Shown: piece by piece, positions 1 through 64,000 of the stretch
How positions within the stretch are numbered: position 1 is the stretch's first letter
Layout: the number at the start of each line of letters is the position of its first letter
Assembly: GCA_017512725.1 (NCBI GenBank)
Contig: JAFWEW010000044.1
Span: forward strand, 1 to 64,000
DNA: 64,000 nt
Direction: 5' to 3'
Source: Solobacterium sp.
GTDB taxonomy: Bacteria > Bacillota_I > Bacilli_A > Erysipelotrichales > Erysipelotrichaceae
Translations under genes and position numbers: made by a program
Notes under the pieces: generated by a model
What the model was told of the DNA's origin: nothing
The model's database searches: none
The model's input: the letters and a program-made list of their open reading frames with translations, nothing else

Positions 1-1
1 A

Positions 2-646
2 ACCGGAAATGAGATCGGGATCGACCTTGGTCTTCATGATTTCGCTGTTCTTTCCGATGGAAGGAAGGAAAACAACCCAAAGTATTTCCAGAAACTGGAA
101 AAGAAGCTTCATAAGGAACAGAAGATCCTTTCAAGACGGATAGAAGCCAATGTTGACCACTATATCGAAAAGAATGGCAAACGGTACCCGGTCTATAAGA
201 AGCCTCTTGGGGAATGCAGGAACATACAGAAACAGCGCAGAAAGATCGCAAAGATTCATGAGAAGATCCGAAACTGCCGTATCGACTTTGAACAGAAGCT
301 CAGTACAGAGATCATCAAAAACCACGATGTGATCTGTATCGAGGATCTCAATGTCAAAGGCATGATGAAAAACCATAAACTGGCAAAGAGTATCGGTGAT
401 GCCTCATGGTCAGAGTTTGTGAATATGCTCAGATACAAAGCAGAACGGTATGGAAGGACGATCGTGTTTGTTGATCGTTTCTTTCCGTCTTCACAGACGT
501 GTTCCTGCTGCGGGGCAGTTAATCCGGCTGTTAAGGACCTGCGGATACGGGAATGGAACTGTCCTTCCTGCGGAGAACACCTGGACAGGGACATCAACAG
601 TGCAGTAAATATTCGAAAAGAAGGATTACGTCTGTTGTATATCTGA
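2..646 (+). CDS. tnpB: IS200/IS605-family TnpB (OrfB), 5' truncated by the window edge
   Basis: The C-terminal half of an RNA-guided nuclease of the IS605 OrfB/TnpB family; the reading frame is open from base 2. All three RuvC acidic residues are visible: the Asp in GIDLG (about base 23), the Glu in CIEDLNVKG (about base 340) and the Asp in HLDRDINSA near the end. A four-cysteine zinc ribbon (CSCCG then CPSCG, bases 502-573) sits between the last two. TnpB is known to cut DNA guided by an omega-RNA made from the right end of its own element, which helps keep the transposon. The visible catalytic half has no frameshift. No TnpA is seen, but upstream sequence is missing. Confidence 0.9.
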
Positions 647-821
647 AGTAAATTATGAAACAAGAACGGTGGGGACCACCGAGATAGCCTGCTCAATATG
701 GACAATCGCTGTATATCAGAGCTTCATAGCTGGTATTCAAGTATATCCAGTTCGCAGGAATCCCCCACTTCAACGTACTTTGTGCGTAAGTGGGGGAGGT
801 TCAACGAGGCTTGTGGACGGA
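600..821 (+). ncRNA. omega-RNA (reRNA) and right end of the tnpB element
   Basis: The stretch overlapping and following the tnpB stop has the form of an IS605-type right end. It ends in a strong hairpin with arms CCCCCACTT (762-770) and AAGTGGGGG (788-796), then GAGGTTCAAC. By analogy with characterised TnpB systems the scaffold would end near 805, and the next 16 or so bases (806-821) would be the guide, taken from host DNA. The 5' end and exact element border are estimates. Confidence 0.55.
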
Positions 822-841
822 AGTTTCACAAGCTTTTTCTT
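807..841 (+). terminator. Intrinsic terminator beside the transposon right end
   Basis: Stem GCTTGTG (809-815) and CACAAGC (827-833), followed by TTTTTCTTTTCT. The proposed omega-RNA guide overlaps its left arm, so the element appears inserted at a pre-existing terminator (inference). Confidence 0.7.
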
Positions 842-1258
842 TTCTGTTCCTCAAACAATCGAACCCTTTTAATTTGTGTTGATAATGGCAGTATATAAAG
901 ACCTTGATAATCAAAGGAATTTCGGGTTTTAATCATTCTTCATTGATCTCCCTGCAGAAAACAGAAAAAAAATAAAAATTTTTCGATTTTTTTGAAATTT
1001 TTAGTTTAAAACCAGAAATTCACTCGGTCTAGATAGTGAAGGGAGATAAAAAAATGGATCGACAGCAGAGGTGGATGACTACAGAAAACAGAATCCGAGA
1101 CGCATAAAATGGAAAGCTTTGCGAAGCAGAATCAAATCTGATCCGTCAGCAGCGGCTGCAGCCGTCACAGTCAAAACAAACATTGAAAAGTGAATAATAA
1201 AGATCCGGCATAGGAAACGACCGGACCGCAAAAAAAACAAAATAAAGGAGATAAAAAA
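842..1258. other. Intergenic leader with a 17-codon mini-ORF
   Basis: No ordinary gene is seen. An ATG at 1054 behind GGGAGATAAAAAA opens a 17-codon frame ending with TAA at 1105-1107. The next real gene (1259) has almost the same ribosome site, AAAGGAGATAAAAAA. The first site may be a duplicated start region or a leader peptide. The stretch 950-1020 is very AT-rich and may carry the promoter, but no convincing -35/-10 pair was found. Confidence 0.4.
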
Positions 1259-1939
1259 ATGAATAACCAGTTAACAGTACAGCTTAAGGAAGTAAATGAA
1301 ATCGTAACACGTGCTTACCAGCTCATTCAGGAAGCAGAGTCAATTCGTGCAGATCTTGAAGCACGGGCCGCAAAGAATCACCGCAGCAGAAAAATTTACC
1401 GTATCGTTGGAGGGCTGATCTGCTATTTTGCAGGAAACATTCTTTCTTCCATCGTCGTCTCGATTCTCGTCAAGCTTAGAATGCCGGATGAAATGGCCGC
1501 TATTTGCTATATTGTTGGCACAATTGGTCTGGCAGTGTACTTCTACATAACGTTCGCCGCCAAAATTATTCAGAGTATGCTCGGCGAGGGTGGAAAAAAG
1601 TATGAAGCCGCGTTGCAGAAAGCAGAAGAATATGAAGCTGAAGGAACAAAAATCATTGATGAGAACAGTGATGTCCTCTCTGTGATTCCGTCCGAGTACT
1701 GGTATCCGCAGGCAACAGATTACCTGTATCGAATGGTATCTACAAACCGTGCAGATTCGATCAATCAGGCGCTTCAGATGTTCGATGAACAGAAACACCG
1801 CTGGAATGTCGAACAGGCTAATAACGAGATGATTCAGCAGCAGCGGCAGCAGACAAACTCTCTGGCAAGTATCAAAACATCCAGCAAGATCAGTGCAGCT
1901 GCGAATGTAGTTAACGCCCTCAGCAATCTGTCCCGATAG
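1259..1939 (+). CDS. Hypothetical membrane protein with two TM segments and coiled coils
   Basis: A 226-residue protein of no recognised family. Residues 1-45 are charged and helical, probably coiled coil. Two hydrophobic segments follow at about 49-70 (IVGGLICYFAGNILSSIVVS) and 80-103, then a long Glu/Lys/Gln-rich helical tail. Both ends therefore probably lie on the same side of the membrane, likely the cytoplasm. The start is supported by AAAGGAG at 1244-1250. It is a single-gene unit closed by a terminator at 1978-2019. A structural or sensory membrane role is possible, but nothing in the sequence fixes the function. Confidence 0.8.
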   Translation: MNNQLTVQLKEVNEIVTRAYQLIQEAESIRADLEARAAKNHRSRKIYRIVGGLICYFAGNILSSIVVSILVKLRMPDEMAAICYIVGTIGLAVYFYITFAAKIIQSMLGEGGKKYEAALQKAEEYEAEGTKIIDENSDVLSVIPSEYWYPQATDYLYRMVSTNRADSINQALQMFDEQKHRWNVEQANNEMIQQQRQQTNSLASIKTSSKISAAANVVNALSNLSR

Positions 1940-1977
1940 TTATTGAAACGGCGCAGTTCAGTAATCATTCAGCTGCA

Positions 1978-2026
1978 GGGAAGTGATCGTCAAACGGATC
2001 TGTAAAGGCATCACTTCCCTTCTTCT
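1978..2026 (+). terminator. Intrinsic terminator
   Basis: Perfect 10-bp stem GGGAAGTGAT (1978-1987) and ATCACTTCCC (2010-2019), followed by TTCTTCTT. Confidence 0.75.
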
Positions 2027-2094
2027 TCGGTATCCAGCAATAAAAATAACGGATGCGGTGAAGGACGAAATGGTATTAAGACAAAGGAGAAAAT

Positions 2095-3423
2095 ATGAAA
2101 TCTATAGTTAAAAATACGATTATTTGCATTATAACTTCGATACTTCCGTTATCTGCAGGATGCGTCAGGGCAGAACAGGTGAATGATTCTGAAACAGCGG
2201 AAGAAGAATTGAGTCTTTCTGAAGAAACCGGAGTGAATACAGAAGAACCAGAAAGCTTCATCAGCAATGCGGTCTGGATCTGTGAACCGAGTCTTGAACT
2301 GGAAAGTGTCGAAGAAATGACGCAGTATCTTTATGGCATGAGTATCTTTGCGTCCTGCTATGAGTTTACAGGGTATCCGCAGAGATGGGATCCGGAATGC
2401 CCGGTTGAATATACGGAAAACGCCATCGTCGTAAAAAAGAACGGACGGTACGGCGTGTATGATTATTCCGGAAATGTACTGTATGATACCGTGCTTGAGC
2501 CATATCAAAGCTTAACGGACGAAAATCCCATTTCATATCAGAATTTTACAGGATATATCAACAGCGTATCCTTCAGTGAACGGTTCTCTGCAGATTTCCG
2601 GACCCTGAATGAGTATGCTGTTCCAGGACTGGGCGGTGATTTTGGTACGCTTGCACTCCTGAATGGGAAATATGTTTCGGAATTTTATGGAATGACAGAA
2701 CCAGTCGCATTTGAAAACATCGGAAGGCGAATGGTCGTCGAGAATATCGATCATTCCGGGAATATTATTGGATATTCTGTAGTCCGTGAAAACGGAGAAA
2801 TAATCTCTCAGATTAACGGCAGGCCTTTGGACTTTGTGAATGGATATATCAGTGTAAACAGGAAGTCCCTTGACTGGTGGCTGGGAGATTCTGAGAATAA
2901 TAAACTGCAGATCGTTAAGGCGGAGACGGGTGAAAGTATCAACGATCAGTACTACAACGACATCAAATTCTTTGAATGCGGATACTGTCCGGTAAAGAAG
3001 GGCACAAAGTGGGGATATGTTAATGAAAACGGAGAAGAAGTGACAGACTTTATCTTCGATGACGCATCCACGCTCTATGATGGAAAAGCCTATGTTTCAC
3101 AGGGTGGTCTGTATGGAGTGATTGATCTTGAGGAAACCATTCATAAAGTCGGTCATCTTACCTCCATGGACTGCTATGGAATCGATATTCCCCAGCCGGA
3201 AAACACTGCGGCAAATTCCTCAGGCACGGTCACGGTTAAAGTCACAAATCTTAATATTCGGCGCGGTCCCGGAACAGATTATGACAAAAACGGATTTGCA
3301 GCTCCTGGTATTCTCTATGATGTATACGAAGTAACATTAAACGGCGGTTATACCTGGTATCGGATCGGGGAAAACGAGTGGATCGCTGATAAGAACGGAG
3401 AATGGGTGGACTATTCGGAATGA
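2095..3423 (+). CDS. WG-repeat lipoprotein with C-terminal SH3 domain
   Basis: A 442-residue exported lipoprotein. The N-terminus has a lipobox, LSAGC, with Cys23 as the probable lipidated residue, followed by an acidic Ser/Glu linker. The body carries WG-type repeats: KKNGRYGVYD (about residue 114), KKGTKWGYVNENGEE (about 301) and QGGLYGVID (about 336), which normally build a beta-propeller-like surface domain. Residues 378-440 (VTNLNIRRGPGTDY onward) form a bacterial SH3 domain, which in this class often binds cell wall. The start follows ACAAAGGAG. The gene stands alone with a terminator behind it. The ligand is unknown; a wall-associated binding role is inferred from the domain pair. Confidence 0.85.
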   Translation: MKSIVKNTIICIITSILPLSAGCVRAEQVNDSETAEEELSLSEETGVNTEEPESFISNAVWICEPSLELESVEEMTQYLYGMSIFASCYEFTGYPQRWDPECPVEYTENAIVVKKNGRYGVYDYSGNVLYDTVLEPYQSLTDENPISYQNFTGYINSVSFSERFSADFRTLNEYAVPGLGGDFGTLALLNGKYVSEFYGMTEPVAFENIGRRMVVENIDHSGNIIGYSVVRENGEIISQINGRPLDFVNGYISVNRKSLDWWLGDSENNKLQIVKAETGESINDQYYNDIKFFECGYCPVKKGTKWGYVNENGEEVTDFIFDDASTLYDGKAYVSQGGLYGVIDLEETIHKVGHLTSMDCYGIDIPQPENTAANSSGTVTVKVTNLNIRRGPGTDYDKNGFAAPGILYDVYEVTLNGGYTWYRIGENEWIADKNGEWVDYSE

Positions 3424-3486
3424 CTTTACCTTTCTGAACATCTGGCTGCCAACAGCGTCAGAGTATTGTCAGCTCATTTATAAAGA

Positions 3487-3518
3487 GGCAGGTATTCGGA
3501 TGGGTACTTGCTTTTTTG
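3487..3518 (+). terminator. Intrinsic terminator of the WG lipoprotein gene
   Basis: Stem GCAGGTA (3488-3494) and TACTTGC (3505-3511, one G-T pair), followed by TTTTTT. Confidence 0.65.
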
Positions 3519-3656
3519 ATGGTGGAGTATACCAGAGGCGACGAAGAATCTTCGGACAGGAAGGTATGTAAAACGGCATGCAAGCACGAAGAAACAGAAA
3601 AAAATCCTAGCGGTATTTAAGCTGAAGGATAGTGAGTTAGGACAATTATTGGATGA

Positions 3657-3684
3657 ATGGAATGGGTAATACCGTTCCATTTTC
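3657..3684 (+). terminator. Weak terminator-like hairpin
   Basis: Arms ATGGAA (3657-3662) and TTCCAT (3675-3680) with two further inner pairs, then TTTTC. It may close the remnant reading frame just upstream. Confidence 0.4.
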
Positions 3685-3730
3685 AGAGGGAGTTATAAAA
3701 ATATTGAAAAGTTAAGGAGCTAACGTTGGA

Positions 3731-3759
3731 TTGATTTCCAAAAGTATGAATAGTATGAT
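3731..3759 (+). promoter_or_regulatory. Promoter of the AbrB-glycosyltransferase pair
   Basis: -35 TTGATT (3731-3736), 17-bp spacer, -10 TATGAT (3754-3759). The predicted transcript starts near 3766. This excludes an upstream in-frame ATG at 3760 and supports the start at 3784. Confidence 0.7.
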
Positions 3760-3783
3760 TTGTATAACCGAAAGGAGATTCTG

Positions 3784-3993
3784 ATGAAAGATTCCGAAGA
3801 GAAATATGCCTGGACCGCAACCGTCGGCACAAAGGGGCAGATCGTAATTCCGAAAGAGGCAAGAGAACTGTTTGGCATTGAACCGGGAGATACGCTGATC
3901 CTGCTTGGAGATAAGGATCGGGGAATCGCGATTCCTCCGAAAGATACCTTCTCGATGTATTTCAGCCATATTTTTGGAGGCAGTAAAAAATGA
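3784..3993 (+). CDS. AbrB/SpoVT-AbrB family DNA-binding protein
   Basis: A 69-residue protein with the swapped-hairpin AbrB fold. The core WTATVGTKGQIVIPKEARE, then LFGIEPGDTLILLGD, is the textbook motif. Such proteins dimerise and bind DNA as transition-state regulators or MazE-like antidotes. The start is set by AAAGGAG at 3771-3777 and by the promoter, whose -10 overlaps the earlier ATG. The stop overlaps the next start by four bases (ATGA), so it is translated with the glycosyltransferase and may be its local regulator (inference). The short tail SMYFSHIFGGSKK is typical of small AbrB proteins found next to transport or modification genes. Confidence 0.85.
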   Translation: MKDSEEKYAWTATVGTKGQIVIPKEARELFGIEPGDTLILLGDKDRGIAIPPKDTFSMYFSHIFGGSKK

Positions 3994-5168
3994 AGATCCT
4001 GTGGTTCTGTATCCCGGCATTCGGACATACCAATCCGACCATCGAAGTGGTGCGGGAACTGAAACGCCGCGGACATGAGGTGTTTTATTATTCATTTGAA
4101 ATGTTCCGGGAAAAGATCGAAGGAACAGGAGCGGAATTCATTTCCATTGAGTCCTTTCTTCCCTCCATCGATGCGATGAGTGAGGAACGTATACGGAATA
4201 CCTCCACAACGGAGATGAGCGTGGTTTCCTTTGAAATCACCGCAGCACTGGATCCGTTTCTTGAAAAAGAAGTCCAACGGATCGAACCGGATCTTGTCAT
4301 TTCGGATTCTGCCTGTTTCTGGGGAAAACTGACGGCTGAGAAATACCATCTTCCGATGATCTGTTCCACCACGACCTTTGCGTTTAATCAGTATTCCGCA
4401 AAGTATACGAAATACAGTCTGCGGGAGCTGGGAGACATGATCTTTGGTCTTCCGAAGGTGAACCGGGCAGTCAAAAAACTGGAACCGCTTGGCTATCATG
4501 TGAAAAGTACGCTGGATCTCATACAGAACAAACCGGATACCGATACGATTGTGTATACATCCAGAAAGTTTCAGCCGTGTTCCGAGACCTTTGATGAAAC
4601 GCATTACTGTTTTGTCGGACCATCCGTAAAGAAGACAGAACCGGAAGACAAAACCGGAAGAAAACCGTTTGTTTATATTTCCCTTGGTACCGTGATCATC
4701 AGTCATCCGGAGTTTTACCGTCACTGCATTGAGGCATTAAAGGATGAGAACATCGATGTACTGATTTCCTGCGGAACTTCATTTGACCGCAGCAGTATTG
4801 GACAGCTCCCGGAAAACATTACCGTTGAACCGTATGTCAATCAGATGGAAGTACTCGCAAAGAGTAATCTGTTCCTGACGCACTGCGGGATGAACAGTGC
4901 TTCGGAAGGGCTGTATATGGGAGTACCGGAACTGCTGTATCCCTTTACCGGAGAACAGCAGGCGGTTGCCCGTAGGGTTTATGAAACCGGGGCAGGACGC
5001 ATGCTCAGCAGACAGGAAGCGAATGATCCGGAAACGCTTCGGAACGTCATTCTGGAAGCACTGAAAGATCCGGCTTTGAAAGCGGGCGCAGAAGCGATGC
5101 GAGAGGACTTCCTTTCGTGTTCCGGACCTAAAGGCGCAGCGGATTTCATCGAATCAAGGATTTCATGA
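3990..5168 (+). CDS. MGT-type (GT1) UDP-glycosyltransferase
   Basis: A 392-residue cytosolic glycosyltransferase of the macrolide/UGT type with GT-B fold. The N-terminal acceptor domain opens KILWFCIPAFGHTNP, where His13 occupies the catalytic-base position of this family. The C-terminal nucleotide-sugar site is the THCGMNSASEGLYMGVPEL block (about residues 295-313), followed by PFTGEQQAVARRV. The family transfers sugar from UDP or dTDP donors to small lipophilic acceptors such as macrolides and other natural products. The acceptor cannot be read from sequence. It overlaps the AbrB gene by 4 bp and is probably co-regulated with it. A role in inactivating xenobiotics is plausible (inference). 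Confidence 0.85.
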   Translation: MKILWFCIPAFGHTNPTIEVVRELKRRGHEVFYYSFEMFREKIEGTGAEFISIESFLPSIDAMSEERIRNTSTTEMSVVSFEITAALDPFLEKEVQRIEPDLVISDSACFWGKLTAEKYHLPMICSTTTFAFNQYSAKYTKYSLRELGDMIFGLPKVNRAVKKLEPLGYHVKSTLDLIQNKPDTDTIVYTSRKFQPCSETFDETHYCFVGPSVKKTEPEDKTGRKPFVYISLGTVIISHPEFYRHCIEALKDENIDVLISCGTSFDRSSIGQLPENITVEPYVNQMEVLAKSNLFLTHCGMNSASEGLYMGVPELLYPFTGEQQAVARRVYETGAGRMLSRQEANDPETLRNVILEALKDPALKAGAEAMREDFLSCSGPKGAADFIESRIS

Positions 5169-5192
5169 AAATGAATACTAAAAGAAAAAGAA

Positions 5193-5198
5193 TATAAT
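5193..5198 (+). promoter_or_regulatory. -10 element before the EamA gene
   Basis: Perfect TATAAT in an AT-rich stretch 42 bp before the start codon. No good -35 is seen at 16-18 bp. Confidence 0.4.
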
Positions 5199-5239
5199 TA
5201 CTTCATGAAACCTGCAGGAATGGTGAAGGGCCGAAGGAT

Positions 5240-6145
5240 ATGAACAACCGTAAAAATGATCCGAAATCACTGTTGATGATTGTGACATCCATGATTATTT
5301 TCGGTTCGATCGGAATCTTCCGGCGATCGATTCCGCTTCCTTCCGCATTTCTTGCGTTTGCGCGGGGGATCCTGGGCGGTCTGTTTATTCTTGCATTCCG
5401 AAACCGGTCCGGAAACCGAACTGGAGAGAAAACGGAAATACCGTATTTCCGGCTGCTGGTATTATCCGGTGTGCTGATGGGCGTGAACTGGATCCTGCTG
5501 TTTGAGGCATATAATCATACGACCGTTCCGATTGCGACACTGTGTTATTACATGGCACCGACGATCGTTGTATTGCTTTCGCCGATCGTGTTCAACGAAC
5601 CGCTGACATTGAAAAAAACCATCTGTGCCATTACCGCAGTAATCGGGATGGTTCTGGTATCTGGGGTGACTGCCGGCGGCAGTTTTCCGGGAAATCATAT
5701 CCGCGGGATCCTGCTGGGGCTCGGGGCTGCGGTACTGTATGCGGCTGTTGTGATTTTGAATAAGAAATGCGGCGGAATGGACGCGTATCAGAAAACCACC
5801 ATCCAGCTGTTGTCTGCCGGAACCGTAATGGTTCCGTACCTGCTGCTTTCCGGTGGTTTGGAAAACCTGGAGTTCTCTCTGCGTACGGTTGTGCTTCTGC
5901 TCATTGTCGGAATCGTTCATACCGGCATAGCCTATCTGCTGTATTTTGGCAGTATCGATGGACTGCGGGCACAGACCGTGGCAATCATCAGTTATGTGGA
6001 TCCGGTGTCCGCCCTGCTGTTTTCTGCACTGTTTCTGAACGAACCGCTGAATGCGATGGGAATCTTCGGAGCGGCTTTGATCATCGGTTCTGCAATTATC
6101 AGTGAACTGCCGGAAGGTGCTTCAGAACAGATACGTTACTTCTGA
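5240..6145 (+). CDS. EamA-family (DMT superfamily) transporter
   Basis: A 301-residue integral membrane protein with about ten hydrophobic segments arranged as two five-helix halves, the standard EamA/RhaT arrangement. The first helix is LLMIVTSMIIFGSIGIF and the second-half repeat begins near GILLGLGAAVLYAAVVILNKK. Typical motifs include the Pro/Glu end of each half (VFNEPLTLKK and LFLNEPLNAMG). The family exports amino acids, metabolites or drugs; the substrate is unknown. It overlaps the convergent murR gene by 10 bp, so both genes run into each other without a separate terminator. Confidence 0.85.
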   Translation: MNNRKNDPKSLLMIVTSMIIFGSIGIFRRSIPLPSAFLAFARGILGGLFILAFRNRSGNRTGEKTEIPYFRLLVLSGVLMGVNWILLFEAYNHTTVPIATLCYYMAPTIVVLLSPIVFNEPLTLKKTICAITAVIGMVLVSGVTAGGSFPGNHIRGILLGLGAAVLYAAVVILNKKCGGMDAYQKTTIQLLSAGTVMVPYLLLSGGLENLEFSLRTVVLLLIVGIVHTGIAYLLYFGSIDGLRAQTVAIISYVDPVSALLFSALFLNEPLNAMGIFGAALIIGSAIISELPEGASEQIRYF

Positions 6146-6981
6146 CCGGGTTTACGGATATGGGTCTTGCGCAGCCGGGCAATGCTGTTGTCATAGTTGC
6201 GGTTTGCGAACGCAGTATAAAGAATATCAATAATATTCAGCTGTGAAATGCGGCTGCTCATTGCGGCACTGCGAAACAGCGATTCATTTGTCGTCGTATT
6301 CAGCCGGATATCCGCAAGCTCGGAGATCGGGCTTTTTACACTTCGGGTAATGGCGATCACCGGGGTGTGGTTTTCCTTCATGGCCTTAACGCATTCAATC
6401 ATTTCCACCGTCTGCCCGCTGTAGGAGATCACAATCCCAAGATCGTTTTTTGTACTGTTCCTGGAGCTTAACAGCTGCAGGTGCCAGTCTTCGTTCAGCG
6501 TACACGGTTTGTCGATCCGAAGCAGTTTCTCATACCCGTCTCTTGCCGCAAGCCAGGAAGCACCGAGACCCAGAAATATGATCGTACGGGCTTTGTCCAT
6601 CATTTCAACACACTTTTTCAGTACTGCAGGATCCATCAGCCGTTCCGTTTCCGTAAGAGACTGAATGTTGATTGCGGTAATCTTGTGAATGATATCGGGA
6701 AAGGAGTCTTCCCTGCGGATTTCCTGCCGTGCTTTGTCCAGCTCGATCTCATCAACCGCAAGCTCTTTCAGCAGTTCTCTGCGGAATTCCTTGAAACCGG
6801 AAAAGCCGATCGTATGGCACATCCGGACAATCGCAGAGGGTGAAACATAAGCACGGGCAGCCAGCTCATGAATACTGAGTGAAGCAGCTTCCCGGGGGTT
6901 CTGCAGAATATACTCTGCAGATGCGTGTTCGGCAGGATTCAGAGCGTTAACATGTTCTTTCAGACGTACCAGTGCGTTCAT
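6136..6981 (-). CDS. murR: MurR/RpiR-family transcriptional regulator
   Basis: A 281-residue regulator with an N-terminal RpiR helix-turn-helix (residues about 1-77, including ELAARAYVSPSAIVRMCHTIGF) and a C-terminal SIS sugar-phosphate domain (FLGLGASWLAARDGYEKL, then VISYSGQTVEMIECV). RpiR proteins sense phosphosugars; MurR of E. coli responds to MurNAc-6P. It is divergent from murQ-murP-mupG, which fits control of MurNAc use. The ATG at 6979-6981 is preceded by GGAG at good distance and is preferred over an ATG 33 bp upstream. An inverted repeat in the shared intergenic region is a likely operator. Confidence 0.85.
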   Translation of the reverse strand: MNALVRLKEHVNALNPAEHASAEYILQNPREAASLSIHELAARAYVSPSAIVRMCHTIGFSGFKEFRRELLKELAVDEIELDKARQEIRREDSFPDIIHKITAINIQSLTETERLMDPAVLKKCVEMMDKARTIIFLGLGASWLAARDGYEKLLRIDKPCTLNEDWHLQLLSSRNSTKNDLGIVISYSGQTVEMIECVKAMKENHTPVIAITRSVKSPISELADIRLNTTTNESLFRSAAMSSRISQLNIIDILYTAFANRNYDNSIARLRKTHIRKPGQK

Positions 6982-7012
6982 AATCGTTCTCCGTTTTTTC
7001 AAATTGTAAAAC

Positions 7013-7047
7013 ATTATTTCAAAGAATGCCGCATGAATTGAAATTAT
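7013..7047. promoter_or_regulatory. Candidate MurR operator
   Basis: Inverted repeat ATTATTTCAA (7013-7022) and TTGAAATTAT (7038-7047), one mismatch, 15-bp spacer, between divergent murR and murQ. Position and symmetry fit an RpiR-type dimer site (inference). Confidence 0.45.
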
Positions 7048-7117
7048 TGTTCCGCAGAATTACGCTGAATACGGAAAAAACCGGGGCGGCTGAATACCGC
7101 AGAAAGGAGAACCGGAC

Positions 7118-8014
7118 ATGAACATCAATTTTGAAACGATGGCAACCGAAACACGAAACCCAAATACGATGAATCTTGATCAGATGACTCCGCTGAAAAT
7201 CGTAACGGTGATGAATCAGGAAGATGCGCTGATCCCCAAGGCAATCGAACCGCATCTGAGTGACATCGCAAAGGTCGTGGAATGGGGTATCGACAGTATT
7301 TCAAACGGAGGCCGCATCTTCTATATGGGTGCCGGCACCAGCGGAAGACTGGGTGTACTGGATGCGTCGGAATGCCCGCCGACATTCGGGGTGAAACCGG
7401 ATGTGGTTGTCGGTCTGATTGCCGGCGGAGAACAGGCATTTATTAAGGCAAAAGAAGGTGCAGAAGACGACAAAGAACTTGGCAGACAGGACCTTATGGA
7501 CCGGGGACTAACGGAAAACGATCTGGTAATCGGTCTTGCGGCGAGCGGCCGTACGCCATATGTACTGGGCGGTCTTGAATACGCAAAGACGGTCGGGTGC
7601 CATACCGCGGCGGTTACCTGCAATGCGGATTCGATCCTGGGCAAAACCGCAGAAGTCGGAATTGATGTGGTGATCGGTCCGGAAGTACTGACCGGATCAA
7701 CCCGCCTGAAAGCCGGAACTGCACAGAAGATGATCCTGAACATGTTCTCAACGGCAATCATGGTCGGATGCGGAAAAGCATATTCCAATCTGATGGTGGA
7801 TGTGCAGCAGACAAACGAGAAACTCGTTGCCCGGGCAAGAAGGATCGTTATGCAGGCGACGGGAGTGGATGAACCAACTGCGGATAAAGCGATCAGGGAA
7901 GCCGGCGGTTCCTGCAAGACCGCAATCACCATGATCCTTGCGGATATTGACGCAGAAGAGGCAAGGAAGCGTCTTGAAGCAGCGGGCGGTCACGTCCGCC
8001 AGGCGATTTCATGA
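7118..8014 (+). CDS. murQ: N-acetylmuramic acid 6-phosphate etherase
   Basis: A 298-residue SIS-domain lyase that removes D-lactate from MurNAc-6-phosphate to give GlcNAc-6-phosphate in the cytosol. It carries the family block GAGTSGRLGVLDASECPPTFG. Glu85 matches the catalytic acid of E. coli MurQ (Glu83), and Glu116 in EGAED matches the base (Glu114). The C-terminal GSCKTAITMILADIDAEEARKRLEAAGG tail is also typical. AGAAAGGAG gives a strong start. It is the first gene of murQ-murP-mupG, facing murR. A second, shorter murQ paralogue lies at 16.6 kb. Confidence 0.95.
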   Translation: MNINFETMATETRNPNTMNLDQMTPLKIVTVMNQEDALIPKAIEPHLSDIAKVVEWGIDSISNGGRIFYMGAGTSGRLGVLDASECPPTFGVKPDVVVGLIAGGEQAFIKAKEGAEDDKELGRQDLMDRGLTENDLVIGLAASGRTPYVLGGLEYAKTVGCHTAAVTCNADSILGKTAEVGIDVVIGPEVLTGSTRLKAGTAQKMILNMFSTAIMVGCGKAYSNLMVDVQQTNEKLVARARRIVMQATGVDEPTADKAIREAGGSCKTAITMILADIDAEEARKRLEAAGGHVRQAIS

Positions 8015-8038
8015 AACGGATGAAAGAGGAAAAGGAAT

Positions 8039-9481
8039 ATGACAAACGAAGAACTGGTAAATAAGATTCTGGAACAGTGCGGACAGCGGGAAAACGTTGT
8101 ATCTGTCACCAACTGCATGACCCGTCTGCGCATCAATGTAAAAGAAGATGCGAAGATCAGCGATGAGGGGCTGAAGGCCATTGAGGGAGTCCTGGGGGTG
8201 GTACATGACCGCCCGCAGTATGTTGAAGTCGTCGTCGGTCCGGGCAAAGTCCGCAAATGCGCAGATGTCTGTGCGGAAATGGGCATCCCCGCAAGCGGTA
8301 CTGCATCGACCGAAAACAGCTGGCAGGAAAACAAGGCAGCGGTGAAAGCGGCACAGAAGAGCAATCCGGTCCGTGACGCACTGAAAATCTTCGGTGAGAT
8401 CTTTATCCCGCTGATCCCTGGTGTCATTGCGGCAGGTCTCTGTGCCGGTGTAAACACACTGATCCAGCAGCTGAATCCGGGCTGGGCAGACAATTCCGTT
8501 CTGAATGTCATTTGCACCCTGCTCGCACTGATCAATACTTCCTTTATGACCTACATTACCGCATGGGCAGGTTACCGTGCCGCAGAGCGGTTCGGCGGTA
8601 CACCGATCCTTGGCGGTATGCTTGGTCTGATTACCGGACTGGACGGCATCAACACCATTTCGGGCACAATCGGCTGGTTCAATGCGGATTCTCCGCTGGA
8701 CTCCATTCTTAGAAGCGGGCGAGGCGGTGTTCTTGCGGCAGTGCTTGGCGTACTGATCATGGTAAAAGTGGAAAAGGCAATCCGCAAACGGATGCCGGAA
8801 GCGCTTGATATCGTCTTCACCCCGCTGCTGACCCTGTTCATCTGTGTGATTCCGTATGTCTTTGTCGTCATGCCGATCTGCGGTCTTATTTCCAGCGGCA
8901 TCTGTGCGGTTGTCTCCTCCATCTGCATGTCTTCCAGCGCTCTGGTACGGATCCTTGCCGGCTATGTCAGTGCGGCACTGTTCCTTCCGATGGTCGCAAT
9001 GGGCATGCACCATGGGCTGGTTGCGCTGTATACGGTTCAGCTGAACCAGCTTGGTTATGTAACACTCTATCCGGCTCTCTGTATGGCAGGGGCAGGACAG
9101 GTCGGTGCTGCGATCGCAATCTATCTGAAAGCCAAAAAGGTTCATAATGACCGTCTGCGTTCCGTTATCAGCGGTGCGCTTCCTGCAGGTGTTCTCGGTG
9201 TCGGTGAGCCGCTGATCTACGGCGTAACGCTTCCGATGGGCAGACCGTTCTTAACCGCAGGTCTTGGTGCGGGTTTCGGCGGTGCCTTTGTTATGGCAAT
9301 GCAGGTTGCGGCTACGACCTGGGGGCCTTCCGGACTGTTGGGATGCTTTGTCATGACAGCCGGTCCAAATGGTGCAGTGATGAGTGTCGTATATTATTTC
9401 ATCGCACTTGTCATTTCCTGTGCTGCAGCGTTTGCGATCACCTACGCAATGGTCAAAGACGGAGATGTCGCAAATGCCTGA
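8039..9481 (+). CDS. murP: PTS EIIBC component, MurNAc type (MurP)
   Basis: A 480-residue phosphotransferase permease of the sucrose/MurNAc family. The N-terminal EIIB domain (1-85) has the phosphorylated cysteine in SVTNCMTRLRINV (Cys26). The EIIC domain spans about 115-475 with some ten membrane helices, the GMHHGLVALYTVQ segment and the conserved GVGEPLIYG substrate motif. There is no EIIA domain; MurP proteins use a separate glucose-type EIIA. Substrate assignment rests on the surrounding mur genes rather than the protein alone. It imports MurNAc or a MurNAc disaccharide as the 6-phosphate. Its 3' end overlaps the mupG start by 8 bp. Confidence 0.88.
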   Translation: MTNEELVNKILEQCGQRENVVSVTNCMTRLRINVKEDAKISDEGLKAIEGVLGVVHDRPQYVEVVVGPGKVRKCADVCAEMGIPASGTASTENSWQENKAAVKAAQKSNPVRDALKIFGEIFIPLIPGVIAAGLCAGVNTLIQQLNPGWADNSVLNVICTLLALINTSFMTYITAWAGYRAAERFGGTPILGGMLGLITGLDGINTISGTIGWFNADSPLDSILRSGRGGVLAAVLGVLIMVKVEKAIRKRMPEALDIVFTPLLTLFICVIPYVFVVMPICGLISSGICAVVSSICMSSSALVRILAGYVSAALFLPMVAMGMHHGLVALYTVQLNQLGYVTLYPALCMAGAGQVGAAIAIYLKAKKVHNDRLRSVISGALPAGVLGVGEPLIYGVTLPMGRPFLTAGLGAGFGGAFVMAMQVAATTWGPSGLLGCFVMTAGPNGAVMSVVYYFIALVISCAAAFAITYAMVKDGDVANA

Positions 9482-10514
9482 AGTACTGGGCAGATCCGTC
9501 TGTCTCAGTGAATCGAACGGTATGTTTTCGGAAACCGCGGTTTCCGAAGGCATGCCGGTCTTTCTTTCCCTGCACCGGGAAGAAGAGATGGATGGTGCAT
9601 ACAAAGAGAAGATGACGGCGTTCTGCAGTCATCTTTCAAATCATGGATGCAGAATCCTGGCCGATATCTCAAAGCGCACGCTGCAGATATTTGAAGTACC
9701 GGACGCAGAAACGCTGATGGATCAGCTGAATCTCTATGCGGTGCGGCTGGATTACGAGTTTACCGAAGCGGAAACCATTGCTCTGGCAGCGAAACGAAAT
9801 GTGATCATCAATGCCTCAACCATTACCGAAAGTGAGATGGAAGCGCTGAAAGGGAATCCGCATGTCAAAGCCATGCATAATTTCTACCCACGACCGGAGA
9901 CCGGTATGGATGAAGCACAGCTGAAACGGCAGACCGACCGGCTCCATCAGTACGGATTCAAGGTATATGCGTTTATTCCCGGAACCGGGGAAAAACGCGG
10001 TCCGCTCCGGGAAGGCCTTCCAACGCTGGAAGCCCACCGGACGGTTTCTCCGCTGGCAGCGTTTGCGGATCTTGCCCTGCATTATGAAATCGATGAAATC
10101 GTTGTCGGTGATCCACAGTTGTCCGATCGGGAAGATCATCGGATCCGCCGGTTTCTGAACGAGGGTATCCTGGAAGTTGAATGCCGGCTGGAACCGGGGC
10201 AGGAAGGGCTGTATGAGCAGGTCTTTACGAACCGGATCGATTCTCCGGACCGATTGATCCGTATCGCAGAGAGCCGGGAATACAGTGTATCCAACGGCAC
10301 CTGCATTCAACCGGAACATACCAGAATACGGAACATCGGATCCATCACCATGGACAATGAAGGATATGGCCGCTACTGCGGGGAAATCATGATTGCCCGA
10401 ACAGATCTTCCGGCCGATCCGAGAGTCAATGTGATCGGTCAGGTAAGCGAAAAGGATCTTCTGCTTCTGAACTGCATTGCCGGCGGGAAGAAGTTTGTGT
10501 TTGTTAAGGAATAG
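9474..10514 (+). CDS. mupG: DUF871 protein, MupG-like 6-phospho-N-acetylmuramidase
   Basis: A 346-residue TIM-barrel protein of the DUF871 family. The S. aureus member MupG is known to cleave MurNAc-6P-GlcNAc taken up by MurP. The visible body includes VKAMHNFYPRPETGMD, FIPGTGEKRGPLREGLPTLE and a C-terminal small domain ending VSEKDLLLLNCIAGGKKFVF. The ATG at 9474 is chosen because GGAG (9461-9464) lies nine bases before it; it overlaps the murP stop, so the two are translationally coupled. Gene content matches the staphylococcal mupG-murQ-murP-murR group, with murR turned around. Function is inferred from family and context. Confidence 0.85.
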   Translation: MPEVLGRSVCLSESNGMFSETAVSEGMPVFLSLHREEEMDGAYKEKMTAFCSHLSNHGCRILADISKRTLQIFEVPDAETLMDQLNLYAVRLDYEFTEAETIALAAKRNVIINASTITESEMEALKGNPHVKAMHNFYPRPETGMDEAQLKRQTDRLHQYGFKVYAFIPGTGEKRGPLREGLPTLEAHRTVSPLAAFADLALHYEIDEIVVGDPQLSDREDHRIRRFLNEGILEVECRLEPGQEGLYEQVFTNRIDSPDRLIRIAESREYSVSNGTCIQPEHTRIRNIGSITMDNEGYGRYCGEIMIARTDLPADPRVNVIGQVSEKDLLLLNCIAGGKKFVFVKE

Positions 10515-10539
10515 CGATAATTGTCGTTATTCTTTTTTT
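10510..10539 (+). terminator. Intrinsic terminator after mupG
   Basis: Stem AATAGCGA and TCGTTATT (one G-T pair), then CTTTTTTT. The stem begins inside the last codons of mupG. Confidence 0.7.
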
Positions 10540-10585
10540 CATAATGCCGGTGATGCCTTTTCCGCATGGCAACCCGAAAACAGGA

Positions 10586-10594
10586 TGCTAAAAT
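10586..10594 (+). promoter_or_regulatory. Extended -10 promoter of hflK-hflC
   Basis: TGCTAAAAT with no good -35. The same TGCTA-type element precedes telA, the DHH gene and the pseudopilin cluster, so it is probably a common promoter form in this genome. Confidence 0.5.
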
Positions 10595-10617
10595 AATTCC
10601 AAAGGAGGAAACCGATT

Positions 10618-11643
10618 ATGGTATTTCTGTCCATCATGTTATTTGCGTTGCTTATCGTTGCGGCAATCATGATACTTGTCCGGTATACGAAAGAACCGGA
10701 AAAATTCAAACAGGCATTTGAGAAAAACAGGAAATATTTCCTGCCGGCAGCCGGGGTAATTCTGGTGGTCATTCTGATCTCCGGTTCATTTTATTCGGTT
10801 TCGGAAGATCAGCAGGCAGTTGTCACAACGTTTGGAAAAGTGGTACGTACGGATTCCGCAGGAGTTCATTTCAAGCTTCCCCTGATCCAGCAGGTACACA
10901 AGGTTGACGTGACGACCCACGGCGCCAGCATCGGCTATGAGATCGCAAACTCCAATCAGGAGTGGGGCTATAAGGAAAACCCGCAGATGATCACATCTGA
11001 CTTTAACCTGATCGATGTGGATTTCTATATTGAATACAAAGTAAATGACCCGGTCGCCTATCTGTACAACTCGGAAGACCCGGAAATCATTCTGAACAAT
11101 GAGGCAATGTCTTCGATCCGCGGTATTATCTCCGACTATAAAGTGGATGATGTCATGACGACCGCCAAGGGTGAGATCCAGCAGAAGATCAAAGACTCCC
11201 TGATTGAAAAGCTGAGCGAGCGGAATATCGGCATTCAGCTGGTCAATGTCATGATTCAGGATGTTGAACCGCCGACCAATGAAGTCATGAGTGCGTTTAA
11301 GTCGGTAGAAACCGCCAAGCAGGGAGCGGATACCGCCATCAATAATGCCAACCGGTATAAGAATGAACAGCTCCCGCACGCAGAAGCCGAAGCGGATAAG
11401 ATCATTCAGGCTGCGGAAGCTGGAAAAGCGGCACGCATTGCCGAGGCAGAGGGACAGGCAGCCCGGTTCAACAAGATGTATGAGGAATACCAGAAGTATC
11501 CTCTGATTACCAAGAAGCGTCTGTTCTATGAAACCATGGAAGATGTACTGCCGGATCTTGAGGTTGTCATTACCGACGGCAATACCCAGAATATCCTGCC
11601 GATCGGTTCCCTTGTCGGCGGTATGCAGGAAGGAGGCAACTGA
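10618..11643 (+). CDS. hflK: HflK-like SPFH/band 7 membrane protein
   Basis: A 341-residue SPFH protein. It has two N-terminal hydrophobic segments (about 2-21 and 41-59) followed by the band 7 domain beginning YSVSEDQQAVVTTFGKVV, then a long charged helix rich in Ala/Glu (about 220-300) as in HflK. HflK and HflC form a cage around FtsH and restrain its membrane proteolysis. The gene is followed one base later by hflC, as in most bacteria. AAAGGAGG precedes the ATG. Exact orthology to E. coli HflK is inferred from domain form and pairing. Confidence 0.85.
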   Translation: MVFLSIMLFALLIVAAIMILVRYTKEPEKFKQAFEKNRKYFLPAAGVILVVILISGSFYSVSEDQQAVVTTFGKVVRTDSAGVHFKLPLIQQVHKVDVTTHGASIGYEIANSNQEWGYKENPQMITSDFNLIDVDFYIEYKVNDPVAYLYNSEDPEIILNNEAMSSIRGIISDYKVDDVMTTAKGEIQQKIKDSLIEKLSERNIGIQLVNVMIQDVEPPTNEVMSAFKSVETAKQGADTAINNANRYKNEQLPHAEAEADKIIQAAEAGKAARIAEAEGQAARFNKMYEEYQKYPLITKKRLFYETMEDVLPDLEVVITDGNTQNILPIGSLVGGMQEGGN

Positions 11644-11644
11644 G

Positions 11645-12526
11645 ATGAAAAACGGAAAGAACAATAAGCCGGTTCTGATTGCGGCAGGCGTGATTGTCAT
11701 TCTGGTCCTGGTGCTTTCTTCGGTCTATACCGTACGGGAAAACCAGTATGTGGTAATCCGTCAGTGGGGAAAGATCACCGCGGTGAATGACAAGCCGGGT
11801 CTTGCCTTCAAGATCCCGTTTATCCAGACGGCAGAGCCGATTACCAAAGAGATCATTCTCTATGACATTCCGGAATCGGATGTCATTACCAAAGATAAGA
11901 AATCAATGGTCGTAGACAGCTTTGTATTATGGAAAGTCACAGATCCCTATAAGTACATCAAGAGCTTAAATGCGGTAAGAGGAAGAGCGGTAGAACGGAT
12001 TGATGCGGCGGTATACAACGCCGTCAAGAATACGATCTCTTCCATGACCCAGGACGAAGTGATCGCATCCCGCGGAGAAGCACTTACCACCAAGATCACC
12101 AACGAAGCCAACAGCGATATCGGTCAGTATGGGGTCGAGATCCTGACGGCGCAGATCAAGACGCTGAGTCTTCCGGCGGATAACCAGGAAGCGGTATACA
12201 TGCGCATGATCTCCGAACGGGAAAACATTGCGGCAGGCTATGAAGCCAGCGGTAAAGCACAGGCACAGAAGATCCGCAATGAAACCGATAAGGAAGTACA
12301 GCTTCTGATCGCAGATGCCGAAAAACAGGCGGCGATCCTGGAAGCAGAAGGCGAAGAAGAATACATGAAGATCCTGCAGGACGCCTATAATTCGGGAGAG
12401 AAAGCGGATTTCTATGAGTATATCCGCGGTCTGGATTCCCTTAAAAAATCCCTCAGCGGAGACGGGCGGAAGACCCTGATCCTGGACAAGAATTCCGAAC
12501 TGGTTCAGATCCTGTATGGCAATTAA
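11645..12526 (+). CDS. hflC: HflC-like SPFH/band 7 membrane protein
   Basis: A 293-residue partner of HflK with a single N-terminal membrane anchor (VLIAAGVIVILVLVLSSVYTV) and a band 7 domain starting VRENQYVVIRQWGKI. The C-terminal helical region includes SERENIAAGYEASGKAQAQKIRNE and ends KTLILDKNSELVQIL, typical of HflC. The start is set by AGGAGG at 11631-11636, nine bases upstream. It follows the hflK stop by one base and is certainly co-transcribed. Expected role: assembly with HflK around the FtsH protease in the membrane. Confidence 0.88.
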   Translation: MKNGKNNKPVLIAAGVIVILVLVLSSVYTVRENQYVVIRQWGKITAVNDKPGLAFKIPFIQTAEPITKEIILYDIPESDVITKDKKSMVVDSFVLWKVTDPYKYIKSLNAVRGRAVERIDAAVYNAVKNTISSMTQDEVIASRGEALTTKITNEANSDIGQYGVEILTAQIKTLSLPADNQEAVYMRMISERENIAAGYEASGKAQAQKIRNETDKEVQLLIADAEKQAAILEAEGEEEYMKILQDAYNSGEKADFYEYIRGLDSLKKSLSGDGRKTLILDKNSELVQILYGN

Positions 12527-12555
12527 GAAAATACCGGCACTGCCGGTGTTTTCTT
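12525..12555. terminator. Strong terminator after hflC
   Basis: Near-perfect 15-bp hairpin AAGAAAATACCGGCA / TGCCGGTGTTTTCTT. A/T runs on both sides let it work in either direction. Confidence 0.8.
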
Positions 12556-12589
12556 AATATAAATTCACCGTGTGAAAGGAGTGTCAGAT

Positions 12590-13519
12590 ATGAAGAAACA
12601 GAGGTTCCGGGCAGAACAGGACGGGTTCCATGGAGCGTGGTACCCGGCAGAGACGGAATGTGATTCGGGAATGATCGTCATGCTGGGGGACAGCAGTGAA
12701 GACCGCATGGCCGTATGCGGTGCCCATTGGGTCAATCAGCTCGGGTGCCATGTAATGGCAATGTCTCCGGACGAAAAGGATTACGGGCACCACAACTATC
12801 CCCTGGAACGGTTTGGCAAGGCAATCGCATTCATGAAGGAACAGGGGTGTCAGAAGATCGGTATCACAGGTGCTTCGACGACCGGTATGCTCGCACTGCT
12901 TGCGGCATCATATTATTCGGAGATAACATTAACCATCGCGGTATCCCCTTCGGACTTTGTAATGGAAGGGTTTTACCAGGACGGCAAAGACGGCATGCGG
13001 GAACGACCGGGTGATCAGGAATCTACGGTAACCTGGCAGGGCAAACCGCTGCCGTATCTTCCGTTTGCCTGGAGACATCCGGAATACTGGCAGCGCATCA
13101 AAGCGTATTCCAAAGCCACCGGAAATGCGATCGCTTCCCGGGAAATGTTTGACGTATCCGAACAGCTCCATCCGATCCAGGAAGAAGAAAAGATCAAAGT
13201 TGAACGGATCAGGGGAAAACTGATCCTGATCGGAGCGGAAGATGATGCGCTCTGGGATACCTGCAGGTATATCCGGCGGATTCAGAAACGGCTGGAAGAA
13301 CTGCCGCATGAATGTACCTGTGAAGCGTGGCTGTATGAACACGGAACGCATTTTGCCTTTCCGGAGTCCCTGCTGAAAAAGATCCTGCCGGTTGGATCCG
13401 GTCTGCTGGTAAAGGCAATGTTCAAAGCGGGAAGAGATTACCCGAAGGAATGCAGAGAAACCAGAATCGATATTGACCGCAGGATGAAGCAGGCAATCCG
13501 GGAATGGAGGAACGGGTAA
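12590..13519 (+). CDS. Alpha/beta hydrolase, BAAT C-terminal (acyl-CoA thioesterase-like)
   Basis: A 309-residue cytosolic alpha/beta hydrolase resembling the C-terminal domain of acyl-CoA thioesterases/BAAT. The nucleophile elbow is KIGITGASTTGMLALLAA with Ser96 in the middle. A likely acid lies in the LILIGAEDDALWD segment (about 208-220) and the His in YEHGTHFAF (about 248-256). There is no signal peptide. AAAGGAG at 12575-12581 fits the ATG at 12590; an in-frame GTG at 12572 is too close to that site. The substrate is unknown. The short gap to the VOC gene may mean co-transcription. Confidence 0.75.
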   Translation: MKKQRFRAEQDGFHGAWYPAETECDSGMIVMLGDSSEDRMAVCGAHWVNQLGCHVMAMSPDEKDYGHHNYPLERFGKAIAFMKEQGCQKIGITGASTTGMLALLAASYYSEITLTIAVSPSDFVMEGFYQDGKDGMRERPGDQESTVTWQGKPLPYLPFAWRHPEYWQRIKAYSKATGNAIASREMFDVSEQLHPIQEEEKIKVERIRGKLILIGAEDDALWDTCRYIRRIQKRLEELPHECTCEAWLYEHGTHFAFPESLLKKILPVGSGLLVKAMFKAGRDYPKECRETRIDIDRRMKQAIREWRNG

Positions 13520-13579
13520 TTACCCATTCGGTAAGACAATATATCCGTAAGAGTTTAAAAGGATTGAGGAGACGAAAGA

Positions 13580-13963
13580 ATGAAGATCGAACATGTGGCG
13601 ATGTATGTTAATGATCTGGAAAAGACAAAAGAATTCTTTGTTCAGTATTTTGACGGAAAACCAAATAATCTGTATCACAACCCAAAGACAGGGTTCCGGT
13701 CCTATTTCATATCCTTTGAAGATGGGGCACGTCTGGAAATCATGAACAAACCGGAAATGAGCGACGAACCGAAAGGGCGTACAAGAACCGGATTCATTCA
13801 TCTTTCCATTTCAGTCGGCAGTAAGGAAGCGGTCGATCAGCTGACCGCAAGATTAAGAAATGACGGGTATGAAGTAATCAGCGGTCCGAGAACAACCGGT
13901 GACGGTTATTATGAGAGCTGTGTAATTGGTATTGAAGGAAATCAGATTGAGATTACGATCTGA
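13580..13963 (+). CDS. VOC-family (glyoxalase/bleomycin resistance-like) protein
   Basis: A 127-residue protein with two beta-alpha-beta-beta-beta units typical of the vicinal oxygen chelate superfamily. It starts MKIEHVAMYVNDLEKTKEFF and repeats as GFIHLSISVGSKEAVDQL. Possible metal ligands are His5, the Glu in ARLEI, the His in FIHL and the Glu in IEITI at the C-terminus. Members include glyoxalase I, dioxygenases and antibiotic-binding proteins; which one applies is not clear. GAGGAG precedes the ATG. A terminator lies about 150 bp downstream. Confidence 0.8.
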   Translation: MKIEHVAMYVNDLEKTKEFFVQYFDGKPNNLYHNPKTGFRSYFISFEDGARLEIMNKPEMSDEPKGRTRTGFIHLSISVGSKEAVDQLTARLRNDGYEVISGPRTTGDGYYESCVIGIEGNQIEITI

Positions 13964-14115
13964 AAAAAATCACATAATTCCACATATTCTTAACATATTT
14001 CTGAAACAGTTTCTGCGTACTATAAAGACAGTCAAAGGACGAACCCCTAAGTTCTTTGATTCGATCGGATCCCTTTCCCGATCATACAATTATCCCCTTT
14101 GTAAATGATATCAAC

Positions 14116-14148
14116 GAAAAAGATCACCTTCCCCGGGTGGTCTTTTTC
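14116..14148. terminator. Bidirectional terminator between VOC gene and rpn unit
   Basis: Stem GAAAAAGATCACC and GGTGGTCTTTTTC with loop TTCCCCG. It serves the VOC gene on + and the Rpn unit on -. Confidence 0.75.
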
Positions 14149-14179
14149 ATTGTCTGATTATGGAACGTTTTGTGGTACA

Positions 14180-14446
14180 TTACTTTCCTGGTTCTCTGGC
14201 AATCTTCCAAATCGCACGGTAATCCTTTATCTCTTCCATGGAAAAGTCAGTACCGGATTTGAAGATTTCCTCATCGCTTTTTCCCTGATTAAACTGTTGG
14301 AATACAGAAATGATTGTGCGCTTTATTTCCTGTTTTCCGAGTTCTTTGCCTTTTTCGATTCCTATTTCAATTCCTTCTTCCCGGTATATCTGTTTCAAAT
14401 CCTCTTCGTAACGATCTGCGTCAAATTCTTCCAGAATCGAACCCAT
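14180..14446 (-). CDS. Free-standing copy of the Rpn C-terminal module (RpnS-like)
   Basis: An 88-residue protein nearly identical in plan to the last 108 residues of the Rpn gene just upstream. It opens MGSILEEFDADRYEEDLKQ, has one short IGIEKGKELGKQE unit in place of the longer repeats, then SVFQQFNQGKSDEEIF and EEIKDYRAIWK. It carries its own AAGGAGGAGATA ribosome site directly before ATG and begins 26 bp after the rpn stop. The duplication starts exactly at the ribosome site, so it was probably kept for making the small protein. In E. coli Rpn systems, internally started C-terminal proteins block the toxicity of the full-length nuclease; the same role here is inference. Confidence 0.75.
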   Translation of the reverse strand: MGSILEEFDADRYEEDLKQIYREEGIEIGIEKGKELGKQEIKRTIISVFQQFNQGKSDEEIFKSGTDFSMEEIKDYRAIWKIAREPGK

Positions 14447-14472
14447 TATCTCCTCCTTGTTTTAACAGCACA

Positions 14473-14799
14473 TTACAGTCCTGATTCTTTGGCACTCTTC
14501 CAAATCGCACGATATTCCTTTATCTCTTCCATGGAAGAGGAGGTACCGGATCTGAAGATTTCCTCATCGCTTTTTCCCTGATTAAACTGTTGGAATAAAG
14601 AATTGATCGTGCACTTTGTTTCCTGTTTTCCGAGTACTTTGCCTTTTTCAAGTCCTTTTTCAATACCTATTTCTATTCCTTCTTCTTTGCCTTTTTCAAT
14701 ACCTTTTTCGATTCCTATTTCAATTCCTTCTTCCCGGTATATCTGTTTCAAATCTTCTTCATAACGATCTGCGTCAAATTCTTCCAGAATCGAACTCAT
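14473..14799 (-). CDS. Predicted internal-start product within rpn (RpnS-like, 108 aa)
   Basis: Codon 230 of the Rpn gene is an ATG (14797-14799) preceded at ideal distance by AAGGAGGAGATA, encoded in frame as AKEEIM. Translation here would give a 108-residue protein MSSILEEFDADRYEEDLKQ... covering the repeat-rich C-terminal module. The same 15-base AAGGAGGAGATAATG string heads the downstream free-standing copy, showing that this site works as a start signal in at least one context. Intragenic antitoxins of this kind are described for E. coli Rpn proteins. Confidence 0.6.
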   Translation of the reverse strand: MSSILEEFDADRYEEDLKQIYREEGIEIGIEKGIEKGKEEGIEIGIEKGLEKGKVLGKQETKCTINSLFQQFNQGKSDEEIFRSGTSSSMEEIKEYRAIWKSAKESGL

Positions 14800-15486
14800 T
14801 ATCTCCTCCTTCGCAGCAGCTACTGCTTCGGAAATCATATATGTTTTCGGAATATTCTCCAGAACCGTTTTCACTGCCGTCTCAAGATCCATTTCCTTCT
14901 GCAGATCCCGGATATCCTGTACCAGTTGGGCATATTCCTGCAATGGCTGGCACTTCTTCAGCAGGGTATGATTTCCGCTCTCTTCAGAATTAATATTAAT
15001 CATTCTGACCTTAACGGCAATATCAGGATCTGCGAGTTTTTTCTTCTTTTCATCTCCAATAAACGAGTCCTTAAGATACATCCACTGCTCCGCCGGTTTG
15101 TCCTTCTCACCGTTGTAGAAAACATACAATTTTGGCAGAGGAATATAGTAACGTTTTGAGAAATGCAGGATATTGCGGTTCTGCTCACGGATCCGTTTCT
15201 GGATCAGCTCAACAAAGTAAATCAGTTCCCGCAGCGGTATGTTCTCGTTCCAGGAACTCTGCTGTTCCCAAATATTGATTTCATCATAAATTACAAACGA
15301 TACATCGTTCTTCATCCCGACGAAGTATACATTTTCCAATGTGTTGAATTGGATTGCCTCCGGATCCTGATAATCGGTACCGTTCAGGGCATTGTACAGG
15401 CTCAGGGTATTCTCCTTGTAATCCGGATTACCGAACAGATAACGGAAGAAACGGTCCTTATGTTCTCTTATATTAATGGAATTCAC
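14473..15486 (-). CDS. Rpn-family PD-(D/E)XK nuclease / putative transposase
   Basis: A 337-residue member of the recombination-promoting nuclease (Rpn, PDDEXK_2) family. The nuclease core lies in residues 1-150: DRFFRYLFGNPDYKENTLSLYNALNG is the family opening, and Asp61 with the Glu74-Gln75-Gln76 motif match the active-site pattern. Residues 240-280 hold GIEIGIEKG-type repeats. The start is GTG at 15486 with AAGGAGG eight bases upstream. Rpn proteins act as DNases in phage defence or recombination. An internal ribosome site and ATG at codon 230 probably give a second product, and a duplicate of that region follows the stop. Confidence 0.85.
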   Translation of the reverse strand: MNSINIREHKDRFFRYLFGNPDYKENTLSLYNALNGTDYQDPEAIQFNTLENVYFVGMKNDVSFVIYDEINIWEQQSSWNENIPLRELIYFVELIQKRIREQNRNILHFSKRYYIPLPKLYVFYNGEKDKPAEQWMYLKDSFIGDEKKKKLADPDIAVKVRMININSEESGNHTLLKKCQPLQEYAQLVQDIRDLQKEMDLETAVKTVLENIPKTYMISEAVAAAKEEIMSSILEEFDADRYEEDLKQIYREEGIEIGIEKGIEKGKEEGIEIGIEKGLEKGKVLGKQETKCTINSLFQQFNQGKSDEEIFRSGTSSSMEEIKEYRAIWKSAKESGL

Positions 15487-15631
15487 AGAAAAGCCTCCTT
15501 CATATAATCGGAGAAGCAGTCCCTGAGCCGGTACTTAATTACTCCTCTGCTATACTCTTAGGCGCCTGACTGAGAAATCCCTCATTATTTGAATGGAGAA
15601 TTGAATTGCGGAAGGAAAAAACGGATATGAA

Positions 15632-15650
15632 AGAAAAAGCCGTTTCCGGC
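15632..15650 (-). terminator. Terminator of the MBL gene
   Basis: On the minus strand GCCG-GAAA-CGGC (15639-15650) followed by TTTTT, 25-40 bases after the MBL stop. Confidence 0.6.
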
Positions 15651-15672
15651 ATTTCATGATTATTTTATCTGG

Positions 15673-16491
15673 TTATAAGACTGCCTGATCCCCGCAGTGC
15701 AGATAGATCAGCTGATGCCCCATGATCTTTTTCATTATTTCATAGGGGATAATGCCGGTACAGTGACCGGTATAGAAGAGAGAATGCGTGTTTTTCAGCT
15801 GGTATGCGGTATCCGTGATTACACGGATATCTTCTTCGCTGTAATTCTTCTTCATCATGTGAAACCCGCTGAATACCGCATACGGTTCACTTTGGTACAG
15901 TGCTTCATACGCATTCAGGATGTTCTGTATGCCATGATGGGCACAGCCGCTGAATAATACTCTGCGGGAACCTTCCTGAATAACAAAACACTGTTCATGA
16001 TCAAAGGTATCCGGTATGTATTCCTCTCCGGTCTTTCGTTTCAGCCGCTCATTGGCAGAAGGAATCGGAACCGTGATTGAAATATCGGAAAAAACGGAAA
16101 GTAAAGGATCAATCTGATAATTGCCTTCCAGTTCAATAATCTGCGGATGGCCCTTAAGGAGTTCCGAGAGACCGATATACTTCGGTCCGTCTTTGTGCAT
16201 GGAATAATACGGTTCAAAAGCAGTCTTCTGCAGAAATACCGATGCGGTGGAATTGATCTGGAAAAAGGACAGCAGTCCCCCGCCGTGATCATAGTGGCCA
16301 TGCGACAGTACAACGGTATCTATCGCAGAGAGGTCAACCCCAAGCTGCTGTGCATTTCGGATCAGAAGATCATCCGCTCCGGTATCCATGAGGATCCGGT
16401 GACTGCCGGTTTCAATGTAATAACAAAGACCGTGTTCATACGGGCAGTGCGTACTGCCTTCCGTGTTTTCTGCGAGACAGATTACTTTCAT
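15673..16491 (-). CDS. MBL-fold metallohydrolase
   Basis: A 272-residue metallo-beta-lactamase-fold protein. The metal motif is LSHGHYDHGGG (His64, His66, Asp68, His69), with further ligands likely in FSGCAHHG and YTGHCTG. The spacing resembles the group annotated as dihydropteridine/RFA-P-synthase-like or generic MBL hydrolases. The start at 16491 (KVICLAENTEG) is preferred over an ATG 48 bp upstream because the latter lies beyond the predicted -10. No ribosome site is present; TATACT ends only nine bases before the ATG, so the transcript may be leaderless. It is divergent from the second murQ. The substrate is unknown. Confidence 0.8.
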   Translation of the reverse strand: MKVICLAENTEGSTHCPYEHGLCYYIETGSHRILMDTGADDLLIRNAQQLGVDLSAIDTVVLSHGHYDHGGGLLSFFQINSTASVFLQKTAFEPYYSMHKDGPKYIGLSELLKGHPQIIELEGNYQIDPLLSVFSDISITVPIPSANERLKRKTGEEYIPDTFDHEQCFVIQEGSRRVLFSGCAHHGIQNILNAYEALYQSEPYAVFSGFHMMKKNYSEEDIRVITDTAYQLKNTHSLFYTGHCTGIIPYEIMKKIMGHQLIYLHCGDQAVL

Positions 16492-16500
16492 AACATATTC

Positions 16501-16506
16501 AGTATA
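16501..16506 (-). promoter_or_regulatory. -10 of the MBL gene (leaderless candidate)
   Basis: TATACT on the minus strand, nine bases before ATG 16491, predicting a 5' UTR of only 2-3 bases. Confidence 0.4.
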
Positions 16507-16558
16507 ACAAGGAGACGGAAAACAAATGGTGATATTCAAAAAACAGGGGTTCCGACCG

Positions 16559-16564
16559 TATAAT
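16559..16564 (+). promoter_or_regulatory. -10 element of the second murQ
   Basis: Perfect TATAAT with a weak -35, TTCAAA, 18 bp upstream (16535-16540). It overlaps an ATG at 16563, which argues for the next ATG at 16590 as the true start. Confidence 0.5.
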
Positions 16565-16589
16565 GAAAACAGAAGGAACAGATTGCGTT

Positions 16590-17411
16590 ATGGGTACCGA
16601 ATCCAGAAACCCGAGATCCATGAACCTCAGTGAACTGAGTGCAGCGGAGATCGTAAAACGGATGAATGAAGAAGACCGCCGGGTATGTGAGGCGGTTTCG
16701 GAATGCATTGATGATATCGGAAAGATCGCAGAAGTATATGCCGATACGCTGAAGCACGGCGGAAGGGTATTTTATCTTGGGGCCGGTACGAGCGGCGGGC
16801 TTGCCATGCTCGATGCGGCTGAGATGCCTCCGACCTTCGGGGTAAGTGAAGATACCGTGATCGCACTGACTGCGGAAGAGGGTATCAACTACACAAATGA
16901 TGCGGAAGACAGCACTGTTCGTGCAGCAGAGAAACTGAAGAAGTATCAGTGCGGAGAAAAGGATCTGGTGATCGGTGTTGCGGCAAGCGGAAGCACACCG
17001 TTTGTCGTGGAAGGGTTGCGCTATGCCAAATCGGTCGGAGCGAAAACCGCGGCAGTAGCATGCAACAAAAATACAAGGATTGGAGAGATCGCAGACTATA
17101 AAGCAGAGGCAGATACCGGGCCGGAGGTGCTGACGGGAAGCACACGGCTGAAAGCAGGCACTGCTGAGAAGATGATACTGAACATGCTGAGTACTGCGGC
17201 AATGGTGCGGTACGGGAAAGTGTATTCCAACTTCATGGTGGATGTGAAACCCATGAATGCAAAACTGGTAAAACGGGCCAGATCAATTGTGATGGAAGTG
17301 ACCGGATGTGATGAAGCGGCTGCACAGGCAGCCATGGAACAGGCAAAGGGTCACTGCAAAACTGCAATTGAGATCATAAAAAGCAACCAGGACAGAACAG
17401 GAGGAAATTAA
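16590..17411 (+). CDS. murQ: Second N-acetylmuramic acid 6-phosphate etherase (MurQ paralogue)
   Basis: A 273-residue SIS-domain etherase related to MurQ at 7.1 kb. It keeps both catalytic glutamates: one in LDAAEMPPTFG and one in NDAEDS (E. coli Glu83 and Glu114). The phosphate loop reads GTSGGLAM where the first copy has GTSGRLGV. It lacks the C-terminal AEEARKRLEAAGG extension. An upstream ATG at 16563 would add nine residues but overlaps the -10; AGAAGGA at 16571-16577 serves ATG 16590. It is followed four bases later by the CW_7 protein gene. It may act on a different muropeptide sugar or be regulated separately (inference). Confidence 0.85.
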   Translation: MGTESRNPRSMNLSELSAAEIVKRMNEEDRRVCEAVSECIDDIGKIAEVYADTLKHGGRVFYLGAGTSGGLAMLDAAEMPPTFGVSEDTVIALTAEEGINYTNDAEDSTVRAAEKLKKYQCGEKDLVIGVAASGSTPFVVEGLRYAKSVGAKTAAVACNKNTRIGEIADYKAEADTGPEVLTGSTRLKAGTAEKMILNMLSTAAMVRYGKVYSNFMVDVKPMNAKLVKRARSIVMEVTGCDEAAAQAAMEQAKGHCKTAIEIIKSNQDRTGGN

Positions 17412-17415
17412 CATT

Positions 17416-17940
17416 ATGCCGTCATTTGGTTCAAGCAATGGCAATTCCGGCAGCAAGGCAGGAATGCCCACAAACATCCAGCCGCAGGCTTCCGCAACGA
17501 AAGAAACAACAACGATGAAATCAATGGACACGATTGTTCAGGAAGTCATCCGCGGAGAATGGGGCAACGGTGCAGAGCGCAAGCAGCGTCTTGAGGCAGC
17601 AGGTTACAGCTATGAAGTAGTTCAGGGCAAGGTAAACCGTGAGCTTGCCAGCATCAAGAGCCTTGATGAAGTCGCAGCGGAAGTCATTCGCGGCGCCTGG
17701 GGCAATGGTGCAGAGCGCAAACAGCGCCTTGAAGCAGCAGGCTACAACTTCAATCAGATCCAGAGTCTTGTAAACGCAAAGCTGTCCGGCGGAACTGCGT
17801 CCGCAAGCTCTCTCGATGAGGTCGCAAAGAAGGTCATCCGCGGGGAATTCGGCAATGGTGCAGAACGCAAGCAGCGTCTTGAGGCTGCAGGGTATGATTT
17901 CAATGCGGTACAGGCCAGAGTCAACCAGCTGCTGAAGTAA
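17416..17940 (+). CDS. Triple CW_7 (Cpl-7) repeat protein without signal peptide
   Basis: A 174-residue protein made almost entirely of three CW_7 repeats. Each reads like SLDEVAxxVIRGxxGNGAERKQRLEAAGY, at residues about 37-78, 81-122 and 132-172. CW_7 motifs of the Cpl-7 lysin bind the GlcNAc-MurNAc-L-Ala-D-isoGln part of peptidoglycan. Here there is no enzyme domain and no signal peptide: residues 1-35 are Ser/Gly/Thr-rich and not hydrophobic. It starts four bases after murQ and must be in its operon. It may hold muropeptides in the cytosol, leave the cell by a non-classical route, or act after lysis; the sequence does not decide. Confidence 0.85.
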   Translation: MPSFGSSNGNSGSKAGMPTNIQPQASATKETTTMKSMDTIVQEVIRGEWGNGAERKQRLEAAGYSYEVVQGKVNRELASIKSLDEVAAEVIRGAWGNGAERKQRLEAAGYNFNQIQSLVNAKLSGGTASASSLDEVAKKVIRGEFGNGAERKQRLEAAGYDFNAVQARVNQLLK

Positions 17941-17962
17941 TTACACGTATCAGAAACCAAAG

Positions 17963-18003
17963 AAAGCCGAATATCTGAGGGAATCAGAGAATTCGGCTTT
18001 TAC
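17963..18003 (+). terminator. Terminator of the murQ2-CW_7 unit
   Basis: Stem AAAGCCGAAT (17963-17972) and ATTCGGCTTT (17991-18000), then TACTTT. Confidence 0.7.
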
Positions 18004-18418
18004 TTTGGCAAAAATGATAATGAAGCACCCTTTATAGCAAAGGAAAAGAGTACATAAAACAGGAAGATTGGAATGCCCCGGGAAATAAACCCAAAGCCGG
18101 ATTGGACGACCAATCGGAGAAAAGAGACACAGCAGATAAGGGTATAGCGATGTGCAGTTTTTAACCGGAAAGCGGAGAGAAAGAAACAGCGTTTGCTATA
18201 GCCAGAACAGGTAATATAAACCGTACCGGAAGGGATGTTGTACCCGTGAATTTATTGCGATTAATAAGACGGTTGTGCGGGTCTCCTTATAACAAAGAAA
18301 TTTATAAATAACGCTTGTGTTCTTTATTTTATGCTATGATAACTTTGATTCAAAATCTTTTGCTCGTGGTTTTCGTGTGCAGTTCACAGTGTTATTTCGT
18401 ATATACAGGTAAAAGTAT
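18004..18418. other. Gene-free stretch before the pseudopilin cluster
   Basis: No reading frame of note. TATAGC and GCTATA arms near 18143 and 18196 could form a long-range stem, and a small dyad GATTGG/CCAATC lies near 18105. The 3' end carries the extended -10 promoter and an approximately 70-base leader. Confidence 0.4.
18332..18340 (+). promoter_or_regulatory. Extended -10 promoter of the pseudopilin/surface cluster
   Basis: TGCTATGAT at 18332-18340, about 80 bp before the first pseudopilin gene. No convincing -35. Confidence 0.45.
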
Positions 18419-19120
18419 ATGACACAAGCGATTAGGAAAAAACTGAGATCAAACGAGGGTGCGTCACTGATGGTGGCATTGCTGTTTTTCGTGATGTGCG
18501 CAACTGTTGGGTCAATCATACTTGCGGCAGCTACCGCATCCAGCGGAAGACTGGCAAACCTGAGAAAGGAAGATCAGTCTTATTATGCGATTACTTCTGC
18601 GGCAGATCTGTTTGCGGAGATGATGGAAGATAAAAAAGTTGTGATTCAGATGAAAAAGACCGTTGATGCCTCGCCGACAGTGTCTGATAAAACCGAAACA
18701 GAGTTTTTAGATTTAGATAGCGAGATTTCAAAGCTGTTGTTGCCGAAAGTACTGAGCGATTATCTTTTGCCGTTTAATACTTGGTCCTATAATGCGAAGT
18801 TTCCACAACTTAGGTCGACCCCTGTTGATCCGACAGATATTGTTATCAAGGTTAAAGATAAGTATTCTTCCGCTGATTATGAATCTTTGACAGTAAATGG
18901 AAAAGTGTCAATGGATAAAGCGCTGGATTTAATTGTGGAGTTTAGCATTCCGGGGTCAGGTGAATCCTTAAAGATGAAGTTTAAATCAGTAGTGCAGGAA
19001 GAAGAAAAGATTAAAACGTTTGATGAAAACATGCAGGGAACGGACAACCCTGTTGATACACGCGCAACCGTTTCTACAAAAACATATACGATTTCCTGGA
19101 TTGATCCGGTGACAGAGTAG
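18419..19120 (+). CDS. Pseudopilin-like protein 1 (PilX/GspK-like)
   Basis: A 233-residue protein with a short basic leader MTQAIRKKLRSNEG followed by a hydrophobic helix, ASLMVALLFFVMCATVGSII. The Gly before the helix fits prepilin peptidase cleavage, but the usual Glu at +5 is missing, as in PilX/GspK-type tip pseudopilins. The rest is a soluble domain rich in charged and beta-prone segments. It is the first of four such genes in tight order. Predicted place: inner-membrane pseudopilus assembly, probably near the tip (inference from the missing Glu). The assembly ATPase and platform protein are not in the window. Confidence 0.65.
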   Translation: MTQAIRKKLRSNEGASLMVALLFFVMCATVGSIILAAATASSGRLANLRKEDQSYYAITSAADLFAEMMEDKKVVIQMKKTVDASPTVSDKTETEFLDLDSEISKLLLPKVLSDYLLPFNTWSYNAKFPQLRSTPVDPTDIVIKVKDKYSSADYESLTVNGKVSMDKALDLIVEFSIPGSGESLKMKFKSVVQEEEKIKTFDENMQGTDNPVDTRATVSTKTYTISWIDPVTE

Positions 19121-19129
19121 GTGATGCAT

Positions 19130-19453
19130 ATGATGAACAAACTTAAAAGTACATCCGGTGAAACCATAGCAGAAGTTCTTGTGGCCAGTCTTGTAGTGGT
19201 ACTTGGCATCCTGCTGTACGCAACGATGGTATCTTCTTCTTTCCGGATTGTTACAACAGCAGAAGATGCGATGCAGAACCTGTATAAGACAGAAAGTGCT
19301 TTTGAACAAAACAAAGAAGATGAAGAACTTGGAATAACACAGATAGCTGGCAAGGGATATATTTCTTCTTTCGATGGTATAGCAAAAAAAGATGATGGTT
19401 CATTAGACGTGACAATAACTGGGACGACAGAGATCAAAATATATAAGAGATAG
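19130..19453 (+). CDS. Pseudopilin-like protein 2
   Basis: A 107-residue protein with a class III prepilin-type N-terminus: basic leader KLKSTSG, then ETIAEVLVASLVVVLGILLY with Glu at +5. The small periplasm-side domain ends DVTITGTTEIKIYKR. The start is ATG 19130 (or 19133), served by AGGTGAT at 19119-19125; the previous stop overlaps this site. Size and position fit a GspI/PilV-like minor pseudopilin. It is separated from the next gene by only six bases. Confidence 0.65.
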   Translation: MMNKLKSTSGETIAEVLVASLVVVLGILLYATMVSSSFRIVTTAEDAMQNLYKTESAFEQNKEDEELGITQIAGKGYISSFDGIAKKDDGSLDVTITGTTEIKIYKR

Positions 19454-19459
19454 TAAAAA

Positions 19460-19993
19460 ATGAAGTATATAATCAACAAATTTAAAGACAAAGCAGGATC
19501 TTCACTGGTCGAAACACTTGCGACCGTTGTTTTGCTTGGAATTATGGGAATCGCGCTGGTTACCGGTATCGCAACGATACAGAATACCTATAAGAAAATC
19601 GTGCGCAAAGCCAATGAACAGACCATATTGTCTACAACGCTTATTGAAATGCGAAACGAAATCCGGAAATCCGTTGATTATGACGCTGGCCGATTCCAGT
19701 CAAGAGATGGGTATTGGTTCTCTTTCCGGGAAGCGGGAACAGGAGAAAAAGGTATTTATATCGATTATTACATGACGAAAGACGCAACTACTCCCATACA
19801 GAAAAGACCGGTTGTGAGTGAGGCAAACGGAGATGTGTCGAAGGTTTACTCCAGTTTCGGAGATGGAGGTGGAGTAAAAAAAGAATCGGACGGTTTATTT
19901 GTAATAGAAAAACTGCAGGTTGGAGAAGCCGGTTCTACGAACGTTACAAAAATTGATTCATATTATGTTTCCCAGATTACCAGAAGAAAGTGA
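19460..19993 (+). CDS. Pseudopilin-like protein 3 (GspJ/PilW-like)
   Basis: A 177-residue protein with leader KYIINKFKDKAG and helix SSLVETLATVVLLGIMGIALV; Glu at +5 is present. The C-terminal domain includes DGYWFSFREAGTGEKGIYIDYY and ends YYVSQITRRK, resembling the beta-rich domain of GspJ/PilW minor pseudopilins in size. Its stop overlaps the region just before the fourth pseudopilin start, so translation is probably coupled. Confidence 0.65.
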   Translation: MKYIINKFKDKAGSSLVETLATVVLLGIMGIALVTGIATIQNTYKKIVRKANEQTILSTTLIEMRNEIRKSVDYDAGRFQSRDGYWFSFREAGTGEKGIYIDYYMTKDATTPIQKRPVVSEANGDVSKVYSSFGDGGGVKKESDGLFVIEKLQVGEAGSTNVTKIDSYYVSQITRRK

Positions 19994-20001
19994 GGTCCCG
20001 G

Positions 20002-22119
20002 ATGAAGATGAAAAAAGACAGAGCGGGATTTACTCTTGCGGAACTTCTTATAACAATAGCAATTCTGATGATACTGTTTGGTATCGGTTTTGTTGCTGTA
20101 TCTGCATACTACAGAAACCTGCGCTTCAATGAGGTTGAGTCTATTGCGAAAGAGCTTTACATTGCGTCTCAGAACCAGCTCAGCAAAGCAAAAGAAAACG
20201 GCGTATTGGACAAGTATAACGAAACCTACAAGAGCGACAGTACACATTATCTTATCTATAACCGTGAAAACGATTATACGGCGGATGGAAACTACAAGGC
20301 TGAGAAGAATAATTATTTGAGAGAAGAGATGCTTCTGCCTTTTGGATCAATTGATGGAACGGTGCGTGAAAGCGGAACGTACATTATTGAGTTTGATCCT
20401 GTATCAGGTACGGTTATTCAGGTTTTCTATTCTGACAGCGGAAGGTACGGATATAAGAAATTTACGAGTTTCTCTGACGGAATAAAGAACCTTGCAGGAA
20501 ACGAAAAGAAAGAAAGCCGTAAGAACTATAACGGCTGTGTTATTGGCTGGTATGGTGGGGATGTAAGCGATATCTCATACGTGAATATAGATAATGACCC
20601 TATTTTGGAAGTATTCAATGGGAATGTTTTGTATGCGAAAGTAAAAGATGGAAGCTTGGATGCTGGCAAAGACCTGAAGGTCATGCTTTGTGTGAAAGGT
20701 CTTGAAAGCACAGCAACAAAAACATTTACAGTTACCGGAAAGAAAGACACAATTCTGAACAATGATTTTATCCTTGATGATATTACAAGAGAAAAAATGC
20801 ATTTTTCGGACATAAGAGCCGACTCTGAAGTCTTTATTCCGGGTGAAGATATTGAATTGTTCTTGACGGTTATGGCAGATAGATCTTTCAGTAATGTCAA
20901 AGAAAGCAACCATGTCATAACAAACAGCCTCTTCGATTCAATAGTCAAAGAGGCGGATAATACGGTTACTGCTCATATCTCGAATTGCAGACATCTGGAA
21001 AATCTGGGATCTGCCGTTTCTAAAATTGATTATGCCAGCCGGAATCTCAAAAAAGCGGAACAGGTAGCGGATCTGGATTGGTCAGAATTTTTGGAGGAAA
21101 CCAATAAATCGGTTTATGCAAATAACAGCGATTTTGGAGATAACAGCAATTTTGGAGATAACAACTATTATCCAATTAATCTGAGTACGGCATTTATGTA
21201 TGAAGGAAACGACCGTATCATAAATGGAATTACAATTACTATAAATACAATTCCTCTTGAAAATCCCGAAAAAACAATCCCTTTTGGTTTATTTGGTACA
21301 AACACGAATAAATTGGAAGTGCAGCATCTAGAATTAAGGAATTTCGTAATCAAATCAGGTGCAGGCACAGGACTAGCTACTACAATTTCAAGTGAATCTG
21401 CGGGAGCTTTGATCGGGAAAGCTTCTGGAGAGATTAAAGTGGAAGGTGTTGTAGCATATAACACGCTTAAAAATGAAACTGGCAAAGATAATGCTACGGA
21501 AATAGCAGGAACTGTTGCAGGCGGTTTGATTGGAACAATGAGTTCAGGAGAGGTTAAAAACTGTGCGGCTGCAGTTTATGTAAATGGTTCAAATGTTGCA
21601 GGCGGATTAATAGGGGAAATGAATGGTGGATCTGTAACTACGTCTTATGCGGGCGGACATACAATAAATGGCGAGTTTGTTAAGTTCAAAGAAAATGAAC
21701 AAGGGCGTTCAAATGTGTATTCAAAGAACGGAAGTGCAGGTGGACTTGTTGGAACAACTTATAGTAGTTCATCAATTACCAACTGTTATTCAACCTGTTC
21801 GGTTCAAGGAAAAAATGCATATTTTATCGCGGATAAGTTTGTGGATGATAAAGGAGAAGCATTATCCAAGAGCGGAAACAATTATGGTGCAGGATGGATC
21901 ATGAAAAATGACGACCAGCAGTTTCCGGATCTTGATATGAATGATTTCTCTACTAATATGAAGCATCCTGCCGTTTATTATGACGATTTCTGGAAAAATG
22001 ATTATTATCCTTATCCAGTTATCAGCGAAAAAGATACTTCTCAAACCGCATGGTTCCTAATTCAACACGTCGGTGACTGGGCACTGCCTGGTTATCGAGG
22101 AGACTTCATCAACGAGTGA
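20002..22119 (+). CDS. Large prepilin-type protein with GLUG repeats
   Basis: A 705-residue protein with the clearest prepilin signal of the set: KKDRAGFTLAELLITIAILM. The N-terminal helix and first approximately 130 residues (LRFNEVESIAKELYIASQNQLSKAKENG) resemble a pilin core. A long extra domain follows. Residues about 500-605 hold three GLUG motifs (AGGLIGTMSSGEVKNC, AGGLIGEMNGGSVTTSY, AGGLVGTTYSSSSITNCYS), otherwise seen in secreted adhesins and IgA1-protease-like proteins. ATG 20002 is served by GTGAGGT; an in-frame GTG at 19990 is part of that site. A pilus-tip adhesin is the most natural reading (inference). Confidence 0.75.
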   Translation: MKMKKDRAGFTLAELLITIAILMILFGIGFVAVSAYYRNLRFNEVESIAKELYIASQNQLSKAKENGVLDKYNETYKSDSTHYLIYNRENDYTADGNYKAEKNNYLREEMLLPFGSIDGTVRESGTYIIEFDPVSGTVIQVFYSDSGRYGYKKFTSFSDGIKNLAGNEKKESRKNYNGCVIGWYGGDVSDISYVNIDNDPILEVFNGNVLYAKVKDGSLDAGKDLKVMLCVKGLESTATKTFTVTGKKDTILNNDFILDDITREKMHFSDIRADSEVFIPGEDIELFLTVMADRSFSNVKESNHVITNSLFDSIVKEADNTVTAHISNCRHLENLGSAVSKIDYASRNLKKAEQVADLDWSEFLEETNKSVYANNSDFGDNSNFGDNNYYPINLSTAFMYEGNDRIINGITITINTIPLENPEKTIPFGLFGTNTNKLEVQHLELRNFVIKSGAGTGLATTISSESAGALIGKASGEIKVEGVVAYNTLKNETGKDNATEIAGTVAGGLIGTMSSGEVKNCAAAVYVNGSNVAGGLIGEMNGGSVTTSYAGGHTINGEFVKFKENEQGRSNVYSKNGSAGGLVGTTYSSSSITNCYSTCSVQGKNAYFIADKFVDDKGEALSKSGNNYGAGWIMKNDDQQFPDLDMNDFSTNMKHPAVYYDDFWKNDYYPYPVISEKDTSQTAWFLIQHVGDWALPGYRGDFINE

Positions 22120-22171
22120 CAACGAACAAAGCTTTAAGTAAAGCCTTCTGATTAAAAGGATGGTATGCATT

Positions 22172-25100
22172 ATGGAAAAGAAACTCATTAAAAAAGGAAC
22201 GTCTGTACTGCTTTCCCTCAACATGCTTATGGGAGGGATGATCTCTGACAGCAGTCTGCTGACAGTAAGAGCAGAAACAGTTGAAGAGAATCTGATCGAT
22301 TCTGAAAACAAGTCGGTAACGGATACGGTACCGGTACTTTCCTCTACGGAGACGAGAGATCTCTCGGGTGGAGAACAGAAAGAAATGTACCGTGTTGGTA
22401 TCATAGCCGGAGAAGAGATCTCACTCAGACAGATTCTGATTGAATCTGGTTTTCTGCGTGATTCTGATGTAGATGCATACCTCGACAGTATTGAATCGGT
22501 TGAAGTTAGTGATGTTGATGTTTTCACACTGGTCGAAGACCGGGATGACTATACCTTTATTGCAGAAGATCATTTTGATTCGGAACAGACAATTACGCTT
22601 GAAACTAAAAAAACGGTTTCTTATATCACCGTTACTGACCGCAGCAAGACCCCTGTCCGTGCGGTTGTAACAGAAAACGGGAAGACGGGTTCTGTGGCTG
22701 TTACCGCTTCCGGCGGAGAGCGCTTCAGTGACTGGGTAAATGTTTACGCAGATTTCAATCTGAACGATGCTGCGGTCAATGCGGTAACGCAGAACAATGT
22801 GCTTTATGCGGAATACTGCGGTTTCTCCGTAAATACCGACGAAAGTATTGGCAGCGGATATGATGTGTCGGTTGTATTCCCGGAGACTGTTAAGGGTGAA
22901 GGATACCGGCTGTTCTATGTCAGCGGTAATTATGTAGAAGAAATCTATGGCAATATAGAAACGACTGGTGATCCGAATAGCCCGGTAGCTGCCGGCATCA
23001 AGTTCCATACAAATACGCTAGGTAACTTTGTGCTTGCGTGCACAAAGACCTATAACTACTGGATCTCACAGGATGCGTTTGTATATCACCTGACCTCTGA
23101 TGATGCAGTACCGCTCAAAGAAGTACTGATTCAGTCTGGAATGGTCAAAGAAGAGGAAGCCGATCTGTTCCTGCAGAATGTACAGGGAGTTACATCGGAT
23201 AATCCGGATGTTTTGAAGGTTGATCTGACTGAAGATTATGAATGTGTAATTCATCCGCTGATTTACTTCATCGAACAGTCTCTGACCGTTGTTATGGCAG
23301 ATGGTCAGACCGGGATAATAACCGTTAGAGATGATCGGGGTGGAGGAATCACAGAAGCAGTATCCTATCCGGATAATATTGAAATTGAATCCATAACAAT
23401 CAGTCCGACAGAAGATAAGTTGCTGCCGGAAGATGCGGAAAGTACGGCAGAAGTTGTAGAAGGAACCGAATCCATTGAAGCGGTATCGGAAGAAGCAGAA
23501 GAGAATACTCCTGCTGAGGCAGTAACGGAGTATAAGGTTTTTGATATTGATCTTGAGAATGTAGAAAAACAGGAATACGACGGCTTTGATGTTGAAATGA
23601 AGCTGAGTAAAGAAGCGGCTGTTACCGGTGGAGACTTCAAGCTTTACCACATTCTCGATGATGGTACTTACGAAGAAGTTCCAGTCACTGTAAATATGAC
23701 TACGGATGAGTTTGGCAATGAGGTGGTAGATACCATTGCCTTTACGACACCGTCATTCTCAGAGTTTGTTCTGGTATATACCATCACTGCTTACTACAGA
23801 GAGGTCAATGGAGATACCTGGAAGATTTCGGCAGAATACAGTGCGGATGCAGGAATCCCTTCAAATGCACAGCTTTCCGTCACCGAGATCAAAGAAGGCG
23901 ATGAAGGATATGAAGGTTATGTAACAAAATCTGCAGATGCATTAGGAAAAGAAACAGAAGACATTTCATTTGCAAAGGCCTTTGATATTACCTTGGTGAA
24001 CCCGGAAACAGGAGAAGTATATCAGCCGGCAGAGAACAAAGATGTAAAGATTACGATTGAACTTCTGGATAACAGTCTGGAAGGTATTACGAATGTCGAT
24101 ATTGTTCATATTCACGGAGAACCCGAAGAGCAGGCAGAAGTATTGGGGTCTACTCTGGCTGGTGATGCAGTACAGTTCAATACCAAAGGATTCTCGGTGT
24201 TTGTAGTGACAGGAGCGAATGCTGTACCCAGAAGAACATACACGTTCTTTGTTCCAAATGAAGCTGCAGAGGGATACACTGAATATCACTTCACAGATGC
24301 TGACGGGAAAGATATAACAAAACAATATGTTAAAAACGGAGAGCTTCCGGTTATTCCTTCGCTGGAATCTACTGCTGTTAATGAATTTGATGGTTGGTAT
24401 AAGGGTACTATTAACGGCAGTGAACTTGTTATCGAAGATACCCCATTTGATTTTTCGTCCAGTTTTACAGCAGATGAGCCGGTTAATCTTTATCCGAAAT
24501 TTAAAGAATATATATATGTGAATTTCCATGATCAGTATGATAAAGACGCTGGTATTTTTCCGATTACCAAAACAAAGCGGGCGGAATTAATTAATGGAAG
24601 CGCAACGGTACAAATTGATGATGTCAGTACAGTTTACAGCGGCAGTCAAAGCGGCAAACTGGCATTTTATGGCTGGTCCTATGAACAGGTTAAAAATCCA
24701 GGTGATACGGGAGTGGTGATATCGGGTTCAACAATAACGGTAGACAAGACTACAGATCTGTATCCGATTTATGCAGGAATTCACTGGTTGAGCTATTACT
24801 CAGCAAAAGCAGGATCCGGTGCGACCTATTTTCCTTCTCATTACTATTTCGCAGAAGAAGGACCTACTAAACTACAGGTTCCGGAACTTGAGGGATACCA
24901 GTTTACAGGTTGGTGGACAGGTAAGATTATCACGCCGGAAGGAAGTACGGAAGAAACAATCGATTACGGTAAACAGGTATCGAATGCAGATGGTACCTTA
25001 ATTGATACATTAAATGAACCCTCTGTGTACTTTAGCGGAGGAAAACTGTTGCTGCGTGCAGATACAACACTGTACGCAAGATGGGAAGCGAAAACAACCG

Positions 25101-28100
25101 CTAATTACCAGATCATAGTATGGAAACAGGAAGCAAATTCATCTTATTGGTACGCAGAAAGCGATATTCTTCCGGGAACGATCGGTAATACGGTAGAAGT
25201 TCCGAACAGTTACAAAGGGAAATCTTATACAGGATATACGTATTCTCATTGTGATGAAGGAAAAAAAGTCCTCAGCGATGGAAGTACAGTTCTTAATGTT
25301 TATTACAACCGGAATAGTCTAAATCCTGCTACAGGAACGTTTAAGTTAAGGTTCGAAGATTCTATTACAGCGTCTTCGCAGAATCTTCCAATCGAAAAAA
25401 CAGGCCTTTCATATGGTGCAGACCTTACGAAAAAAATACCTGCAGATCCAAAATCATCCCGTACCGGCTATGAATTCGACGGCTGGTATATGGATTCAGG
25501 TTGTACTGTAAAGGCAAATCTTTCGACAATGCCAGACCACGATCTGACGGTTTATGCTGGTTGGAAGAAAGAGTGGTATCTGATTCAGATAGATCCGAAT
25601 TATGGATCCCTGAACGGAAACGGCTCTACATGGTTCTGGGAACAATACGGCGGAGATCCCATACAGGAATACACACATGTAACGCGCGATTATGAACAGT
25701 CCAGTTCAGGTAATTACTACTTCGTAAAACACGATCGGGCTTACTATGGCTACAGCGGAAAAGAATGGGATAAAAGTGAAAAGGATCGAGATACTCACTA
25801 TACTGTAAATCCTGGAGAAGCAACAGAAGATACGACATTTGAAAGTGCGCCTGGTATTTATAGTTATGAAGCCTGGTATGAAGTTAATCCAGACGGCTCA
25901 GAAACACTTTATAATTTCGATTCCAAAGTGACTCACGACACTATATTGAAAATGCATTGGAAGAAAGCCGGATGCTATTATTTTGCGTACTCCTGGACGG
26001 ATCCGCAGGGACAGAGTCACGAAGGATTACCACAGGGACCCTATTCAGATAATGCATCCATAATAATTACAAAATCCGTTGATGCTCCGGAAGGATATAC
26101 ATTTGCCGGATGGAAGATTCGAGGACAAGAGGCCGGAACGATATATAGAACCGGACAGTCTTTTACTCTGCACTCGGATGATGCGATTCGGATTAGTGGT
26201 AAAGAAGTGGTTTATCTTGAAGCGGTGTTTGTTAAAGTCGGTTTAGCGACAATTATTTATGATGCAAACGGCGGAACAATTTCTGAGAATCCTGACTTTG
26301 GAAAATTCCCGGGTGCAGTTGAACCGGTATCAGCTTCGGGAACTATTGATGGAACAACCGCAACAGTAACAGGGATTGTAAACAATTCTGATTTCATACT
26401 GAGTACTGGTGCTGGATTCAGCAAAACTGGCACAACCTTTGCGGGCTGGAGTAATAAGACTGTTTATGAGCAGAACAAACAGGGTGTAAACCTTTATGCC
26501 GGCGGGCAGACATATGGTGTTGATAAAAATGAGCCGATTAAACTGTATGCGGTTTGGGCGGTTAATGTTACTTATCATCTGAACAGTGATAACGCAGATT
26601 GGGGAACACCTTGGGATCCTACTATTTATACCTATGATGAAAATGCGAAAACATATACGCAAACATTGTATATTGGCAATACGGTTTCTGAACCGGTAGC
26701 GATTCCTCAATATACAGGGACGGATGGAAAACTGTTCCGTTATTGGAAGACCACTACTACTGGAACAACACAGTATGATTTTTCACAGCCATTAACAGGA
26801 TCAATCGATCTTTACTGCCATTGGTCTGAACCGGAAAGTGTTAAGGTTCACGCAGTTGATACCTCCTCGGAAACAATAGTAAGTAAAGATGATGCTTGGC
26901 TGAAAACGAATGCAGCGATACAAGCAGGGATCACGGAAACATCGATTAATGCGGACAGTGTTAAATCTGTTTTCAAAGACACTATCATTCCGGAAGGCAG
27001 CTCGGCTCCTACCGGTTATGTTTTCGGATTTGCGGCAGTGCATGACAGCACGAATCTGCAGAAGATTTCGGATGAGCGGGCAATCACGTCAATCTGGTAT
27101 AACCAATCCGAAAAGAAAACATATGTCAAATATGCCGATAACACCACTGGCGCTCTGAAAACCGGTGAAGAGATATATCTGGTTTATTATCAGCTGAAAA
27201 ATCTTCCTATCAAATATAGGAACATGTTGACTTCTGGTGAGTTAGTGATTGCACCTGTTACTGAAGCGCCAGATCATTCTGGTTCTTTAGGGAGCTGTAA
27301 TTTAGGAGCTGTTATCACTTCTCCTAAAACGTGGGCAGGTAAGACAAGCGGTTACTATGCGTATGCAATTGGTGATAAAACTGCGGGGAATGCATCTCAG
27401 CTGCACTTTATTTCTGATACCTCTGACAGTGATACTAGTCATCCGGATGTTCAAATCAGAAATACATGGAGAGGTCTGCAGTATTCTACAAATGAAGGAA
27501 CAACGTGGATTGATTGCGGATATGATCCGGCAATCTATACCGTATATTTCGAACAGCGGCCAACAGTCGTATTGTTCAGCGAACTTACTTCAGGAACGGA
27601 AAGTTCGTTGGAGACTGTTTTTGACTATGAACTGGTTGTAGAACAGACAGAAACGACCACGGCATCTGTTCAGAAACAGATTAAAAACGGAGAAACCTGG
27701 AGTAATTATGGTGAACCGACCTCCAGAGATCCGAAGACGGAGACAACATCTGTTTTTACAGGAACATATCACTTGAAAAATGGTGAATCACAGTCTGCGA
27801 TTCTGTTCTATAAGACGGAAACAAGAGCTCCAGAAGAAGGGGCATCATATTCTGAGGATGGAAATACATATAGGGACGTAACAACAAAAACGGTTGTAAC
27901 ATCTCAGACTGCAATCGTTACCCAGACAGAAAAGAGTGGATATGTAACAGAAATCGATACAGAATATGGAACAACAACAGATAACCATATTTGGACCTGC
28001 CCTTCTGACAGCGCAGGAGGAACAAAAACAGCGACATTCAAGAATACATTAAATACGGTTTCGATAGAGGTTCAGGTTGCAATTGTTGATCCAACTGGAA

Positions 28101-31100
28101 TCATTCGCAAAAACGCGTTTAGAAAAATCCCTTATAAATTTGATTTACCTATTGGAGAAACAAAAGACTTCCAGACTGCGCTGGATCCAGACAAGATGTT
28201 TGATGGCAGCTTGGAAATATATGCATTTGGTACGGTTTTATATGGTACTGATGATGGTGAAGAAGGTCATCCGATAACAGCAAAGAGCATGGATGTAAAG
28301 TCTGTTTCCTACCAGAAAGGGGCAGATGACATCTATAGAGTCACATTGGAAGACAGTAATGGTACGGTTCTGGATGAACTGGATAATTACAATGTTTACT
28401 ATCTCTACTATCCGATGCCGGAGATTCGATATGTAAAACTGGTTTCTAGTTCGGATCCTGAATCGGGTATGGAAAACATTTCCGGATCTTATGATGAGTA
28501 TAACCCGTCTCCTGAAATCACCTATAATCACGATTCAGTAATAATTAATAATGTTACGGTCAAACAGGATCAAACTGTAAAAATTCCTAAGAACGGTCTG
28601 TTAATCAGCCAGACGGGCGGACTGAACAGTTTCAGAATGCCGCCTCTTCTGGATGATGGGATTTATGCCAGGTATTTGAAGTATACAAAAATTGGTGCCG
28701 GTAAATATGATGCAGATAGTCTCGACGATATAAGTAGCAATAGTAGTTGTGAAATGCGTCTTCGGATTAATAACAATGCACTGCAATACAGTTTTAATGA
28801 TACTGATTGGTTTGATCTTAATCTAAGTGAAATACCAACGATTTATGCGATCTATGAAGAGAAAGGTTATGATCTGCAGATTTCGAAGACGGTAGATACC
28901 TCTGACAGCGGCCGTGATCCGATTTTTATAGATCGTACATTCGTCGTGACACTGACTTCGAATTCCATTACAAAGGCAGAGTATAGCGCCGAAGGATATG
29001 AGACTGAAACAATCTCTGCGACTCCGGCCGTGGGCTCTGAGCCGGGCACAATTGTTCTGGAACATGTTAAAGACGGTACAAAAATAAAGATTAAGGGATT
29101 GGGTAAGGGCGATTATGAGATCGTTGAAACAAATAATGAAAACTTTGTACTCACAGCAATGGCAGGTCCAATTGTCGGAGGATCCACTTCACCAATTGAT
29201 GTTTTTAACAACAATACAATCAACTTATCGCTGAATGAAGAAACTGAGCTCGATCTGAAGAACCGGCCGCAGGATCTTTGCAAAATAGTAGACAACGATG
29301 AAGAGCATATATTCTACAGGTTTTCTGATGCAATTAAATATGTAGACGAAAATATCCCTACTAATACGGCAACGATTGAAATGCTGGCAGATTATCTGAT
29401 GCCGGAAGAAGATGTGTTGACGATTCCAAGCCATTTAAATATCACACTTACAACTGCGTTAACCGGAGAGCATCAGTATAGTGGATCTGAAAGAGCGGTT
29501 ATTAAACGGAACCAGGATCACAAAACACAGCCGATGATCATAAATTCCGGAACATTTACGACAACAGAAATCAAAATTGAAGGAGATGACCGAACAGACG
29601 TTACTGCACCGGCAGTACAAAGTTCAGGAGACTTAACTTTAAGTGTTGGAACATTCATCCAAAATACACATAATTCCCATATTGGAGAGAATCCTGGTAA
29701 TGGCGGTGCTATAAATGCAACTGCAGGAAATGTGACGTTTGATGCTGCTACGATTACAAATTCAGAAGCTGTAAATGGTGGCGTACTATATTATTCCGGT
29801 AGCGGAACGATTACGTTCAAGGGGTCGTCGAAAATCAGTAGTAATAACAGAGCAACCAAAGGTGGTGCTGTTTACGTGACCGGCGGTACGATTGTTGTTC
29901 AGGGCAATTCACAATTAATGAGTAATAGAGCAAAAGAAGGCGGAGCAATCTATGCAGAAAATGGTGTTATTTCGGTTGAACAGAATGCCAAGATTACTGG
30001 TAATACTGCTTCTCAGAACGGTGGTGCAATCTATACTCGTACCGGTACTGTATCAATAACAAGTTCGAATGGAAAAATTTCTGATAATACTGCTGCTCAA
30101 AATGGCGGCGGCATCTATTCAGAATCCGGAACGGTCAATATATCAAATGGAACCATGTCAGGAAATAAAGCAACAGACGGAGCTGGTGGTTCAATATACA
30201 CGAATACAGGAACCGTTAATGTTTCGGGTGGCAGCATTAGTGCTTCAGAGGCATCAAATGGTGCAGCTTTGTTTGTTGACTCAACCGGTAAAGCATATAT
30301 CTCGGGTGGAACGATTTCAGGGAACATTTCGGGTGCTGATGGCGGAGCGATTGGAGTTGGAAGTACTTCTACCAGACTGTATTTCTCGGCTAATGCAATT
30401 GTAAAAGACAATAAAGTTAACAACGAACAGCATAATGTCTGCCTGAATCAGGATTCAGATATGGTCATAAATACTTCTGGATTAAATGCAGAAGCAGAAG
30501 TAGGCATCTATGTTCCGGGTAATTATGAAGATGATTTATATAAGCATCGTGGTACAGCAGGATCAGAATTTGCCACATTTACAAATGCGACTAATTTAGA
30601 CCGCTTCACAAATGATCGTCAGCCTGGTTTACAGGCAGTCGGTAATTCCGTTACAAAAACAATTCTTTGGGGAACAGCGGTTAGTGTTAAAGTTGTTTAT
30701 TTAGCATCTTATTCCGGAGGATTCCCTCCTTCGGATTCCGCTGTAGAAAAATATTCAAATTCGAATTATTATCCTATTTCCAGTGACATGGGTATTTCAG
30801 AGATAGCAGATGATCTCTATGATAATTACTCAAATAAATTAACAGCAACCGCCGTTTATGCAGGTGCTTTTGCAAGTGATGCAACAACGTTTGATGAGTA
30901 TGTCACAAAACTTACATGGGACAATGGCGCTCAAACGTGGATGCTGAAAGACCATAATGGTACCGGTTCTAAACTTAATGACCGAACAATCGTCATCTAT
31001 TATTCTGAACCCGCATATCTGTACATCGAAAACAATGAAGACAAAGAGTTGGAGATCAGTTCAATTGTTATCGGTAACGGAGAAAATGCCAGAGAAGTAA

Positions 31101-34100
31101 TTAATAATACTAATACAGCAGGTTATGGAATGGTATTTGCGAAAAATGGCGCAATCCGTTCGCAGTTACTTCCGGTTTCCAGCGATGATCTTAAGCTGGC
31201 TCCCAATTCAACCATCAGTATTTTGATTCCTGGTGGATGCGGTCAGAAGTATGCACTTACTGGAAAATTCAATGGAACTGCTTTTGTAGATAACGTCAGG
31301 CTCCGCTACAGTAAAGATGATGGAACGCTTGATGAGGATACAATCAATAAGGATCTAGCAATTACTGGTTTTAGTCTGGATAATAAGACGCTGAGAACGA
31401 AATCCGGGGAAACTTATAAGATCATATTTGGCGATGATAAGCCAATTTGTAAGATAGTTGTTGGTACAGATGAATTGCCTTTCACATCGATTAGTGCTGC
31501 GGTTAAATATATTAGCGATAATAAAACGGCATTAGGTAATGGTGAAGAGTATCCGATCCAGATGCTTACAGATTATCTGATTCCCGCTTCGGATTATGTC
31601 GATATTCCGGCAGGGCTCAAGATAACAATTACTACTGCTACTGATGGTGAACATCGTTATCATCCAGTAGATCCGGATGAACCTCGTGTAACTATCAGTC
31701 GTGATAAGGATAATAAGAACTCTATTATTTCTGTCACAAAAGGGTCTACAAATGCAGCTCCTATAACCACTCTAACAATTACAAATATCATCATTGATGG
31801 TAAGAACATTAGCGGTAACAGTAACGGTGGTGCAGTGAATGCGATCAATTGCAGCAGTGTTACAATCGATAATTGTGAATTCCGAAATGTTTACGCAAAA
31901 GATGGCGGCTCGATTTATATTGGAATTGACGGTAATTATAAGGGGGGAAATGTAGAGGATACAATTCTTACTGTAAACAATAGTAAATTCATTAAGAGTA
32001 ATTCTGAAAAATCGACTGCCAGCCGAATGGGCGGAGGTGCGATTCATACAACTACAAGAAGATTAACTCTGACAGGCTGTTATTTTGATCAATGTGAGGC
32101 ATACGATCAGGGAGGAGCGGTTTTCCATCGTATAGATAAGGATTTGGTATCGTATACCACAATTACAGATTGCCACTTTACAAATTGTCTTGCTAAGGCT
32201 GCGGGTGGAGTTGAGAGCGATGCAAAGTATGTTACTATTACGGGATCAGAATTTACCAACTGCACAGCGACTGAACGAAATGGCGGTGGCGTTAACATCT
32301 TTGCTTTGTACAGTGCAAATCCAACTGCAGAGTGTTGGGTGACTGTTACGGAATGTACATTTACAAATTGCCGTGCAACAATGCTGTACGATAAGGATAA
32401 TCACTATGGGGGTGGATTAAGAAGTACCGCAAAATACACAACTGTAAATGGATGTACGTTCACAGATACACTTGGAAAATATGGTGGTGCTATTGCATTT
32501 TCCAGTTCGAATGCCGCAGAAGCATATGTCAACGGATGTTCGATTAATGGAAGTATGTCCTCAAAAAATGGTGGAGGAATCTATAGTGCAGCTTTGGAAA
32601 CGGTAATTACGGATCGTTATGTGGATGGAGAAGGGAACACAGTAATCAAAACTGCAGAAATCAAGAACTGTTCAACAGAAACTGATGGTGGAGGAATTTA
32701 TTATGACAGAAATGCTGATAATTCTTCATTGACTATTACGAATGTGACGATTGATGGAAATTCTGCACCAAGTGGTACGGGTGGAGGCATTTATACCAAT
32801 GCCGGTACTACCACACTTAATAATGGAACTAGTGTTATGAATAACACCGCAAATGGGAATGGCGGAGGGATCAATGTCTATAATAAAAACAACAGTAACA
32901 ATCGGAAACTTATAGTAAATAATAGTACGATCAGTGGAAACACTTCCGGAGGAATGGGCGGCGGCATTTATTCGAATGCGCATCTGACTCTTCAAAATGG
33001 ATCGATGGTAGAAAACAACCGTCTATCTGGAGGAGCAATAACAAATGCAGCGGGTGTTTATTTAGAGAATAATCGAACATTTACGATTGGTAATGACGAT
33101 AAAACAACTGATAATACGTCTATCAAAAACAATTATTCCGCTTCTGGTTCAAAATCAAACCTTCGTTTATGGGAATCTGGTGCTAATAACCATAGCAGCA
33201 GTGTTTCTGTATTATCGAGTTTAAATGGTGAGATTGGAGTTGTTAATGCAAAGAGTGTTGGAGCGCAATTTGGTAGTGCTGTAGATAAAGATTTTTCAGG
33301 ATTATCAGATCAGAATTATACATTCAAATCTGACACCAGCACGCTTCATGGCATTATCGACCGTAACGATCTAGATGGGAAAAAGATCATTTGGGCAGGA
33401 CCTCCGATCTGTAAGATAACGGATGAACGTGGATTTCTGTTGTACTTTGATCCGGAATGCACAGACCCGGCGATTTTTGATCGCCTAGATGTTGGAGATG
33501 CGAATGCAGTAAGCAAAATATCTGCATTCAGTTTGTTAAGAAATGAAAATCCTGGTTTATATAACGACCAGGGACTTTATACCGGACCGACGTATCGTGT
33601 AGAAATGCTGGTAGAAGAGTATAAACCAACAAAGTATATTACTACGAAAGATACAGCTGCACGAACAATCATTTTTACAACGGCTTCTGCTAGCCCTAAG
33701 GATCCTAAGGATGATTATGCTTACAGGGGGAGCAGTGGAACGTACGCAAAGATTCTTCGCAGTACAGATTATAAAGATACTGGTTCGAATATGATTACTG
33801 CGAAATGCAACATGGAATTAACAAATATTACTTTGGATGGTGGATCAAACAATGGCGTGACTCCAAGTCTTAGTTCCAGAGCATTTATTTCAACATCAGA
33901 AAATGGCCATACGGTTACTCTTGGAAAGAATGCGATTATTCAAAACTCTTATACTACTGGTAATGGTGGAGGAATTTATATTAGCGGAGGTTCCGTTACC
34001 ATAAGTGGAGGAATAATCAAAAACTGTGGCACGACTTTAGATGGAGGTGCAATATATAAGACCGGTAGTAATAATACTAATCTGATATTTGAATCAGGAA

Positions 34101-36484
34101 ATATCGTTCAATGTAAAGCAGATGGAAATGGCGGAGCAGTCTATTACAAAAATGGCAATTTCATCATGTCTGGTGGAGAAATCAGCAAATGTGAAGCTAA
34201 AGGTAACGGAGGCGGAGTATATGTGGGGAATAATGATAAGAATTATTCTTTCACTATGTCCGGCGGAAGAATCATAAACAATACAGCTGTTGGAGCAGGA
34301 GGCGGAGTAGGTATTAAAGGAGGAGCAGTCCGTCTGCGTTTCTATGAAACACCGATTATTTCCGGTAATAAAAAGAGCAATGGAGAAATATGCAATGTCG
34401 AAGTAAATGATGGCTGGAACTGGGTCATTAAGGTCGTCGGTAAAGGGTTAAAGAACGGTGCTTATATCGGTGTTTATGTACCCGGTGACAAGGATACTGG
34501 TCATCCGGAAAACGAAACAGCTCCATACGCAGGGCATGGCAGAGAGCGAGAACGTTTTGCCAACTTTAACGATGCCGATTCAGATGTGAATATGAAAACA
34601 TTCTACTGTTTAGTAAATGATCGAAATGGACTGAAGGGTGGTCTGATTGCTGGCGTTGAGACAAATAAACCAATTTACTGGGTTAAGATTTTCTCTCTGG
34701 AGGTTCGGAAAGAAGTTGATGCCGGAGCAGAAAGTATTGATGAAAATGAAGAATTCAATTTCACAGTAAAACTGACAGGAGATGCCTCTACACCGGGACA
34801 GCCAAGTGCAGGAGCGATTGAAGGCGAATATGGCGGAATGACCTTTATTAGTCATGGAGATTATTCTGTTGCATATCTTAAACTGAAAACTGGAGAGTCT
34901 GTAACGGCAGAAAATCTTTCAAATGGACTCAATTACTCTGTAACAGAAGAACTCACTTCAGCGCAGGCGACAAAATATGCATCTATTCCAACGATGACAT
35001 ATTCTGGAGAAATCGGCGAAAATAATGAAAAACCTGGAGTTGATGAAAAAGACTGGTACATTTCTAAAGTGTTATTTAACAATATAAAACCGGTCTGCAA
35101 GATTACAACCGCTTCCGGAGCGCTGCTTTATTATAGATATAGCGATAATAAAGTGAATGCGCCGGCAGTATTTACAAACCTTCAGGATGCATTTAATACC
35201 TTGGATAATACGTTATATCAAGGTGCTGATATTACCAACCCCAGTTATGATGCAAATCAAGGATACCGTGTTGAAATGCTGGTTCAGAGTTATGTTGTTG
35301 AAGAAGCATTAACCGTTAAGTCTGGAAAGAAGGTTGTTCTGACAACCGCATCGAAGACTGCTTCGATGTTCCCGTTCCAGGGTAGCGGAAACACAGCAAC
35401 GATCCGACGCGGCGGATATAAAGATTCGTCGATGCTGACAGCGAATGGTGAGCTGACACTGGAGAATATTACGGTAGATGGTGCAAAGGGCAGCTACACC
35501 GTGACAAAAGATGGTGGTATTGTAAATGTACCTTCGGGCGGTAAGCTGACCATACAGGGAAACGCGACACTTCGTAATTCAAAAACGGAGGGACGCGGTG
35601 GTGCAGTGTTTGTTGCACAGAATGGTACAGTTGTAATGACCAGCGGCGTGATAAATCTAAATGAAAGCATCCTAGATGGTGCGGGAATCTATCTGTCCGC
35701 AGGCAGTAAGCTGCAGCTTTCCGGTAATCCAAGTTTTGGAGATAGTACGAACCGGTTTGGTACTATTTTGGACAATTCGGGAAATATCAAAGCGGGCGAG
35801 CTTGAAGCGAAAACGAATGGTAAAAAAGACTACCATTATGCGCATCAGGATATCTATATTGCTGAGACAGAAGAATTCCCGGCAAGTATTGAACTGATTG
35901 GAAATATCACCTCAAAAGAAGGGTCTATCTGGGTATGGGCAGCAACAGATAACCATTATCTGATGACGAAGCCGTTTGCCATGGTAACCGGAACAGATAT
36001 TAATGAAGCAACTTATAAAGTATTCCGTAACGCTAGACCTGACAGTGAAACGCTCAACGATACCGATGATTACCTCTATGGTACAAGTGAGGGAGATACG
36101 GTCGGATATGCTTATTGGAATAGCATTAAGGGTGAACAAAGAGTAGTTCTGCGAAAGAGAGATGGTGAAAACAAACCTCTTGCTGGTGCTCAAATGACTA
36201 TTCGCAGAGGAAGCACCACGGCACCACTTTATTCCTTAAAAGATAAAGATGGAGTATTGGTTTCGCAGCCACTTAATTCAGGTACAAACGGTGTCTTCTG
36301 GATCGGAATGTTGCCATATGGAACCTATTTCCTAGAAGAAACTACTGCCCCTGCAGGACATCATACAGGCTGGTTCTATCTGATTGTTAATGAAGACGGT
36401 GTGTATGAAGGAGGCCAGTATGGAACTTCAGGTGAGGCAGAAAATGCTGCTGCTCTGAAAAATCAGGAGCTGAAAAACAGTTAG
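22172..36484 (+). CDS. Giant secreted InlB/beta-helix/SpaA repeat protein (4770 aa)
   Basis: One uninterrupted frame of 4770 codons. A signal peptide (1-34, ending TVRA) is followed by: an N-terminal region to about 690; InlB-type repeats with FDGWY/FTGWW/LYARW motifs (about 690-1550); a SpaA-like unit near 2234 (DLQISKTVDTSD); and four modules that each begin CKI (about 2368, 3091, 3744, 4306). The modules run into Pmp-like GGAIY/GGGIYS beta-helix repeats. A second SpaA-like unit is near 4173 and a Cna-B/SpaA domain at 4654-4760 (ENKPLAGAQMTIRR, YFLEETTAPAGHH). No LPxTG motif or membrane tail follows; it ends KNQELKNS. ATG 22172 fits AAAAGGA better than an ATG at 22160. Likely a huge adhesin or matrix protein. 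Confidence 0.88.
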   Translation: MEKKLIKKGTSVLLSLNMLMGGMISDSSLLTVRAETVEENLIDSENKSVTDTVPVLSSTETRDLSGGEQKEMYRVGIIAGEEISLRQILIESGFLRDSDVDAYLDSIESVEVSDVDVFTLVEDRDDYTFIAEDHFDSEQTITLETKKTVSYITVTDRSKTPVRAVVTENGKTGSVAVTASGGERFSDWVNVYADFNLNDAAVNAVTQNNVLYAEYCGFSVNTDESIGSGYDVSVVFPETVKGEGYRLFYVSGNYVEEIYGNIETTGDPNSPVAAGIKFHTNTLGNFVLACTKTYNYWISQDAFVYHLTSDDAVPLKEVLIQSGMVKEEEADLFLQNVQGVTSDNPDVLKVDLTEDYECVIHPLIYFIEQSLTVVMADGQTGIITVRDDRGGGITEAVSYPDNIEIESITISPTEDKLLPEDAESTAEVVEGTESIEAVSEEAEENTPAEAVTEYKVFDIDLENVEKQEYDGFDVEMKLSKEAAVTGGDFKLYHILDDGTYEEVPVTVNMTTDEFGNEVVDTIAFTTPSFSEFVLVYTITAYYREVNGDTWKISAEYSADAGIPSNAQLSVTEIKEGDEGYEGYVTKSADALGKETEDISFAKAFDITLVNPETGEVYQPAENKDVKITIELLDNSLEGITNVDIVHIHGEPEEQAEVLGSTLAGDAVQFNTKGFSVFVVTGANAVPRRTYTFFVPNEAAEGYTEYHFTDADGKDITKQYVKNGELPVIPSLESTAVNEFDGWYKGTINGSELVIEDTPFDFSSSFTADEPVNLYPKFKEYIYVNFHDQYDKDAGIFPITKTKRAELINGSATVQIDDVSTVYSGSQSGKLAFYGWSYEQVKNPGDTGVVISGSTITVDKTTDLYPIYAGIHWLSYYSAKAGSGATYFPSHYYFAEEGPTKLQVPELEGYQFTGWWTGKIITPEGSTEETIDYGKQVSNADGTLIDTLNEPSVYFSGGKLLLRADTTLYARWEAKTTANYQIIVWKQEANSSYWYAESDILPGTIGNTVEVPNSYKGKSYTGYTYSHCDEGKKVLSDGSTVLNVYYNRNSLNPATGTFKLRFEDSITASSQNLPIEKTGLSYGADLTKKIPADPKSSRTGYEFDGWYMDSGCTVKANLSTMPDHDLTVYAGWKKEWYLIQIDPNYGSLNGNGSTWFWEQYGGDPIQEYTHVTRDYEQSSSGNYYFVKHDRAYYGYSGKEWDKSEKDRDTHYTVNPGEATEDTTFESAPGIYSYEAWYEVNPDGSETLYNFDSKVTHDTILKMHWKKAGCYYFAYSWTDPQGQSHEGLPQGPYSDNASIIITKSVDAPEGYTFAGWKIRGQEAGTIYRTGQSFTLHSDDAIRISGKEVVYLEAVFVKVGLATIIYDANGGTISENPDFGKFPGAVEPVSASGTIDGTTATVTGIVNNSDFILSTGAGFSKTGTTFAGWSNKTVYEQNKQGVNLYAGGQTYGVDKNEPIKLYAVWAVNVTYHLNSDNADWGTPWDPTIYTYDENAKTYTQTLYIGNTVSEPVAIPQYTGTDGKLFRYWKTTTTGTTQYDFSQPLTGSIDLYCHWSEPESVKVHAVDTSSETIVSKDDAWLKTNAAIQAGITETSINADSVKSVFKDTIIPEGSSAPTGYVFGFAAVHDSTNLQKISDERAITSIWYNQSEKKTYVKYADNTTGALKTGEEIYLVYYQLKNLPIKYRNMLTSGELVIAPVTEAPDHSGSLGSCNLGAVITSPKTWAGKTSGYYAYAIGDKTAGNASQLHFISDTSDSDTSHPDVQIRNTWRGLQYSTNEGTTWIDCGYDPAIYTVYFEQRPTVVLFSELTSGTESSLETVFDYELVVEQTETTTASVQKQIKNGETWSNYGEPTSRDPKTETTSVFTGTYHLKNGESQSAILFYKTETRAPEEGASYSEDGNTYRDVTTKTVVTSQTAIVTQTEKSGYVTEIDTEYGTTTDNHIWTCPSDSAGGTKTATFKNTLNTVSIEVQVAIVDPTGIIRKNAFRKIPYKFDLPIGETKDFQTALDPDKMFDGSLEIYAFGTVLYGTDDGEEGHPITAKSMDVKSVSYQKGADDIYRVTLEDSNGTVLDELDNYNVYYLYYPMPEIRYVKLVSSSDPESGMENISGSYDEYNPSPEITYNHDSVIINNVTVKQDQTVKIPKNGLLISQTGGLNSFRMPPLLDDGIYARYLKYTKIGAGKYDADSLDDISSNSSCEMRLRINNNALQYSFNDTDWFDLNLSEIPTIYAIYEEKGYDLQISKTVDTSDSGRDPIFIDRTFVVTLTSNSITKAEYSAEGYETETISATPAVGSEPGTIVLEHVKDGTKIKIKGLGKGDYEIVETNNENFVLTAMAGPIVGGSTSPIDVFNNNTINLSLNEETELDLKNRPQDLCKIVDNDEEHIFYRFSDAIKYVDENIPTNTATIEMLADYLMPEEDVLTIPSHLNITLTTALTGEHQYSGSERAVIKRNQDHKTQPMIINSGTFTTTEIKIEGDDRTDVTAPAVQSSGDLTLSVGTFIQNTHNSHIGENPGNGGAINATAGNVTFDAATITNSEAVNGGVLYYSGSGTITFKGSSKISSNNRATKGGAVYVTGGTIVVQGNSQLMSNRAKEGGAIYAENGVISVEQNAKITGNTASQNGGAIYTRTGTVSITSSNGKISDNTAAQNGGGIYSESGTVNISNGTMSGNKATDGAGGSIYTNTGTVNVSGGSISASEASNGAALFVDSTGKAYISGGTISGNISGADGGAIGVGSTSTRLYFSANAIVKDNKVNNEQHNVCLNQDSDMVINTSGLNAEAEVGIYVPGNYEDDLYKHRGTAGSEFATFTNATNLDRFTNDRQPGLQAVGNSVTKTILWGTAVSVKVVYLASYSGGFPPSDSAVEKYSNSNYYPISSDMGISEIADDLYDNYSNKLTATAVYAGAFASDATTFDEYVTKLTWDNGAQTWMLKDHNGTGSKLNDRTIVIYYSEPAYLYIENNEDKELEISSIVIGNGENAREVINNTNTAGYGMVFAKNGAIRSQLLPVSSDDLKLAPNSTISILIPGGCGQKYALTGKFNGTAFVDNVRLRYSKDDGTLDEDTINKDLAITGFSLDNKTLRTKSGETYKIIFGDDKPICKIVVGTDELPFTSISAAVKYISDNKTALGNGEEYPIQMLTDYLIPASDYVDIPAGLKITITTATDGEHRYHPVDPDEPRVTISRDKDNKNSIISVTKGSTNAAPITTLTITNIIIDGKNISGNSNGGAVNAINCSSVTIDNCEFRNVYAKDGGSIYIGIDGNYKGGNVEDTILTVNNSKFIKSNSEKSTASRMGGGAIHTTTRRLTLTGCYFDQCEAYDQGGAVFHRIDKDLVSYTTITDCHFTNCLAKAAGGVESDAKYVTITGSEFTNCTATERNGGGVNIFALYSANPTAECWVTVTECTFTNCRATMLYDKDNHYGGGLRSTAKYTTVNGCTFTDTLGKYGGAIAFSSSNAAEAYVNGCSINGSMSSKNGGGIYSAALETVITDRYVDGEGNTVIKTAEIKNCSTETDGGGIYYDRNADNSSLTITNVTIDGNSAPSGTGGGIYTNAGTTTLNNGTSVMNNTANGNGGGINVYNKNNSNNRKLIVNNSTISGNTSGGMGGGIYSNAHLTLQNGSMVENNRLSGGAITNAAGVYLENNRTFTIGNDDKTTDNTSIKNNYSASGSKSNLRLWESGANNHSSSVSVLSSLNGEIGVVNAKSVGAQFGSAVDKDFSGLSDQNYTFKSDTSTLHGIIDRNDLDGKKIIWAGPPICKITDERGFLLYFDPECTDPAIFDRLDVGDANAVSKISAFSLLRNENPGLYNDQGLYTGPTYRVEMLVEEYKPTKYITTKDTAARTIIFTTASASPKDPKDDYAYRGSSGTYAKILRSTDYKDTGSNMITAKCNMELTNITLDGGSNNGVTPSLSSRAFISTSENGHTVTLGKNAIIQNSYTTGNGGGIYISGGSVTISGGIIKNCGTTLDGGAIYKTGSNNTNLIFESGNIVQCKADGNGGAVYYKNGNFIMSGGEISKCEAKGNGGGVYVGNNDKNYSFTMSGGRIINNTAVGAGGGVGIKGGAVRLRFYETPIISGNKKSNGEICNVEVNDGWNWVIKVVGKGLKNGAYIGVYVPGDKDTGHPENETAPYAGHGRERERFANFNDADSDVNMKTFYCLVNDRNGLKGGLIAGVETNKPIYWVKIFSLEVRKEVDAGAESIDENEEFNFTVKLTGDASTPGQPSAGAIEGEYGGMTFISHGDYSVAYLKLKTGESVTAENLSNGLNYSVTEELTSAQATKYASIPTMTYSGEIGENNEKPGVDEKDWYISKVLFNNIKPVCKITTASGALLYYRYSDNKVNAPAVFTNLQDAFNTLDNTLYQGADITNPSYDANQGYRVEMLVQSYVVEEALTVKSGKKVVLTTASKTASMFPFQGSGNTATIRRGGYKDSSMLTANGELTLENITVDGAKGSYTVTKDGGIVNVPSGGKLTIQGNATLRNSKTEGRGGAVFVAQNGTVVMTSGVINLNESILDGAGIYLSAGSKLQLSGNPSFGDSTNRFGTILDNSGNIKAGELEAKTNGKKDYHYAHQDIYIAETEEFPASIELIGNITSKEGSIWVWAATDNHYLMTKPFAMVTGTDINEATYKVFRNARPDSETLNDTDDYLYGTSEGDTVGYAYWNSIKGEQRVVLRKRDGENKPLAGAQMTIRRGSTTAPLYSLKDKDGVLVSQPLNSGTNGVFWIGMLPYGTYFLEETTAPAGHHTGWFYLIVNEDGVYEGGQYGTSGEAENAAALKNQELKNS
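29700..34330 (+). repeat. Beta-helix GGA/GGG-I repeat tracts inside the giant gene
   Basis: Imperfect coding repeats of about 20-30 residues with GGAIY, GGGIYS, GGAVYYKNG and similar cores, in three of the four CKI modules (about 29.7-30.4, 31.8-33.1 and 33.9-34.3 kb). They are repetitive at protein level and diverged at DNA level. They predict a stacked right-handed beta-helix like Chlamydia Pmp or autotransporter passengers. Confidence 0.7.
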
Positions 36485-36515
36485 AACGAGTTTATAAAAA
36501 CTCCCGTCTTCCCTG

Positions 36516-36590
36516 AAAAAAAACCCTCCGGAGGATATCCGGAGGGGTATATCAGCAAACCTAAATCGTATATATATTATGAAAGGAGGG
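36516..36590. promoter_or_regulatory. Hairpin between giant gene and CHAP gene; possible RBS-masking element
   Basis: A perfect GC-rich stem CCCTCCGG (36524-36531) / CCGGAGGG (36539-36546) with eight A's before it. Read on the minus strand this is a normal terminator (stem then T8), yet no minus-strand gene lies nearby. On the plus strand ACCCTCC in the left arm is complementary to the downstream ribosome site GGAGGGT (36585-36591), so the stem and RBS pairing could be alternatives (inference). Confidence 0.5.
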
Positions 36591-36595
36591 TCTGA

Positions 36596-38833
36596 ATGAA
36601 ACATATGATCAGAACTTTCTATCCAATTCTTAACAGAATTGCTTCCAAAACACTGAAAGTAGCACTTGCTGCCACGTATCTGACTGCAGGTACATGGGCT
36701 TTTCAGTATACCGTTCATGCAGAAGGGGTAACCGATACGGTTATCCGGGGTATGCGGGATGATACGGGAGGAGATCCGAATACCGGTGAAATCCCGATTG
36801 AAATCGAAGTGGAAAAGCCGGCAGCTGCTACCATCTCGGAAGACGGTACTACCGTTACCTTTGTCAACACCTCAGTAGGCGGACTGGCAGAGAACTATGT
36901 AGAGAACTACTATACTGGTAAAAAAGGTGCCAACAGCGGGAAGTGGACCAGAGAATCGCTCTCCTTAGTAGACCGTATTGATATGGACAGTATTAATAAT
37001 GCTTCCTCGTCAATCCTTGCGGAAAAAGGATCGGTAAAGGCGGTCTATGGGCAGAGCGGTGAACTGCTGCCGAGAATCTGGAAATACTGTGAAGACGGCG
37101 AGCGTATTCTGATCAACCCGTGGGATATCGAATGGGAAACCTCGGATGAAGGGGTTGTTTCGATTAACGACGGTGTACCTGTCATTGCCGGTATCGGTGA
37201 AGCAGTACTGATCGGCAGAGCAGAAGATTCAATCTTTACCGTTAACGTAAGTATTGCAGATCCCGATGAGGTATCCGACTTTGTAACGGATGCAGATCAG
37301 TTGTATACACTTGGCTTTGAAGAAGACGGGCTGACCTATACTGCAGTAAATACACGTATGTGGCCGACTTCTCTTCCGAACAGCGATGAAGACGGGGAAG
37401 AAGAAACCCTTAAGATCAAGGGAAAACGGATCTATCAGTGCGGCAGTCAGTACTACTATCTGAAGAAGGATGCGGAGACAGAATGGAGTGAAGAACTCCT
37501 GTTCAACCCGGCATACTTTGGTGGTGATGTAATCTGTCTTTCGCAGGGTCTGATTCTGATGGAAGGGGATAACCTGAATGGTATCGTACCGGGTGTCGTA
37601 TTCCGTCACCATGATCAGTTCTGGGTATTTGAAGGCAGCGAACAGATCGGTTACCCGTACAACGGGGCACCGGGCTGGATCGAGATCAGTGAACTGTTTG
37701 AAGAATCGCATGATGATTATGTACCGGGTGCTGATACAGGACCTGAAAGTGATGCACTGTTCTACTATGAGAGTCAGTTCAACCCGTACCCTGGTACAAT
37801 TTCCAGCAACTGCACATTTGCAGTATGGGCACTTGCCAACCAGGCGGTTGGTGCAAGACTGCCGAACTGGGGCGATGCGGGCAACTGGTTCCGCAGAGCC
37901 GGTATCTCCGGTTATAAGACAGGAGACAAGCCTGCAGCGAACTCCATCATCGTATGGGATCACCATGTTGGTTATGTAACCGAAGTTAGTGAAGACGGTA
38001 CGATGATCTATATCAAGGAAGGCAACTTCGGCGGCCGTTATCATGAAGGCTGGTGGCCGGTTTCATCTTCAAGACATGGTATGGCAGTATATGGCTATAT
38101 CTATCTGACAGAAGATACCGGAGAACAGAACGGACTGGTTGTGCTGCCGGAAGGTCTGCACTGCAGTGAAGAGGAATTCCTTGCTACCCTGGAAGAGCTG
38201 GGTCTGTATGCGGGTGAAAAGAGTGAAGAATACAGTGATAAGTATGAAGCAGGAACAATCATCCGCTACACCAGTGGCGAGATGATCTTCGGAAGCTTCG
38301 TTGACTACACGGTATCGCTTGGTGCTGAAGAAGCGGAAGATGACTTGATCGTTTTAGACAGTGAGAACACGAAAGAAGTCATTGGCATGACGAGAGGCGA
38401 ACTGCAACAGTGGCTGCATAAGCGTGGACTTAATCTGGGTAACGAAACAGTTGAAGACGGTGGAGAAAGCGATGAATACAGCACTGTCATTGCGATCCAG
38501 ACCGGTACATACAAGAAAGAAGCTACGGTAGACTACACGGTCACCAAGACGACGACGGAAGAGCCAACCGGTCAGAATGAGAACCAGACAGAAGAACCGA
38601 AAGAAGGTCTGACGGAAGGCACTGGTGAAGATGCGAACGCAGAAGCGAATCCTTCCACTGGAACACCGGATGTTTCCGGAAATCAAGGTTCTGACGAAAC
38701 CGGAAATAATGATTCTTCAGTAGAAGAAGCAATGGAACAGGTTAAGACAGAAACACCTGCTGCGGATGCGGTACCGGCAGCGCCTGCTGCACAAGAGCCG
38801 GCAGCTCCTGAAGGATCGGCAGAACCGCAATAA
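36596..38833 (+). CDS. Secreted CHAP-domain murein hydrolase with PASTA-like repeats
   Basis: A 745-residue exported enzyme. The signal peptide ends near residue 43 (TVHA). A central CHAP domain (about 390-505) has the catalytic Cys406 in SSNCTFAVWAL and His456/457 in WDHHVGYV; such domains cut peptidoglycan peptides or act as amidases. Two PASTA-like units follow (about 518-578 and 588-655, the second with GMTRGELQQWLHKRGLNLG). A Glu/Pro/Ala-rich low-complexity tail ends the protein without an anchor. GAAAGGAGGG gives a very strong start. Following the giant surface protein, it may remodel the wall for assembly of large surface structures (inference). Confidence 0.88.
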   Translation: MKHMIRTFYPILNRIASKTLKVALAATYLTAGTWAFQYTVHAEGVTDTVIRGMRDDTGGDPNTGEIPIEIEVEKPAAATISEDGTTVTFVNTSVGGLAENYVENYYTGKKGANSGKWTRESLSLVDRIDMDSINNASSSILAEKGSVKAVYGQSGELLPRIWKYCEDGERILINPWDIEWETSDEGVVSINDGVPVIAGIGEAVLIGRAEDSIFTVNVSIADPDEVSDFVTDADQLYTLGFEEDGLTYTAVNTRMWPTSLPNSDEDGEEETLKIKGKRIYQCGSQYYYLKKDAETEWSEELLFNPAYFGGDVICLSQGLILMEGDNLNGIVPGVVFRHHDQFWVFEGSEQIGYPYNGAPGWIEISELFEESHDDYVPGADTGPESDALFYYESQFNPYPGTISSNCTFAVWALANQAVGARLPNWGDAGNWFRRAGISGYKTGDKPAANSIIVWDHHVGYVTEVSEDGTMIYIKEGNFGGRYHEGWWPVSSSRHGMAVYGYIYLTEDTGEQNGLVVLPEGLHCSEEEFLATLEELGLYAGEKSEEYSDKYEAGTIIRYTSGEMIFGSFVDYTVSLGAEEAEDDLIVLDSENTKEVIGMTRGELQQWLHKRGLNLGNETVEDGGESDEYSTVIAIQTGTYKKEATVDYTVTKTTTEEPTGQNENQTEEPKEGLTEGTGEDANAEANPSTGTPDVSGNQGSDETGNNDSSVEEAMEQVKTETPAADAVPAAPAAQEPAAPEGSAEPQ

Positions 38834-38844
38834 CTGCTTAAACG

Positions 38845-38879
38845 AAAGAAGCCAGCTTAATAAAAGGTTGGCTTCTTTA
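38845..38879 (+). terminator. Terminator of the CHAP gene
   Basis: Stem AAAGAAGCCAGC / GGTTGGCTTCTTT around a short loop, ending TTT. It probably closes the whole 18.4-38.8 kb surface cluster. Confidence 0.75.
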
Positions 38880-39188
38880 AGTCGGAGATGTATTCATCTG
38901 GGAAAACAAGCAATCGTATAGATACCGATTCTGAATACAATTCGGAAGAAGTAAAGACGCTGATGAAGGAAACAGTCGATCTCAACTTCGCTGCATAATT
39001 TGCATATGGTGAGGTATCGATTGATTCTGTTTCATCGGAAAAAACGAACGGCTGTTGTGATTTTAAAGAAATAACCAGGTATATAAAGACCGGGACAGTT
39101 TTCTACTATTGACAAAATAAACTGTTTTGAGTAATTTGTGAGAGCAGGTTCGGAATATTAAAAAAATTTCAGTTTCGGAAGTGGTGTA
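38880..39188. other. Intergenic stretch with a 36-codon open frame
   Basis: An ATG at 38888 opens 36 codons (MYSSGKTSNRIDTDSEYNSE...) to TAA at 38996-38998. The tail EEVKTLMKETVDLNFAA looks like coding sequence, but the ribosome site is poorly placed and no family is recognised; it may be a gene remnant. The DUF4143 promoter lies at the 3' end. Confidence 0.35.
39109..39137 (+). promoter_or_regulatory. Promoter of the first DUF4143 ATPase
   Basis: Perfect -35 TTGACA (39109-39114), 17-bp spacer, weak -10 TAATTT (39132-39137). Confidence 0.4.
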
Positions 39189-40388
39189 ATGAAATATATA
39201 GAGAGACCAAAATATATGCAGCAGTTGCTTGACCTAATGGGCACGCCAGATATCAAGATTATCACCGGGGTACGCCGCTGTGGTAAGTCCGAGCTGATGA
39301 AGGCTTATATCCGAAGGATTAAAGAGACACAGCCTGCTTCCAATATCATCTTTGTGGATTTCTATGACCTGAAATACGAGGGCCTTAAGGAATACCATGC
39401 TCTTTATGATCATATTGAGAGTCACTATGACCCTGAGAAAGCAAACTATGTTTTCATTGACGAGGTGCAGCTTTGTGAGAAGTTTGAATTGGCAATCAAC
39501 AGCATGCATGCTTCTCGGAAATATGATCTGTATATCACTGGATCCAATGCTTTTTTACTGAGCTCCGACCTGACAACAATGTTTACAGGAAGATATATTG
39601 AGATTCATGTGTTCCCGTTCAGCTTTGCGGAATTCTGCCGGTATTATGAAGAAGAAAACGATATTCAAACGCTTTTTGAGGAATATATGATCAAAGGCGG
39701 ACTGGCAGGCTCCTATGAATACCGGACAGAACGGGATCGGCAAAACTATATTCGGGAAGTGTACGATACGATTATCAACCGTGATCTGGTTACAAAATAT
39801 AATCTGTCAGATACCACGACACTGGAGCATCTGGCTGAATTCATGATGGATAATGTATCAAACCTTACCTCTCCAAACAACATCAGTGATACACTGACAG
39901 CAAATGAAATTGTCACGAATCATAAAACGATAGGCAATTATATCAAATATCTTTGTGATGCTTATGTTTTCTATGGCGTCCGCAGATACGATATCCGTGG
40001 GAAGAAATACCTTAAAACCTCTGTGAAGTATTATCTTAGTGATACAGGTATTCGCTTTGCAAAGCTTGGCAGACGGAATCTTGATTATGGACGGATGTAT
40101 GAGAATATCGTCTGTATTGAACTAATGCGCCGCGGGTATGAAGTCTATGTTGGGAAGCTCTATCAGAAGGAAGTGGATTTTGTGGCTGTCCGGGGCAATG
40201 AGAAGATCTATATTCAGGTGAGTGACGATATTTCCAGATCGGATACCTTTGAGCGTGAGTATAGTCCGCTTTTAAAAATCAAAGACGCTTATCCGAAAAT
40301 GATTCTGGCTAATACAAAACATGAGACCTATGACTATGAGGGAATCAAAATCCACAATCTTCCAGATTGGCTGCTGCAACAAGAATGA
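39189..40388 (+). CDS. AAA ATPase with DUF4143 domain, copy 1
   Basis: A 399-residue AAA_14/DUF4143 protein. Walker A is GVRRCGKS (27-34), Walker B YVFIDEVQ (about 86-93), and sensor ITGSNAFLLSSDL follows. The C-terminal DUF4143 part includes YDIRGKKYLKTSVKYYLSDTGIR and a nuclease-like region, YVGKLYQKEVDFVAV, where E..D resembles PD-(D/E)XK folds. The family is widespread, often in several copies, and its role is poorly known; links to mobile elements and defence are suspected. It is 30-40 residues shorter than the two other copies here and diverged from them. Ribosome site GGAAGTGG is weak. Confidence 0.85.
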   Translation: MKYIERPKYMQQLLDLMGTPDIKIITGVRRCGKSELMKAYIRRIKETQPASNIIFVDFYDLKYEGLKEYHALYDHIESHYDPEKANYVFIDEVQLCEKFELAINSMHASRKYDLYITGSNAFLLSSDLTTMFTGRYIEIHVFPFSFAEFCRYYEEENDIQTLFEEYMIKGGLAGSYEYRTERDRQNYIREVYDTIINRDLVTKYNLSDTTTLEHLAEFMMDNVSNLTSPNNISDTLTANEIVTNHKTIGNYIKYLCDAYVFYGVRRYDIRGKKYLKTSVKYYLSDTGIRFAKLGRRNLDYGRMYENIVCIELMRRGYEVYVGKLYQKEVDFVAVRGNEKIYIQVSDDISRSDTFEREYSPLLKIKDAYPKMILANTKHETYDYEGIKIHNLPDWLLQQE

Positions 40389-40509
40389 GATCGTGAGAAG
40401 TTTTAATTCCCTGAAAACCACAATACAGTCTTATGGAGGAAAATTCAGAACGTACCGGTCTTTTGGCATCAGAGTTGTAGTATGCAGTAAATGTCGCAAC
40501 AAATGAAGA

Positions 40510-40683
40510 TTGACGATTCATCTTTTGAAAGAGAATGGATATCTGAAGGCAAAAGAAATCGCAAAAGCACTGAATCTTTCCCTGCGTCAAGTTCAGCGTA
40601 TTTTGGCTCGATTGAAGAAAGAGGGGAGACTAGTACGTCACGGTGCCTCTAAAAATGGATACTGGGAAGTAGAAGAAATCTGA
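40510..40683 (+). pseudogene. Remnant of a winged-helix domain (ATP-binding/AlbA-type regulator C-terminus)
   Basis: An in-frame segment reads HLLKENGYLKAKEIAKALNLSLRQ and continues VQRILARLKKEGRLVRHGASK to a TGA at 40681-40683. This is a typical C-terminal winged helix of the divergent AAA_4/AlbA_2 ATP-binding proteins. No start with a ribosome site or upstream domain exists; the frame is closed by TGA at 40504. It is a broken gene fragment left between two DUF4143 genes. The bases 40389-40509 hold nothing recognisable. Confidence 0.6.
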
Positions 40684-40772
40684 AAGGACTTTGCTTTTTT
40701 CTGAATTATTTTTCTCTGAACAATTATTCAGATAAGCAACAGTACAGATACCGATCAATCGTTCTTCTTCCT

Positions 40773-42074
40773 TCACATATTAATTGCATTCTCATCAAGA
40801 AGGAACTGCTCAATCCCGATGTAAAGAATTCCATTGTCATCCTTCCATGGATTAATCCGATCTCCGACTACAACGATTTTTCGAAATGAATCCGGGACTT
40901 TTACTAAGGAATTAATCTCCTGTGCACGTTTTTCCGGGTCGCCAACGGATAAAGCAGATTGAATGTAGTAGCGCTGATTGCCGCGATTGACTACGAAATC
41001 AATCTCCAATTGTACCCGTGCGCTCTTTCCGTCTTCCTTCTTGTAATTGTACTCAACAACACCGACATCGACATCAAATCCCCGTCTCAGCAAGTCACAG
41101 TAGAGCACATTTTCCATAATATGAGTTTCTTCCTGCTGCCTGAACCCCAGTCTTGCATTCCGTAATCCGACATCCGTGAAATAGTATTTAGCTGGCGTTT
41201 TGATATACTTTTTCCCTTTAACATCATATCGTTCTGCCTTTGACAGCAGGAACGCTTCCAGAAAATAACCAAGATACTTGTCTATCGTTGCGGCTGAGAT
41301 TTTCAAATGCTTCTCACTGTCAAAGGTATTGGAGAGTTTGGTGGGGTTTGTTAAAGATCCAATCCCAGATGCGATGATATTCAGCAGATCTTCAAGTACT
41401 TCCGTATCATTTTGAATCGAATGTCTTTCGACGATGTCCTTCAAATAAGTCAGGGTGAATAAATCTCTAAGATACTGGCTCTTTTGCTCATGTGAAGAGA
41501 GTGACAGTGTGTATGGCATTCCTCCATAGGTGTAGTAATCAACCCATGCGTTATGCTTATCTCCTTGATACGCAGCATAGAATTCCGCATACGAAAGCGG
41601 ATAAACACGAATCTCATCCCCTCGATCCCTGAACTGTGTCAGAATATCCGAGGACAGCATTTTTGAATTACTTCCCGTCACATAAACATCCGCATTTTTG
41701 ATTTTCATGAGGCCGAGAATCACATCGATAAAACCGATTTTGGCCTGTGGGTCATCAACATAGGGATTTTGAATTTCAGACACAAACTGGATTTCATCGA
41801 TCAGAATGTAATATCTTTTATTCTTATCAGTGATTTTCTCCCGGATGTACTTGTCCAGTTCGAAAGGATTTCTGTACTTTGCGTTCGGCAATTCATCCAG
41901 CGCTATACGGATAATCTGTTCCTCTTCAACACCCAGGCTCTGAAGATATTTTGTGAAAAGCTCAAACAGCAGGTATGATTTTCCACAGCGGCGGATACCG
42001 GTTACAATTTTGATTCTCCCGTTATCCATCTTATCGATCAGCTTTTGAAGATACTCTTTTCTCTCCAGTTCCAT
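40773..42074 (-). CDS. AAA ATPase with DUF4143 domain, copy 2
   Basis: A 433-residue member of the same family. Walker A is GIRRCGKS (26-33), Walker B YYILIDEIQF, sensor VYVTGSNSKMLSSDI. The DUF4143 part holds YDVKGKKYIKTPAKYYFTDVGLRNARLGFRQ, then RRGFDVDVGVVEYNY and LEIDFVVNRGNQRYYIQ, the last resembling a nuclease core. It is closer to copy 3 (58.8 kb, also 433 residues) than to copy 1. Start ATG 42074 follows GAGGT. Its promoter sits between two matching palindromes, so tight self- or cross-regulation is likely (inference). Confidence 0.87.
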   Translation of the reverse strand: MELERKEYLQKLIDKMDNGRIKIVTGIRRCGKSYLLFELFTKYLQSLGVEEEQIIRIALDELPNAKYRNPFELDKYIREKITDKNKRYYILIDEIQFVSEIQNPYVDDPQAKIGFIDVILGLMKIKNADVYVTGSNSKMLSSDILTQFRDRGDEIRVYPLSYAEFYAAYQGDKHNAWVDYYTYGGMPYTLSLSSHEQKSQYLRDLFTLTYLKDIVERHSIQNDTEVLEDLLNIIASGIGSLTNPTKLSNTFDSEKHLKISAATIDKYLGYFLEAFLLSKAERYDVKGKKYIKTPAKYYFTDVGLRNARLGFRQQEETHIMENVLYCDLLRRGFDVDVGVVEYNYKKEDGKSARVQLEIDFVVNRGNQRYYIQSALSVGDPEKRAQEINSLVKVPDSFRKIVVVGDRINPWKDDNGILYIGIEQFLLDENAINM

Positions 42075-42096
42075 ATTTCATACCTCGAATCAAAAA

Positions 42097-42110
42097 TGCG
42101 TAAATACGCA
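42097..42110. promoter_or_regulatory. Operator 1: TGCGTAAATACGCA palindrome
   Basis: A 14-bp dyad with a two-base centre, flanked by AAAA/TTTT that extend the symmetry. It lies just downstream of the predicted transcription start of DUF4143 copy 2, about +11 to +24. Confidence 0.6.
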
Positions 42111-42126
42111 ATTTTGTAACGAGTTA

Positions 42127-42155
42127 ATTATATCGTGCCTTTTTCGTAACGGCAA
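42127..42155 (-). promoter_or_regulatory. Promoter of DUF4143 copy 2
   Basis: On the minus strand: -35 TTGCCG (42150-42155), 17-bp spacer, -10 TATAAT (42127-42132). It lies between two identical palindrome cores. Confidence 0.6.
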
Positions 42156-42166
42156 ATAATACTCGA

Positions 42167-42196
42167 AATATTTTTGCGTATTTACGCAAAAATATT
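42167..42196. promoter_or_regulatory. Operator 2: perfect 30-bp palindrome
   Basis: Arms AATATTTTTGCGTA (42167-42180) and TACGCAAAAATATT (42183-42196) around TT. The inner 14 bp are the reverse complement of operator 1. The centres are 78 bp apart, on either side of the promoter. Confidence 0.65.
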
Positions 42197-42535
42197 AAAA
42201 TTATATTCCGTTATATAAAAAAACAGTCTTATGTGCATATCCTTTTTGAGTAAGTACCAATCTGATGATATCGAAGGTAAGCGAACAATGAATTTATAGT
42301 TACTGCCAGCAGACCGACTTGACGGTACCAGACAATGCGATTCGACGGTTCCACTTCGCCGATACATCCGCAAGGAATTGAACAATCGGCTTTGGGCAGG
42401 AATTGCTGAAAATGTCAGACGTTATTTACAACAGTAAAAATGACTTAAAACACAAATTGAGTTAAAAAACAAAATATAGTTATGAATTAGATTGGAAGGC
42501 TCCCATTTCTTAAAAACTTTCTAATGATGGTAATT
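42197..42535. other. Gene-free stretch between DUF4143 copy 2 and the fic gene
   Basis: No reading frame with coding character and no clear hairpins. The sequence is AT-rich at both ends. Confidence 0.4.
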
Positions 42536-43597
42536 TCAAAGTGTACCGTTCTTTTTATCAGATCGATAATACGTGGTACTTTTGCCGATGCCTTCTCTTA
42601 TCAGCTCACCGGATTCAGTCATCTTACGTAATGCACCTTCTATAGAGCTGATGCTGAGGGAAGGGCAGAGCTTTCGGATATCCTGTTTGGTAAACTTTCC
42701 CGTCAGTGTCTGTGCTGCCATCTGTACGGTTTCCAGTGCAGAATGCTTGTCTTCTACCAGGGAGAAGCGTTCTTCAAAATCTTTACAGACCGAAGAAAGG
42801 ATATTCAGATGATATTTGATGAATGGAATTGGATTATCGGTACCTTCATGCCATCCGGTCATGGATTCAAACAGTACATCCCGGCACAGTTCCGGGTTTT
42901 CTGCGATTTTGGCTTCCAGTGAAATATACTTGCCGGCAAGAAAACCATTCTTGTACAGCAGCAGCGATAACAGCAGCCTGCTCATCCGGCTGTTGCCTTC
43001 ATTGAACGGATTGATACAAAGAAAATCACGAATGAATACCGTAATCGCAAGCAGGGGGTCAACCTCTTTATGGTCGATTACCCGGTTGTATTCGGAACAG
43101 ATCTGTTCCAGCATTACCGGTGCTTCTAAAGGAGAAGCGGTTGTGAAGTATGCAGAATCCTTCCCGGACTGGTTCGTATCGATATAGGTCTGAATACTTT
43201 TGATTTTACCGGCCTGAGAATCATTGGTATGACTGAAGAGTATTCTATGCAGCAGCATAATATAATTCGGTACGATTGGCATCGCATCATAGCTTTCATA
43301 TATTATTTCAAGCGCATCCCGGTACCCGGAGATCAGTTCTTCATTCCGGTTCCTTGGTATCGCATTGTCTGCGACCAGCTGCTTGATGCGGTTATTTGAT
43401 GCACGGATACCTTCCAGTGCATTGGAGGCCTGGGTGCTCTGGATCCTGGCAATATCGGTCAGCTTTTCCAGTTCCTGTGACTTCTGTTTCAAAAAGATCT
43501 CCTGCCTGCCGGTTGTCTTATAAATCGCAGAAAACAGCTCCAGCATCTCGGTATCCCATGTCCGGTCATTAATCAATGAGTAGTTGAATTCCCGCAT
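42536..43597 (-). CDS. Fic-domain protein with altered motif (Asn for His)
   Basis: A 353-residue class II-type Fic protein. An N-terminal inhibitory helix keeps the S/T-x-x-x-E-G/N form in SNALEG (Ser58, Glu62, Gly63). The Fic core motif, normally HPFxxGNGRxxR, reads NPFNEGNSRMSR (196-207): the catalytic His is Asn (codon AAT) and a Gly is Ser (AGC), each one base from the usual codon. A winged-helix domain ends the protein (TGKFTKQDIRKLCPSLSISSI). AGGAGG five bases before ATG 43597 sets the start. Fic enzymes normally transfer AMP to proteins; this one should be inactive or altered. A DNA-binding regulatory role remains possible. Confidence 0.85.
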   Translation of the reverse strand: MREFNYSLINDRTWDTEMLELFSAIYKTTGRQEIFLKQKSQELEKLTDIARIQSTQASNALEGIRASNNRIKQLVADNAIPRNRNEELISGYRDALEIIYESYDAMPIVPNYIMLLHRILFSHTNDSQAGKIKSIQTYIDTNQSGKDSAYFTTASPLEAPVMLEQICSEYNRVIDHKEVDPLLAITVFIRDFLCINPFNEGNSRMSRLLLSLLLYKNGFLAGKYISLEAKIAENPELCRDVLFESMTGWHEGTDNPIPFIKYHLNILSSVCKDFEERFSLVEDKHSALETVQMAAQTLTGKFTKQDIRKLCPSLSISSIEGALRKMTESGELIREGIGKSTTYYRSDKKNGTL

Positions 43598-43629
43598 CGC
43601 ATCCTCCTGAAAATGCAAAAACGATTATG

Positions 43630-43662
43630 TTTCCCTTAATCTAAGTATAGTATTAAGGGAAA
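43630..43662. promoter_or_regulatory. Palindromic operator over the fic promoter
   Basis: Perfect 11-bp arms TTTCCCTTAAT (43630-43640) and ATTAAGGGAAA (43652-43662) with an 11-bp spacer that contains the -10 of the fic gene. Confidence 0.6.
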
Positions 43663-43672
43663 AGTTTCACAA
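43644..43672 (-). promoter_or_regulatory. Promoter of the fic gene
   Basis: Minus strand: -35 TTGTGA (43667-43672), 17-bp spacer, -10 TATACT (43644-43649), inside the 43630-43662 inverted repeat. Confidence 0.55.
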
Positions 43673-43764
43673 TCCCAAGAATAATCAGATCCGGAAGAAT
43701 TGTTTTCCCGGTCCTGTCATATCGAATGAAACAAACTGGAACCTGTTTGCATTTTCTTTTCAAT

Positions 43765-43785
43765 ATACCTTGACAGGTAAGGTAT
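43765..43785. promoter_or_regulatory. Likely PadR operator
   Basis: Perfect 7-bp arms ATACCTT (43765-43771) and AAGGTAT (43779-43785) around a 7-bp spacer. It covers the -35 of the operon that encodes PadR, a usual layout for self-repression. Confidence 0.55.
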
Positions 43786-43798
43786 CTAGAACTATGTT
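43770..43798 (+). promoter_or_regulatory. Promoter of the small ORF-padR-DUF4097 operon
   Basis: -35 TTGACA (43770-43775), 17-bp spacer, -10 TATGTT (43793-43798). Confidence 0.65.
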
Positions 43799-43823
43799 AT
43801 AGATGAACAGAGAGGTGAATGAC

Positions 43824-43976
43824 ATGGAAAACAAAGTGATCAAGAACACTAAGACAAATAAAACCACAGCAGCACCAGCAGGCTTTAACCAGAAGGAGTT
43901 CAATGCCAATAAAGACTTCTTCTCCTGCTGCTACAGCGGAATTCAGTTCTACTATCCGACACAGAGCACCCGGTAA
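43824..43976 (+). CDS. Small 50-aa protein upstream of padR
   Basis: A 50-codon gene with its own promoter and ribosome site (AGAGGTGA at 43810-43817). It begins MENKVIKNTKTNKTTAAP and ends FFSCCYSGIQFYYPTQSTR, with a Cys-Cys pair and an aromatic tail. No family is recognised, and there is no signal peptide or membrane segment. It is the first gene of the operon, five bases before padR. That position suggests a small partner or regulated product of the PadR unit, but its function is unknown. Confidence 0.6.
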   Translation: MENKVIKNTKTNKTTAAPAGFNQKEFNANKDFFSCCYSGIQFYYPTQSTR

Positions 43977-43981
43977 GTATC

Positions 43982-44320
43982 ATGGCTGGCATTGCATCTG
44001 ACATGATACGGGGAAACACCGATACGATTTTATTGCGGTTTCTCTGTGAAAAAGACAGTTACGGCTATGAGATCAACAAACAGATCCTGAAGCTGACGGA
44101 TGATCAGTATGGCCTGAATGAAGCAACCCTCTATACCGCATTCAAGCGGCTGGAGAAGAACGGCTATATCACTTCTTACTGGGGTGATGAAAACAGCGGT
44201 GCACGGCGCCGCTATTATACGGTTACCGACGCAGGCAGAAAGGCATATCAGGAAAGCTGCCGGGAATTTCATAATGCAAGAGTATTGCTGGAAAGGCTGA
44301 TTGGAGATGGAACGGATTAA
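43982..44320 (+). CDS. PadR-family transcriptional regulator
   Basis: A 112-residue PadR winged-helix protein of the short type. The DNA-binding part reads LLRFLCEKDSYGYEINKQI, then LNEATLYTAFKRLEKNGYITSYW and GARRRYYTVTDAGRKAYQE. PadR proteins repress membrane-stress, efflux or acid genes, often their own operon. An inverted repeat over the operon's -35 is the likely site. The following DUF1700/DUF4097 gene overlaps it by 14 bp, a very common padR-DUF1700-DUF4097 order in Firmicutes. The ribosome site is weak, so translation is probably coupled to the small upstream gene. Confidence 0.88.
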   Translation: MAGIASDMIRGNTDTILLRFLCEKDSYGYEINKQILKLTDDQYGLNEATLYTAFKRLEKNGYITSYWGDENSGARRRYYTVTDAGRKAYQESCREFHNARVLLERLIGDGTD

Positions 44321-45326
44321 GGCAAAACTGGATCAGTGCTTCGATGAGTACGTAATGAATGAAGAACTGGAAAACCTGAAGGAAGAAGTTCTTGCGAATA
44401 TGACCGATCATTATGCAGATCTGATCTCTCAGGGAGAGTCAAATGAAGCGGCAGAACAGATCGTACTGGAATCCATGGGGGATATCCGTGCACTGCTTAG
44501 AGAGATCGGGGCAGTAAGGAAAACTGAAGCCGCATACCGGTTCGATCCGTTTGGTTCCGATACCATACGCGGGTTTACCGATACTGTAAACTCCCTGTTT
44601 ACCAATCTGTTTCAGGGACGGGAAGAAAACGGTACCCGGGAAGAGGTATATGCCAATATCGAGAAAATCGATATCACCGGTATGAGCATGGATATTCATA
44701 TCAGCCCGTCACAGGATGAAATGGTATATGTACGGGCAGAGGGGAATCTGGACCAGATCATGATGGAGGTAACAGGAGATACCCTGGTAATCAAAGAACT
44801 GCGCAGCGGCAGGATCTTCCAGAATGGAATGGATGTGTTCCTGCAGGTGCCGGAACATCTGCATTCTGCAGATATTCAGGTACTGTCAGGGGATCTTACG
44901 GCAGAGATGGTGAACCTGGAATCCATCCGGTTCCAGAGTACCAGCGGGGATCTTGAGATCCGTCAGGGCTCAGTAAAAGATCTGGCGGTAAAGACAGCCA
45001 GCGGAGACGCATATATCCGTCTGAAGGAGATCCATCGCTTCTATGGAGAACTGGCAAGCGGAGACGTGGATATCCGGTGTGAAAACGCAGGGAGTCTTGC
45101 CTGTGCATGTCAGAGCGGAGATATCGATGCAGAGATTGAAGAATCGTTTGATTCCATTCAGTTCAAGACGGTCAGCGGTGATGTATCGCTGAAGATGAAA
45201 CATCCCGAGAAGATCCGCACCGAACTGCGGTCCATGTCCGGTTCGATCGATTCCAATGTTCCATCCTTCGAAGAAGGAAACGAAGTCAGTATCCAGACAA
45301 TCAGCGGCGATATCCGCGTTCGATAA
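44307..45326 (+). CDS. DUF1700/DUF4097 protein
   Basis: A 339-residue protein with an N-terminal DUF1700-like helical domain (about 1-75, ERIKAKLDQCFDEYVMNEELE) and a C-terminal DUF4097 beta-solenoid (about 105-339) with repeating SGDxxI motifs: LSGDLTAEMV, TSGDLEIRQG, ASGDAYIRL, ASGDVDIRC, QSGDIDAEI, VSGDVSLKM, MSGSIDSNV, ISGDIRVR. There is no membrane segment, so it should be cytosolic or act at the membrane face. DUF4097 proteins are often paired with PadR repressors and thought to sense envelope state (family context). ATG 44307 is preferred over a TTG at 44301. Confidence 0.85.
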   Translation: MERIKAKLDQCFDEYVMNEELENLKEEVLANMTDHYADLISQGESNEAAEQIVLESMGDIRALLREIGAVRKTEAAYRFDPFGSDTIRGFTDTVNSLFTNLFQGREENGTREEVYANIEKIDITGMSMDIHISPSQDEMVYVRAEGNLDQIMMEVTGDTLVIKELRSGRIFQNGMDVFLQVPEHLHSADIQVLSGDLTAEMVNLESIRFQSTSGDLEIRQGSVKDLAVKTASGDAYIRLKEIHRFYGELASGDVDIRCENAGSLACACQSGDIDAEIEESFDSIQFKTVSGDVSLKMKHPEKIRTELRSMSGSIDSNVPSFEEGNEVSIQTISGDIRVR

Positions 45327-45332
45327 GATTGA

Positions 45333-45366
45333 AAAAACCACAGGGCAGAGTGCCCTGTGATTTTTA
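45333..45366. terminator. Bidirectional terminator
   Basis: Stem CACAGGGCA / TGCCCTGTG with loop GAG, flanked by A6 and T5. It ends both the DUF4097 operon and the convergent pyrophosphatase gene. Confidence 0.8.
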
Positions 45367-46491
45367 CTCATGTGGATGTGCTGAAATATAATCCGTTAAT
45401 CCCGGCACAAACTTTGTCTTTCTTCCTAAACCAGTACGATAGATGTAAGATGTTCCATCATATTCGTCATAGTTCGGGAAAGCATCTTCCATCATCTGTT
45501 TTGATGCGTCATTCAGAGGAACAATATAATCAATCTTTACCCCATCCTCACGAATACCGACGCTTGCGAAAAGGAGATCTACATCTTTCTGTGCGCAGGC
45601 TTCTTCTGCAATATTCTTCATCCTTGAACTGAGATCTTTTGATATTTCCTCATTCAGAGAGTTGATCTGTCCGATACCAAAGGTTACAGTGCCTACCTCA
45701 TATTCCTTGTAGTCAGAGAACAGGATATCCAGATCACTCATACCTTCATAGGAAAAGCTCTTTTCATGTAGTACCTGAAACAATGCTTCGGTATCGGATA
45801 CACCAGCGATCTCTGCAAGAGCAGGTATCGCTTTGCGGTCTGCATCGGTCGTTGAGGTAACGGTCAGATTAGAAGTATCCGAAAGGATTGCAGAAAGCAG
45901 TATGTAGGCAGTCTGCTGATCGATTTCAAGCCCGTAATTCAAATAATCCAGCCAGACGATCGTTGCGGTAGCACCAATTGGTCTTGCCTGATAGACAACC
46001 TGATGACCGGTGTTCAGCGTACCGACACCATGATGATCCAGAACGCCGATTACATGAGCATCTACCATGTCATTGGCAGCCTGGATATATTCACTGTGGT
46101 CGACCATAAATACCGTCTCTCCGGCAGCACTTTCCAGTATCTCCGGCATTTCCACGCCAGCCTGTTCCAGAATATAAGCGGTCTCATTGTTTACTTTTTC
46201 CGTAATATTCGGTACCGCATCATATCCCAACATGTTCAGCAGTCTTGCATAGGCTATGGCTGAACATACCGTATCTGAATCCGGGCTCTTATGTCCGATT
46301 ACATGAATCGTTCCCTGCGGGCTCATATGCATGACCGATTCCCGGTTCAGTGCCTGCAGTTCTTCCATTACCGATGCAGTGTCTTCTGCTGGTTTCTTAA
46401 CACCTGCGTTTCCGGTAAAGTAACCCAGTACTGCGGCAATACAGAAGGTGATTATCAGTAACGGTAAATACTTGGTTTTGTTTTCTGTCAT
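45364..46491 (-). CDS. ppaC: Membrane-anchored family II (DHH) inorganic pyrophosphatase
   Basis: A 375-residue manganese-type family II pyrophosphatase with all metal motifs: GHKSPDSDT (His67, Asp71, Asp73), VDHSE (Asp132), LDHHGVG (Asp153, His154, His155) and the C-terminal phosphate site GRKTKFVPGL. Unusually, the enzyme domain starts near residue 60, after a hydrophobic segment YLPLLIITFCIAAVLGYF (8-25) and a linker. Normal PpaC is cytosolic and about 310 residues long. The segment should act as a membrane anchor or signal, placing the enzyme outside the membrane if exported. It may scavenge pyrophosphate at the surface (inference). It is downstream of the macro-domain gene. Confidence 0.85.
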   Translation of the reverse strand: MTENKTKYLPLLIITFCIAAVLGYFTGNAGVKKPAEDTASVMEELQALNRESVMHMSPQGTIHVIGHKSPDSDTVCSAIAYARLLNMLGYDAVPNITEKVNNETAYILEQAGVEMPEILESAAGETVFMVDHSEYIQAANDMVDAHVIGVLDHHGVGTLNTGHQVVYQARPIGATATIVWLDYLNYGLEIDQQTAYILLSAILSDTSNLTVTSTTDADRKAIPALAEIAGVSDTEALFQVLHEKSFSYEGMSDLDILFSDYKEYEVGTVTFGIGQINSLNEEISKDLSSRMKNIAEEACAQKDVDLLFASVGIREDGVKIDYIVPLNDASKQMMEDAFPNYDEYDGTSYIYRTGLGRKTKFVPGLTDYISAHPHE

Positions 46492-46524
46492 AACGGTTAT
46501 CTTCCTTTCGTTAAATCGATGTTC

Positions 46525-47052
46525 TTATGCCGGAATGTCTTCCAGTGCGCAATCATAGGCGTTCTTTGTATGCTGGTCAAACAGTACCCACATAATAAGA
46601 TCAAACGCATCCGGATGTTCACTGACATAGTTCCTTACAGCGGATACAGCGGCTTTCGCGGCTTCATCTACCGGATAAGAATATACTCCGGTTGAAACAG
46701 AAGGGAACGCGATACTGCGTATCCCGTTTTTTTCTGCCGTCTCCAGGGATCGGGTATAGCAGCTCTTAAGTAGATTCTCTTCGTTATGGTTGCCGCCGCT
46801 GTAGATCGGCCCGACTGTATGAATTACATACTTACAGGGGAGGTTATATGCCCCGGTGATCTTTGCGTCACCGGTATCACATCCGTGCAATGTTCTGCAT
46901 TCTTCCAGAAGCTGCGGTCCGGCTGCACGGTGTATTGCGCCGTCCACTCCGCCGCCTCCCAAAAGGCTACGGTTCGCGGCATTGACGATCGCTTCGACTT
47001 CTTTCACCTTTGTAATATCGCCAAGAATGGTTTTGATTATCGTATTGCTCAT
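46525..47052 (-). CDS. Macro-domain protein, O-acetyl-ADP-ribose deacetylase-like
   Basis: A 175-residue MacroD/YmdB-type protein. Family motifs are clear: [31 protein letters not shown], then [10 protein letters not shown] and [14 protein letters not shown]. The domain binds ADP-ribose and hydrolyses O-acetyl-ADP-ribose or mono-ADP-ribosylated proteins. The size is normal and there is no extra domain. It precedes the pyrophosphatase by 33 bp and probably shares its transcript. Both products deal with pyrophosphate- or diphosphate-containing molecules, but a joint pathway is only a guess. Confidence 0.88.
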
Positions 47053-47250
47053 AGGATTTCTGCTCCATAACTGTATCGCCGGGTTCTTACAAAGGCGATA
47101 ACAGGATCTTCAAGTATTAATTTACTACATGTCAGCTTTCCGGCTGTAATAAAACGATATTCCATAGATAGGGGAATAGATCCTGTGACTTTGTATACCA
47201 TGCAGGAAGGCAAATGGTAGGACCTATATATAAATATTTAATATTACATA
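47053..47250. other. Spacer before the riboswitch
   Basis: No gene is seen. AT-rich near 47220-47250, upstream of the promoter at 47251. Confidence 0.4.
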
Positions 47251-47280
47251 TTGTCAGATATGTTCCGAGTGGAATAGACT
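47251..47280 (+). promoter_or_regulatory. Promoter of the riboswitch-controlled adhesin
   Basis: -35 TTGTCA (47251-47256), 18-bp spacer, -10 TAGACT (47275-47280). The transcript would start near 47287, about 35 bases before the aptamer. Confidence 0.5.
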
Positions 47281-47320
47281 AAAAGATGCGAAAGGCAAAG
47301 TGGTTTTTTCTTTGCCGAAA

Positions 47321-47393
47321 TAATGATTTAGCAAAGCAGGTGAAAGCCTGTGACGCAAAGCTAAAGGGACCGGAAAGTCAGCCAGCTGCAAGT
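47321..47393 (+). ncRNA. c-di-GMP-I (GEMM-I) riboswitch aptamer
   Basis: The leader shows the conserved GEMM-I pieces in order: AGCAAAGC at the junction, a P2 stem AGGT/GCCT closed by a GAAA tetraloop (47338-47349), GACGCAAAGCTAAAGGG, and AGCCAGCTGC as the 3' strand of P3/P1. These match the class I cyclic-di-GMP aptamer consensus. It lies in the leader of the 1623-residue surface protein, and an intrinsic terminator follows. This implies c-di-GMP control of transcription read-through. The direction (ON or OFF) cannot be fixed by eye. Confidence 0.88.
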
Positions 47394-47407
47394 ATATAAC
47401 ACCAGTA

Positions 47408-47451
47408 AAAGGCGCACTTTCTGTATCCATATAGAGAAGTGCGTCTTTTTG
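47408..47451 (+). terminator. Expression-platform terminator of the riboswitch
   Basis: Stem AAAGGCGCACTT (47408-47419) and AAGTGCGTCTTT (47437-47448), then TT. It lies between the aptamer and the ribosome site AGAAGGAGAG. Confidence 0.75.
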
Positions 47452-47470
47452 TGAGAAGGAGAGACATGTT

Positions 47471-50400
47471 ATGAAGAACAGCAGGTTGTTCAAGGTGTTC
47501 GTATCACTGTTTATGGTAGTGGGGATGCTTTTTAGTGCGGACGGTGTAAAGGCAGAAGAAGCTCCAGTTAACTGGACTGCTAATATGCCTGAAGCAACTA
47601 TAAATCCTATAGAAGGTGGCACAGTAACAGCTGGGATTGTTAATGAAGGAAATAAGTACCAGTATGAAGCTAACCCAGCTGAAGGATACAGTTTTAAAAA
47701 ATGGAACTATAAAACTTCAGAAAGTGATGAGGAACGTGCTTTAACTGATAATCCTATTCAGTTTGATAGTAGTATATATTCCATTCAAGCGATTTTCAGT
47801 GCGAATAATAATGATGAAGAAAATCCTGCTAACTTAAGATCGGATACATGGACTTTAGATGTTTCTACGGTTGAAAAGACTATCACAATAACAGCACCGA
47901 CAAATAACCCATTTAAACAAGGAGATGAATATAAATTAGGTTTCTATCATACAGAGAATGGGCAACAATTTGGACAAATTTATATTGGAACACTTAATGA
48001 TACTGAATTATTAAATAATACAATAACGCTGAATTCTGATCGAATCGGATATACCACAGGATGTTCAGATTCAGATATTATCAAGCTACAGAAAAAAACA
48101 GGTGTCGATGACTATGGTGATGTTTATGGTGATGTTACTACTTTCACTGGTAAAGCAATTTTTGAGAATAACGTTTTTAGAAATATTGGAAGTGTAACGC
48201 AGGTCGGGAGTAATCTTGTGTTCACTGGAATTACTTACAGCGATAAGACTCTTGATCCAAGTACTGAAAATTATTATAATGCGGGGATTATTATTGATGA
48301 TAATCCAAATCATACCCTTTATTGCTCTAAACAAACAAAGGCGCAGACAACTGACACTATTACACTCCCATTCCTTACACTTCCATTATCTGAATTTTAT
48401 GGACCGGCTATAATCCCAGGTGATTATACTGTTTACCTAGAAGCATTAAACTCAAGATTTTATTTTGAAAATGTTGATATTGATAAAAGCTCATCAGTAA
48501 ACGGTAGTATATCGACAAATGATGGGGGTTCCAACTTTACTATTACTATGAGTAAAGATTTTAGCAATATAGAAAATCAACAAAGTTACGATCTTACTTT
48601 AGTGAGTTCAACAACCCCATCAAATAAGTATGTACTACACCTTAATGATAACAGTAAACCATTTGAAGAAGTTAAAAATACTGATCAAGTAATTACGTCA
48701 TATGTACGCACTTTTAGTAATAATGAATTTAGTGTTTCACCGACAGATGAACTTCCTGAAGGTGATTACAAAGTATACATGACTGTGAACGGACCGACTG
48801 GATCTGTTATTTATAACTTAAGCAAGAGTGGGACAATCCACTTCAAAGAAAAAAAGAACTCTGGCGGAGGCGGCGGAGGCGGCGATGACGGTTCAAGTAT
48901 ACCTGACGCCCCACAAAAAGGCCCAAAATTAACAGTCACTTTATCTGACAGTAATCAAGACAATGTCAGTGATACACTTACTGTAACTGCAGATGGAGAT
49001 CAGCCGTTCTTTACGCCAGGCATGGGACAGAATTATAAGCTTAGTCTGACACAAAGCAGTAAAGACCCTAGAGGATACTATGTCAGTATTTCTGGTTATA
49101 TAGGTACATCAGAAACGAATGAACTTAATGTTCCGCTTGCAGATTTAGGATATTATCCAGCAGGAAGCTATTATGTTTATTTTGTTAATCCTGGGGATAG
49201 AGGAGCAGTCAATTCGTATTTTGCAGTTTCAAATAGTGTTACCTTTTCAACTGATATTAATAAGTCGGATATAACAATCGGAACCGTAACATTATCAAGC
49301 GACAAAACAAAAGTTTTAATAACGCTTCCTGATTCGATTCAGATAAATTCTGAAGATAAAAATACGTTAATTCTGACACGCGGAAAATCCATGATCAGAG
49401 TTGGCGGATTACAATTGACCGTTGAAGGTTCAAACACAGGCACGAAGACATATTCTGTATCAACTAACGATCTCAGAAATCATTGTAGTTGGCCGATCGA
49501 TGCTGAATATGAAGTCACTTTTATCCACAGCAATGAATCAACGGGCTACAAACTTTCGGGAAGTGTAAATTATACAAATACGATACCGGTGTTTGGAACA
49601 ATTTACACAGCCGATGAAACTAAGAAAGTATTTGCAGTAAGGAAAACAAATGATGGTGTTGATTTTCCGGCTGGCGGAGTTAAATTCTTTGTTACAAAAT
49701 ACGACAAAGACAACCCGAATAGTTATGCTGGTGAAATGATCAGTCCATTTTGGTGTGCAATGCACCAAAATGTTGAAGATGCAGACACGATGCTTATATA
49801 TGTCGATGAAGATACTTTCCCGAAACAAGCTTCAGGTTTCGTAAAGGAAATCTATTTTGCCCATAATATTGGCGGAAGTATTTATAAGCTTGTCATAAGT
49901 GGGGAAAAAATTGAAATTGGACAAAAAACGCAGCTAAGAAAAGGTGTATGTACTATTCAGCCAGGATCACATATCGACGAGAATTTAAAGCTTTCTATGT
50001 CATGTGTTACGGATGATGGTAAAAATATCATTTCTGATTTTCCTGATTCATCACTATATTTATTTCTTCCGGAAGGTACAAATCAAACTTCAAATATGAT
50101 TACGTTCTTCCTTGGCCACAAAAAAGACGACACTATTGAGTTCTATCAAAGTGATATTCAAAATCAAAATAAGCTAGTAACCCCTGGAACATATGATAAT
50201 GTTAAGTTCTGGGTCAAGCTTATTGGTGAAATGTCACTTGATTTCTTCCAAGGTACTGTTGTGAACTCAAACGGAGGGAATGAAATTGTTGTTGGTAACG
50301 TACTGAAGCAAGCACCTAGCAAATTGACGTTTGATAACTCATACACATATGAATACACAGATGATAATAATATTAATCATAGTATTCCGGGCGTATTATT

Positions 50401-52342
50401 AAAACCTAATAATACTAATATAGATAAAACTGAATTTTTAAAATATATAAATAATTATCATGACAATGAAGGTCCAACACAAGATTCTATTTATTCTCAG
50501 ATGAAGTTTTTTAGAGAAGATGGAACTTCAGAGCATGGAAAGAATTTCCTTTCGTTATGTGATGCTGGAGGCGCTGATTCTCATCATACCGTTGTAATTG
50601 ATAATGGTACTGATCTGGGTTTGTTTATAAGTGCAGAGGATTTAAAACGAATTGGAATTCAGAAAAATACACCATATCGTGTAGATGTTAGTGTATGCGG
50701 CTATGAATGCGTGACCCTTTCAAATGATGACAGATTGAATATATCTAATGGTGTGACTACTATTAATGGATTATCTGACTTCGAGCTTTCCTTTACACAG
50801 GATAAAGATACAGAAGATTCAGATGTAATTTTTAAGGTTGGTTCAAATTTAACGCCACAGCAAAAAATTAATTACTTCAAATCCATAACCAGCTTAACTA
50901 TTACTAGTGGTAATGGTGGAACTACTTATTTTGATGAAGTAAAAGAAAATGATAAGACTGCTGATGCGTACATTATCACTCCTGAAAATAGTAATGATCC
51001 GGAGCTTCATATAAAATCCAATGTTATTGTAGGTACTCCAAATGCGTATGCTTATATGAATGTGACATCAAATGAATATGTCAGACAGTATGTTACCGGA
51101 AAACTATACTATTGTAAGAGGTTTCAGCCAAGTGACCTTACAACAAAGGTTCAAACAGATGGTATTCATATTTACTCAAAGAAAATCGAATACCTTGAAA
51201 ATTTGGAAAATGTTCGGATGCGAATCAACCGAGTGGGAGCGTCAACGGCTAAAGATTTCGAACTTAAGGATTATGTAAAGAGATCTACTATTAATAATAA
51301 TGAAAGAGTGATTGCTCTAACATTGAATGATTTACTAACGATAAATAATGGGAATGTGGATATTGATAGCCCTTATTGGTCATATATCGATTCTGAGAAT
51401 TATGTATCATGGTGGAACCATAACTCTCTCAGTATGAACCCAATTCGTTTTGCGGCTGGAGTAAATACAGCTCATAGCACGACAACTCCAGAAAACCTGG
51501 ATGAATTAGATGACTTGGCGAAGAATTTGGAAAACGGCTATGTAGTCAGATCCGATAATATGACAGACCCTACAAATCAAGGCGTCAGTATTGACGGTGC
51601 TATTGCCGGCGCGATTGCTTCGAATAACGAGAACAGAGAACCTGATTATTCGGATATTAACAGCTGCGCTGGTGAAGTATTGGTCACTAGAACGGTTAGT
51701 GCACTGGATAATACTACAGAAGAAAATATCATAGGGCATTCCGGACTCACTAATGTAAATGGAGTAGGCATCAAGTTCGGAATCAAAATTATGAGAGATG
51801 CTGACGAAATCTATCAGTTGCCATTTAATGCAGCCCTCAGATTTGATCTTCCTGATAATTTAGACGTTAAGGATGGACAGGTACTTTATTTGATTTCACA
51901 ACATAAAGTTGGAAACACAGTTACATACCCGAGATATACAGTTTTTGTCAAAGAGGATACGAATACCCAAAAACGTTATGGCGTAGCTTATGTCGATCAG
52001 TATTCTGACTTCGTACTTGTTACAGCTGATGAAGCCAAAGATGATCCAAAGCCTTCTAATACATCAAAGAAGTCTTCTACAACCACAAATACCAGCAATG
52101 TCGTCACCTGCCAGATGGCTGGTTATCCTGCAAACTACGCATGGAACGAAGCTGCTAAGGCATGCCAGCCGGGATACATCAATGATAACGGTGTATTCGT
52201 AAGTACTGCCGGTACAACAACCGGTAACCGGGTTAAGGCAGTTAATACCTGGGATAATGGACTGAGAGGTTCGATTACAGCACTGATTGCTTCGACAATA
52301 GCTACGGTCTTTGCGGCATACGCATTAAGAAAGTGGAGTTAA
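47471..52342 (+). CDS. c-di-GMP-controlled large surface protein (1623 aa)
   Basis: A 1623-residue secreted protein. The signal peptide ends GVKA (residue 28). Residues 35-118 resemble a bacterial InlB/Flg_new-type repeat (GGTVTAGIVNEGNKYQYEANPAEGYSFKKW). A Gly-rich linker lies near residue 466, separating beta-rich repeats with recurring GDYTVYLEALN and GSYYVYFVNPG patterns. Near the C-terminus comes a Thr/Ser linker, a CQMAGYPANYAWNEAAKACQPGY motif, AVNTWDN, a hydrophobic helix (ALIASTIATVFAAYAL) and RKWS. This looks like a divergent sortase-type anchor without LPxTG. The gene is more AT-rich than its neighbours. An out-of-frame ATG-TTA-TGA overlaps the start, so initiation may be coupled. 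Confidence 0.85.
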   Translation: MKNSRLFKVFVSLFMVVGMLFSADGVKAEEAPVNWTANMPEATINPIEGGTVTAGIVNEGNKYQYEANPAEGYSFKKWNYKTSESDEERALTDNPIQFDSSIYSIQAIFSANNNDEENPANLRSDTWTLDVSTVEKTITITAPTNNPFKQGDEYKLGFYHTENGQQFGQIYIGTLNDTELLNNTITLNSDRIGYTTGCSDSDIIKLQKKTGVDDYGDVYGDVTTFTGKAIFENNVFRNIGSVTQVGSNLVFTGITYSDKTLDPSTENYYNAGIIIDDNPNHTLYCSKQTKAQTTDTITLPFLTLPLSEFYGPAIIPGDYTVYLEALNSRFYFENVDIDKSSSVNGSISTNDGGSNFTITMSKDFSNIENQQSYDLTLVSSTTPSNKYVLHLNDNSKPFEEVKNTDQVITSYVRTFSNNEFSVSPTDELPEGDYKVYMTVNGPTGSVIYNLSKSGTIHFKEKKNSGGGGGGGDDGSSIPDAPQKGPKLTVTLSDSNQDNVSDTLTVTADGDQPFFTPGMGQNYKLSLTQSSKDPRGYYVSISGYIGTSETNELNVPLADLGYYPAGSYYVYFVNPGDRGAVNSYFAVSNSVTFSTDINKSDITIGTVTLSSDKTKVLITLPDSIQINSEDKNTLILTRGKSMIRVGGLQLTVEGSNTGTKTYSVSTNDLRNHCSWPIDAEYEVTFIHSNESTGYKLSGSVNYTNTIPVFGTIYTADETKKVFAVRKTNDGVDFPAGGVKFFVTKYDKDNPNSYAGEMISPFWCAMHQNVEDADTMLIYVDEDTFPKQASGFVKEIYFAHNIGGSIYKLVISGEKIEIGQKTQLRKGVCTIQPGSHIDENLKLSMSCVTDDGKNIISDFPDSSLYLFLPEGTNQTSNMITFFLGHKKDDTIEFYQSDIQNQNKLVTPGTYDNVKFWVKLIGEMSLDFFQGTVVNSNGGNEIVVGNVLKQAPSKLTFDNSYTYEYTDDNNINHSIPGVLLKPNNTNIDKTEFLKYINNYHDNEGPTQDSIYSQMKFFREDGTSEHGKNFLSLCDAGGADSHHTVVIDNGTDLGLFISAEDLKRIGIQKNTPYRVDVSVCGYECVTLSNDDRLNISNGVTTINGLSDFELSFTQDKDTEDSDVIFKVGSNLTPQQKINYFKSITSLTITSGNGGTTYFDEVKENDKTADAYIITPENSNDPELHIKSNVIVGTPNAYAYMNVTSNEYVRQYVTGKLYYCKRFQPSDLTTKVQTDGIHIYSKKIEYLENLENVRMRINRVGASTAKDFELKDYVKRSTINNNERVIALTLNDLLTINNGNVDIDSPYWSYIDSENYVSWWNHNSLSMNPIRFAAGVNTAHSTTTPENLDELDDLAKNLENGYVVRSDNMTDPTNQGVSIDGAIAGAIASNNENREPDYSDINSCAGEVLVTRTVSALDNTTEENIIGHSGLTNVNGVGIKFGIKIMRDADEIYQLPFNAALRFDLPDNLDVKDGQVLYLISQHKVGNTVTYPRYTVFVKEDTNTQKRYGVAYVDQYSDFVLVTADEAKDDPKPSNTSKKSSTTTNTSNVVTCQMAGYPANYAWNEAAKACQPGYINDNGVFVSTAGTTTGNRVKAVNTWDNGLRGSITALIASTIATVFAAYALRKWS

Positions 52343-52351
52343 TACACTAAG

Positions 52352-52382
52352 ACAGTGAGGGCGAAAGCTCTCATTGTTTTAT
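52352..52382 (+). terminator. Terminator of the surface-protein gene
   Basis: Stem ACAGTGAG / CTCATTGT around GGCGAAAGCT, then TTTTATATAT. Confidence 0.65.
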
Positions 52383-52421
52383 ATATATAAGAATTTATTC
52401 ATATTTATTAGGATTCCTGCA

Positions 52422-52447
52422 ACGCATGGAAATGCGTGTGCTATACT
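52422..52447 (+). promoter_or_regulatory. telA promoter with embedded dyad
   Basis: Extended -10 TGCTATACT (52439-52447). Directly upstream lies the inverted repeat ACGCAT-GGAA-ATGCGT (52422-52437), placed where a repressor could block the promoter. Confidence 0.45.
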
Positions 52448-52484
52448 GAAAAACGTATAAAAAAGGATTATCGGAGGGACAATC

Positions 52485-53672
52485 ATGAGCGAAAACAATA
52501 ATACACAGGCACAGGCTCAGGAAATTACACTGACACTGAACCCGGAAGAAGAACTTGCAAAAATCCAGGAGGTTCATACGGAAGAGGCAAAAGCCAAATC
52601 TGTTGAAGAAATGTATGCGGATGCCAAGCTGACAGAGGCAGAGCGCAAAACAGTAGATGACTTCTCCAAGAAGATCGACATTACAGAATCCAGTACGGTA
52701 CTGGAATACGGTAGTGCTGCCCAGAAGAAGGTCAGTGACTTCTCCGATTCCGCATTGAAGAATGTACGTACCAAGGATCTTGGTGAGATCGGCAACCTGC
52801 TGAGTGACCTGGTTGTAGAACTGAAGACAACCGATGACGGCAAGCAGGATAAGGGCTTCTTCGGGAACCTGTTTAAGAAAGGTACCGATTCGGTCATTAA
52901 GTACAAGGTACGTTATGACAAGGCAGAGGCAAATGTCGATAAGATTGCTTCGATCCTGGAAGATCATCAGATTACTCTGCTGAAGGATATTGCGCTGCTG
53001 GATCAGCTGTATGAGCGCAATGCCCAGAATACCAAAGAGCTTTCGATGTACATCATCGCCGGCAAGAAGAAACTGCAGGAAGTACGTGCGAATGAACTTC
53101 CGGCACTGGTCAAGAAGGCACAGGAAAGCGGACTTCCGGAAGATGCACAGGCTGCCAATGATCTGGCACAGGCATGCGACCGGTTTGAGAAGAAGCTGTA
53201 TGATCTGGAGCTTACAAGACAGATCTCCATTCAGATGGCACCGCAGATCCGTCTGATTCAGAATAACGATACCCTGATGACACAGAAGATCCAGAGCACT
53301 CTGGTCAACACCATTCCGCTCTGGAAGAACCAGATCGTACTGGCACTTGGCATCAGCCACTCCAAGGAAGCACTTGAGGCAGAGCGTGAAGTCACCAACA
53401 TGACCAATGACCTCCTCAAGAAGAATGCGGAGACCCTGCACCAGGCAACGGTTGAGACCGCAAGAGAGAGTGAGAGAGGTATCGTCGATATCGAAACACT
53501 CCAGCATACCAATGAGGAACTGATTGCGACACTGGATGAAGTAATTGCCATCCAGAAGGAAGGCCACGAAAAACGTCAGGCTGCCGAGGCAGAACTGGTA
53601 CGGATCGAAGGCCAGCTCAACCAGAAGCTCCTGCAGATCAATCAGGAAGCGGATATCACCCGCAGACATTAA
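52485..53672 (+). CDS. telA: TelA-family toxic anion resistance protein
   Basis: A 395-residue all-helical protein of the TelA/KlaA family. Features are LDQLYERNAQNTKELSMYIIAGKKKL, QISIQMAPQIRLIQNNDTLMTQKIQSTL and PLWKNQIVLALG, which are conserved in the family, and no membrane segment. Members are linked to tellurite and envelope-drug tolerance in several Firmicutes; the mechanism is unclear. ATCGGAGGG gives a strong start. It has its own extended -10 promoter with a dyad and its own terminator. Confidence 0.88.
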   Translation: MSENNNTQAQAQEITLTLNPEEELAKIQEVHTEEAKAKSVEEMYADAKLTEAERKTVDDFSKKIDITESSTVLEYGSAAQKKVSDFSDSALKNVRTKDLGEIGNLLSDLVVELKTTDDGKQDKGFFGNLFKKGTDSVIKYKVRYDKAEANVDKIASILEDHQITLLKDIALLDQLYERNAQNTKELSMYIIAGKKKLQEVRANELPALVKKAQESGLPEDAQAANDLAQACDRFEKKLYDLELTRQISIQMAPQIRLIQNNDTLMTQKIQSTLVNTIPLWKNQIVLALGISHSKEALEAEREVTNMTNDLLKKNAETLHQATVETARESERGIVDIETLQHTNEELIATLDEVIAIQKEGHEKRQAAEAELVRIEGQLNQKLLQINQEADITRRH

Positions 53673-53683
53673 GCATTACGGAT

Positions 53684-53706
53684 ACCCGCCAGAAAGGCGG
53701 GTTTTC
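53684..53706 (+). terminator. Terminator of telA
   Basis: Stem ACCCGCC / GGCGGGT with loop AGAAA, then TTTC. A second hairpin CCGCAAC / GTTGCGG (53719-53737) follows in the leader of the next gene. Confidence 0.75.
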
Positions 53707-53804
53707 TAAAGAAACGGGCCGCAACTGCTGGTTGCGGAAACTGCACCTGTCGGTTGGTAGACATCAGAATACCGTTACGGCAGGATATACAGGGGGTAAT
53801 AATC

Positions 53805-54869
53805 ATGATCGGTGATAAGATAGCGGAACTCAGAAAACAGAATGGGATGTCACAGGAAGAACTGGCAGACCGGATGGGGATCAGCCGGCAGTCGGTATCC
53901 AAGTGGGAAAGCGGGCAGAGCCAGCCGGAAATCGAGAAGCTTTTGCAGCTGTCTGAGCTGTTCCATGTTTCTACAGACTATCTGCTGAAAGAAGATACCA
54001 TGCCGACGGTGGCGAAAGCGACAGTGCAGGAAGAAGAACCGGTTAAAGAAACCGTTTATGAAGAACCGGAAGACCATGATCCGATGGATGACTGGAAAGA
54101 AACGATCAAAAAGACGTTTACTGCGAGACAACAGGAAGAAGGGGTCTATATCCTTCGCAAGGATGAGGCAGAAAACTATATGCAGGCAAGGGAAGACAAG
54201 GCAAAAGATGTCTCGCTTGGAGTTATGGAATGTGTCGCTTCTCCGGTGCCGGTCATTATTCTTGGTACACTGGCTGACATTATGGGACAAAACGGTTCTG
54301 ATGCCATGCCGGTCTTAGGGGTTGCGGTCATGTTTGCCCTGATTGCACACGCGGTCAGCCGGTTTATAAAAGCGGGAAGCTATACCAAACCGTATGATTT
54401 TCTGGAAAAGACCCCATTTATTCCGGAATATGCGGCAGAAGACCGTATCATCGAGGAATGTGAACGGATGGCAGTTGAAAAAACTTCTTATGTAAGAACC
54501 GGAGTGATGGAATTCATCATGTCCATCATCCCGATTCTGGTGACTGCGGCAATCGTGAAAAACGATGAATGGGTAGGCGTGATCGGAGTACCGTTAATGT
54601 TTCTGCTGGTCGCAGACGGAGTAAGACGCTGTGTCATGGCAGGTCATTACAGCGGTACGATCAAACGGCTGCTTCAGAAGGAAGAGTTTCATATCGAGAC
54701 AAAACGAAACGTTGATTTAAAGGAACTTTACTGGACACTGGTTACTGCTGCTTACTTTCTTTACAGCGCACTGACAAAAAGCTGGGGAATCAGCTGGATT
54801 ATCTGGGTTATTGCCGGGATTGCGTTTCCGTTTGTAGAAAAAATAACAAATAATCATACGGATTCGTGA
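53805..54869 (+). CDS. XRE-family regulator fused to a multi-pass membrane domain
   Basis: A 354-residue protein with an N-terminal Xre helix-turn-helix (1-62, [26 protein letters not shown] and [16 protein letters not shown]), a charged linker (63-120) and a C-terminal domain with about six hydrophobic segments, among them [31 protein letters not shown] and [13 protein letters not shown]. Such membrane-tethered XRE proteins are common in Firmicutes and probably sense membrane or envelope state and act on nearby promoters (family context). AGGGGG upstream sets ATG 53805 rather than an in-frame ATG at 53754. The gene is followed closely by the DHH gene. Confidence 0.85.
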
Positions 54870-54888
54870 AGAACAACCCTTTGGACAA

Positions 54889-54897
54889 TGCTAAAAT
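54889..54897 (+). promoter_or_regulatory. Extended -10 promoter of the DHH gene
   Basis: TGCTAAAAT, about 35 bp before the start codon, the same form as at hflK. Confidence 0.45.
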
Positions 54898-54930
54898 AGT
54901 TAAAGTAAAGAAAGAAAAAGGGTAGTGAAT

Positions 54931-55881
54931 ATGTCTGAAAAGAAACGTCTTGTGACAAGAAGTGACTTTGATGGTCTTGTATGTGCAATGATCCTCAAAG
55001 AACTGGATCTGATCGATGAGATCAAGTTTGTGCATCCGAAGGATGTACAGGACGGCAAGGTGGATATCACATCCAACGATATAACAACCAACCTTCCGTT
55101 TGATAAGCGGGTAGGTCTGGCATTTGACCATCATGAGTCCGAACTGAGCCGTCTGGTCGGGGTAGATTACAAAGACCGTTATATTATTGACCCGGATGCC
55201 AAGAGTGCTGCGAGAGTCGTTTATGACTATTACGGCGGAAAAGAAAAACTGCCGCGGATCAGTGAAGAACTGATGTGGGCAGTTGATAAGGGTGACTCGG
55301 CAGACTTTACAAAAGAAGAGATCCTGGATCCAAAGGGATGGGTACTGATGAACTTCCTGATGGATGCGAGAACCGGTCTTGGCCGCTTCCACAACTTCCG
55401 TATTTCCAACTATGATCTGATGATGGAACTCATTGATCACTGCATCAACATGAGCATCGATGAGATCCTCGAACTGCCGGATGTAAAAGAACGTGTTGAT
55501 CTCTACTTTGAACAGCAGGAGAAGTTCGTTGAACAGCTGAAACGGCTGGCAAGAGTGGAAGGAAGAGTAGTTGTCCTGGATCTCAGAAACGAAGAGACGA
55601 TCTATACCGGAAACCGTTTCATGATCTATGCACTGTATCCGGAAACACAGATCTCCATTCATGTCGCATGGGGCTTCAAAAAGCAGAACACTGCAGTCAT
55701 GATCGGAAAATCTATCATTGATAAGCGCAGTGATGCCAATATCGGTGAACTCTGCCTCAAATACGGAGGCGGCGGACACAAGAATGCCGGTACCTGCCAG
55801 ATCGATAATGATAAAGTTGATAAGGCACTGCCTGTAATCATTGCCGAGCTGAACAAAGACTGCACACCACTGGGCGAATAA
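54931..55881 (+). CDS. DHH/DHHA1 phosphoesterase
   Basis: A 316-residue DHH-superfamily phosphoesterase. Motif I is TRSDFDGLVCAM (Asp12, Asp14), with Phe where most members have His. The family motif LAFDHHES and the C-terminal DHHA1 site KYGGGGHKNAGTCQ are present. Relatives cut oligoribonucleotides (NrnA), cyclic dinucleotides or polyphosphate. It is shorter than GdpP/DhhP full-length proteins and has no membrane part. A role in breaking down pApA or pGpG would fit a genome with a c-di-GMP riboswitch, but this is a guess. Confidence 0.82.
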   Translation: MSEKKRLVTRSDFDGLVCAMILKELDLIDEIKFVHPKDVQDGKVDITSNDITTNLPFDKRVGLAFDHHESELSRLVGVDYKDRYIIDPDAKSAARVVYDYYGGKEKLPRISEELMWAVDKGDSADFTKEEILDPKGWVLMNFLMDARTGLGRFHNFRISNYDLMMELIDHCINMSIDEILELPDVKERVDLYFEQQEKFVEQLKRLARVEGRVVVLDLRNEETIYTGNRFMIYALYPETQISIHVAWGFKKQNTAVMIGKSIIDKRSDANIGELCLKYGGGGHKNAGTCQIDNDKVDKALPVIIAELNKDCTPLGE

Positions 55882-55889
55882 ATGCACGA

Positions 55890-55930
55890 ACCTGTAACCA
55901 AAGGAATGATCCGGAGGTTACAGGTTTTTA
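55890..55930 (+). terminator. Terminator of the DHH gene
   Basis: Perfect 10-bp stem ACCTGTAACC (55890-55899) / GGTTACAGGT (55916-55925), then TTTTT. Confidence 0.8.
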
Positions 55931-56075
55931 TCACCTCTGGTGAAGAAGACTCCGACTTCTATAACCATAAATGAAAACAGAGCGGATGTCTGAACGTGGG
56001 GATAACTCAAAGAAACACGGATTACCGGTTATTTCATCTTGCCTGAATATAAGTGCGGTTTTGTCGATTTTCTCA

Positions 56076-58622
56076 TCAGTCTTCCCAATATTCATCTTCA
56101 AACCAGTATGACTTATGTTGTCGCTTATAGCATTCTTGACACATTGTATAGCTATAATGCCACGGCAGACGAGTTCCACAGTATTTGCAAACCCGCTTTC
56201 TGAATTTTCTCTTCTTAAGAAGATTCATGATCTTCTCGGATATCAGTTGTTTTGCGTTGATGATTTCTACACAGTAATCTGCCTGAAACCTTCTGCAATA
56301 GTTATACAGAAGATCCAGATAACTGTATTGAAATTCCAGATTTTCCATTTCGGTCTTACCGGAAGTAAATTGGTATTTCAGATATTCGTTAATATCTGAT
56401 TCTCTGTTCTCGCTGCAATTCAGGAACAGTTCTTCCCATGTGCTGCGGAGTATACGGTTATCAGTATCAAATGGCATTTTGACAAACTGCATAATAAGTT
56501 CTTTATCGGATGAATACTTCTCGCACCACCTTGTCAGTTCTTTCATTATGCTGATATCAGCCTTTTCAAACATTTCTTCGTTTGGAAGACGTTCCCAAAT
56601 ACCCATTATTTTTGACAATTTCCCTGGTGCTGAAATGAGCTGTTCCGGAAAATCAATTATTACCTTCTTTATCGGCAGAACAGATTCATTCAGACCATTT
56701 TTGATGATTTGTGTTCCCCACGATACTACTTCTCCAATCGGATATATTCCAAATCTTCCGGCACGGCCTGCGATTTGTTTGACTTCCGAAGCAGTAAGTT
56801 TTCTGACTTCGTTTCCATCAAATTTGCTGGTCTCAAGAAATACGACTCGCTTGATTGGGAGATTCATTCCCATCCCAATTGCATCAGTAGCGACCAGAAC
56901 TTTTGCATTGCCGTCCGCAAACCGTTTTGCTTCGGTATGGCGAACATCGTAAGGCAGACTTCCGTATATGATACTTGTACTGATTCCGGCATCTGACAGT
57001 TCGCTGGCTACAGCGTGGACATTTTTTCGGGAAAAACAAATCAGTGCATCCCCATTCTGAACATCATCGGGAAATTTAAACCGATTCCCTTTGTATTCCA
57101 GTTTCGACATCCGCTTATGATAAACCGTTTTATAAGTGTCTCCACAGTCGTTGATAATCTGTTTCAGTATTTCTTCCGCTTCTGGCGCAGCACAGACATG
57201 GATCTCCGTTGCTTTTATCCCGTACATCGCAGTACACCATGCGCCACCTCGATCCGGATCCTGAATCATCTGCGCTTCATCGATCACAGCGACATCAAAT
57301 TGCTTCCATTCCGGAAGCATTTCCACGGTTGAAGATTGTATGGTAGATCCATCCAAAAGAATCTGCTCTTCGCCAGTAACCATGGAACATTTCACACCGG
57401 CATCGTTCAGTGTTTCGAATTGCTCGAACGCAAGGAGCCGCAGAGGTGCGAGATAGATTCCGTTATCAGCAGTTTTCAGTGCTTCAACTGCATCGTGGGT
57501 TTTTCCGGAATTCGTCGGTCCGATATGAAGAATAAACTTCCTATTGATTCTTCTCGCTTCCGGGAATGAGTCTCTGTAGAATTCCGGAATCCGGTCAAGA
57601 AGATCGCTCTGTTCTTTTTCTTTTCGTTCCAGAAGCCTCTTATATTTCGCTAAATCTTTCATATATGCCGGATTTCTATGAATAAGATTTCGGATGACTT
57701 CTCTTGGGAAGCGTTTTTTTAATTCAGCGAACAGTGCTTCGCTGGCTGCGGAACATTCTTTTAATACTCTCTCTCCAAATTCATCGCGCTTATGACTATA
57801 GTTCATTAATCCGTCAATTCTTTCATCCAGCTTATCTCGGAACCAGCGGTTCGTTTTAAATTTGTAATCCCCTTTCGACAGTGGTACCAGAAAATGCATA
57901 TCAAAAAGATCATCTCTGATTTCTTCGAGCTCCTTTCGAAGCTCTGTCTTTGTAAATCGAGGCGGATACTTGGAATAGTCGGGGCAATTGCTGTAATACT
58001 CTGAGTACATCAAAGAACGAATGAAATCGCATGACGAAAGCATTGTTCGGATGTCGCTTTCGAATTGATCAATATTTTCTGAAATGATCTGTTTAAAGTG
58101 CAAATCAAAAGACTGGTTTTTGACTGCGCTTGCTTTCGAAGCCTGAAGCTTTTCCCGCTCGAACGGAGACAATCCGTTTCGCTTTACATATCTGGACAGT
58201 GACGTAATCTCTTTCCCATTTGCAAGATCTTCCAGCATCATATTTTTGATACTTAAAAAAGCATCGGTGAGATCAGAAGACAGCTGACCGCCGTTTCTTG
58301 CTTCATCTAATCCGCTGTAAGTTTTACTGGTGCGCAGAAGGGATTCTGTAGCCTGTCTTCCTTCTTCCGTTTCAAGATAGCCAAGATATTTCTCTCTTCC
58401 CGGAAAACAATTGCCGGTTTGTATTCCTGACATTTTCTTGCTGCGAAAAATCTTTGCTGCGGGATATTGTTTTCCCCAATGGTTTTCCAGAGCCTTGATC
58501 TTTGCTTTTTCTTCAAACGGTGCACATCTGAGATTCAGAAACAGATCAAACGCTGCGATCTCTTCCTCTGAAAGAGATTTGCAGTATTCCTGATAGGTAT
58601 TATTTATCTTTTTTTGATTCAC
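56076..58622 (-). CDS. SUV3-like DExH RNA helicase
   Basis: An 848-residue helicase. A 360-residue N-terminal helical region of no clear family precedes the helicase core: Walker A HIGPTNSGKTHDA (about 366-378), DEAQ box AVIDEAQMIQD (about 445-455), VLVATDAIGMGMNLP and QIAGRAGRFGIYPIG (about 615). These motifs and the SUV3-type GPTNSGKT match the mitochondrial/alpha-proteobacterial Suv3 RNA helicases better than DEAD or RecQ proteins. A C-terminal zinc ribbon (CKYCG then CQEC, about 815-835) and an acidic end are extra. The start is GTG 58622 after AGGAG. The stop of an upstream broken frame overlaps it (GTGA). Confidence 0.8.
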   Translation of the reverse strand: MNQKKINNTYQEYCKSLSEEEIAAFDLFLNLRCAPFEEKAKIKALENHWGKQYPAAKIFRSKKMSGIQTGNCFPGREKYLGYLETEEGRQATESLLRTSKTYSGLDEARNGGQLSSDLTDAFLSIKNMMLEDLANGKEITSLSRYVKRNGLSPFEREKLQASKASAVKNQSFDLHFKQIISENIDQFESDIRTMLSSCDFIRSLMYSEYYSNCPDYSKYPPRFTKTELRKELEEIRDDLFDMHFLVPLSKGDYKFKTNRWFRDKLDERIDGLMNYSHKRDEFGERVLKECSAASEALFAELKKRFPREVIRNLIHRNPAYMKDLAKYKRLLERKEKEQSDLLDRIPEFYRDSFPEARRINRKFILHIGPTNSGKTHDAVEALKTADNGIYLAPLRLLAFEQFETLNDAGVKCSMVTGEEQILLDGSTIQSSTVEMLPEWKQFDVAVIDEAQMIQDPDRGGAWCTAMYGIKATEIHVCAAPEAEEILKQIINDCGDTYKTVYHKRMSKLEYKGNRFKFPDDVQNGDALICFSRKNVHAVASELSDAGISTSIIYGSLPYDVRHTEAKRFADGNAKVLVATDAIGMGMNLPIKRVVFLETSKFDGNEVRKLTASEVKQIAGRAGRFGIYPIGEVVSWGTQIIKNGLNESVLPIKKVIIDFPEQLISAPGKLSKIMGIWERLPNEEMFEKADISIMKELTRWCEKYSSDKELIMQFVKMPFDTDNRILRSTWEELFLNCSENRESDINEYLKYQFTSGKTEMENLEFQYSYLDLLYNYCRRFQADYCVEIINAKQLISEKIMNLLKKRKFRKRVCKYCGTRLPWHYSYTMCQECYKRQHKSYWFEDEYWED

Positions 58623-58786
58623 TTATTAACTCCTGCAAACTTCATATACTTCTTTGCATGGCTCAGCGCCATCTCGGCCATATCAGCGTTATATTCGTCG
58701 TCAGCGCATCGATTTCATTCTTATGCTGCGCAGTCATCTGTTCGATCTTGTTCTCCTCCTCAGGGAGGTCTCATCGAAGTGTGAAT
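58619..58786 (-). pseudogene. Frameshifted small ORF remnant in front of the helicase
   Basis: On the minus strand the frame EEENKIEQMTAQHKNEIDAL breaks by what looks like one lost base and continues as DEYNADMAEMALSHAKKYMK to FAGVNK and TGA. The stop overlaps the helicase GTG (GTGA), as in a coupled pair. Coding character is good, but the frame is broken and the family is not recognised. Confidence 0.4.
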
Positions 58787-60088
58787 TCAGACAATCGTTG
58801 TATCCAACAGAAAATCTAAGACTCCTATATTGAGAATGCCGTTGTCGTCATACCAACGTTTACGTATATCGTGACGGACGATGATTTTTGGGAAAGAATC
58901 TCCGGTAAGTGAAAAGGGTCTGTTCTCTGTTCTGGCTTTTTCATCCGTTGCCAGAGAAAAAGCTGATTGAATATATGTTTTTCTTCCACCATGCTTTGCG
59001 ATAAAATCGATTTCTCTTGCTGCCTGAACATTATTCCCGGATTTATTCTTCTCGGTACTGTACACGATGCCAACATCCACTTCACATCCGCGAATTCGAA
59101 GGTCATTGTAAATGATATTTTCCATGATGTGGGTCATTTCCTGTTGTCTGAAGCCGATTCTTACATTGCGAAGTCCAAGATCTTCACAGTAATACTTATT
59201 TGGGTAATTAAAGTATTCCTTCCCCTTCACATCATACCGGCGGCATTCTTCAAACAGATACGCATCAATCAAATAATCAATATAGTTTTTCACCGTATTA
59301 TTTGAAACGACATCTTCTCCGGATAGTTTCTGTTTCGAATTAATTGAATTTGCCACGTTGGTCGGGTTTGTTAATGAACCAACGGAAGAACAAAAAAAAT
59401 TAACGATTGCTGACAATACATCTTCTCGTTTGATTTTTTTTCGTTCTACAATATCTTTCAGATATACTTCAGAGAATAATGACTTCAGATATCTCATTTT
59501 CTCTGTTTCATCAGGCCTGGAAAGAACCAGAGGCATTCCTCCGTAAAACGCATAGTCATCGAATGCTTCCTGTTCATCGCCTCCGACGGCACCATAGTAT
59601 TCAGAGAAGCTCAGCGGGTGAACGCGAATTTCATCACTTCTTCCGCGAAACTCTGTAAGAATATCAGTTGAAAGCATTTTTGAATTACTTCCGGTAACGA
59701 AAATATCGAGATTCCGGAGTGATTTGAGGTCGTTGAGCGCATCATAAAAAGTAATCTTCTTTCCTTCAGGGTTATATGGATTGGCTATTTCATCTGACAT
59801 CTGTATTTCATCGACAAAGAGATAATACTGATCCGATTTCCCTTCAACTTTTTCTCGTACGCTCTCTGCGAGCACGAGAGGGTTTCTGTATTTAATATCT
59901 CTGGCAAGATCCAGTTCATAATTCAGGATATGATCTTCCTTTATCCCCTGATTGATTAAATATGTCCTGAAAATTGTATTAAGCAAATAGGACTTCCCGC
60001 ACCTTCTTATGCCGGTAATAACCTTAACCTGTCCATCCCACATAAAAGAGATAATGCGGTTCAGATAAAGCTCCCGATTAATATGCAT
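58787..60088 (-). CDS. AAA ATPase with DUF4143 domain, copy 3
   Basis: A 433-residue member of the DUF4143 family, same length and plan as copy 2. Walker A is GIRRCGKS (26-33), Walker B YLFVDEIQM, sensor IFVTGSNSKMLSTDI; the DUF4143 block is YDVKGKEYFNYPNKYYCEDLGLRNVRIGFRQ, with RRYDVK upstream and a nuclease-like REIDFIAKHGGRKTYIQ near the end. ATG 60088 is chosen because GGAGG lies eight bases before it; an in-frame ATG 60 bp upstream would include that site. Its promoter region has a different dyad (ATAAGT-ATTC-ACTTAT) from copy 2. Confidence 0.87.
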   Translation of the reverse strand: MHINRELYLNRIISFMWDGQVKVITGIRRCGKSYLLNTIFRTYLINQGIKEDHILNYELDLARDIKYRNPLVLAESVREKVEGKSDQYYLFVDEIQMSDEIANPYNPEGKKITFYDALNDLKSLRNLDIFVTGSNSKMLSTDILTEFRGRSDEIRVHPLSFSEYYGAVGGDEQEAFDDYAFYGGMPLVLSRPDETEKMRYLKSLFSEVYLKDIVERKKIKREDVLSAIVNFFCSSVGSLTNPTNVANSINSKQKLSGEDVVSNNTVKNYIDYLIDAYLFEECRRYDVKGKEYFNYPNKYYCEDLGLRNVRIGFRQQEMTHIMENIIYNDLRIRGCEVDVGIVYSTEKNKSGNNVQAAREIDFIAKHGGRKTYIQSAFSLATDEKARTENRPFSLTGDSFPKIIVRHDIRKRWYDDNGILNIGVLDFLLDTTIV

Positions 60089-60138
60089 AAATACCTCCAT
60101 TGAAAACTTCGCTAGTATATAAGCCAAGTTATCAATAT

Positions 60139-60154
60139 AAGTATTCACTTATTC
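60139..60154. promoter_or_regulatory. Dyad upstream of DUF4143 copy 3
   Basis: ATAAGT-ATTC-ACTTAT, symmetric, in the divergent region between copy 3 and the ABC transporter gene. Operator role is inference. Confidence 0.35.
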
Positions 60155-60266
60155 TGAATCGCGGTCAATGGTTCTGCCGAAATGTTTTGCACCTTATTGT
60201 GAGCAGATCCGTTCCGCTCTATAAAAGGAACACTTTTATAAGGTTGTTAATTATAAGCAATTCCCA

Positions 60267-60294
60267 TTGTTTCCCCATAATTCTGTTTTATAGT
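60267..60294 (+). promoter_or_regulatory. Promoter of the ABC transporter gene (leaderless candidate)
   Basis: -35 TTGTTT (60267-60272), 16-bp spacer, -10 TATAGT (60289-60294). The predicted start falls at or next to the GTG at 60302, and there is no ribosome site. Confidence 0.45.
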
Positions 60295-60301
60295 TATAAC
60301 C

Positions 60302-63300
60302 GTGCTTCAAATTAAAGATATCTGTAAAGAGTATCGGACGGGCTCTCTGGTACAGAAAGCACTGGACCATGTCAGTCTGAATCTCAGGAATAATGAATTC
60401 GTTGCAATACTCGGGCCAAGCGGTTCCGGTAAGACAACGCTTTTAAACATTATCGGAGGGCTGGATCGCTATGACAGCGGGGATCTCATCATCAACGGCA
60501 TCTCTACCAAACGGTATAAAGACCGGGACTGGGATTCCTACCGCAACCATACCATCGGCTTTGTATTTCAGAGCTATAACCTGATCCCGCACCAGACGAT
60601 CCTTTCCAATGTTGAACTGGCTTTGACGATCAGTGGGATTTCCGGCAGTGAGCGGAGGATCCGGGCAGCGGAAGCGCTGGAAAAAGTCGGGCTGGGGGAT
60701 CAGATCCACAAGAAACCTTCCCAGCTTTCCGGCGGCCAGATGCAACGGGTAGCGATTGCCCGGGCACTGGTCAATGACCCGGATATTCTTCTGGCAGATG
60801 AACCGACCGGTGCACTGGATTCGGATACCAGTGTGACGATCATGGACCTCTTAAAGGAAGTTGCCAGTGACCGTCTCGTCGTAATGGTTACGCATAACCC
60901 GGAACTGGCAGAACAGTATGCGACCCGCATTGTAAATCTGAAAGACGGCAATATTATCGGAGACTCCGATCCGTTTGAACCGGAGAATGAAGAAGAGGAA
61001 CCGATGCATAAGAACATGGGTAAATCGTCCATGTCCTTTCTCACCGCACTGTCACTCAGCTTCAATAACCTGCGCACCAAACTGACCCGTACGATTCTGG
61101 TTTCGTTTGCCGGTTCGATCGGCATTATTGGCATCGCTTTGATCATGTCGTTATCAAACGGCGTCAATAGATATATTAAGGATGTAGAAGAAGAAACCCT
61201 TCTGCAATATCCGTTGGAAATCCAGAATGCCAGTGTTTCACTGTCTTCCTTTATTGAAGTTCCGGAAACAGAGGAGGAAGAAGAGAAAGAAAAGGCAGAA
61301 GTAACAGAGCGCCGGATTGCCAGCACGATGTTTTCCAGAGTTTCCAACAATGATCTTGGCGCATTGAAGAAATACTTTGAAAGTGATGAAAGCCACATCA
61401 TGGATTATGCCAAGGCGATCGAATACAGCTATAACGTAACACCGCTGATTTACCGCCTTGAAAATGGGGAAGCACGTCAGGTGAACCCGGACACTTCCTT
61501 CTCTGCACTTGGGTTCAGTTCTTCCTCTCTTGTTTTTTCGTCTGCGTTTAATACCGACGTATTCCGGGCGCTGCCCAGTGACGAATCTCTGTATAAGAAT
61601 TCCTATGATCTGAAAGCCGGAAGGTGGGCAGAAAACTATAACGAATGCATGCTGGTAATCTCTTCCAGCGGACGCATCACCGATACCATTCTGTATACAC
61701 TGGGACTTAAAAATGCGGATGAGCTTACCCGCATGATGGAAGCGTTCTCTGCCGGTGAAACCGTAAAGGAAGAGAAAGGTCCGCTGCAGGAATTCAGCTT
61801 TGAAGATTTTGTCGGCATTTCCTTCAAACTGGTAAACAGCTATGAGAAGTATGTCTATGACGGGGAGTATGATGTCTGGACAGATAAGAGTGATGATAAA
61901 AACTACATTAACAAACTGGCAAAAGGCGGTGAAGATCTTGTTATCACCGGTGTCATCCAGGCCAGGGAAGATGCGACGGTAGCGATGTTGATGCCGGGTA
62001 TTTACTATCCGGACAGCCTGACGAAACATATCATCGAAGAATCTTACCGGAGTCAGATTACCGGCTCCCAGTTACTGCATTCCAACATCGATGTATTTAC
62101 CGGCAAAGAATTTAATGCCCCGAGAGATGAGAATGACGGTCTGAATCTTGAGACGCTGTTTTCGGTCGACCCGAAGGAAATGAGCAAAGTGTTTTCCTTT
62201 GATTCCAGCAAGCTCTCGATGGATACTTCTTCCTTTGAGAATCTTGATATGAGTGATATGAACGTCGAGGACATGATTGATTCCAGTGCACTGGAAAAGG
62301 CCATGCCGGATATGAGCAGTATCAATTTTCAGGAAATACTGGCATCTGCGGATCTGATGAATAATGTGGATTATTCAAAGCTGCCAACAATACTGAATCA
62401 GCTGACAGCCGGTTATGCAGGGAGTGAATACGAAAAAACTGCAGACGAGTTTGTAGAAGCATTTAAGAAATTTCTGGACTATGAAGACCCTCTTGGCGTC
62501 ATAAAATCCGGAAAAACTGTCATCAGAGAGCATGTTGAGAAAATGGTTTCCAGACGGGTGGAAGAAGAGCTGGAAGACCGAATTACAACAGAGCGCATGC
62601 AGGAATTTGTCAAAACAATCATGGCCGGCTTTCCTGCAAAGGTTGCGAAATACTATAAAGATCATCCTGGTGAGTCTGTTTCTGAAACAGTAATCAAGGA
62701 CCTGCAGGAAGAATACATTGCAGAAAAGTATGATGCGATTGCTGAAGCAATCACTAATCTTGTAGCAGAAGAGATAAAAGATACCAGTATTTCAGAAGAA
62801 GAGATGAATGCGCTGAGTCTGGAACTGATAACGGAGTATTCCAAATATGCATTCATGACTGAATCACCATCAATTGACAGTGTGACAAACTCCTTTTCCG
62901 ATTATCTCCGCAGTGATGCAGCACAGGCTATTATTTCAAACGGCATTGCCAGTGCTGTTAACGCAGAGCAGGTGGAAAAGAACATTTCGAAAGCAGTTGC
63001 TAAAGTGACAGGTGAAATCACAGACGGCATTACCAAAGGTATCACCAGTATGATGACTTCCTTTATGACAAAGTTCACAGAGGAGCTGACGAAAAAGATA
63101 TCTGTAGCGATTCAGGACGGTATGGGCAACATGGCCGAAAACATGAACAGTGCGTTCAGTATTCATCCGGAGGCATTTGCCAAAGCGATTTCCATGAATA
63201 TGGATGAACAGGAACTGTCAGAGCTGCTAACTTCACTGATGTCAAAACAGCCGTCTTCCTATGATTCCAATCTGAAGCTGCTAGGTTATGCGGATGTCAA

Positions 63301-63874
63301 AAAACCGTATTCCATTACAATTTATCCGCGGGACTTTGAAGCCAAGAGCGGTATCCTGAATATTCTGGATTCCTATAATGAACGGATGCGGGAAGAAGAT
63401 GAAGACAAAGTCATTACCTATACCGATACCGTCGGGCTTCTGATGACATCGGTTACCGATATCATCAATGCAATCAGCTATGTATTAATTGCCTTTGTGG
63501 CAATCTCCCTGATTGTTTCTTCCATCATGATTGGCGTTATTACCTATATCAGTGTACTGGAACGCAGAAAGGAAATCGGTATTCTGCGAGCCATTGGTGC
63601 CTCCAAACAGAACATCTCTTCCGTCTTTAATGCAGAAACGTTTATTATCGGTCTTCTGGCAGGGGTGTTTGGCATCGGAATCACATTGTTGCTGCTGATA
63701 CCGGGGAATATGCTGATCCATCACTTTACCGATGCGGATGTACATGCCCGTCTGCCGTTAGCGGGAGGCGCGGCTTTGATCCTGCTGAGTGTAGTACTTA
63801 CAATGATCGGAGGGATCCTGCCGTCACAGAAAGCCGCAAGAAGTGACCCTGTTGCGGCACTTCGGACCGAGTGA
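60302..63874 (+). CDS. ABC transporter, fused ATPase and FtsX-type permease
   Basis: A 1190-residue MacB-like fusion. The ATPase (1-225) has Walker [10 protein letters not shown] (38-46), Q-loop [10 protein letters not shown], signature [15 protein letters not shown] (about 142), Walker [13 protein letters not shown] and VTHNPE. A first membrane helix (about 262-285) leads to a very large extracellular part (about 290-1050) rich in acidic and helical segments. Three C-terminal helices follow (about 1053-1083, 1113-1138, 1156-1177) with the FtsX motif [15 protein letters not shown]. The topology is mechanotransmission-type rather than classical import. The substrate may be a peptide or lipoprotein. 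Start is GTG without a ribosome site. Confidence 0.88.
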
Positions 63875-63889
63875 TCCGCATTTTGGCAC

Positions 63890-63918
63890 TTAACGGAGAA
63901 CCGGTTCTTCAATACAAT
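63890..63918 (+). promoter_or_regulatory. Promoter of the last gene (leaderless candidate)
   Basis: -35 TTAACG (63890-63895), 17-bp spacer, -10 TACAAT (63913-63918), six bases before ATG 63925. Confidence 0.4.
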
Positions 63919-63924
63919 AATCTT

Positions 63925-64000
63925 ATGAGTAGGAAGTTATGGACAGCGGCCGTCTGCTGTCTGGTACTTTTTGGATGTGCACCGAAGGAAACGGCTGACC
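63925..64000 (+). CDS. Lipoprotein, 5' end only
   Basis: The first 25 codons of a gene cut by the window edge. MSRKLWTAAVCCLVLFGCAPKE is a lipoprotein signal with lipobox LFGC (Cys18). Function cannot be read. It follows the ABC transporter by 50 bp and may be its substrate-binding or partner lipoprotein, but it seems to have its own promoter. Confidence 0.7.
   Translation, partial: MSRKLWTAAVCCLVLFGCAPKETAD

Follow-up and report, generated by a model that had tools for sequence, protein, structure and literature searches.

A Solobacterium Rpn locus with an internal and a free-standing RpnS of different repeat number, the latter a possible stored alternative tail

Overview

The 64,000-nucleotide stretch of Solobacterium sp. 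DNA analysed here (the window) carries a genuine member of the Rpn toxin-antitoxin family, from a little-studied lineage and in an arrangement that was previously described: a long gene with an internal start, followed by a free-standing copy of the internal small protein that differs from it in repeat number. We give about even weight to the overall reading that this is a gene-within-gene toxin-antitoxin whose antitoxin part was duplicated in tandem, the second copy being a stored alternative tail. The mismatch in repeat number, rather than the duplication, is the unexplained part, and it constitutes a general and testable puzzle.

Organization of the locus

The features of the locus are collected in Table 1. 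The earlier note, drawn from the letters of the sequence, had pointed to an in-frame ATG at codon 230 behind an AAGGAGG and to an 88-aa duplicate with the same head and fewer repeats; the start was confirmed with exact coordinates, and the duplicate by open reading frames and alignment. The identical 15-nt string AAGGAGGAGATAATG, spanning the Shine-Dalgarno (SD) sequence to the ATG, heads both the internal start and the 88-aa ORF, which starts 26 nt past the stop of the 337-aa gene. Proteins of 108 and 88 aa share 84% identity over 88 aa, with a single 20-aa (60-nt) gap in the repeats, and the 20 residues that the shorter copy lacks correspond to five 4-aa repeats. Since a strong hairpin follows the second copy, the two genes probably form one transcript; a pattern scan made no terminator call at this hairpin, and a promoter scan gave one internal promoter-like site, no more than expected by chance.

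Table 1. Coordinates of the features of the rpn locus in the window.
Feature	Position	Strand	Basis
RpnL, Rpn-type nuclease (predicted toxin) CDS, 337 aa, GTG start	14473..15486	-	ORF; homologue profile TIGR01784; D11, D61, E74, Q76, R86
Shine-Dalgarno AAGGAGG of the long gene	15494..15500	-	sequence
Internal RpnS, predicted 108-aa product, in-frame start at codon 230 (ATG 14799..14797)	14473..14799	-	start conserved in homologues
Internal Shine-Dalgarno AAGGAGG, encoded by codons 226-228 (K-E-E)	14805..14811	-	sequence
12-nt (4-aa, IEKG/EEGI type) repeat array of the long gene, with 48-bp tandem duplication	14637..14733	-	Tandem Repeats Finder
Duplicated unit, copy 1: SD to about 15 nt past the stop	14459..14811	-	DNA alignment
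Duplicated unit, copy 2: repeats 60 nt shorter	14167..14458	-	DNA alignment
Free-standing RpnS, 88-aa ORF, five fewer 4-aa repeats	14180..14446	-	ORF
Shine-Dalgarno AAGGAGG of the free-standing copy	14452..14458	-	sequence
Strong hairpin 3' of the free-standing copy, possible transcript end	14112..14152	-	RNA fold -23.5 kcal/mol, z = -3.25

Assignment of the 337-aa protein to the Rpn family

Residues D11, D61, E74, Q76 and R86 of the 337-aa protein align, via RpnE, with D11, D63, E82, Q84 and R94 of RpnA, which were tested by mutagenesis in E. coli (PMC5350276). D61, E74, Q76 and R86 are invariant, and D11 nearly invariant, across 16 homologue rows that include the 337-aa protein. TIGR01784 was matched by nine of the 16 full-length homologues (best E 1.4e-12), the E. 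coli Rpn model PRK09956 by four, and PF12784 and PF04754 by three each. The 337-aa protein alone gave no Rpn profile match at E < 1, and the family was assigned via its relatives. Its own Pfam/NCBIfam matches, Yae1_N and FliH, were rejected as homology, being repeat-driven, and a profile search of PDB matched only designed and repeat proteins. The AlphaFold model of the protein, built from a shallow alignment, is of poor confidence (mean pLDDT 40) and says little about a PD-(D/E)XK fold of the N-domain. The reading of the earlier note, an Rpn gene with an internal antitoxin start, is well supported by these residues, the family profiles of the homologues and the conserved internal start, and we regard membership in the Rpn family with an internal RpnS as highly probable.

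Recurrence of the free-standing copy and repeat mismatch

The RpnL toxin/RpnS antitoxin system, its variable 4-aa repeats and the existence of separate RpnS genes were established by Zhong et al. 2023 (PMC10327210). The same work reports that E. coli rpnE is followed by a second RpnES gene, ypaA, whose product was detected, and that some E. coli strains have a second rpnCS behind rpnC. The combination of an internal and a free-standing copy, which had been taken as new, was therefore already known. Nor is the difference in repeat number without precedent, as it is present in the published MG1655 rpnE/ypaA pair (0 versus 1 extra repeat); the part of the text of Zhong et al. 2023 used here (PMC10327210) leaves that difference uncommented.

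Repeat numbers were compared across the window's order and in E. coli. In the order, 12 of 37 long homologues are followed by a free-standing copy, two in tandem in one case. The repeat region differs in 11 of the 13 copy pairs, those of L020 and L051 being equal, and most differences are multiples of four residues, with L083 differing by seven. Both L083 and L050, whose internal and free-standing copies differ by seven residues, have a coiled-coil-like tail. For E. coli, 29 genomes were read (loci L055-L071 and L100-L111): MG1655 and 28 from two evenly spread rankings, a sample that is spread, not random, and contains related strains. Repeat numbers differ in all 24 of these genomes that have two intact small ORFs, including MG1655 (internal RpnES with 0 extra repeats, YpaA with 1) and EC1515, whose long gene is annotated with an internal stop. 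Twelve distinct internal/free-standing combinations were found, e.g. 5/1, 8/4, 4/0 and 1/4.

Active selection for mismatch in E. coli was rejected: under shuffling about one match in 13 would be expected, and the absence of any match has P = 0.32. Mismatch is thus what independence of the two copies predicts, which argues against matching being required and not for mismatch being selected. An assembly artefact was also rejected as the cause: apart from the gap, 19 codons distinguish the copies, and the E. coli records are assembled to chromosome level.

In RpnC, one added repeat in either partner abolished neutralisation (PMC10327210, Fig. 4D); this matching rule rests on one protein and one added repeat and may not be general. 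If it is, most free-standing copies cannot neutralise the adjacent toxin. This bears on the reading of the second copy as a plain spare antitoxin, in which the 88-aa protein neutralises the 337-aa nuclease as the internal product would and, with a ribosome site of its own, adds to the amount of antitoxin. The two copies share the SD-ATG and the operon and, gap aside, are 84% identical; E. coli produces free-standing YpaA (PMC10327210), and ypaA is under purifying selection, all of which would fit such a role. Nevertheless, the effect of a one-repeat mismatch on RpnC stands against it, as does the mismatch in 11/13 pairs and 24/24 genomes, which would be unexpected if matching to the neighbour were selected, and we consider the dosage role unlikely.

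Age and selection of the copies

The internal (L) and free-standing (S) copies of the window show 91% nucleotide identity to each other and 81 and 78%, respectively, to the syntenic, single-copy relative L005; compared with it, they are each other's closest relatives. The DNA of a Solobacterium MAG relative is syntenic with the window at about 87%, which places the host close to that organism. When changes are polarised against L005, 10 nonsynonymous and three synonymous ones fall on the S branch and four and two on the L branch. The L-versus-S dN/dS is about 0.7 and the 88-aa copy of the window shows no purifying selection, so this copy could be drifting. As judged from these identities, the duplication, or a gene conversion, is recent.

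In E. coli, ypaA has a dN/dS of 0.12, not far from the 0.08 of the internal copy, in the first 13 genomes, and it is intact in every two-copy genome read; it is under purifying selection. Intact and constrained despite the mismatch, the E. coli copy seems to owe its retention to some function beyond mere antitoxin dosage.

Because the duplication in the window is recent and S lacks purifying selection, a functionless young duplicate, left to drift in tandem after slippage or unequal recombination in the repeats, is another reading. It accords with the near-neutral S branch, with the single copy of L005 and with the existence of damaged copies such as that of L052. On the other hand, the ORF, SD and frame of the 88-aa copy are intact, its length change keeps the frame in 12-nt steps, the arrangement recurs behind 12/37 genes, and the free-standing copy of E. 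coli is constrained. We therefore hold a functionless by-product to be improbable.

Conservation of the internal start and the small proteins

At the aligned position, 31 of 38 homologue rows have a start codon preceded by an SD of 5 nt or more, against 16 of 210 control windows of the same width taken from other parts of these genes (Fisher p = 4e-21); three genes supply two rows each, and the rows lack independence where their sequences are related. In the homologues, the SD is mostly encoded by the codons of a conserved EV..M motif. Within the window's ORF frames of 250 aa or longer there are 347 in-frame internal ATGs, and two of them have an AAGGAGG at suitable spacing, which speaks against chance. 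Internal products have been demonstrated for other rpn genes, five from E. coli and one from C. difficile (PMC10327210). The conservation of the start is strong sequence evidence that a small internal product would be made across the group, and the 88-aa product is likely made as well. The contrary proposal, that the internal start is unused, the 108-aa stretch being only an oligomerisation tail of RpnL and the free-standing gene the sole antitoxin, could appeal to some relatives in which the internal SD is weak or the start is GTG, but it is very improbable given the start-site counts and the demonstrated internal products.

The model of the small protein (pLDDT 68) shows a long helix at residues 10-35, at the repeats, followed by short helices. 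Variable 4-aa repeats of RpnS type are present, and their array sits in this predicted long first helix. Foldseek matches of the model were non-significant and partly helix-turn-helix, and PDB 7th0 (RpnAS, a 49-aa target) was absent from the profile and Foldseek matches of the small protein, the model being of moderate quality.

Possible exchange of tails between loci

Genome G014 has two rpn loci with about 92% DNA identity and different C-tails (L018, G014:C127 1-1481; L039, G014:C29). L018 contains a tandem pair of free-standing RpnS genes separated by 2 nt, and the first of the pair has the tail of the L039 locus. In E. coli, single-copy loci make up about 25 of 60 rows in each of two spread lists. 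The five that were read show an internal-type ribosome site and then a ypaA-type tail, and in four of them the whole rpnE N-part is joined to the ypaA tail, as expected from recombination between direct repeats. Furthermore, strain GPEC1165 (L109) has a free-standing protein with exactly the sequence of the internal RpnS in the fused strain 09-00049 (L062). Together, the fused E. coli loci and the tail pattern of G014 point to stored tails.

Truncated rpn sequences were also observed. In L052 (G001:C113, about 2640-3170), the long rpn gene is truncated exactly at the internal start, apparently through the loss of 7 nt that are present in the next copy, a loss that takes the internal ATG with it; a second RpnS copy with its own start comes after the truncated gene. 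The genome of the window itself has a 188-aa C-terminal rpn fragment with its own internal start (G000:C19:17603-17950, L003) and an rpn piece cut by the contig end inside the repeats (G000:C29:11934-12134, L004).

Proposed role of the free-standing copy

We propose that the 337-aa RpnL is a PD-(D/E)XK DNA nuclease and the predicted toxin, and that the 108-aa internal RpnS pairs with the RpnL tail and blocks RpnL; it has the C-tail and repeat number of RpnL and so can pair with that tail. A duplication that began at the internal ribosome site and ended shortly beyond the stop codon would have created the 88-aa free-standing RpnS, and the copies have since diverged by five 4-aa repeats and 14 residues. 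Since Rpn pairing needs a matching repeat number, as others have shown for RpnC, neutralisation of the adjacent 337-aa protein by the 88-aa one is improbable. The 88-aa protein may instead be an antitoxin for a different RpnL allele (earlier, paralogous or of a sister strain), and the free-standing copy may serve as a direct-repeat donor, from which recombination would give RpnL a new tail and repeat number.

Such a stored-tail role for the free-standing copy is possible, at somewhat less than an even chance, and we infer its immunity and donor forms from the pattern of tails. If it is true, stored tails would provide immunity to other RpnL alleles and cassettes that switch the tail and repeat number of the toxin via the direct repeat. 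The wider proposition, that free-standing RpnS genes as a rule are stored different tails and not antitoxins of the adjacent toxin, in a defence that switches specificity, is put forward as rather doubtful.

Surroundings and phage records

The neighbouring genes encode MupG, SPFH, BAAT, glyoxalase, metallo-beta-lactamase-fold, SIS, CW_7 and prepilin proteins, of housekeeping and cell-wall type, and no defence genes were recognised among them; enrichment near defence genes is a statistical tendency of the Rpn family and no requirement. One neighbour (17416-17940, + strand) encodes a 174-aa protein built from three CW_7 repeats, in which no catalytic domain was recognised; it adjoins an SIS-domain gene resembling MurQ (16563-17411), and MupG is encoded at 9384-10514. 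A search of IMG/VR contigs gave no relatives. Three phage records were matched; the one examined, MT838692.1, is an unverified 'Bacteriophage sp.' scaffold with two tandem rpn genes beside bacterial-looking genes and is probably bacterial DNA.

Comparison with known Rpn systems

The rpn gene of Clostridioides difficile is, like the window's long gene, a Gram-positive Rpn gene with an internal start, and RpnS was made from that start once the C. difficile gene had been cloned in E. coli; unlike in the window, no downstream copy is described for it in the part of the source used here (PMC10327210). In E. coli rpnC, which we liken by description, a second downstream RpnS copy arose independently by duplication (PMC10327210), and it was with RpnC that the importance of repeat matching was demonstrated. 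E. coli rpnE-ypaA shares the long Rpn gene, the internal start behind an SD, the small-protein copy directly downstream, the same SD-ATG string at the head of the second copy and the difference in 4-aa repeat number between copies; one study found E. coli RpnE inactive in overexpression assays (PMC5350276). The E. coli pair differs in belonging to another phylum and in its unrelated tail sequence, and the length difference of the window, five repeats, is larger; E. coli ypaA is constrained, whereas the copy of the window is young and shows no constraint. As the second copy of E. coli has mismatched repeats yet is under purifying selection, the role of free-standing RpnS is a directly testable question, for which E. 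coli K-12 is a ready system and the window's Gram-positive locus an independent case.

Follow-up and report, generated by a model that had tools for sequence, protein, structure and literature searches.

What kind of pilus would be served by four tandem prepilin genes that stand next to a gene for a giant secreted protein, and does that protein belong to the pilus? The question is raised by the 64,000-nt stretch of Solobacterium sp. DNA that we analyzed (the window), which is part of contig C26 in a 2.72-Mb assembly that is 97% complete. A sequence-only reading had described four tandem pseudopilins, the last with a GLUG-type module, and had suggested an adhesin-capped short pilus leading a surface cluster with the giant protein. 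We consider it likely that the four proteins, here called K, I, J, and H, form the tip (priming) complex of a type IV pilus (T4P), and that this complex presents a giant adhesin that is not PilY1 and is either split from H or fused to it. The sequence-based evidence for this consists of the pilin signals, the conserved gene order, linkage to and co-occurrence with T4P genes, and gene fusions.

Four minor pilins in a fixed order

The four ORFs at 18419–22119 are consecutive, all on the + strand, and tightly packed, with 0 bp between K and I, 6 bp between I and J, and a 4-bp overlap between J and H (Table 1). All four begin with class III prepilin signals, which read SNEG/ASLMV in K, STSG/ETIAE in I, DKAG/SSLVE in J, and DRAG/FTLAE in H (the slash marks the predicted cleavage site), and Glu5 is missing in K only. 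Pfam N_methyl matched H above its cut-off (27.7 vs. 21.2 bits) and J weakly, while the NCBIfam models gave weak matches of GspK to K (E = 0.004) and of PilV to I (E = 0.0017) and J (E = 0.022). ORFs, signals, and Pfam matches together bear out the description of four tandem pseudopilins. The AlphaFold model of K (pLDDT 83) is lollipop-like, combining an N-terminal helix of 69 residues with a beta sheet, and comparison of this model with the PDB using Foldseek and VIA-align gave no clear match.

Table 1. Features of the pilin cassette and the adjacent giant gene in the window.
Feature	Position	Strand	Details
K, minor pilin without Glu5, GspK/PilK-like position	18419-19120	+	233 aa
I, short minor pilin with Glu5, PilV/GspI-like	19121-19453	+	110 aa
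J, minor pilin with Glu5	19460-19993	+	177 aa
H, modular minor pilin	19990-22119	+	709 aa from GTG; 705 aa from ATG at 20002
H pilin module (residues 14-205; helix and domain ~1-205)	20029-20604	+	conserved with relatives
H FnIII/Ig-like linker domain (~residues 193-315)	20566-20934	+	VIA-align Z ~7 to many FnIII domains
H GLUG beta-helix module (~residues 313-694)	20926-22071	+	M26 IgA1 protease beta-helix fold
HVGDW near the H end (HxGDWP in nearly all relatives)	22066-22080	+	closes every H module; fusion joint to giant
Giant secreted protein, probable distal tip adhesin	22160-36484	+	4,774 aa; Sec signal; without LPXTG
Conserved C-terminal region of giant	35087-36481	+	ends in SpaA-like domain and short tail

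Alignments with relatives showed that K, I, J, and H each have homologues. In two family relatives (G059 and G115), the four homologous genes lie inside or beside a T4P operon, with an H of ~2,500 aa placed before K. The whole 709-aa H recovered few relatives as a plain query, and we therefore used a profile of the H N-terminus, which recovered homologues of the full domain in 13 other genomes; the ORFs concerned range from 620 to 2,911 aa. The gene order in these genomes was mostly K-I-J-H, commonly beside PilB/T/C/D/M/N/O, and in a few loci H followed PilO, separated from K-I-J. A scan of 84,980 species genomes yielded 79 loci from Erysipelotrichaceae, Lachnospiraceae, Oscillospiraceae/Ruminococcaceae, Anaerovoracaceae, Carnobacteriaceae (Granulicatella), and Coriobacteriaceae, many of them from rumen or gut MAGs; most of the sequences are MAG contigs, and ORFs cut by contig ends were counted at their minimum lengths. 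Since the order was K-I-J-H in 45/45 loci in which the four genes lie close together on one strand, and since Glu5 occurred in none of 53 readable K homologues and in ~95% of those of I (53/55) and J (58/61), we do not attribute the four-pilin pattern to chance. The proposed resemblance to an ordered series of GspK/I/J/H-like minor pilins, the first without Glu5 and the others with it, is thus a feature of the relatives as well.

Two genomes stood out in other ways. In Granulicatella balaenopterae (L163), a 2,417-aa H is encoded on one strand and K, I, and J on the other, an arrangement unique among the loci. Solobacterium sp. RGIG4473 (G156) carries two complete K-I-J-H sets (L083 and L084). 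In one of them H has 685 aa and the giant (6,322 aa) is separate, and in the other H reaches at least 2,910 aa; these are possibly interchangeable tips.

H combines an N-terminal pilin module with non-pilin domains, as expected of a modular pilin. Compared by sequence, its profile matched only pilins in the PDB (solved T4P pilins), via the N-terminus, and Pfam Glug gave a single match slightly under the cut-off (18.3 vs. 20.5). We modeled the structure of H (pLDDT 81, pTM 0.80) and searched with the model. Foldseek alone ranked weak cytokine-receptor (FnIII) matches at the top, and the IgA1 protease beta-helix emerged with VIA-align, which aligned 281 residues of the H beta-helix with 3n6z (Z = 26.6, rmsd 3.0) and gave Z scores of 18–21.5 against M26 IgA1 proteases (21.5 for 7uvk). 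The adhesin-type module that had been assigned to the fourth protein is recognizable in this model as an M26-type beta-helix. An open-access literature search for GLUG and pilins together returned no report, although an earlier description elsewhere is possible.

The HxGDWP motif terminates almost every short H; long H proteins contain as many as five copies, spaced ~600 residues apart, which mark duplicated modules. We considered whether it could be a docking tag for the giant and rejected this; because the motif also closes the internal duplicated modules of long H, it is more likely a module end cap. The longest pilin ORF encountered here, an H-like ORF of at least 4,144 aa (L170:9887-22321), has five HxGDW-type module ends. 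In the cultured strain of Aminicella lysinilytica, two tandem H-like modular pilins follow a complete T4P operon (L159:9800-18111).

The giant protein and its fusions to H

According to Pfam, the giant contains Flg_new repeats and DUF7601 and terminates in a SpaA domain. The giants of relatives comprise 5,099, 6,028, and 6,322 aa, and the conserved C-terminal region, which is 38–40% identical between distant giants, is present in most associated giants whose C-terminus is visible. A sortase anchor, that is, a C-terminal LPXTG followed by a hydrophobic segment and a positive tail, is lacking from the window giant, in a genome with three sortases. The giants compared end shortly after the SpaA-like domain, likewise without LPXTG, and the sole exception is a second large protein in one locus. 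This giant-like protein of 1,628 aa (L129:12824-17710), encoded beside K-I-J-H, has an LPHTG and a hydrophobic anchor.

In 31 of the 41 resolvable short-H loci, a homologue of the giant adjoins K-I-J-H, on the downstream side after H in 17 cases and on the upstream side before K in 14; none is within reach in the remaining 10. Among loci with a long or fused H, a separate giant was found in 2/18, compared with the 31/41 for short H (p = 6e-6, uncorrected for phylogeny). Both a long H and a giant are present in L132 and L140.

In three families, H and the giant are fused in frame, and the giant's signal peptide is missing. In Solobacterium (L115/L093), the reading frame continues from a complete H, THYGDWP terminus included, into the part of the giant that follows the signal peptide. 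In Oscillospiraceae (L156), the fusion is a complete ORF of 2,901 aa in which N_methyl, Flg_new, and SpaA all score above the Pfam cut-offs, and in Coriobacteriaceae (L174) more than 2,000 residues of an open ORF that is at least 4,010 aa long are homologous to the giant. A further candidate, L142, appears frame-broken and was not counted as proof of fusion. We also asked whether the fusions in L115, L156, and L174 could be artefacts of a lost stop codon or a frameshift, and rejected this because no signal peptide of the giant remains at the joints and because the L156 ORF is open and complete. In a tree of the H domain, fused rows fall into different groups among split relatives, and the best tree has four changes; if only its well-supported branches are counted, a single fusion event suffices.

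These observations bear on the rival explanation that survives best, namely that the giant acts on its own as a secreted or wall-bound adhesin and is merely co-expressed with the tip complex. Many ordinary Gram-positive surface proteins carry Flg_new and SpaA domains, and the presence of these domains in the giant would fit such a role, as would its own Sec signal and the location of its gene on either side of the cassette; it could also bind the cell wall through an unrecognised domain. However, in-frame H fusions in three families, the almost complete lack of LPXTG, and the depletion of separate giants where H is long count against an independent protein, and we judge this explanation unlikely. 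Given the fusions, the giant probably belongs to the same tip assembly as K-I-J-H. Of the idea that the pilins lead a surface cluster containing the giant, then, the link is retained, but the giant is not a mere follower.

Other genes in the window also encode surface-type or wall-related proteins. The gene directly after the giant (36596-38833) encodes a secreted protein of 745 aa that has CHAP and PASTA domains and is of the wall hydrolase type. A 174-aa protein encoded at 17416-17940, next to a SIS-domain (MurQ-like) gene, consists almost entirely of three CW_7 (Cpl-7) wall-binding repeats and has no catalytic domain. Another large surface-type protein, encoded by a 1,623-aa ORF at 47471-52342, carries a Flg_new_2 (InlB B-repeat) domain.

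The pilus that the cassette would serve

The window encodes no assembly ATPase or peptidase, as had been stated, but both are present elsewhere in the genome. Contig C19 carries a T4P operon with PilB (E = 8.9e-127 in the genome search), PilT, PilC, several major pilins, PilD, PilM, and PilN/O-like genes, while contig C5 carries a smaller, Com-type set with an ATPase, a platform, and pilins. No further ATPase or platform was found in the genome, and neither a second K gene (K is single-copy) nor a second full H domain. The sequence-only reading had called for a genome search for PilB, PilC, and PilD; all three were found, together with PilT, and hence also the prepilin peptidase on which the proposal depended.

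We surveyed 70 genomes of the genus, 11 of which have a full T4P PilC. A full H domain (E < 1e-24) was present in 9 of these 11 and in 0 of the 59 others (Fisher's test, which ignores shared ancestry, 8e-10). Two genomes, G183 and G214, have T4P PilC and no full H match, possibly reflecting assembly gaps, and three (G155, G173, and G211) have only a distant, apparently Com-like platform match and lack H. K-I-J-H is genetically linked to PilB/PilC/PilD/PilMNO and co-occurs with them. Judging from the gene order and this co-occurrence in relatives, the cassette most likely supplies the tip (priming) pilins for an ordinary retractile T4P whose other genes lie elsewhere in this genome, and the assignment of the four pilins to the tip is a strong one.

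We weighed three other explanations. One is that K-I-J-H builds a separate short T2SS-like pseudopilus with its own machinery, and here K does lack Glu5 like GspK and the set does stand alone on its contig. However, the only ATPases and platforms are those of the C19 T4P and the C5 Com set, and relatives keep their sets in T4P operons with PilT; we regard a separate pseudopilus as very improbable. The adhesin-capped short pilus envisaged earlier is thus upheld as to its adhesin module but not as to a separate short pilus, and the proposed survey of gene order in relatives returned an invariant K-I-J-H cassette, located in complete T4P operons. Service to the competence (Com) pilus is less probable again: C5 does offer a Com-type locus that encodes an ATPase, a platform, and pilins, but H tracks T4P PilC, and the three genomes with only an apparently Com-like platform match are without H. 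Least credible of all is that H is an IgA1-protease-like enzyme displayed on the pilus, since, for all the M26 fold of its beta-helix, neither an HExxH metalloprotease motif nor any protease domain was found in H or the giant.

A proposed tip complex and its counterparts

We propose that the C19 set supplies the motor, platform, peptidase, and major pilins for a pilus tipped by K-I-J-H. K, without Glu5, would be the first and topmost subunit, followed by I and J, and the pilin domain of H would sit inside the complex, with the FnIII-like domain and the IgA1-protease-type beta-helix of H protruding from the tip. The giant, exported by Sec and without a sortase motif, would be held non-covalently on the distal end of H as an adhesive head. 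Extension by PilB would carry the giant head foremost, and once the head had bound, PilT would pull the pilus back. We infer cleavage by the peptidase, location at the tip, physical attachment of the giant to H, adhesion as the function, and a ligand.

The T4P tip of monoderms is known mainly from Streptococcus sanguinis. Extending the argument to the other loci, we think it reasonably probable that this is a widespread T4P tip system of monoderm gut and rumen bacteria, in which the giant adhesin borne by K-I-J-H runs to several thousand residues. Whether made as a single chain with H or secreted by Sec as a partner of its own, this adhesin would act as a functional counterpart of PilY1 unrelated to it in sequence. 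PilC/PilY1 has been stated to be absent in monoderms, and the giant, if this is true, would supply the large non-pilin tip partner said to be missing there (PMC9934059). Modular pilins would also reach more than 4,000 residues, compared with 860 for the protein singled out as the most extreme multi-domain example in an earlier account (PMC8179133), and there would be candidates for the means by which anaerobes of the rumen and gut attach to fibre, mucus, or other cells.

Among known systems, the PilABC tip complex of S. sanguinis, with its modular PilB (vWA) and PilC (lectin), is similar in being part of a monoderm T4P with minor pilins predicted at the tip, in having one pilin without Glu5, and in having adhesive modules grafted onto a pilin domain (PMC8179133, PMC9934059); its modular pilins take the adhesive role (PMC9934059). 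It differs in having three minor pilins rather than four and modular pilins of ~50 kDa as opposed to 700 to more than 4,100 aa, and a linked giant partner has not been described for it. In layout the giant also recalls CofJ of the ETEC T4bP, an adhesive protein that is secreted separately and carried by the modular tip pilin CofB (PMC8179133, PMC10191384), but the CofB-CofJ system lacks an HIJK set, and neither fusion nor giant size has been described for it. M26 IgA1 proteases share the beta-helix (GLUG) fold of the H module, which here is borne by a pilin and comes without the metalloprotease domain.

The layout also resembles that of diderm T4aP, where four minor pilins (PilHIJK, K without Glu5) lie at the tip and are capped by PilC/PilY1, a large Sec-secreted non-pilin (PMC7541494, PMC10191384). 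The giant, too, is a large Sec-exported protein encoded with minor pilins, although the likeness is one of analogy only: unlike PilC/PilY1, it has no match to the PilY1 beta-propeller domain (PF05567), nor do its neighbours; with its relatives it spans 4,774–6,322 aa, and in some species it is fused to H. What is new here is the linked giant of 4,774 aa.

Follow-up and report, generated by a model that had tools for sequence, protein, structure and literature searches.

The window analysed here, a 64,000-nucleotide stretch of a Solobacterium sp. contig, contains on its plus strand a c-di-GMP-I (GEMM-I) aptamer (47320–47393), an intrinsic terminator (47407–47450), the ribosome binding site AAGGAG (47456–47461) and an open reading frame encoding an exported surface-type protein of 1623 amino acids (47471–52342; ATG at 47471, stop at 52342). 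The initial annotation had named an aptamer, a terminator and a ribosome binding site in this order, and all were recovered. In the covariance-model search with the GEMM-I profile, which had been proposed as a check, the aptamer matched the full-length Rfam model RF01051 with 49.8 bits and an E value of 9.8e-7, well above the gathering score of 35 bits. GEMM-I is the sole Rfam family above threshold in the window, and the 2.72-Mb assembly holds this single copy. P2 (GCAGGU-GAAA-GCCUGU, 47336–47351) has the GNRA-type GAAA loop expected of the class, P3 spans 47359–47387 and the conserved P3 core GACGCAAAGC is present at 47352–47361. Judged by its sequence, the element is a genuine and conserved c-di-GMP-I riboswitch, ordinary in kind.

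The terminator is an inverted repeat with a stem at 47407–47449, a U-tract at 47446–47450 and a hairpin energy of about −21 kcal/mol. It is kept in a congeneric genome (G201, locus L089), in which the same riboswitch lies beside the same macro-domain and DHH genes; a generic scan for terminators missed it. Upstream of the aptamer, a candidate promoter (TTGTCA – 18 nt – TAGACT, 47251–47280, plus strand) matches the consensus and has both hexamers kept in G201, although the region has no excess of promoter-like matches over chance; its first base is the start of the region delimited in the initial annotation. A predicted leader hairpin (GGCAAAG/CUUUGCC, 47294–47316, plus strand) follows 5' of the aptamer, and G201 keeps both of its arms while loop and flanks differ. 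The 3' arm CUUUGCC could alternatively pair with GCAAAG of the aptamer. Elsewhere in the window, three similar large open reading frames lie within 21 kb (39189–40388, 40773–42074 and 58787–60148), each with the motif TG[VI]RRCGKS; by eye, they are probably ATPases of the AAA/DUF4143 type.

The predicted surface protein and its anchor

The protein begins with a signal-peptide-like N-terminus and one divergent InlB B-repeat (residues 42–112; Pfam PF18998, E 2.4e-6), from which a long middle part leads to a C-terminal region (52109–52339, plus strand) that opens with a Cys-containing module (TCQMAGYP..YAWNEAAKACQPGY). The module reads TCQMAGYPxxYAWNEAAKACQPGY and is followed by VKAVNTWDNG, a hydrophobic segment (residues 1601–1619) and the tail RKWS. 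The same module occurs in a paralogue of 1590 amino acids, which is encoded near a GGDEF gene on contig C13, and, across the genus, in further large proteins encoded by 12 of 70 genomes. The tails of the latter, such as VPKTADEG, SPRTSDEG and AVNTYDEG, look, by sequence, like divergent sorting signals. Like LPXTG-anchored proteins, the window protein combines a signal-peptide-like start with a C-terminal hydrophobic segment and a basic tail, and the genome encodes three sortases; unlike them, it has VKAVNTWDNG, with NTWDNG where LPXTG is expected, behind the module common to large proteins of the genus. The sequence supports the earlier description of a large secreted protein with a divergent anchor; its length is 1,623 codons and not the "1.6-kb-codon" of the original wording.

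The parallel to collagen adhesins drawn in the same annotation could not be upheld. In Pfam, the single InlB B-repeat was the only match, and no collagen-binding, CnaB-type or other adhesin domain was found; searches of NCBIfam and PDB with the protein gave no match, and named genomes contained no close relatives. An AlphaFold model of residues 119–480, computed without relatives, reached a pLDDT of 35. The protein may plausibly have a role in adhesion. Control of large anchored surface proteins by c-di-GMP-sensing RNA is known from C. difficile, where riboswitches precede the sortase-dependent proteins CD2831 and CD3246; these, however, belong to class II and have ON logic (PMC6366702).

Expression platform and direction of control

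The terminator begins about 18 nt 3' of the position equivalent to C92 of Vc2 and does not overlap the aptamer core. Minimum-energy folds of the growing transcript gave the aptamer up to position 47421, an antiterminator at 47424–47440 and the terminator from 47444 onwards; free-energy folding of this kind leaves out kinetics and ligand. The antiterminator (47367–47428, plus strand) is a long fold that consumes P3 together with the first (5') arm of the terminator and is formed by the pairings 47367–47369/47426–47428, 47371–47378/47416–47423, 47381–47383/47411–47413 and 47385–47388/47403–47406. Its duplex energy of −20.0 kcal/mol compares with −11.2 ± 2.9 kcal/mol in 2000 dinucleotide shuffles, of which a fraction of 0.0065 was as good. 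When scored against the whole aptamer, the pairing was less exceptional, with a shuffle fraction of 0.10. The same duplex in G201 has −21.5 kcal/mol (shuffle fraction 0.005); since G201 is close to the window genome, the pairing is kept there but without covariation.

Within the genus, the terminator is separate from the aptamer in 8 of the 10 aptamers with a detected terminator. A general rule of P3-based antitermination was nevertheless rejected for the genus, because the sites of G172, G222 and G231 have no such complementarity although their terminators are separate too. The prediction of OFF control therefore rests on the window and G201 and, weakly, on G218.

A terminator separate from the aptamer, combined with an antiterminator made from P3, predicts that the ligand turns the gene OFF. 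The initial annotation had left the direction of control open; from anatomy and folds it can now be predicted. The arrangement resembles Cd1 (Cdi-1-3) of the C. difficile flgB operon, a class I switch with separate terminator and OFF logic (PMC9262584, PMC6366702), and C. difficile has seven functional class I switches, all of them OFF (PMC6366702). As computed here, the window has the features of a Cd1-like OFF switch, namely a GEMM-I aptamer, a separate 3' terminator and an antiterminator that competes with the aptamer and excludes it. It differs from Cd1 by an A in place of G20, by a surface protein instead of flagella as target and by the use of P3 in the antiterminator. At low c-di-GMP, P3 of the nascent RNA would re-pair with the 5' arm of the terminator, and RNA polymerase would enter the gene. 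At high c-di-GMP, the bound aptamer would keep P3, the terminator would form and the gene would be switched off.

The opposite sign, in which c-di-GMP turns the gene ON and the bound aptamer favours read-through via another pairing, is unlikely, but it has a precedent. Bc2, in front of cap in B. thuringiensis, is a class I ON switch of a surface protein and likewise has A in place of G20 (PMC4933901), and many other family genera have GEMM-I aptamers whose 3' strand overlaps the terminator, which is the ON layout. Against this reading, the window terminator has no base in common with the aptamer core, and the sole strong alternative pairing breaks P3 and thereby frees the gene without ligand. 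Bc2 shares with the window its class, the A at the Gα contact, an intrinsic terminator and a surface target; it differs in its ON logic, and Cap is a collagen adhesion protein, whereas the window protein has no such domain. The comparison with collagen adhesins thus fails in a second respect, as the anatomy here predicts the opposite sign. We therefore retain OFF control as the predicted direction.

The A20 pocket and the ligand

The position equivalent to G20 of Vc2, which contacts Gα of the ligand and is G in the consensus, is A47330 in the window aptamer (plus strand; Rfam alignment and aptamer comparison). The predicted Watson-Crick contact to Gβ is kept in the Rfam alignment as C47389 (plus strand), equivalent to C92 of Vc2 by a mapping inferred from PMC6274999. 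A20 is found in 10 of 15 genus aptamers, a count that includes the second G222 site, and in 1 of the 51 aptamers sampled from the rest of the family. The initial annotation had missed this substitution at the Gα contact, which made it necessary to question the identity of the ligand. Class membership would be left intact by the missing G20, in analogy to Bc2, as the position is variable and Bc2 responds to c-di-GMP with an A.

An aptamer of this type might sense cGAMP, or respond to it and to c-di-GMP to a similar degree, as in GEMM-Ib of Geobacter. The cGAMP riboswitch likewise carries A here, and cGAMP is bound by the class I switch once it is mutated to G20A (PMC6274999); the enrichment of A20 in the genus points in the same direction. 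GEMM-Ib and the window aptamer have the same fold and the A at the Gα/Aα contact position, but the pilM switch has the ON layout (PMC9262584), and Geobacter possesses Hypr GGDEF enzymes, cGAMP synthases with Ser where canonical GGDEF domains have Asp (PMC6456294). None of the 48 GGDEF matches in the window genome is of this Ser type. One domain (C44:11430–11891; genome G000, locus L114) has an intact GGDEF motif, but its specificity Asp is replaced by Asn (GHDRGN). In two A20 relatives, the readable domains all have Asp, namely 8 of 8 in G172 and 9 of 11 in G222, the remaining two being unreadable by motif. A SMODS cyclase was not found either, so that neither of the two cGAMP synthase types searched, Ser-type GGDEF and SMODS, occurs in the assembly, which is 97% complete. 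Furthermore, the A20 aptamers of G223, G195 and G105 sit 5' of genes for canonical-Asp diguanylate cyclases (read by eye), the cyclase of G105 being fused to an HD-GYP-like domain. Bc2 RNA, with its A, is responsive to c-di-GMP, whereas c-di-AMP, GTP and cGMP have no effect; cGAMP is not named among these controls (PMC4933901). We consider recognition of cGAMP by the window aptamer, alone or alongside c-di-GMP, to be quite unlikely. Due to the lack of a cGAMP synthase among the types searched, the position of A20 aptamers before canonical GGDEF genes and the response of Bc2, c-di-GMP is the likely ligand, as judged from sequence and by analogy.

Conservation, family context and meaning

In G201, identity to the window amounts to 94.6% in the aptamer and 94.7% in linker and terminator. 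Promoter and leader reach 84%, the intergenic spacer 68.7% and codons 1–40 of the open reading frame 75.8%; the macro-domain and DHH genes are 97–98% identical. Conservation of aptamer and terminator above that of the flanking DNA suggests that the RNA element is more than a product of chance. By the neighbouring TelA gene, the nearest named relatives are Solobacterium sp. and Erysipelotrichaceae MAGs, mostly of ruminant guts. The 9 kb of L133, the closest named record by this neighbour, contain no GEMM-I, which makes the locus patchy. Synteny with the downstream gene was seen in one record only, in which the riboswitch is absent. That the aptamer is a decayed relic whose switching has been lost, with a terminator that merely attenuates the gene, is very unlikely: its P1 is weak, its P3 is short, its score lies below that of most family members (typically 55–84 bits), and several of the class II/I switches annotated in C. 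difficile do not function (PMC6366702), but no other intergenic part is as well conserved in G201 as aptamer and terminator, and P3 carries a compensated change relative to family members, a G-C/C-G pair turned into A-U (GCC/GGC to GAC/GUC).

We therefore regard it as probable that a transcriptional GEMM-I riboswitch with a G20-to-A pocket and c-di-GMP-OFF logic controls one large, probably sortase-anchored surface protein.

The c-di-GMP enzymes on which the initial annotation had made its interpretation depend are present in the genome, with 48 GGDEF and 22 EAL matches. No PilZ domain exceeded the curated cut-off in the same genome; the searches for GEMM-I and PilZ identified a single dedicated c-di-GMP receptor, the riboswitch before the surface protein gene. 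A search for c-di-GMP-II riboswitches gave no match, but neither did its control. The enzyme set is unusually large for so few recognizable receptors.

GEMM-I sites elsewhere in the family mostly lie 5' of genes for secreted or surface proteins. In other genera, the aptamer 3' strand of the switches L081, L056, L058, L057, L084 and L079 forms the first arm of the terminator; these switches precede large surface proteins, some with LPXTG-like ends, and their ON layout implies a sign of control opposite to that in the genus of the window. Other family genera have tandem (L060, L065, L067, L068, L083, L069, L066) or single sites (L061, L062, L072), often with two or three aptamers in series before CAP-domain-like secreted proteins. 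Aptamers of this group are closed by GAACA...UGUUC with a U-tract immediately after, which looks as though P1 doubled as the terminator stem, with no separate expression platform. At L090, L091, L073, L080 and L071, a GEMM-I lies directly 5' of GGDEF, GGDEF/HD-GYP-like or EAL genes, where feedback on c-di-GMP metabolism is possible; riboswitch feedback of this kind has been described as rare (PMC6366702).

The A20 substitution, common in the genus and rare outside, merits a binding test, and its enrichment in one genus offers a natural test set for ligand choice by the GEMM-I pocket. We consider it improbable that the A20 aptamers prevalent in the genus form a lineage-specific ligand variant of GEMM-I, for cGAMP, for both dinucleotides or for another mixed dinucleotide. 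If they did, c-di-GMP would not be the sole dinucleotide by which surface proteins are regulated in Gram-positive gut bacteria.

With 48 GGDEF and 22 EAL matches, no PilZ domain above the cut-off and a single GEMM-I, the surface protein gene is the one clearly recognizable c-di-GMP output found here. As a usual rule, c-di-GMP promotes attachment. If the predicted OFF logic is true, the surface protein would be made when c-di-GMP is low, which would run against this rule, and the sign of control would have flipped between genera of one family.
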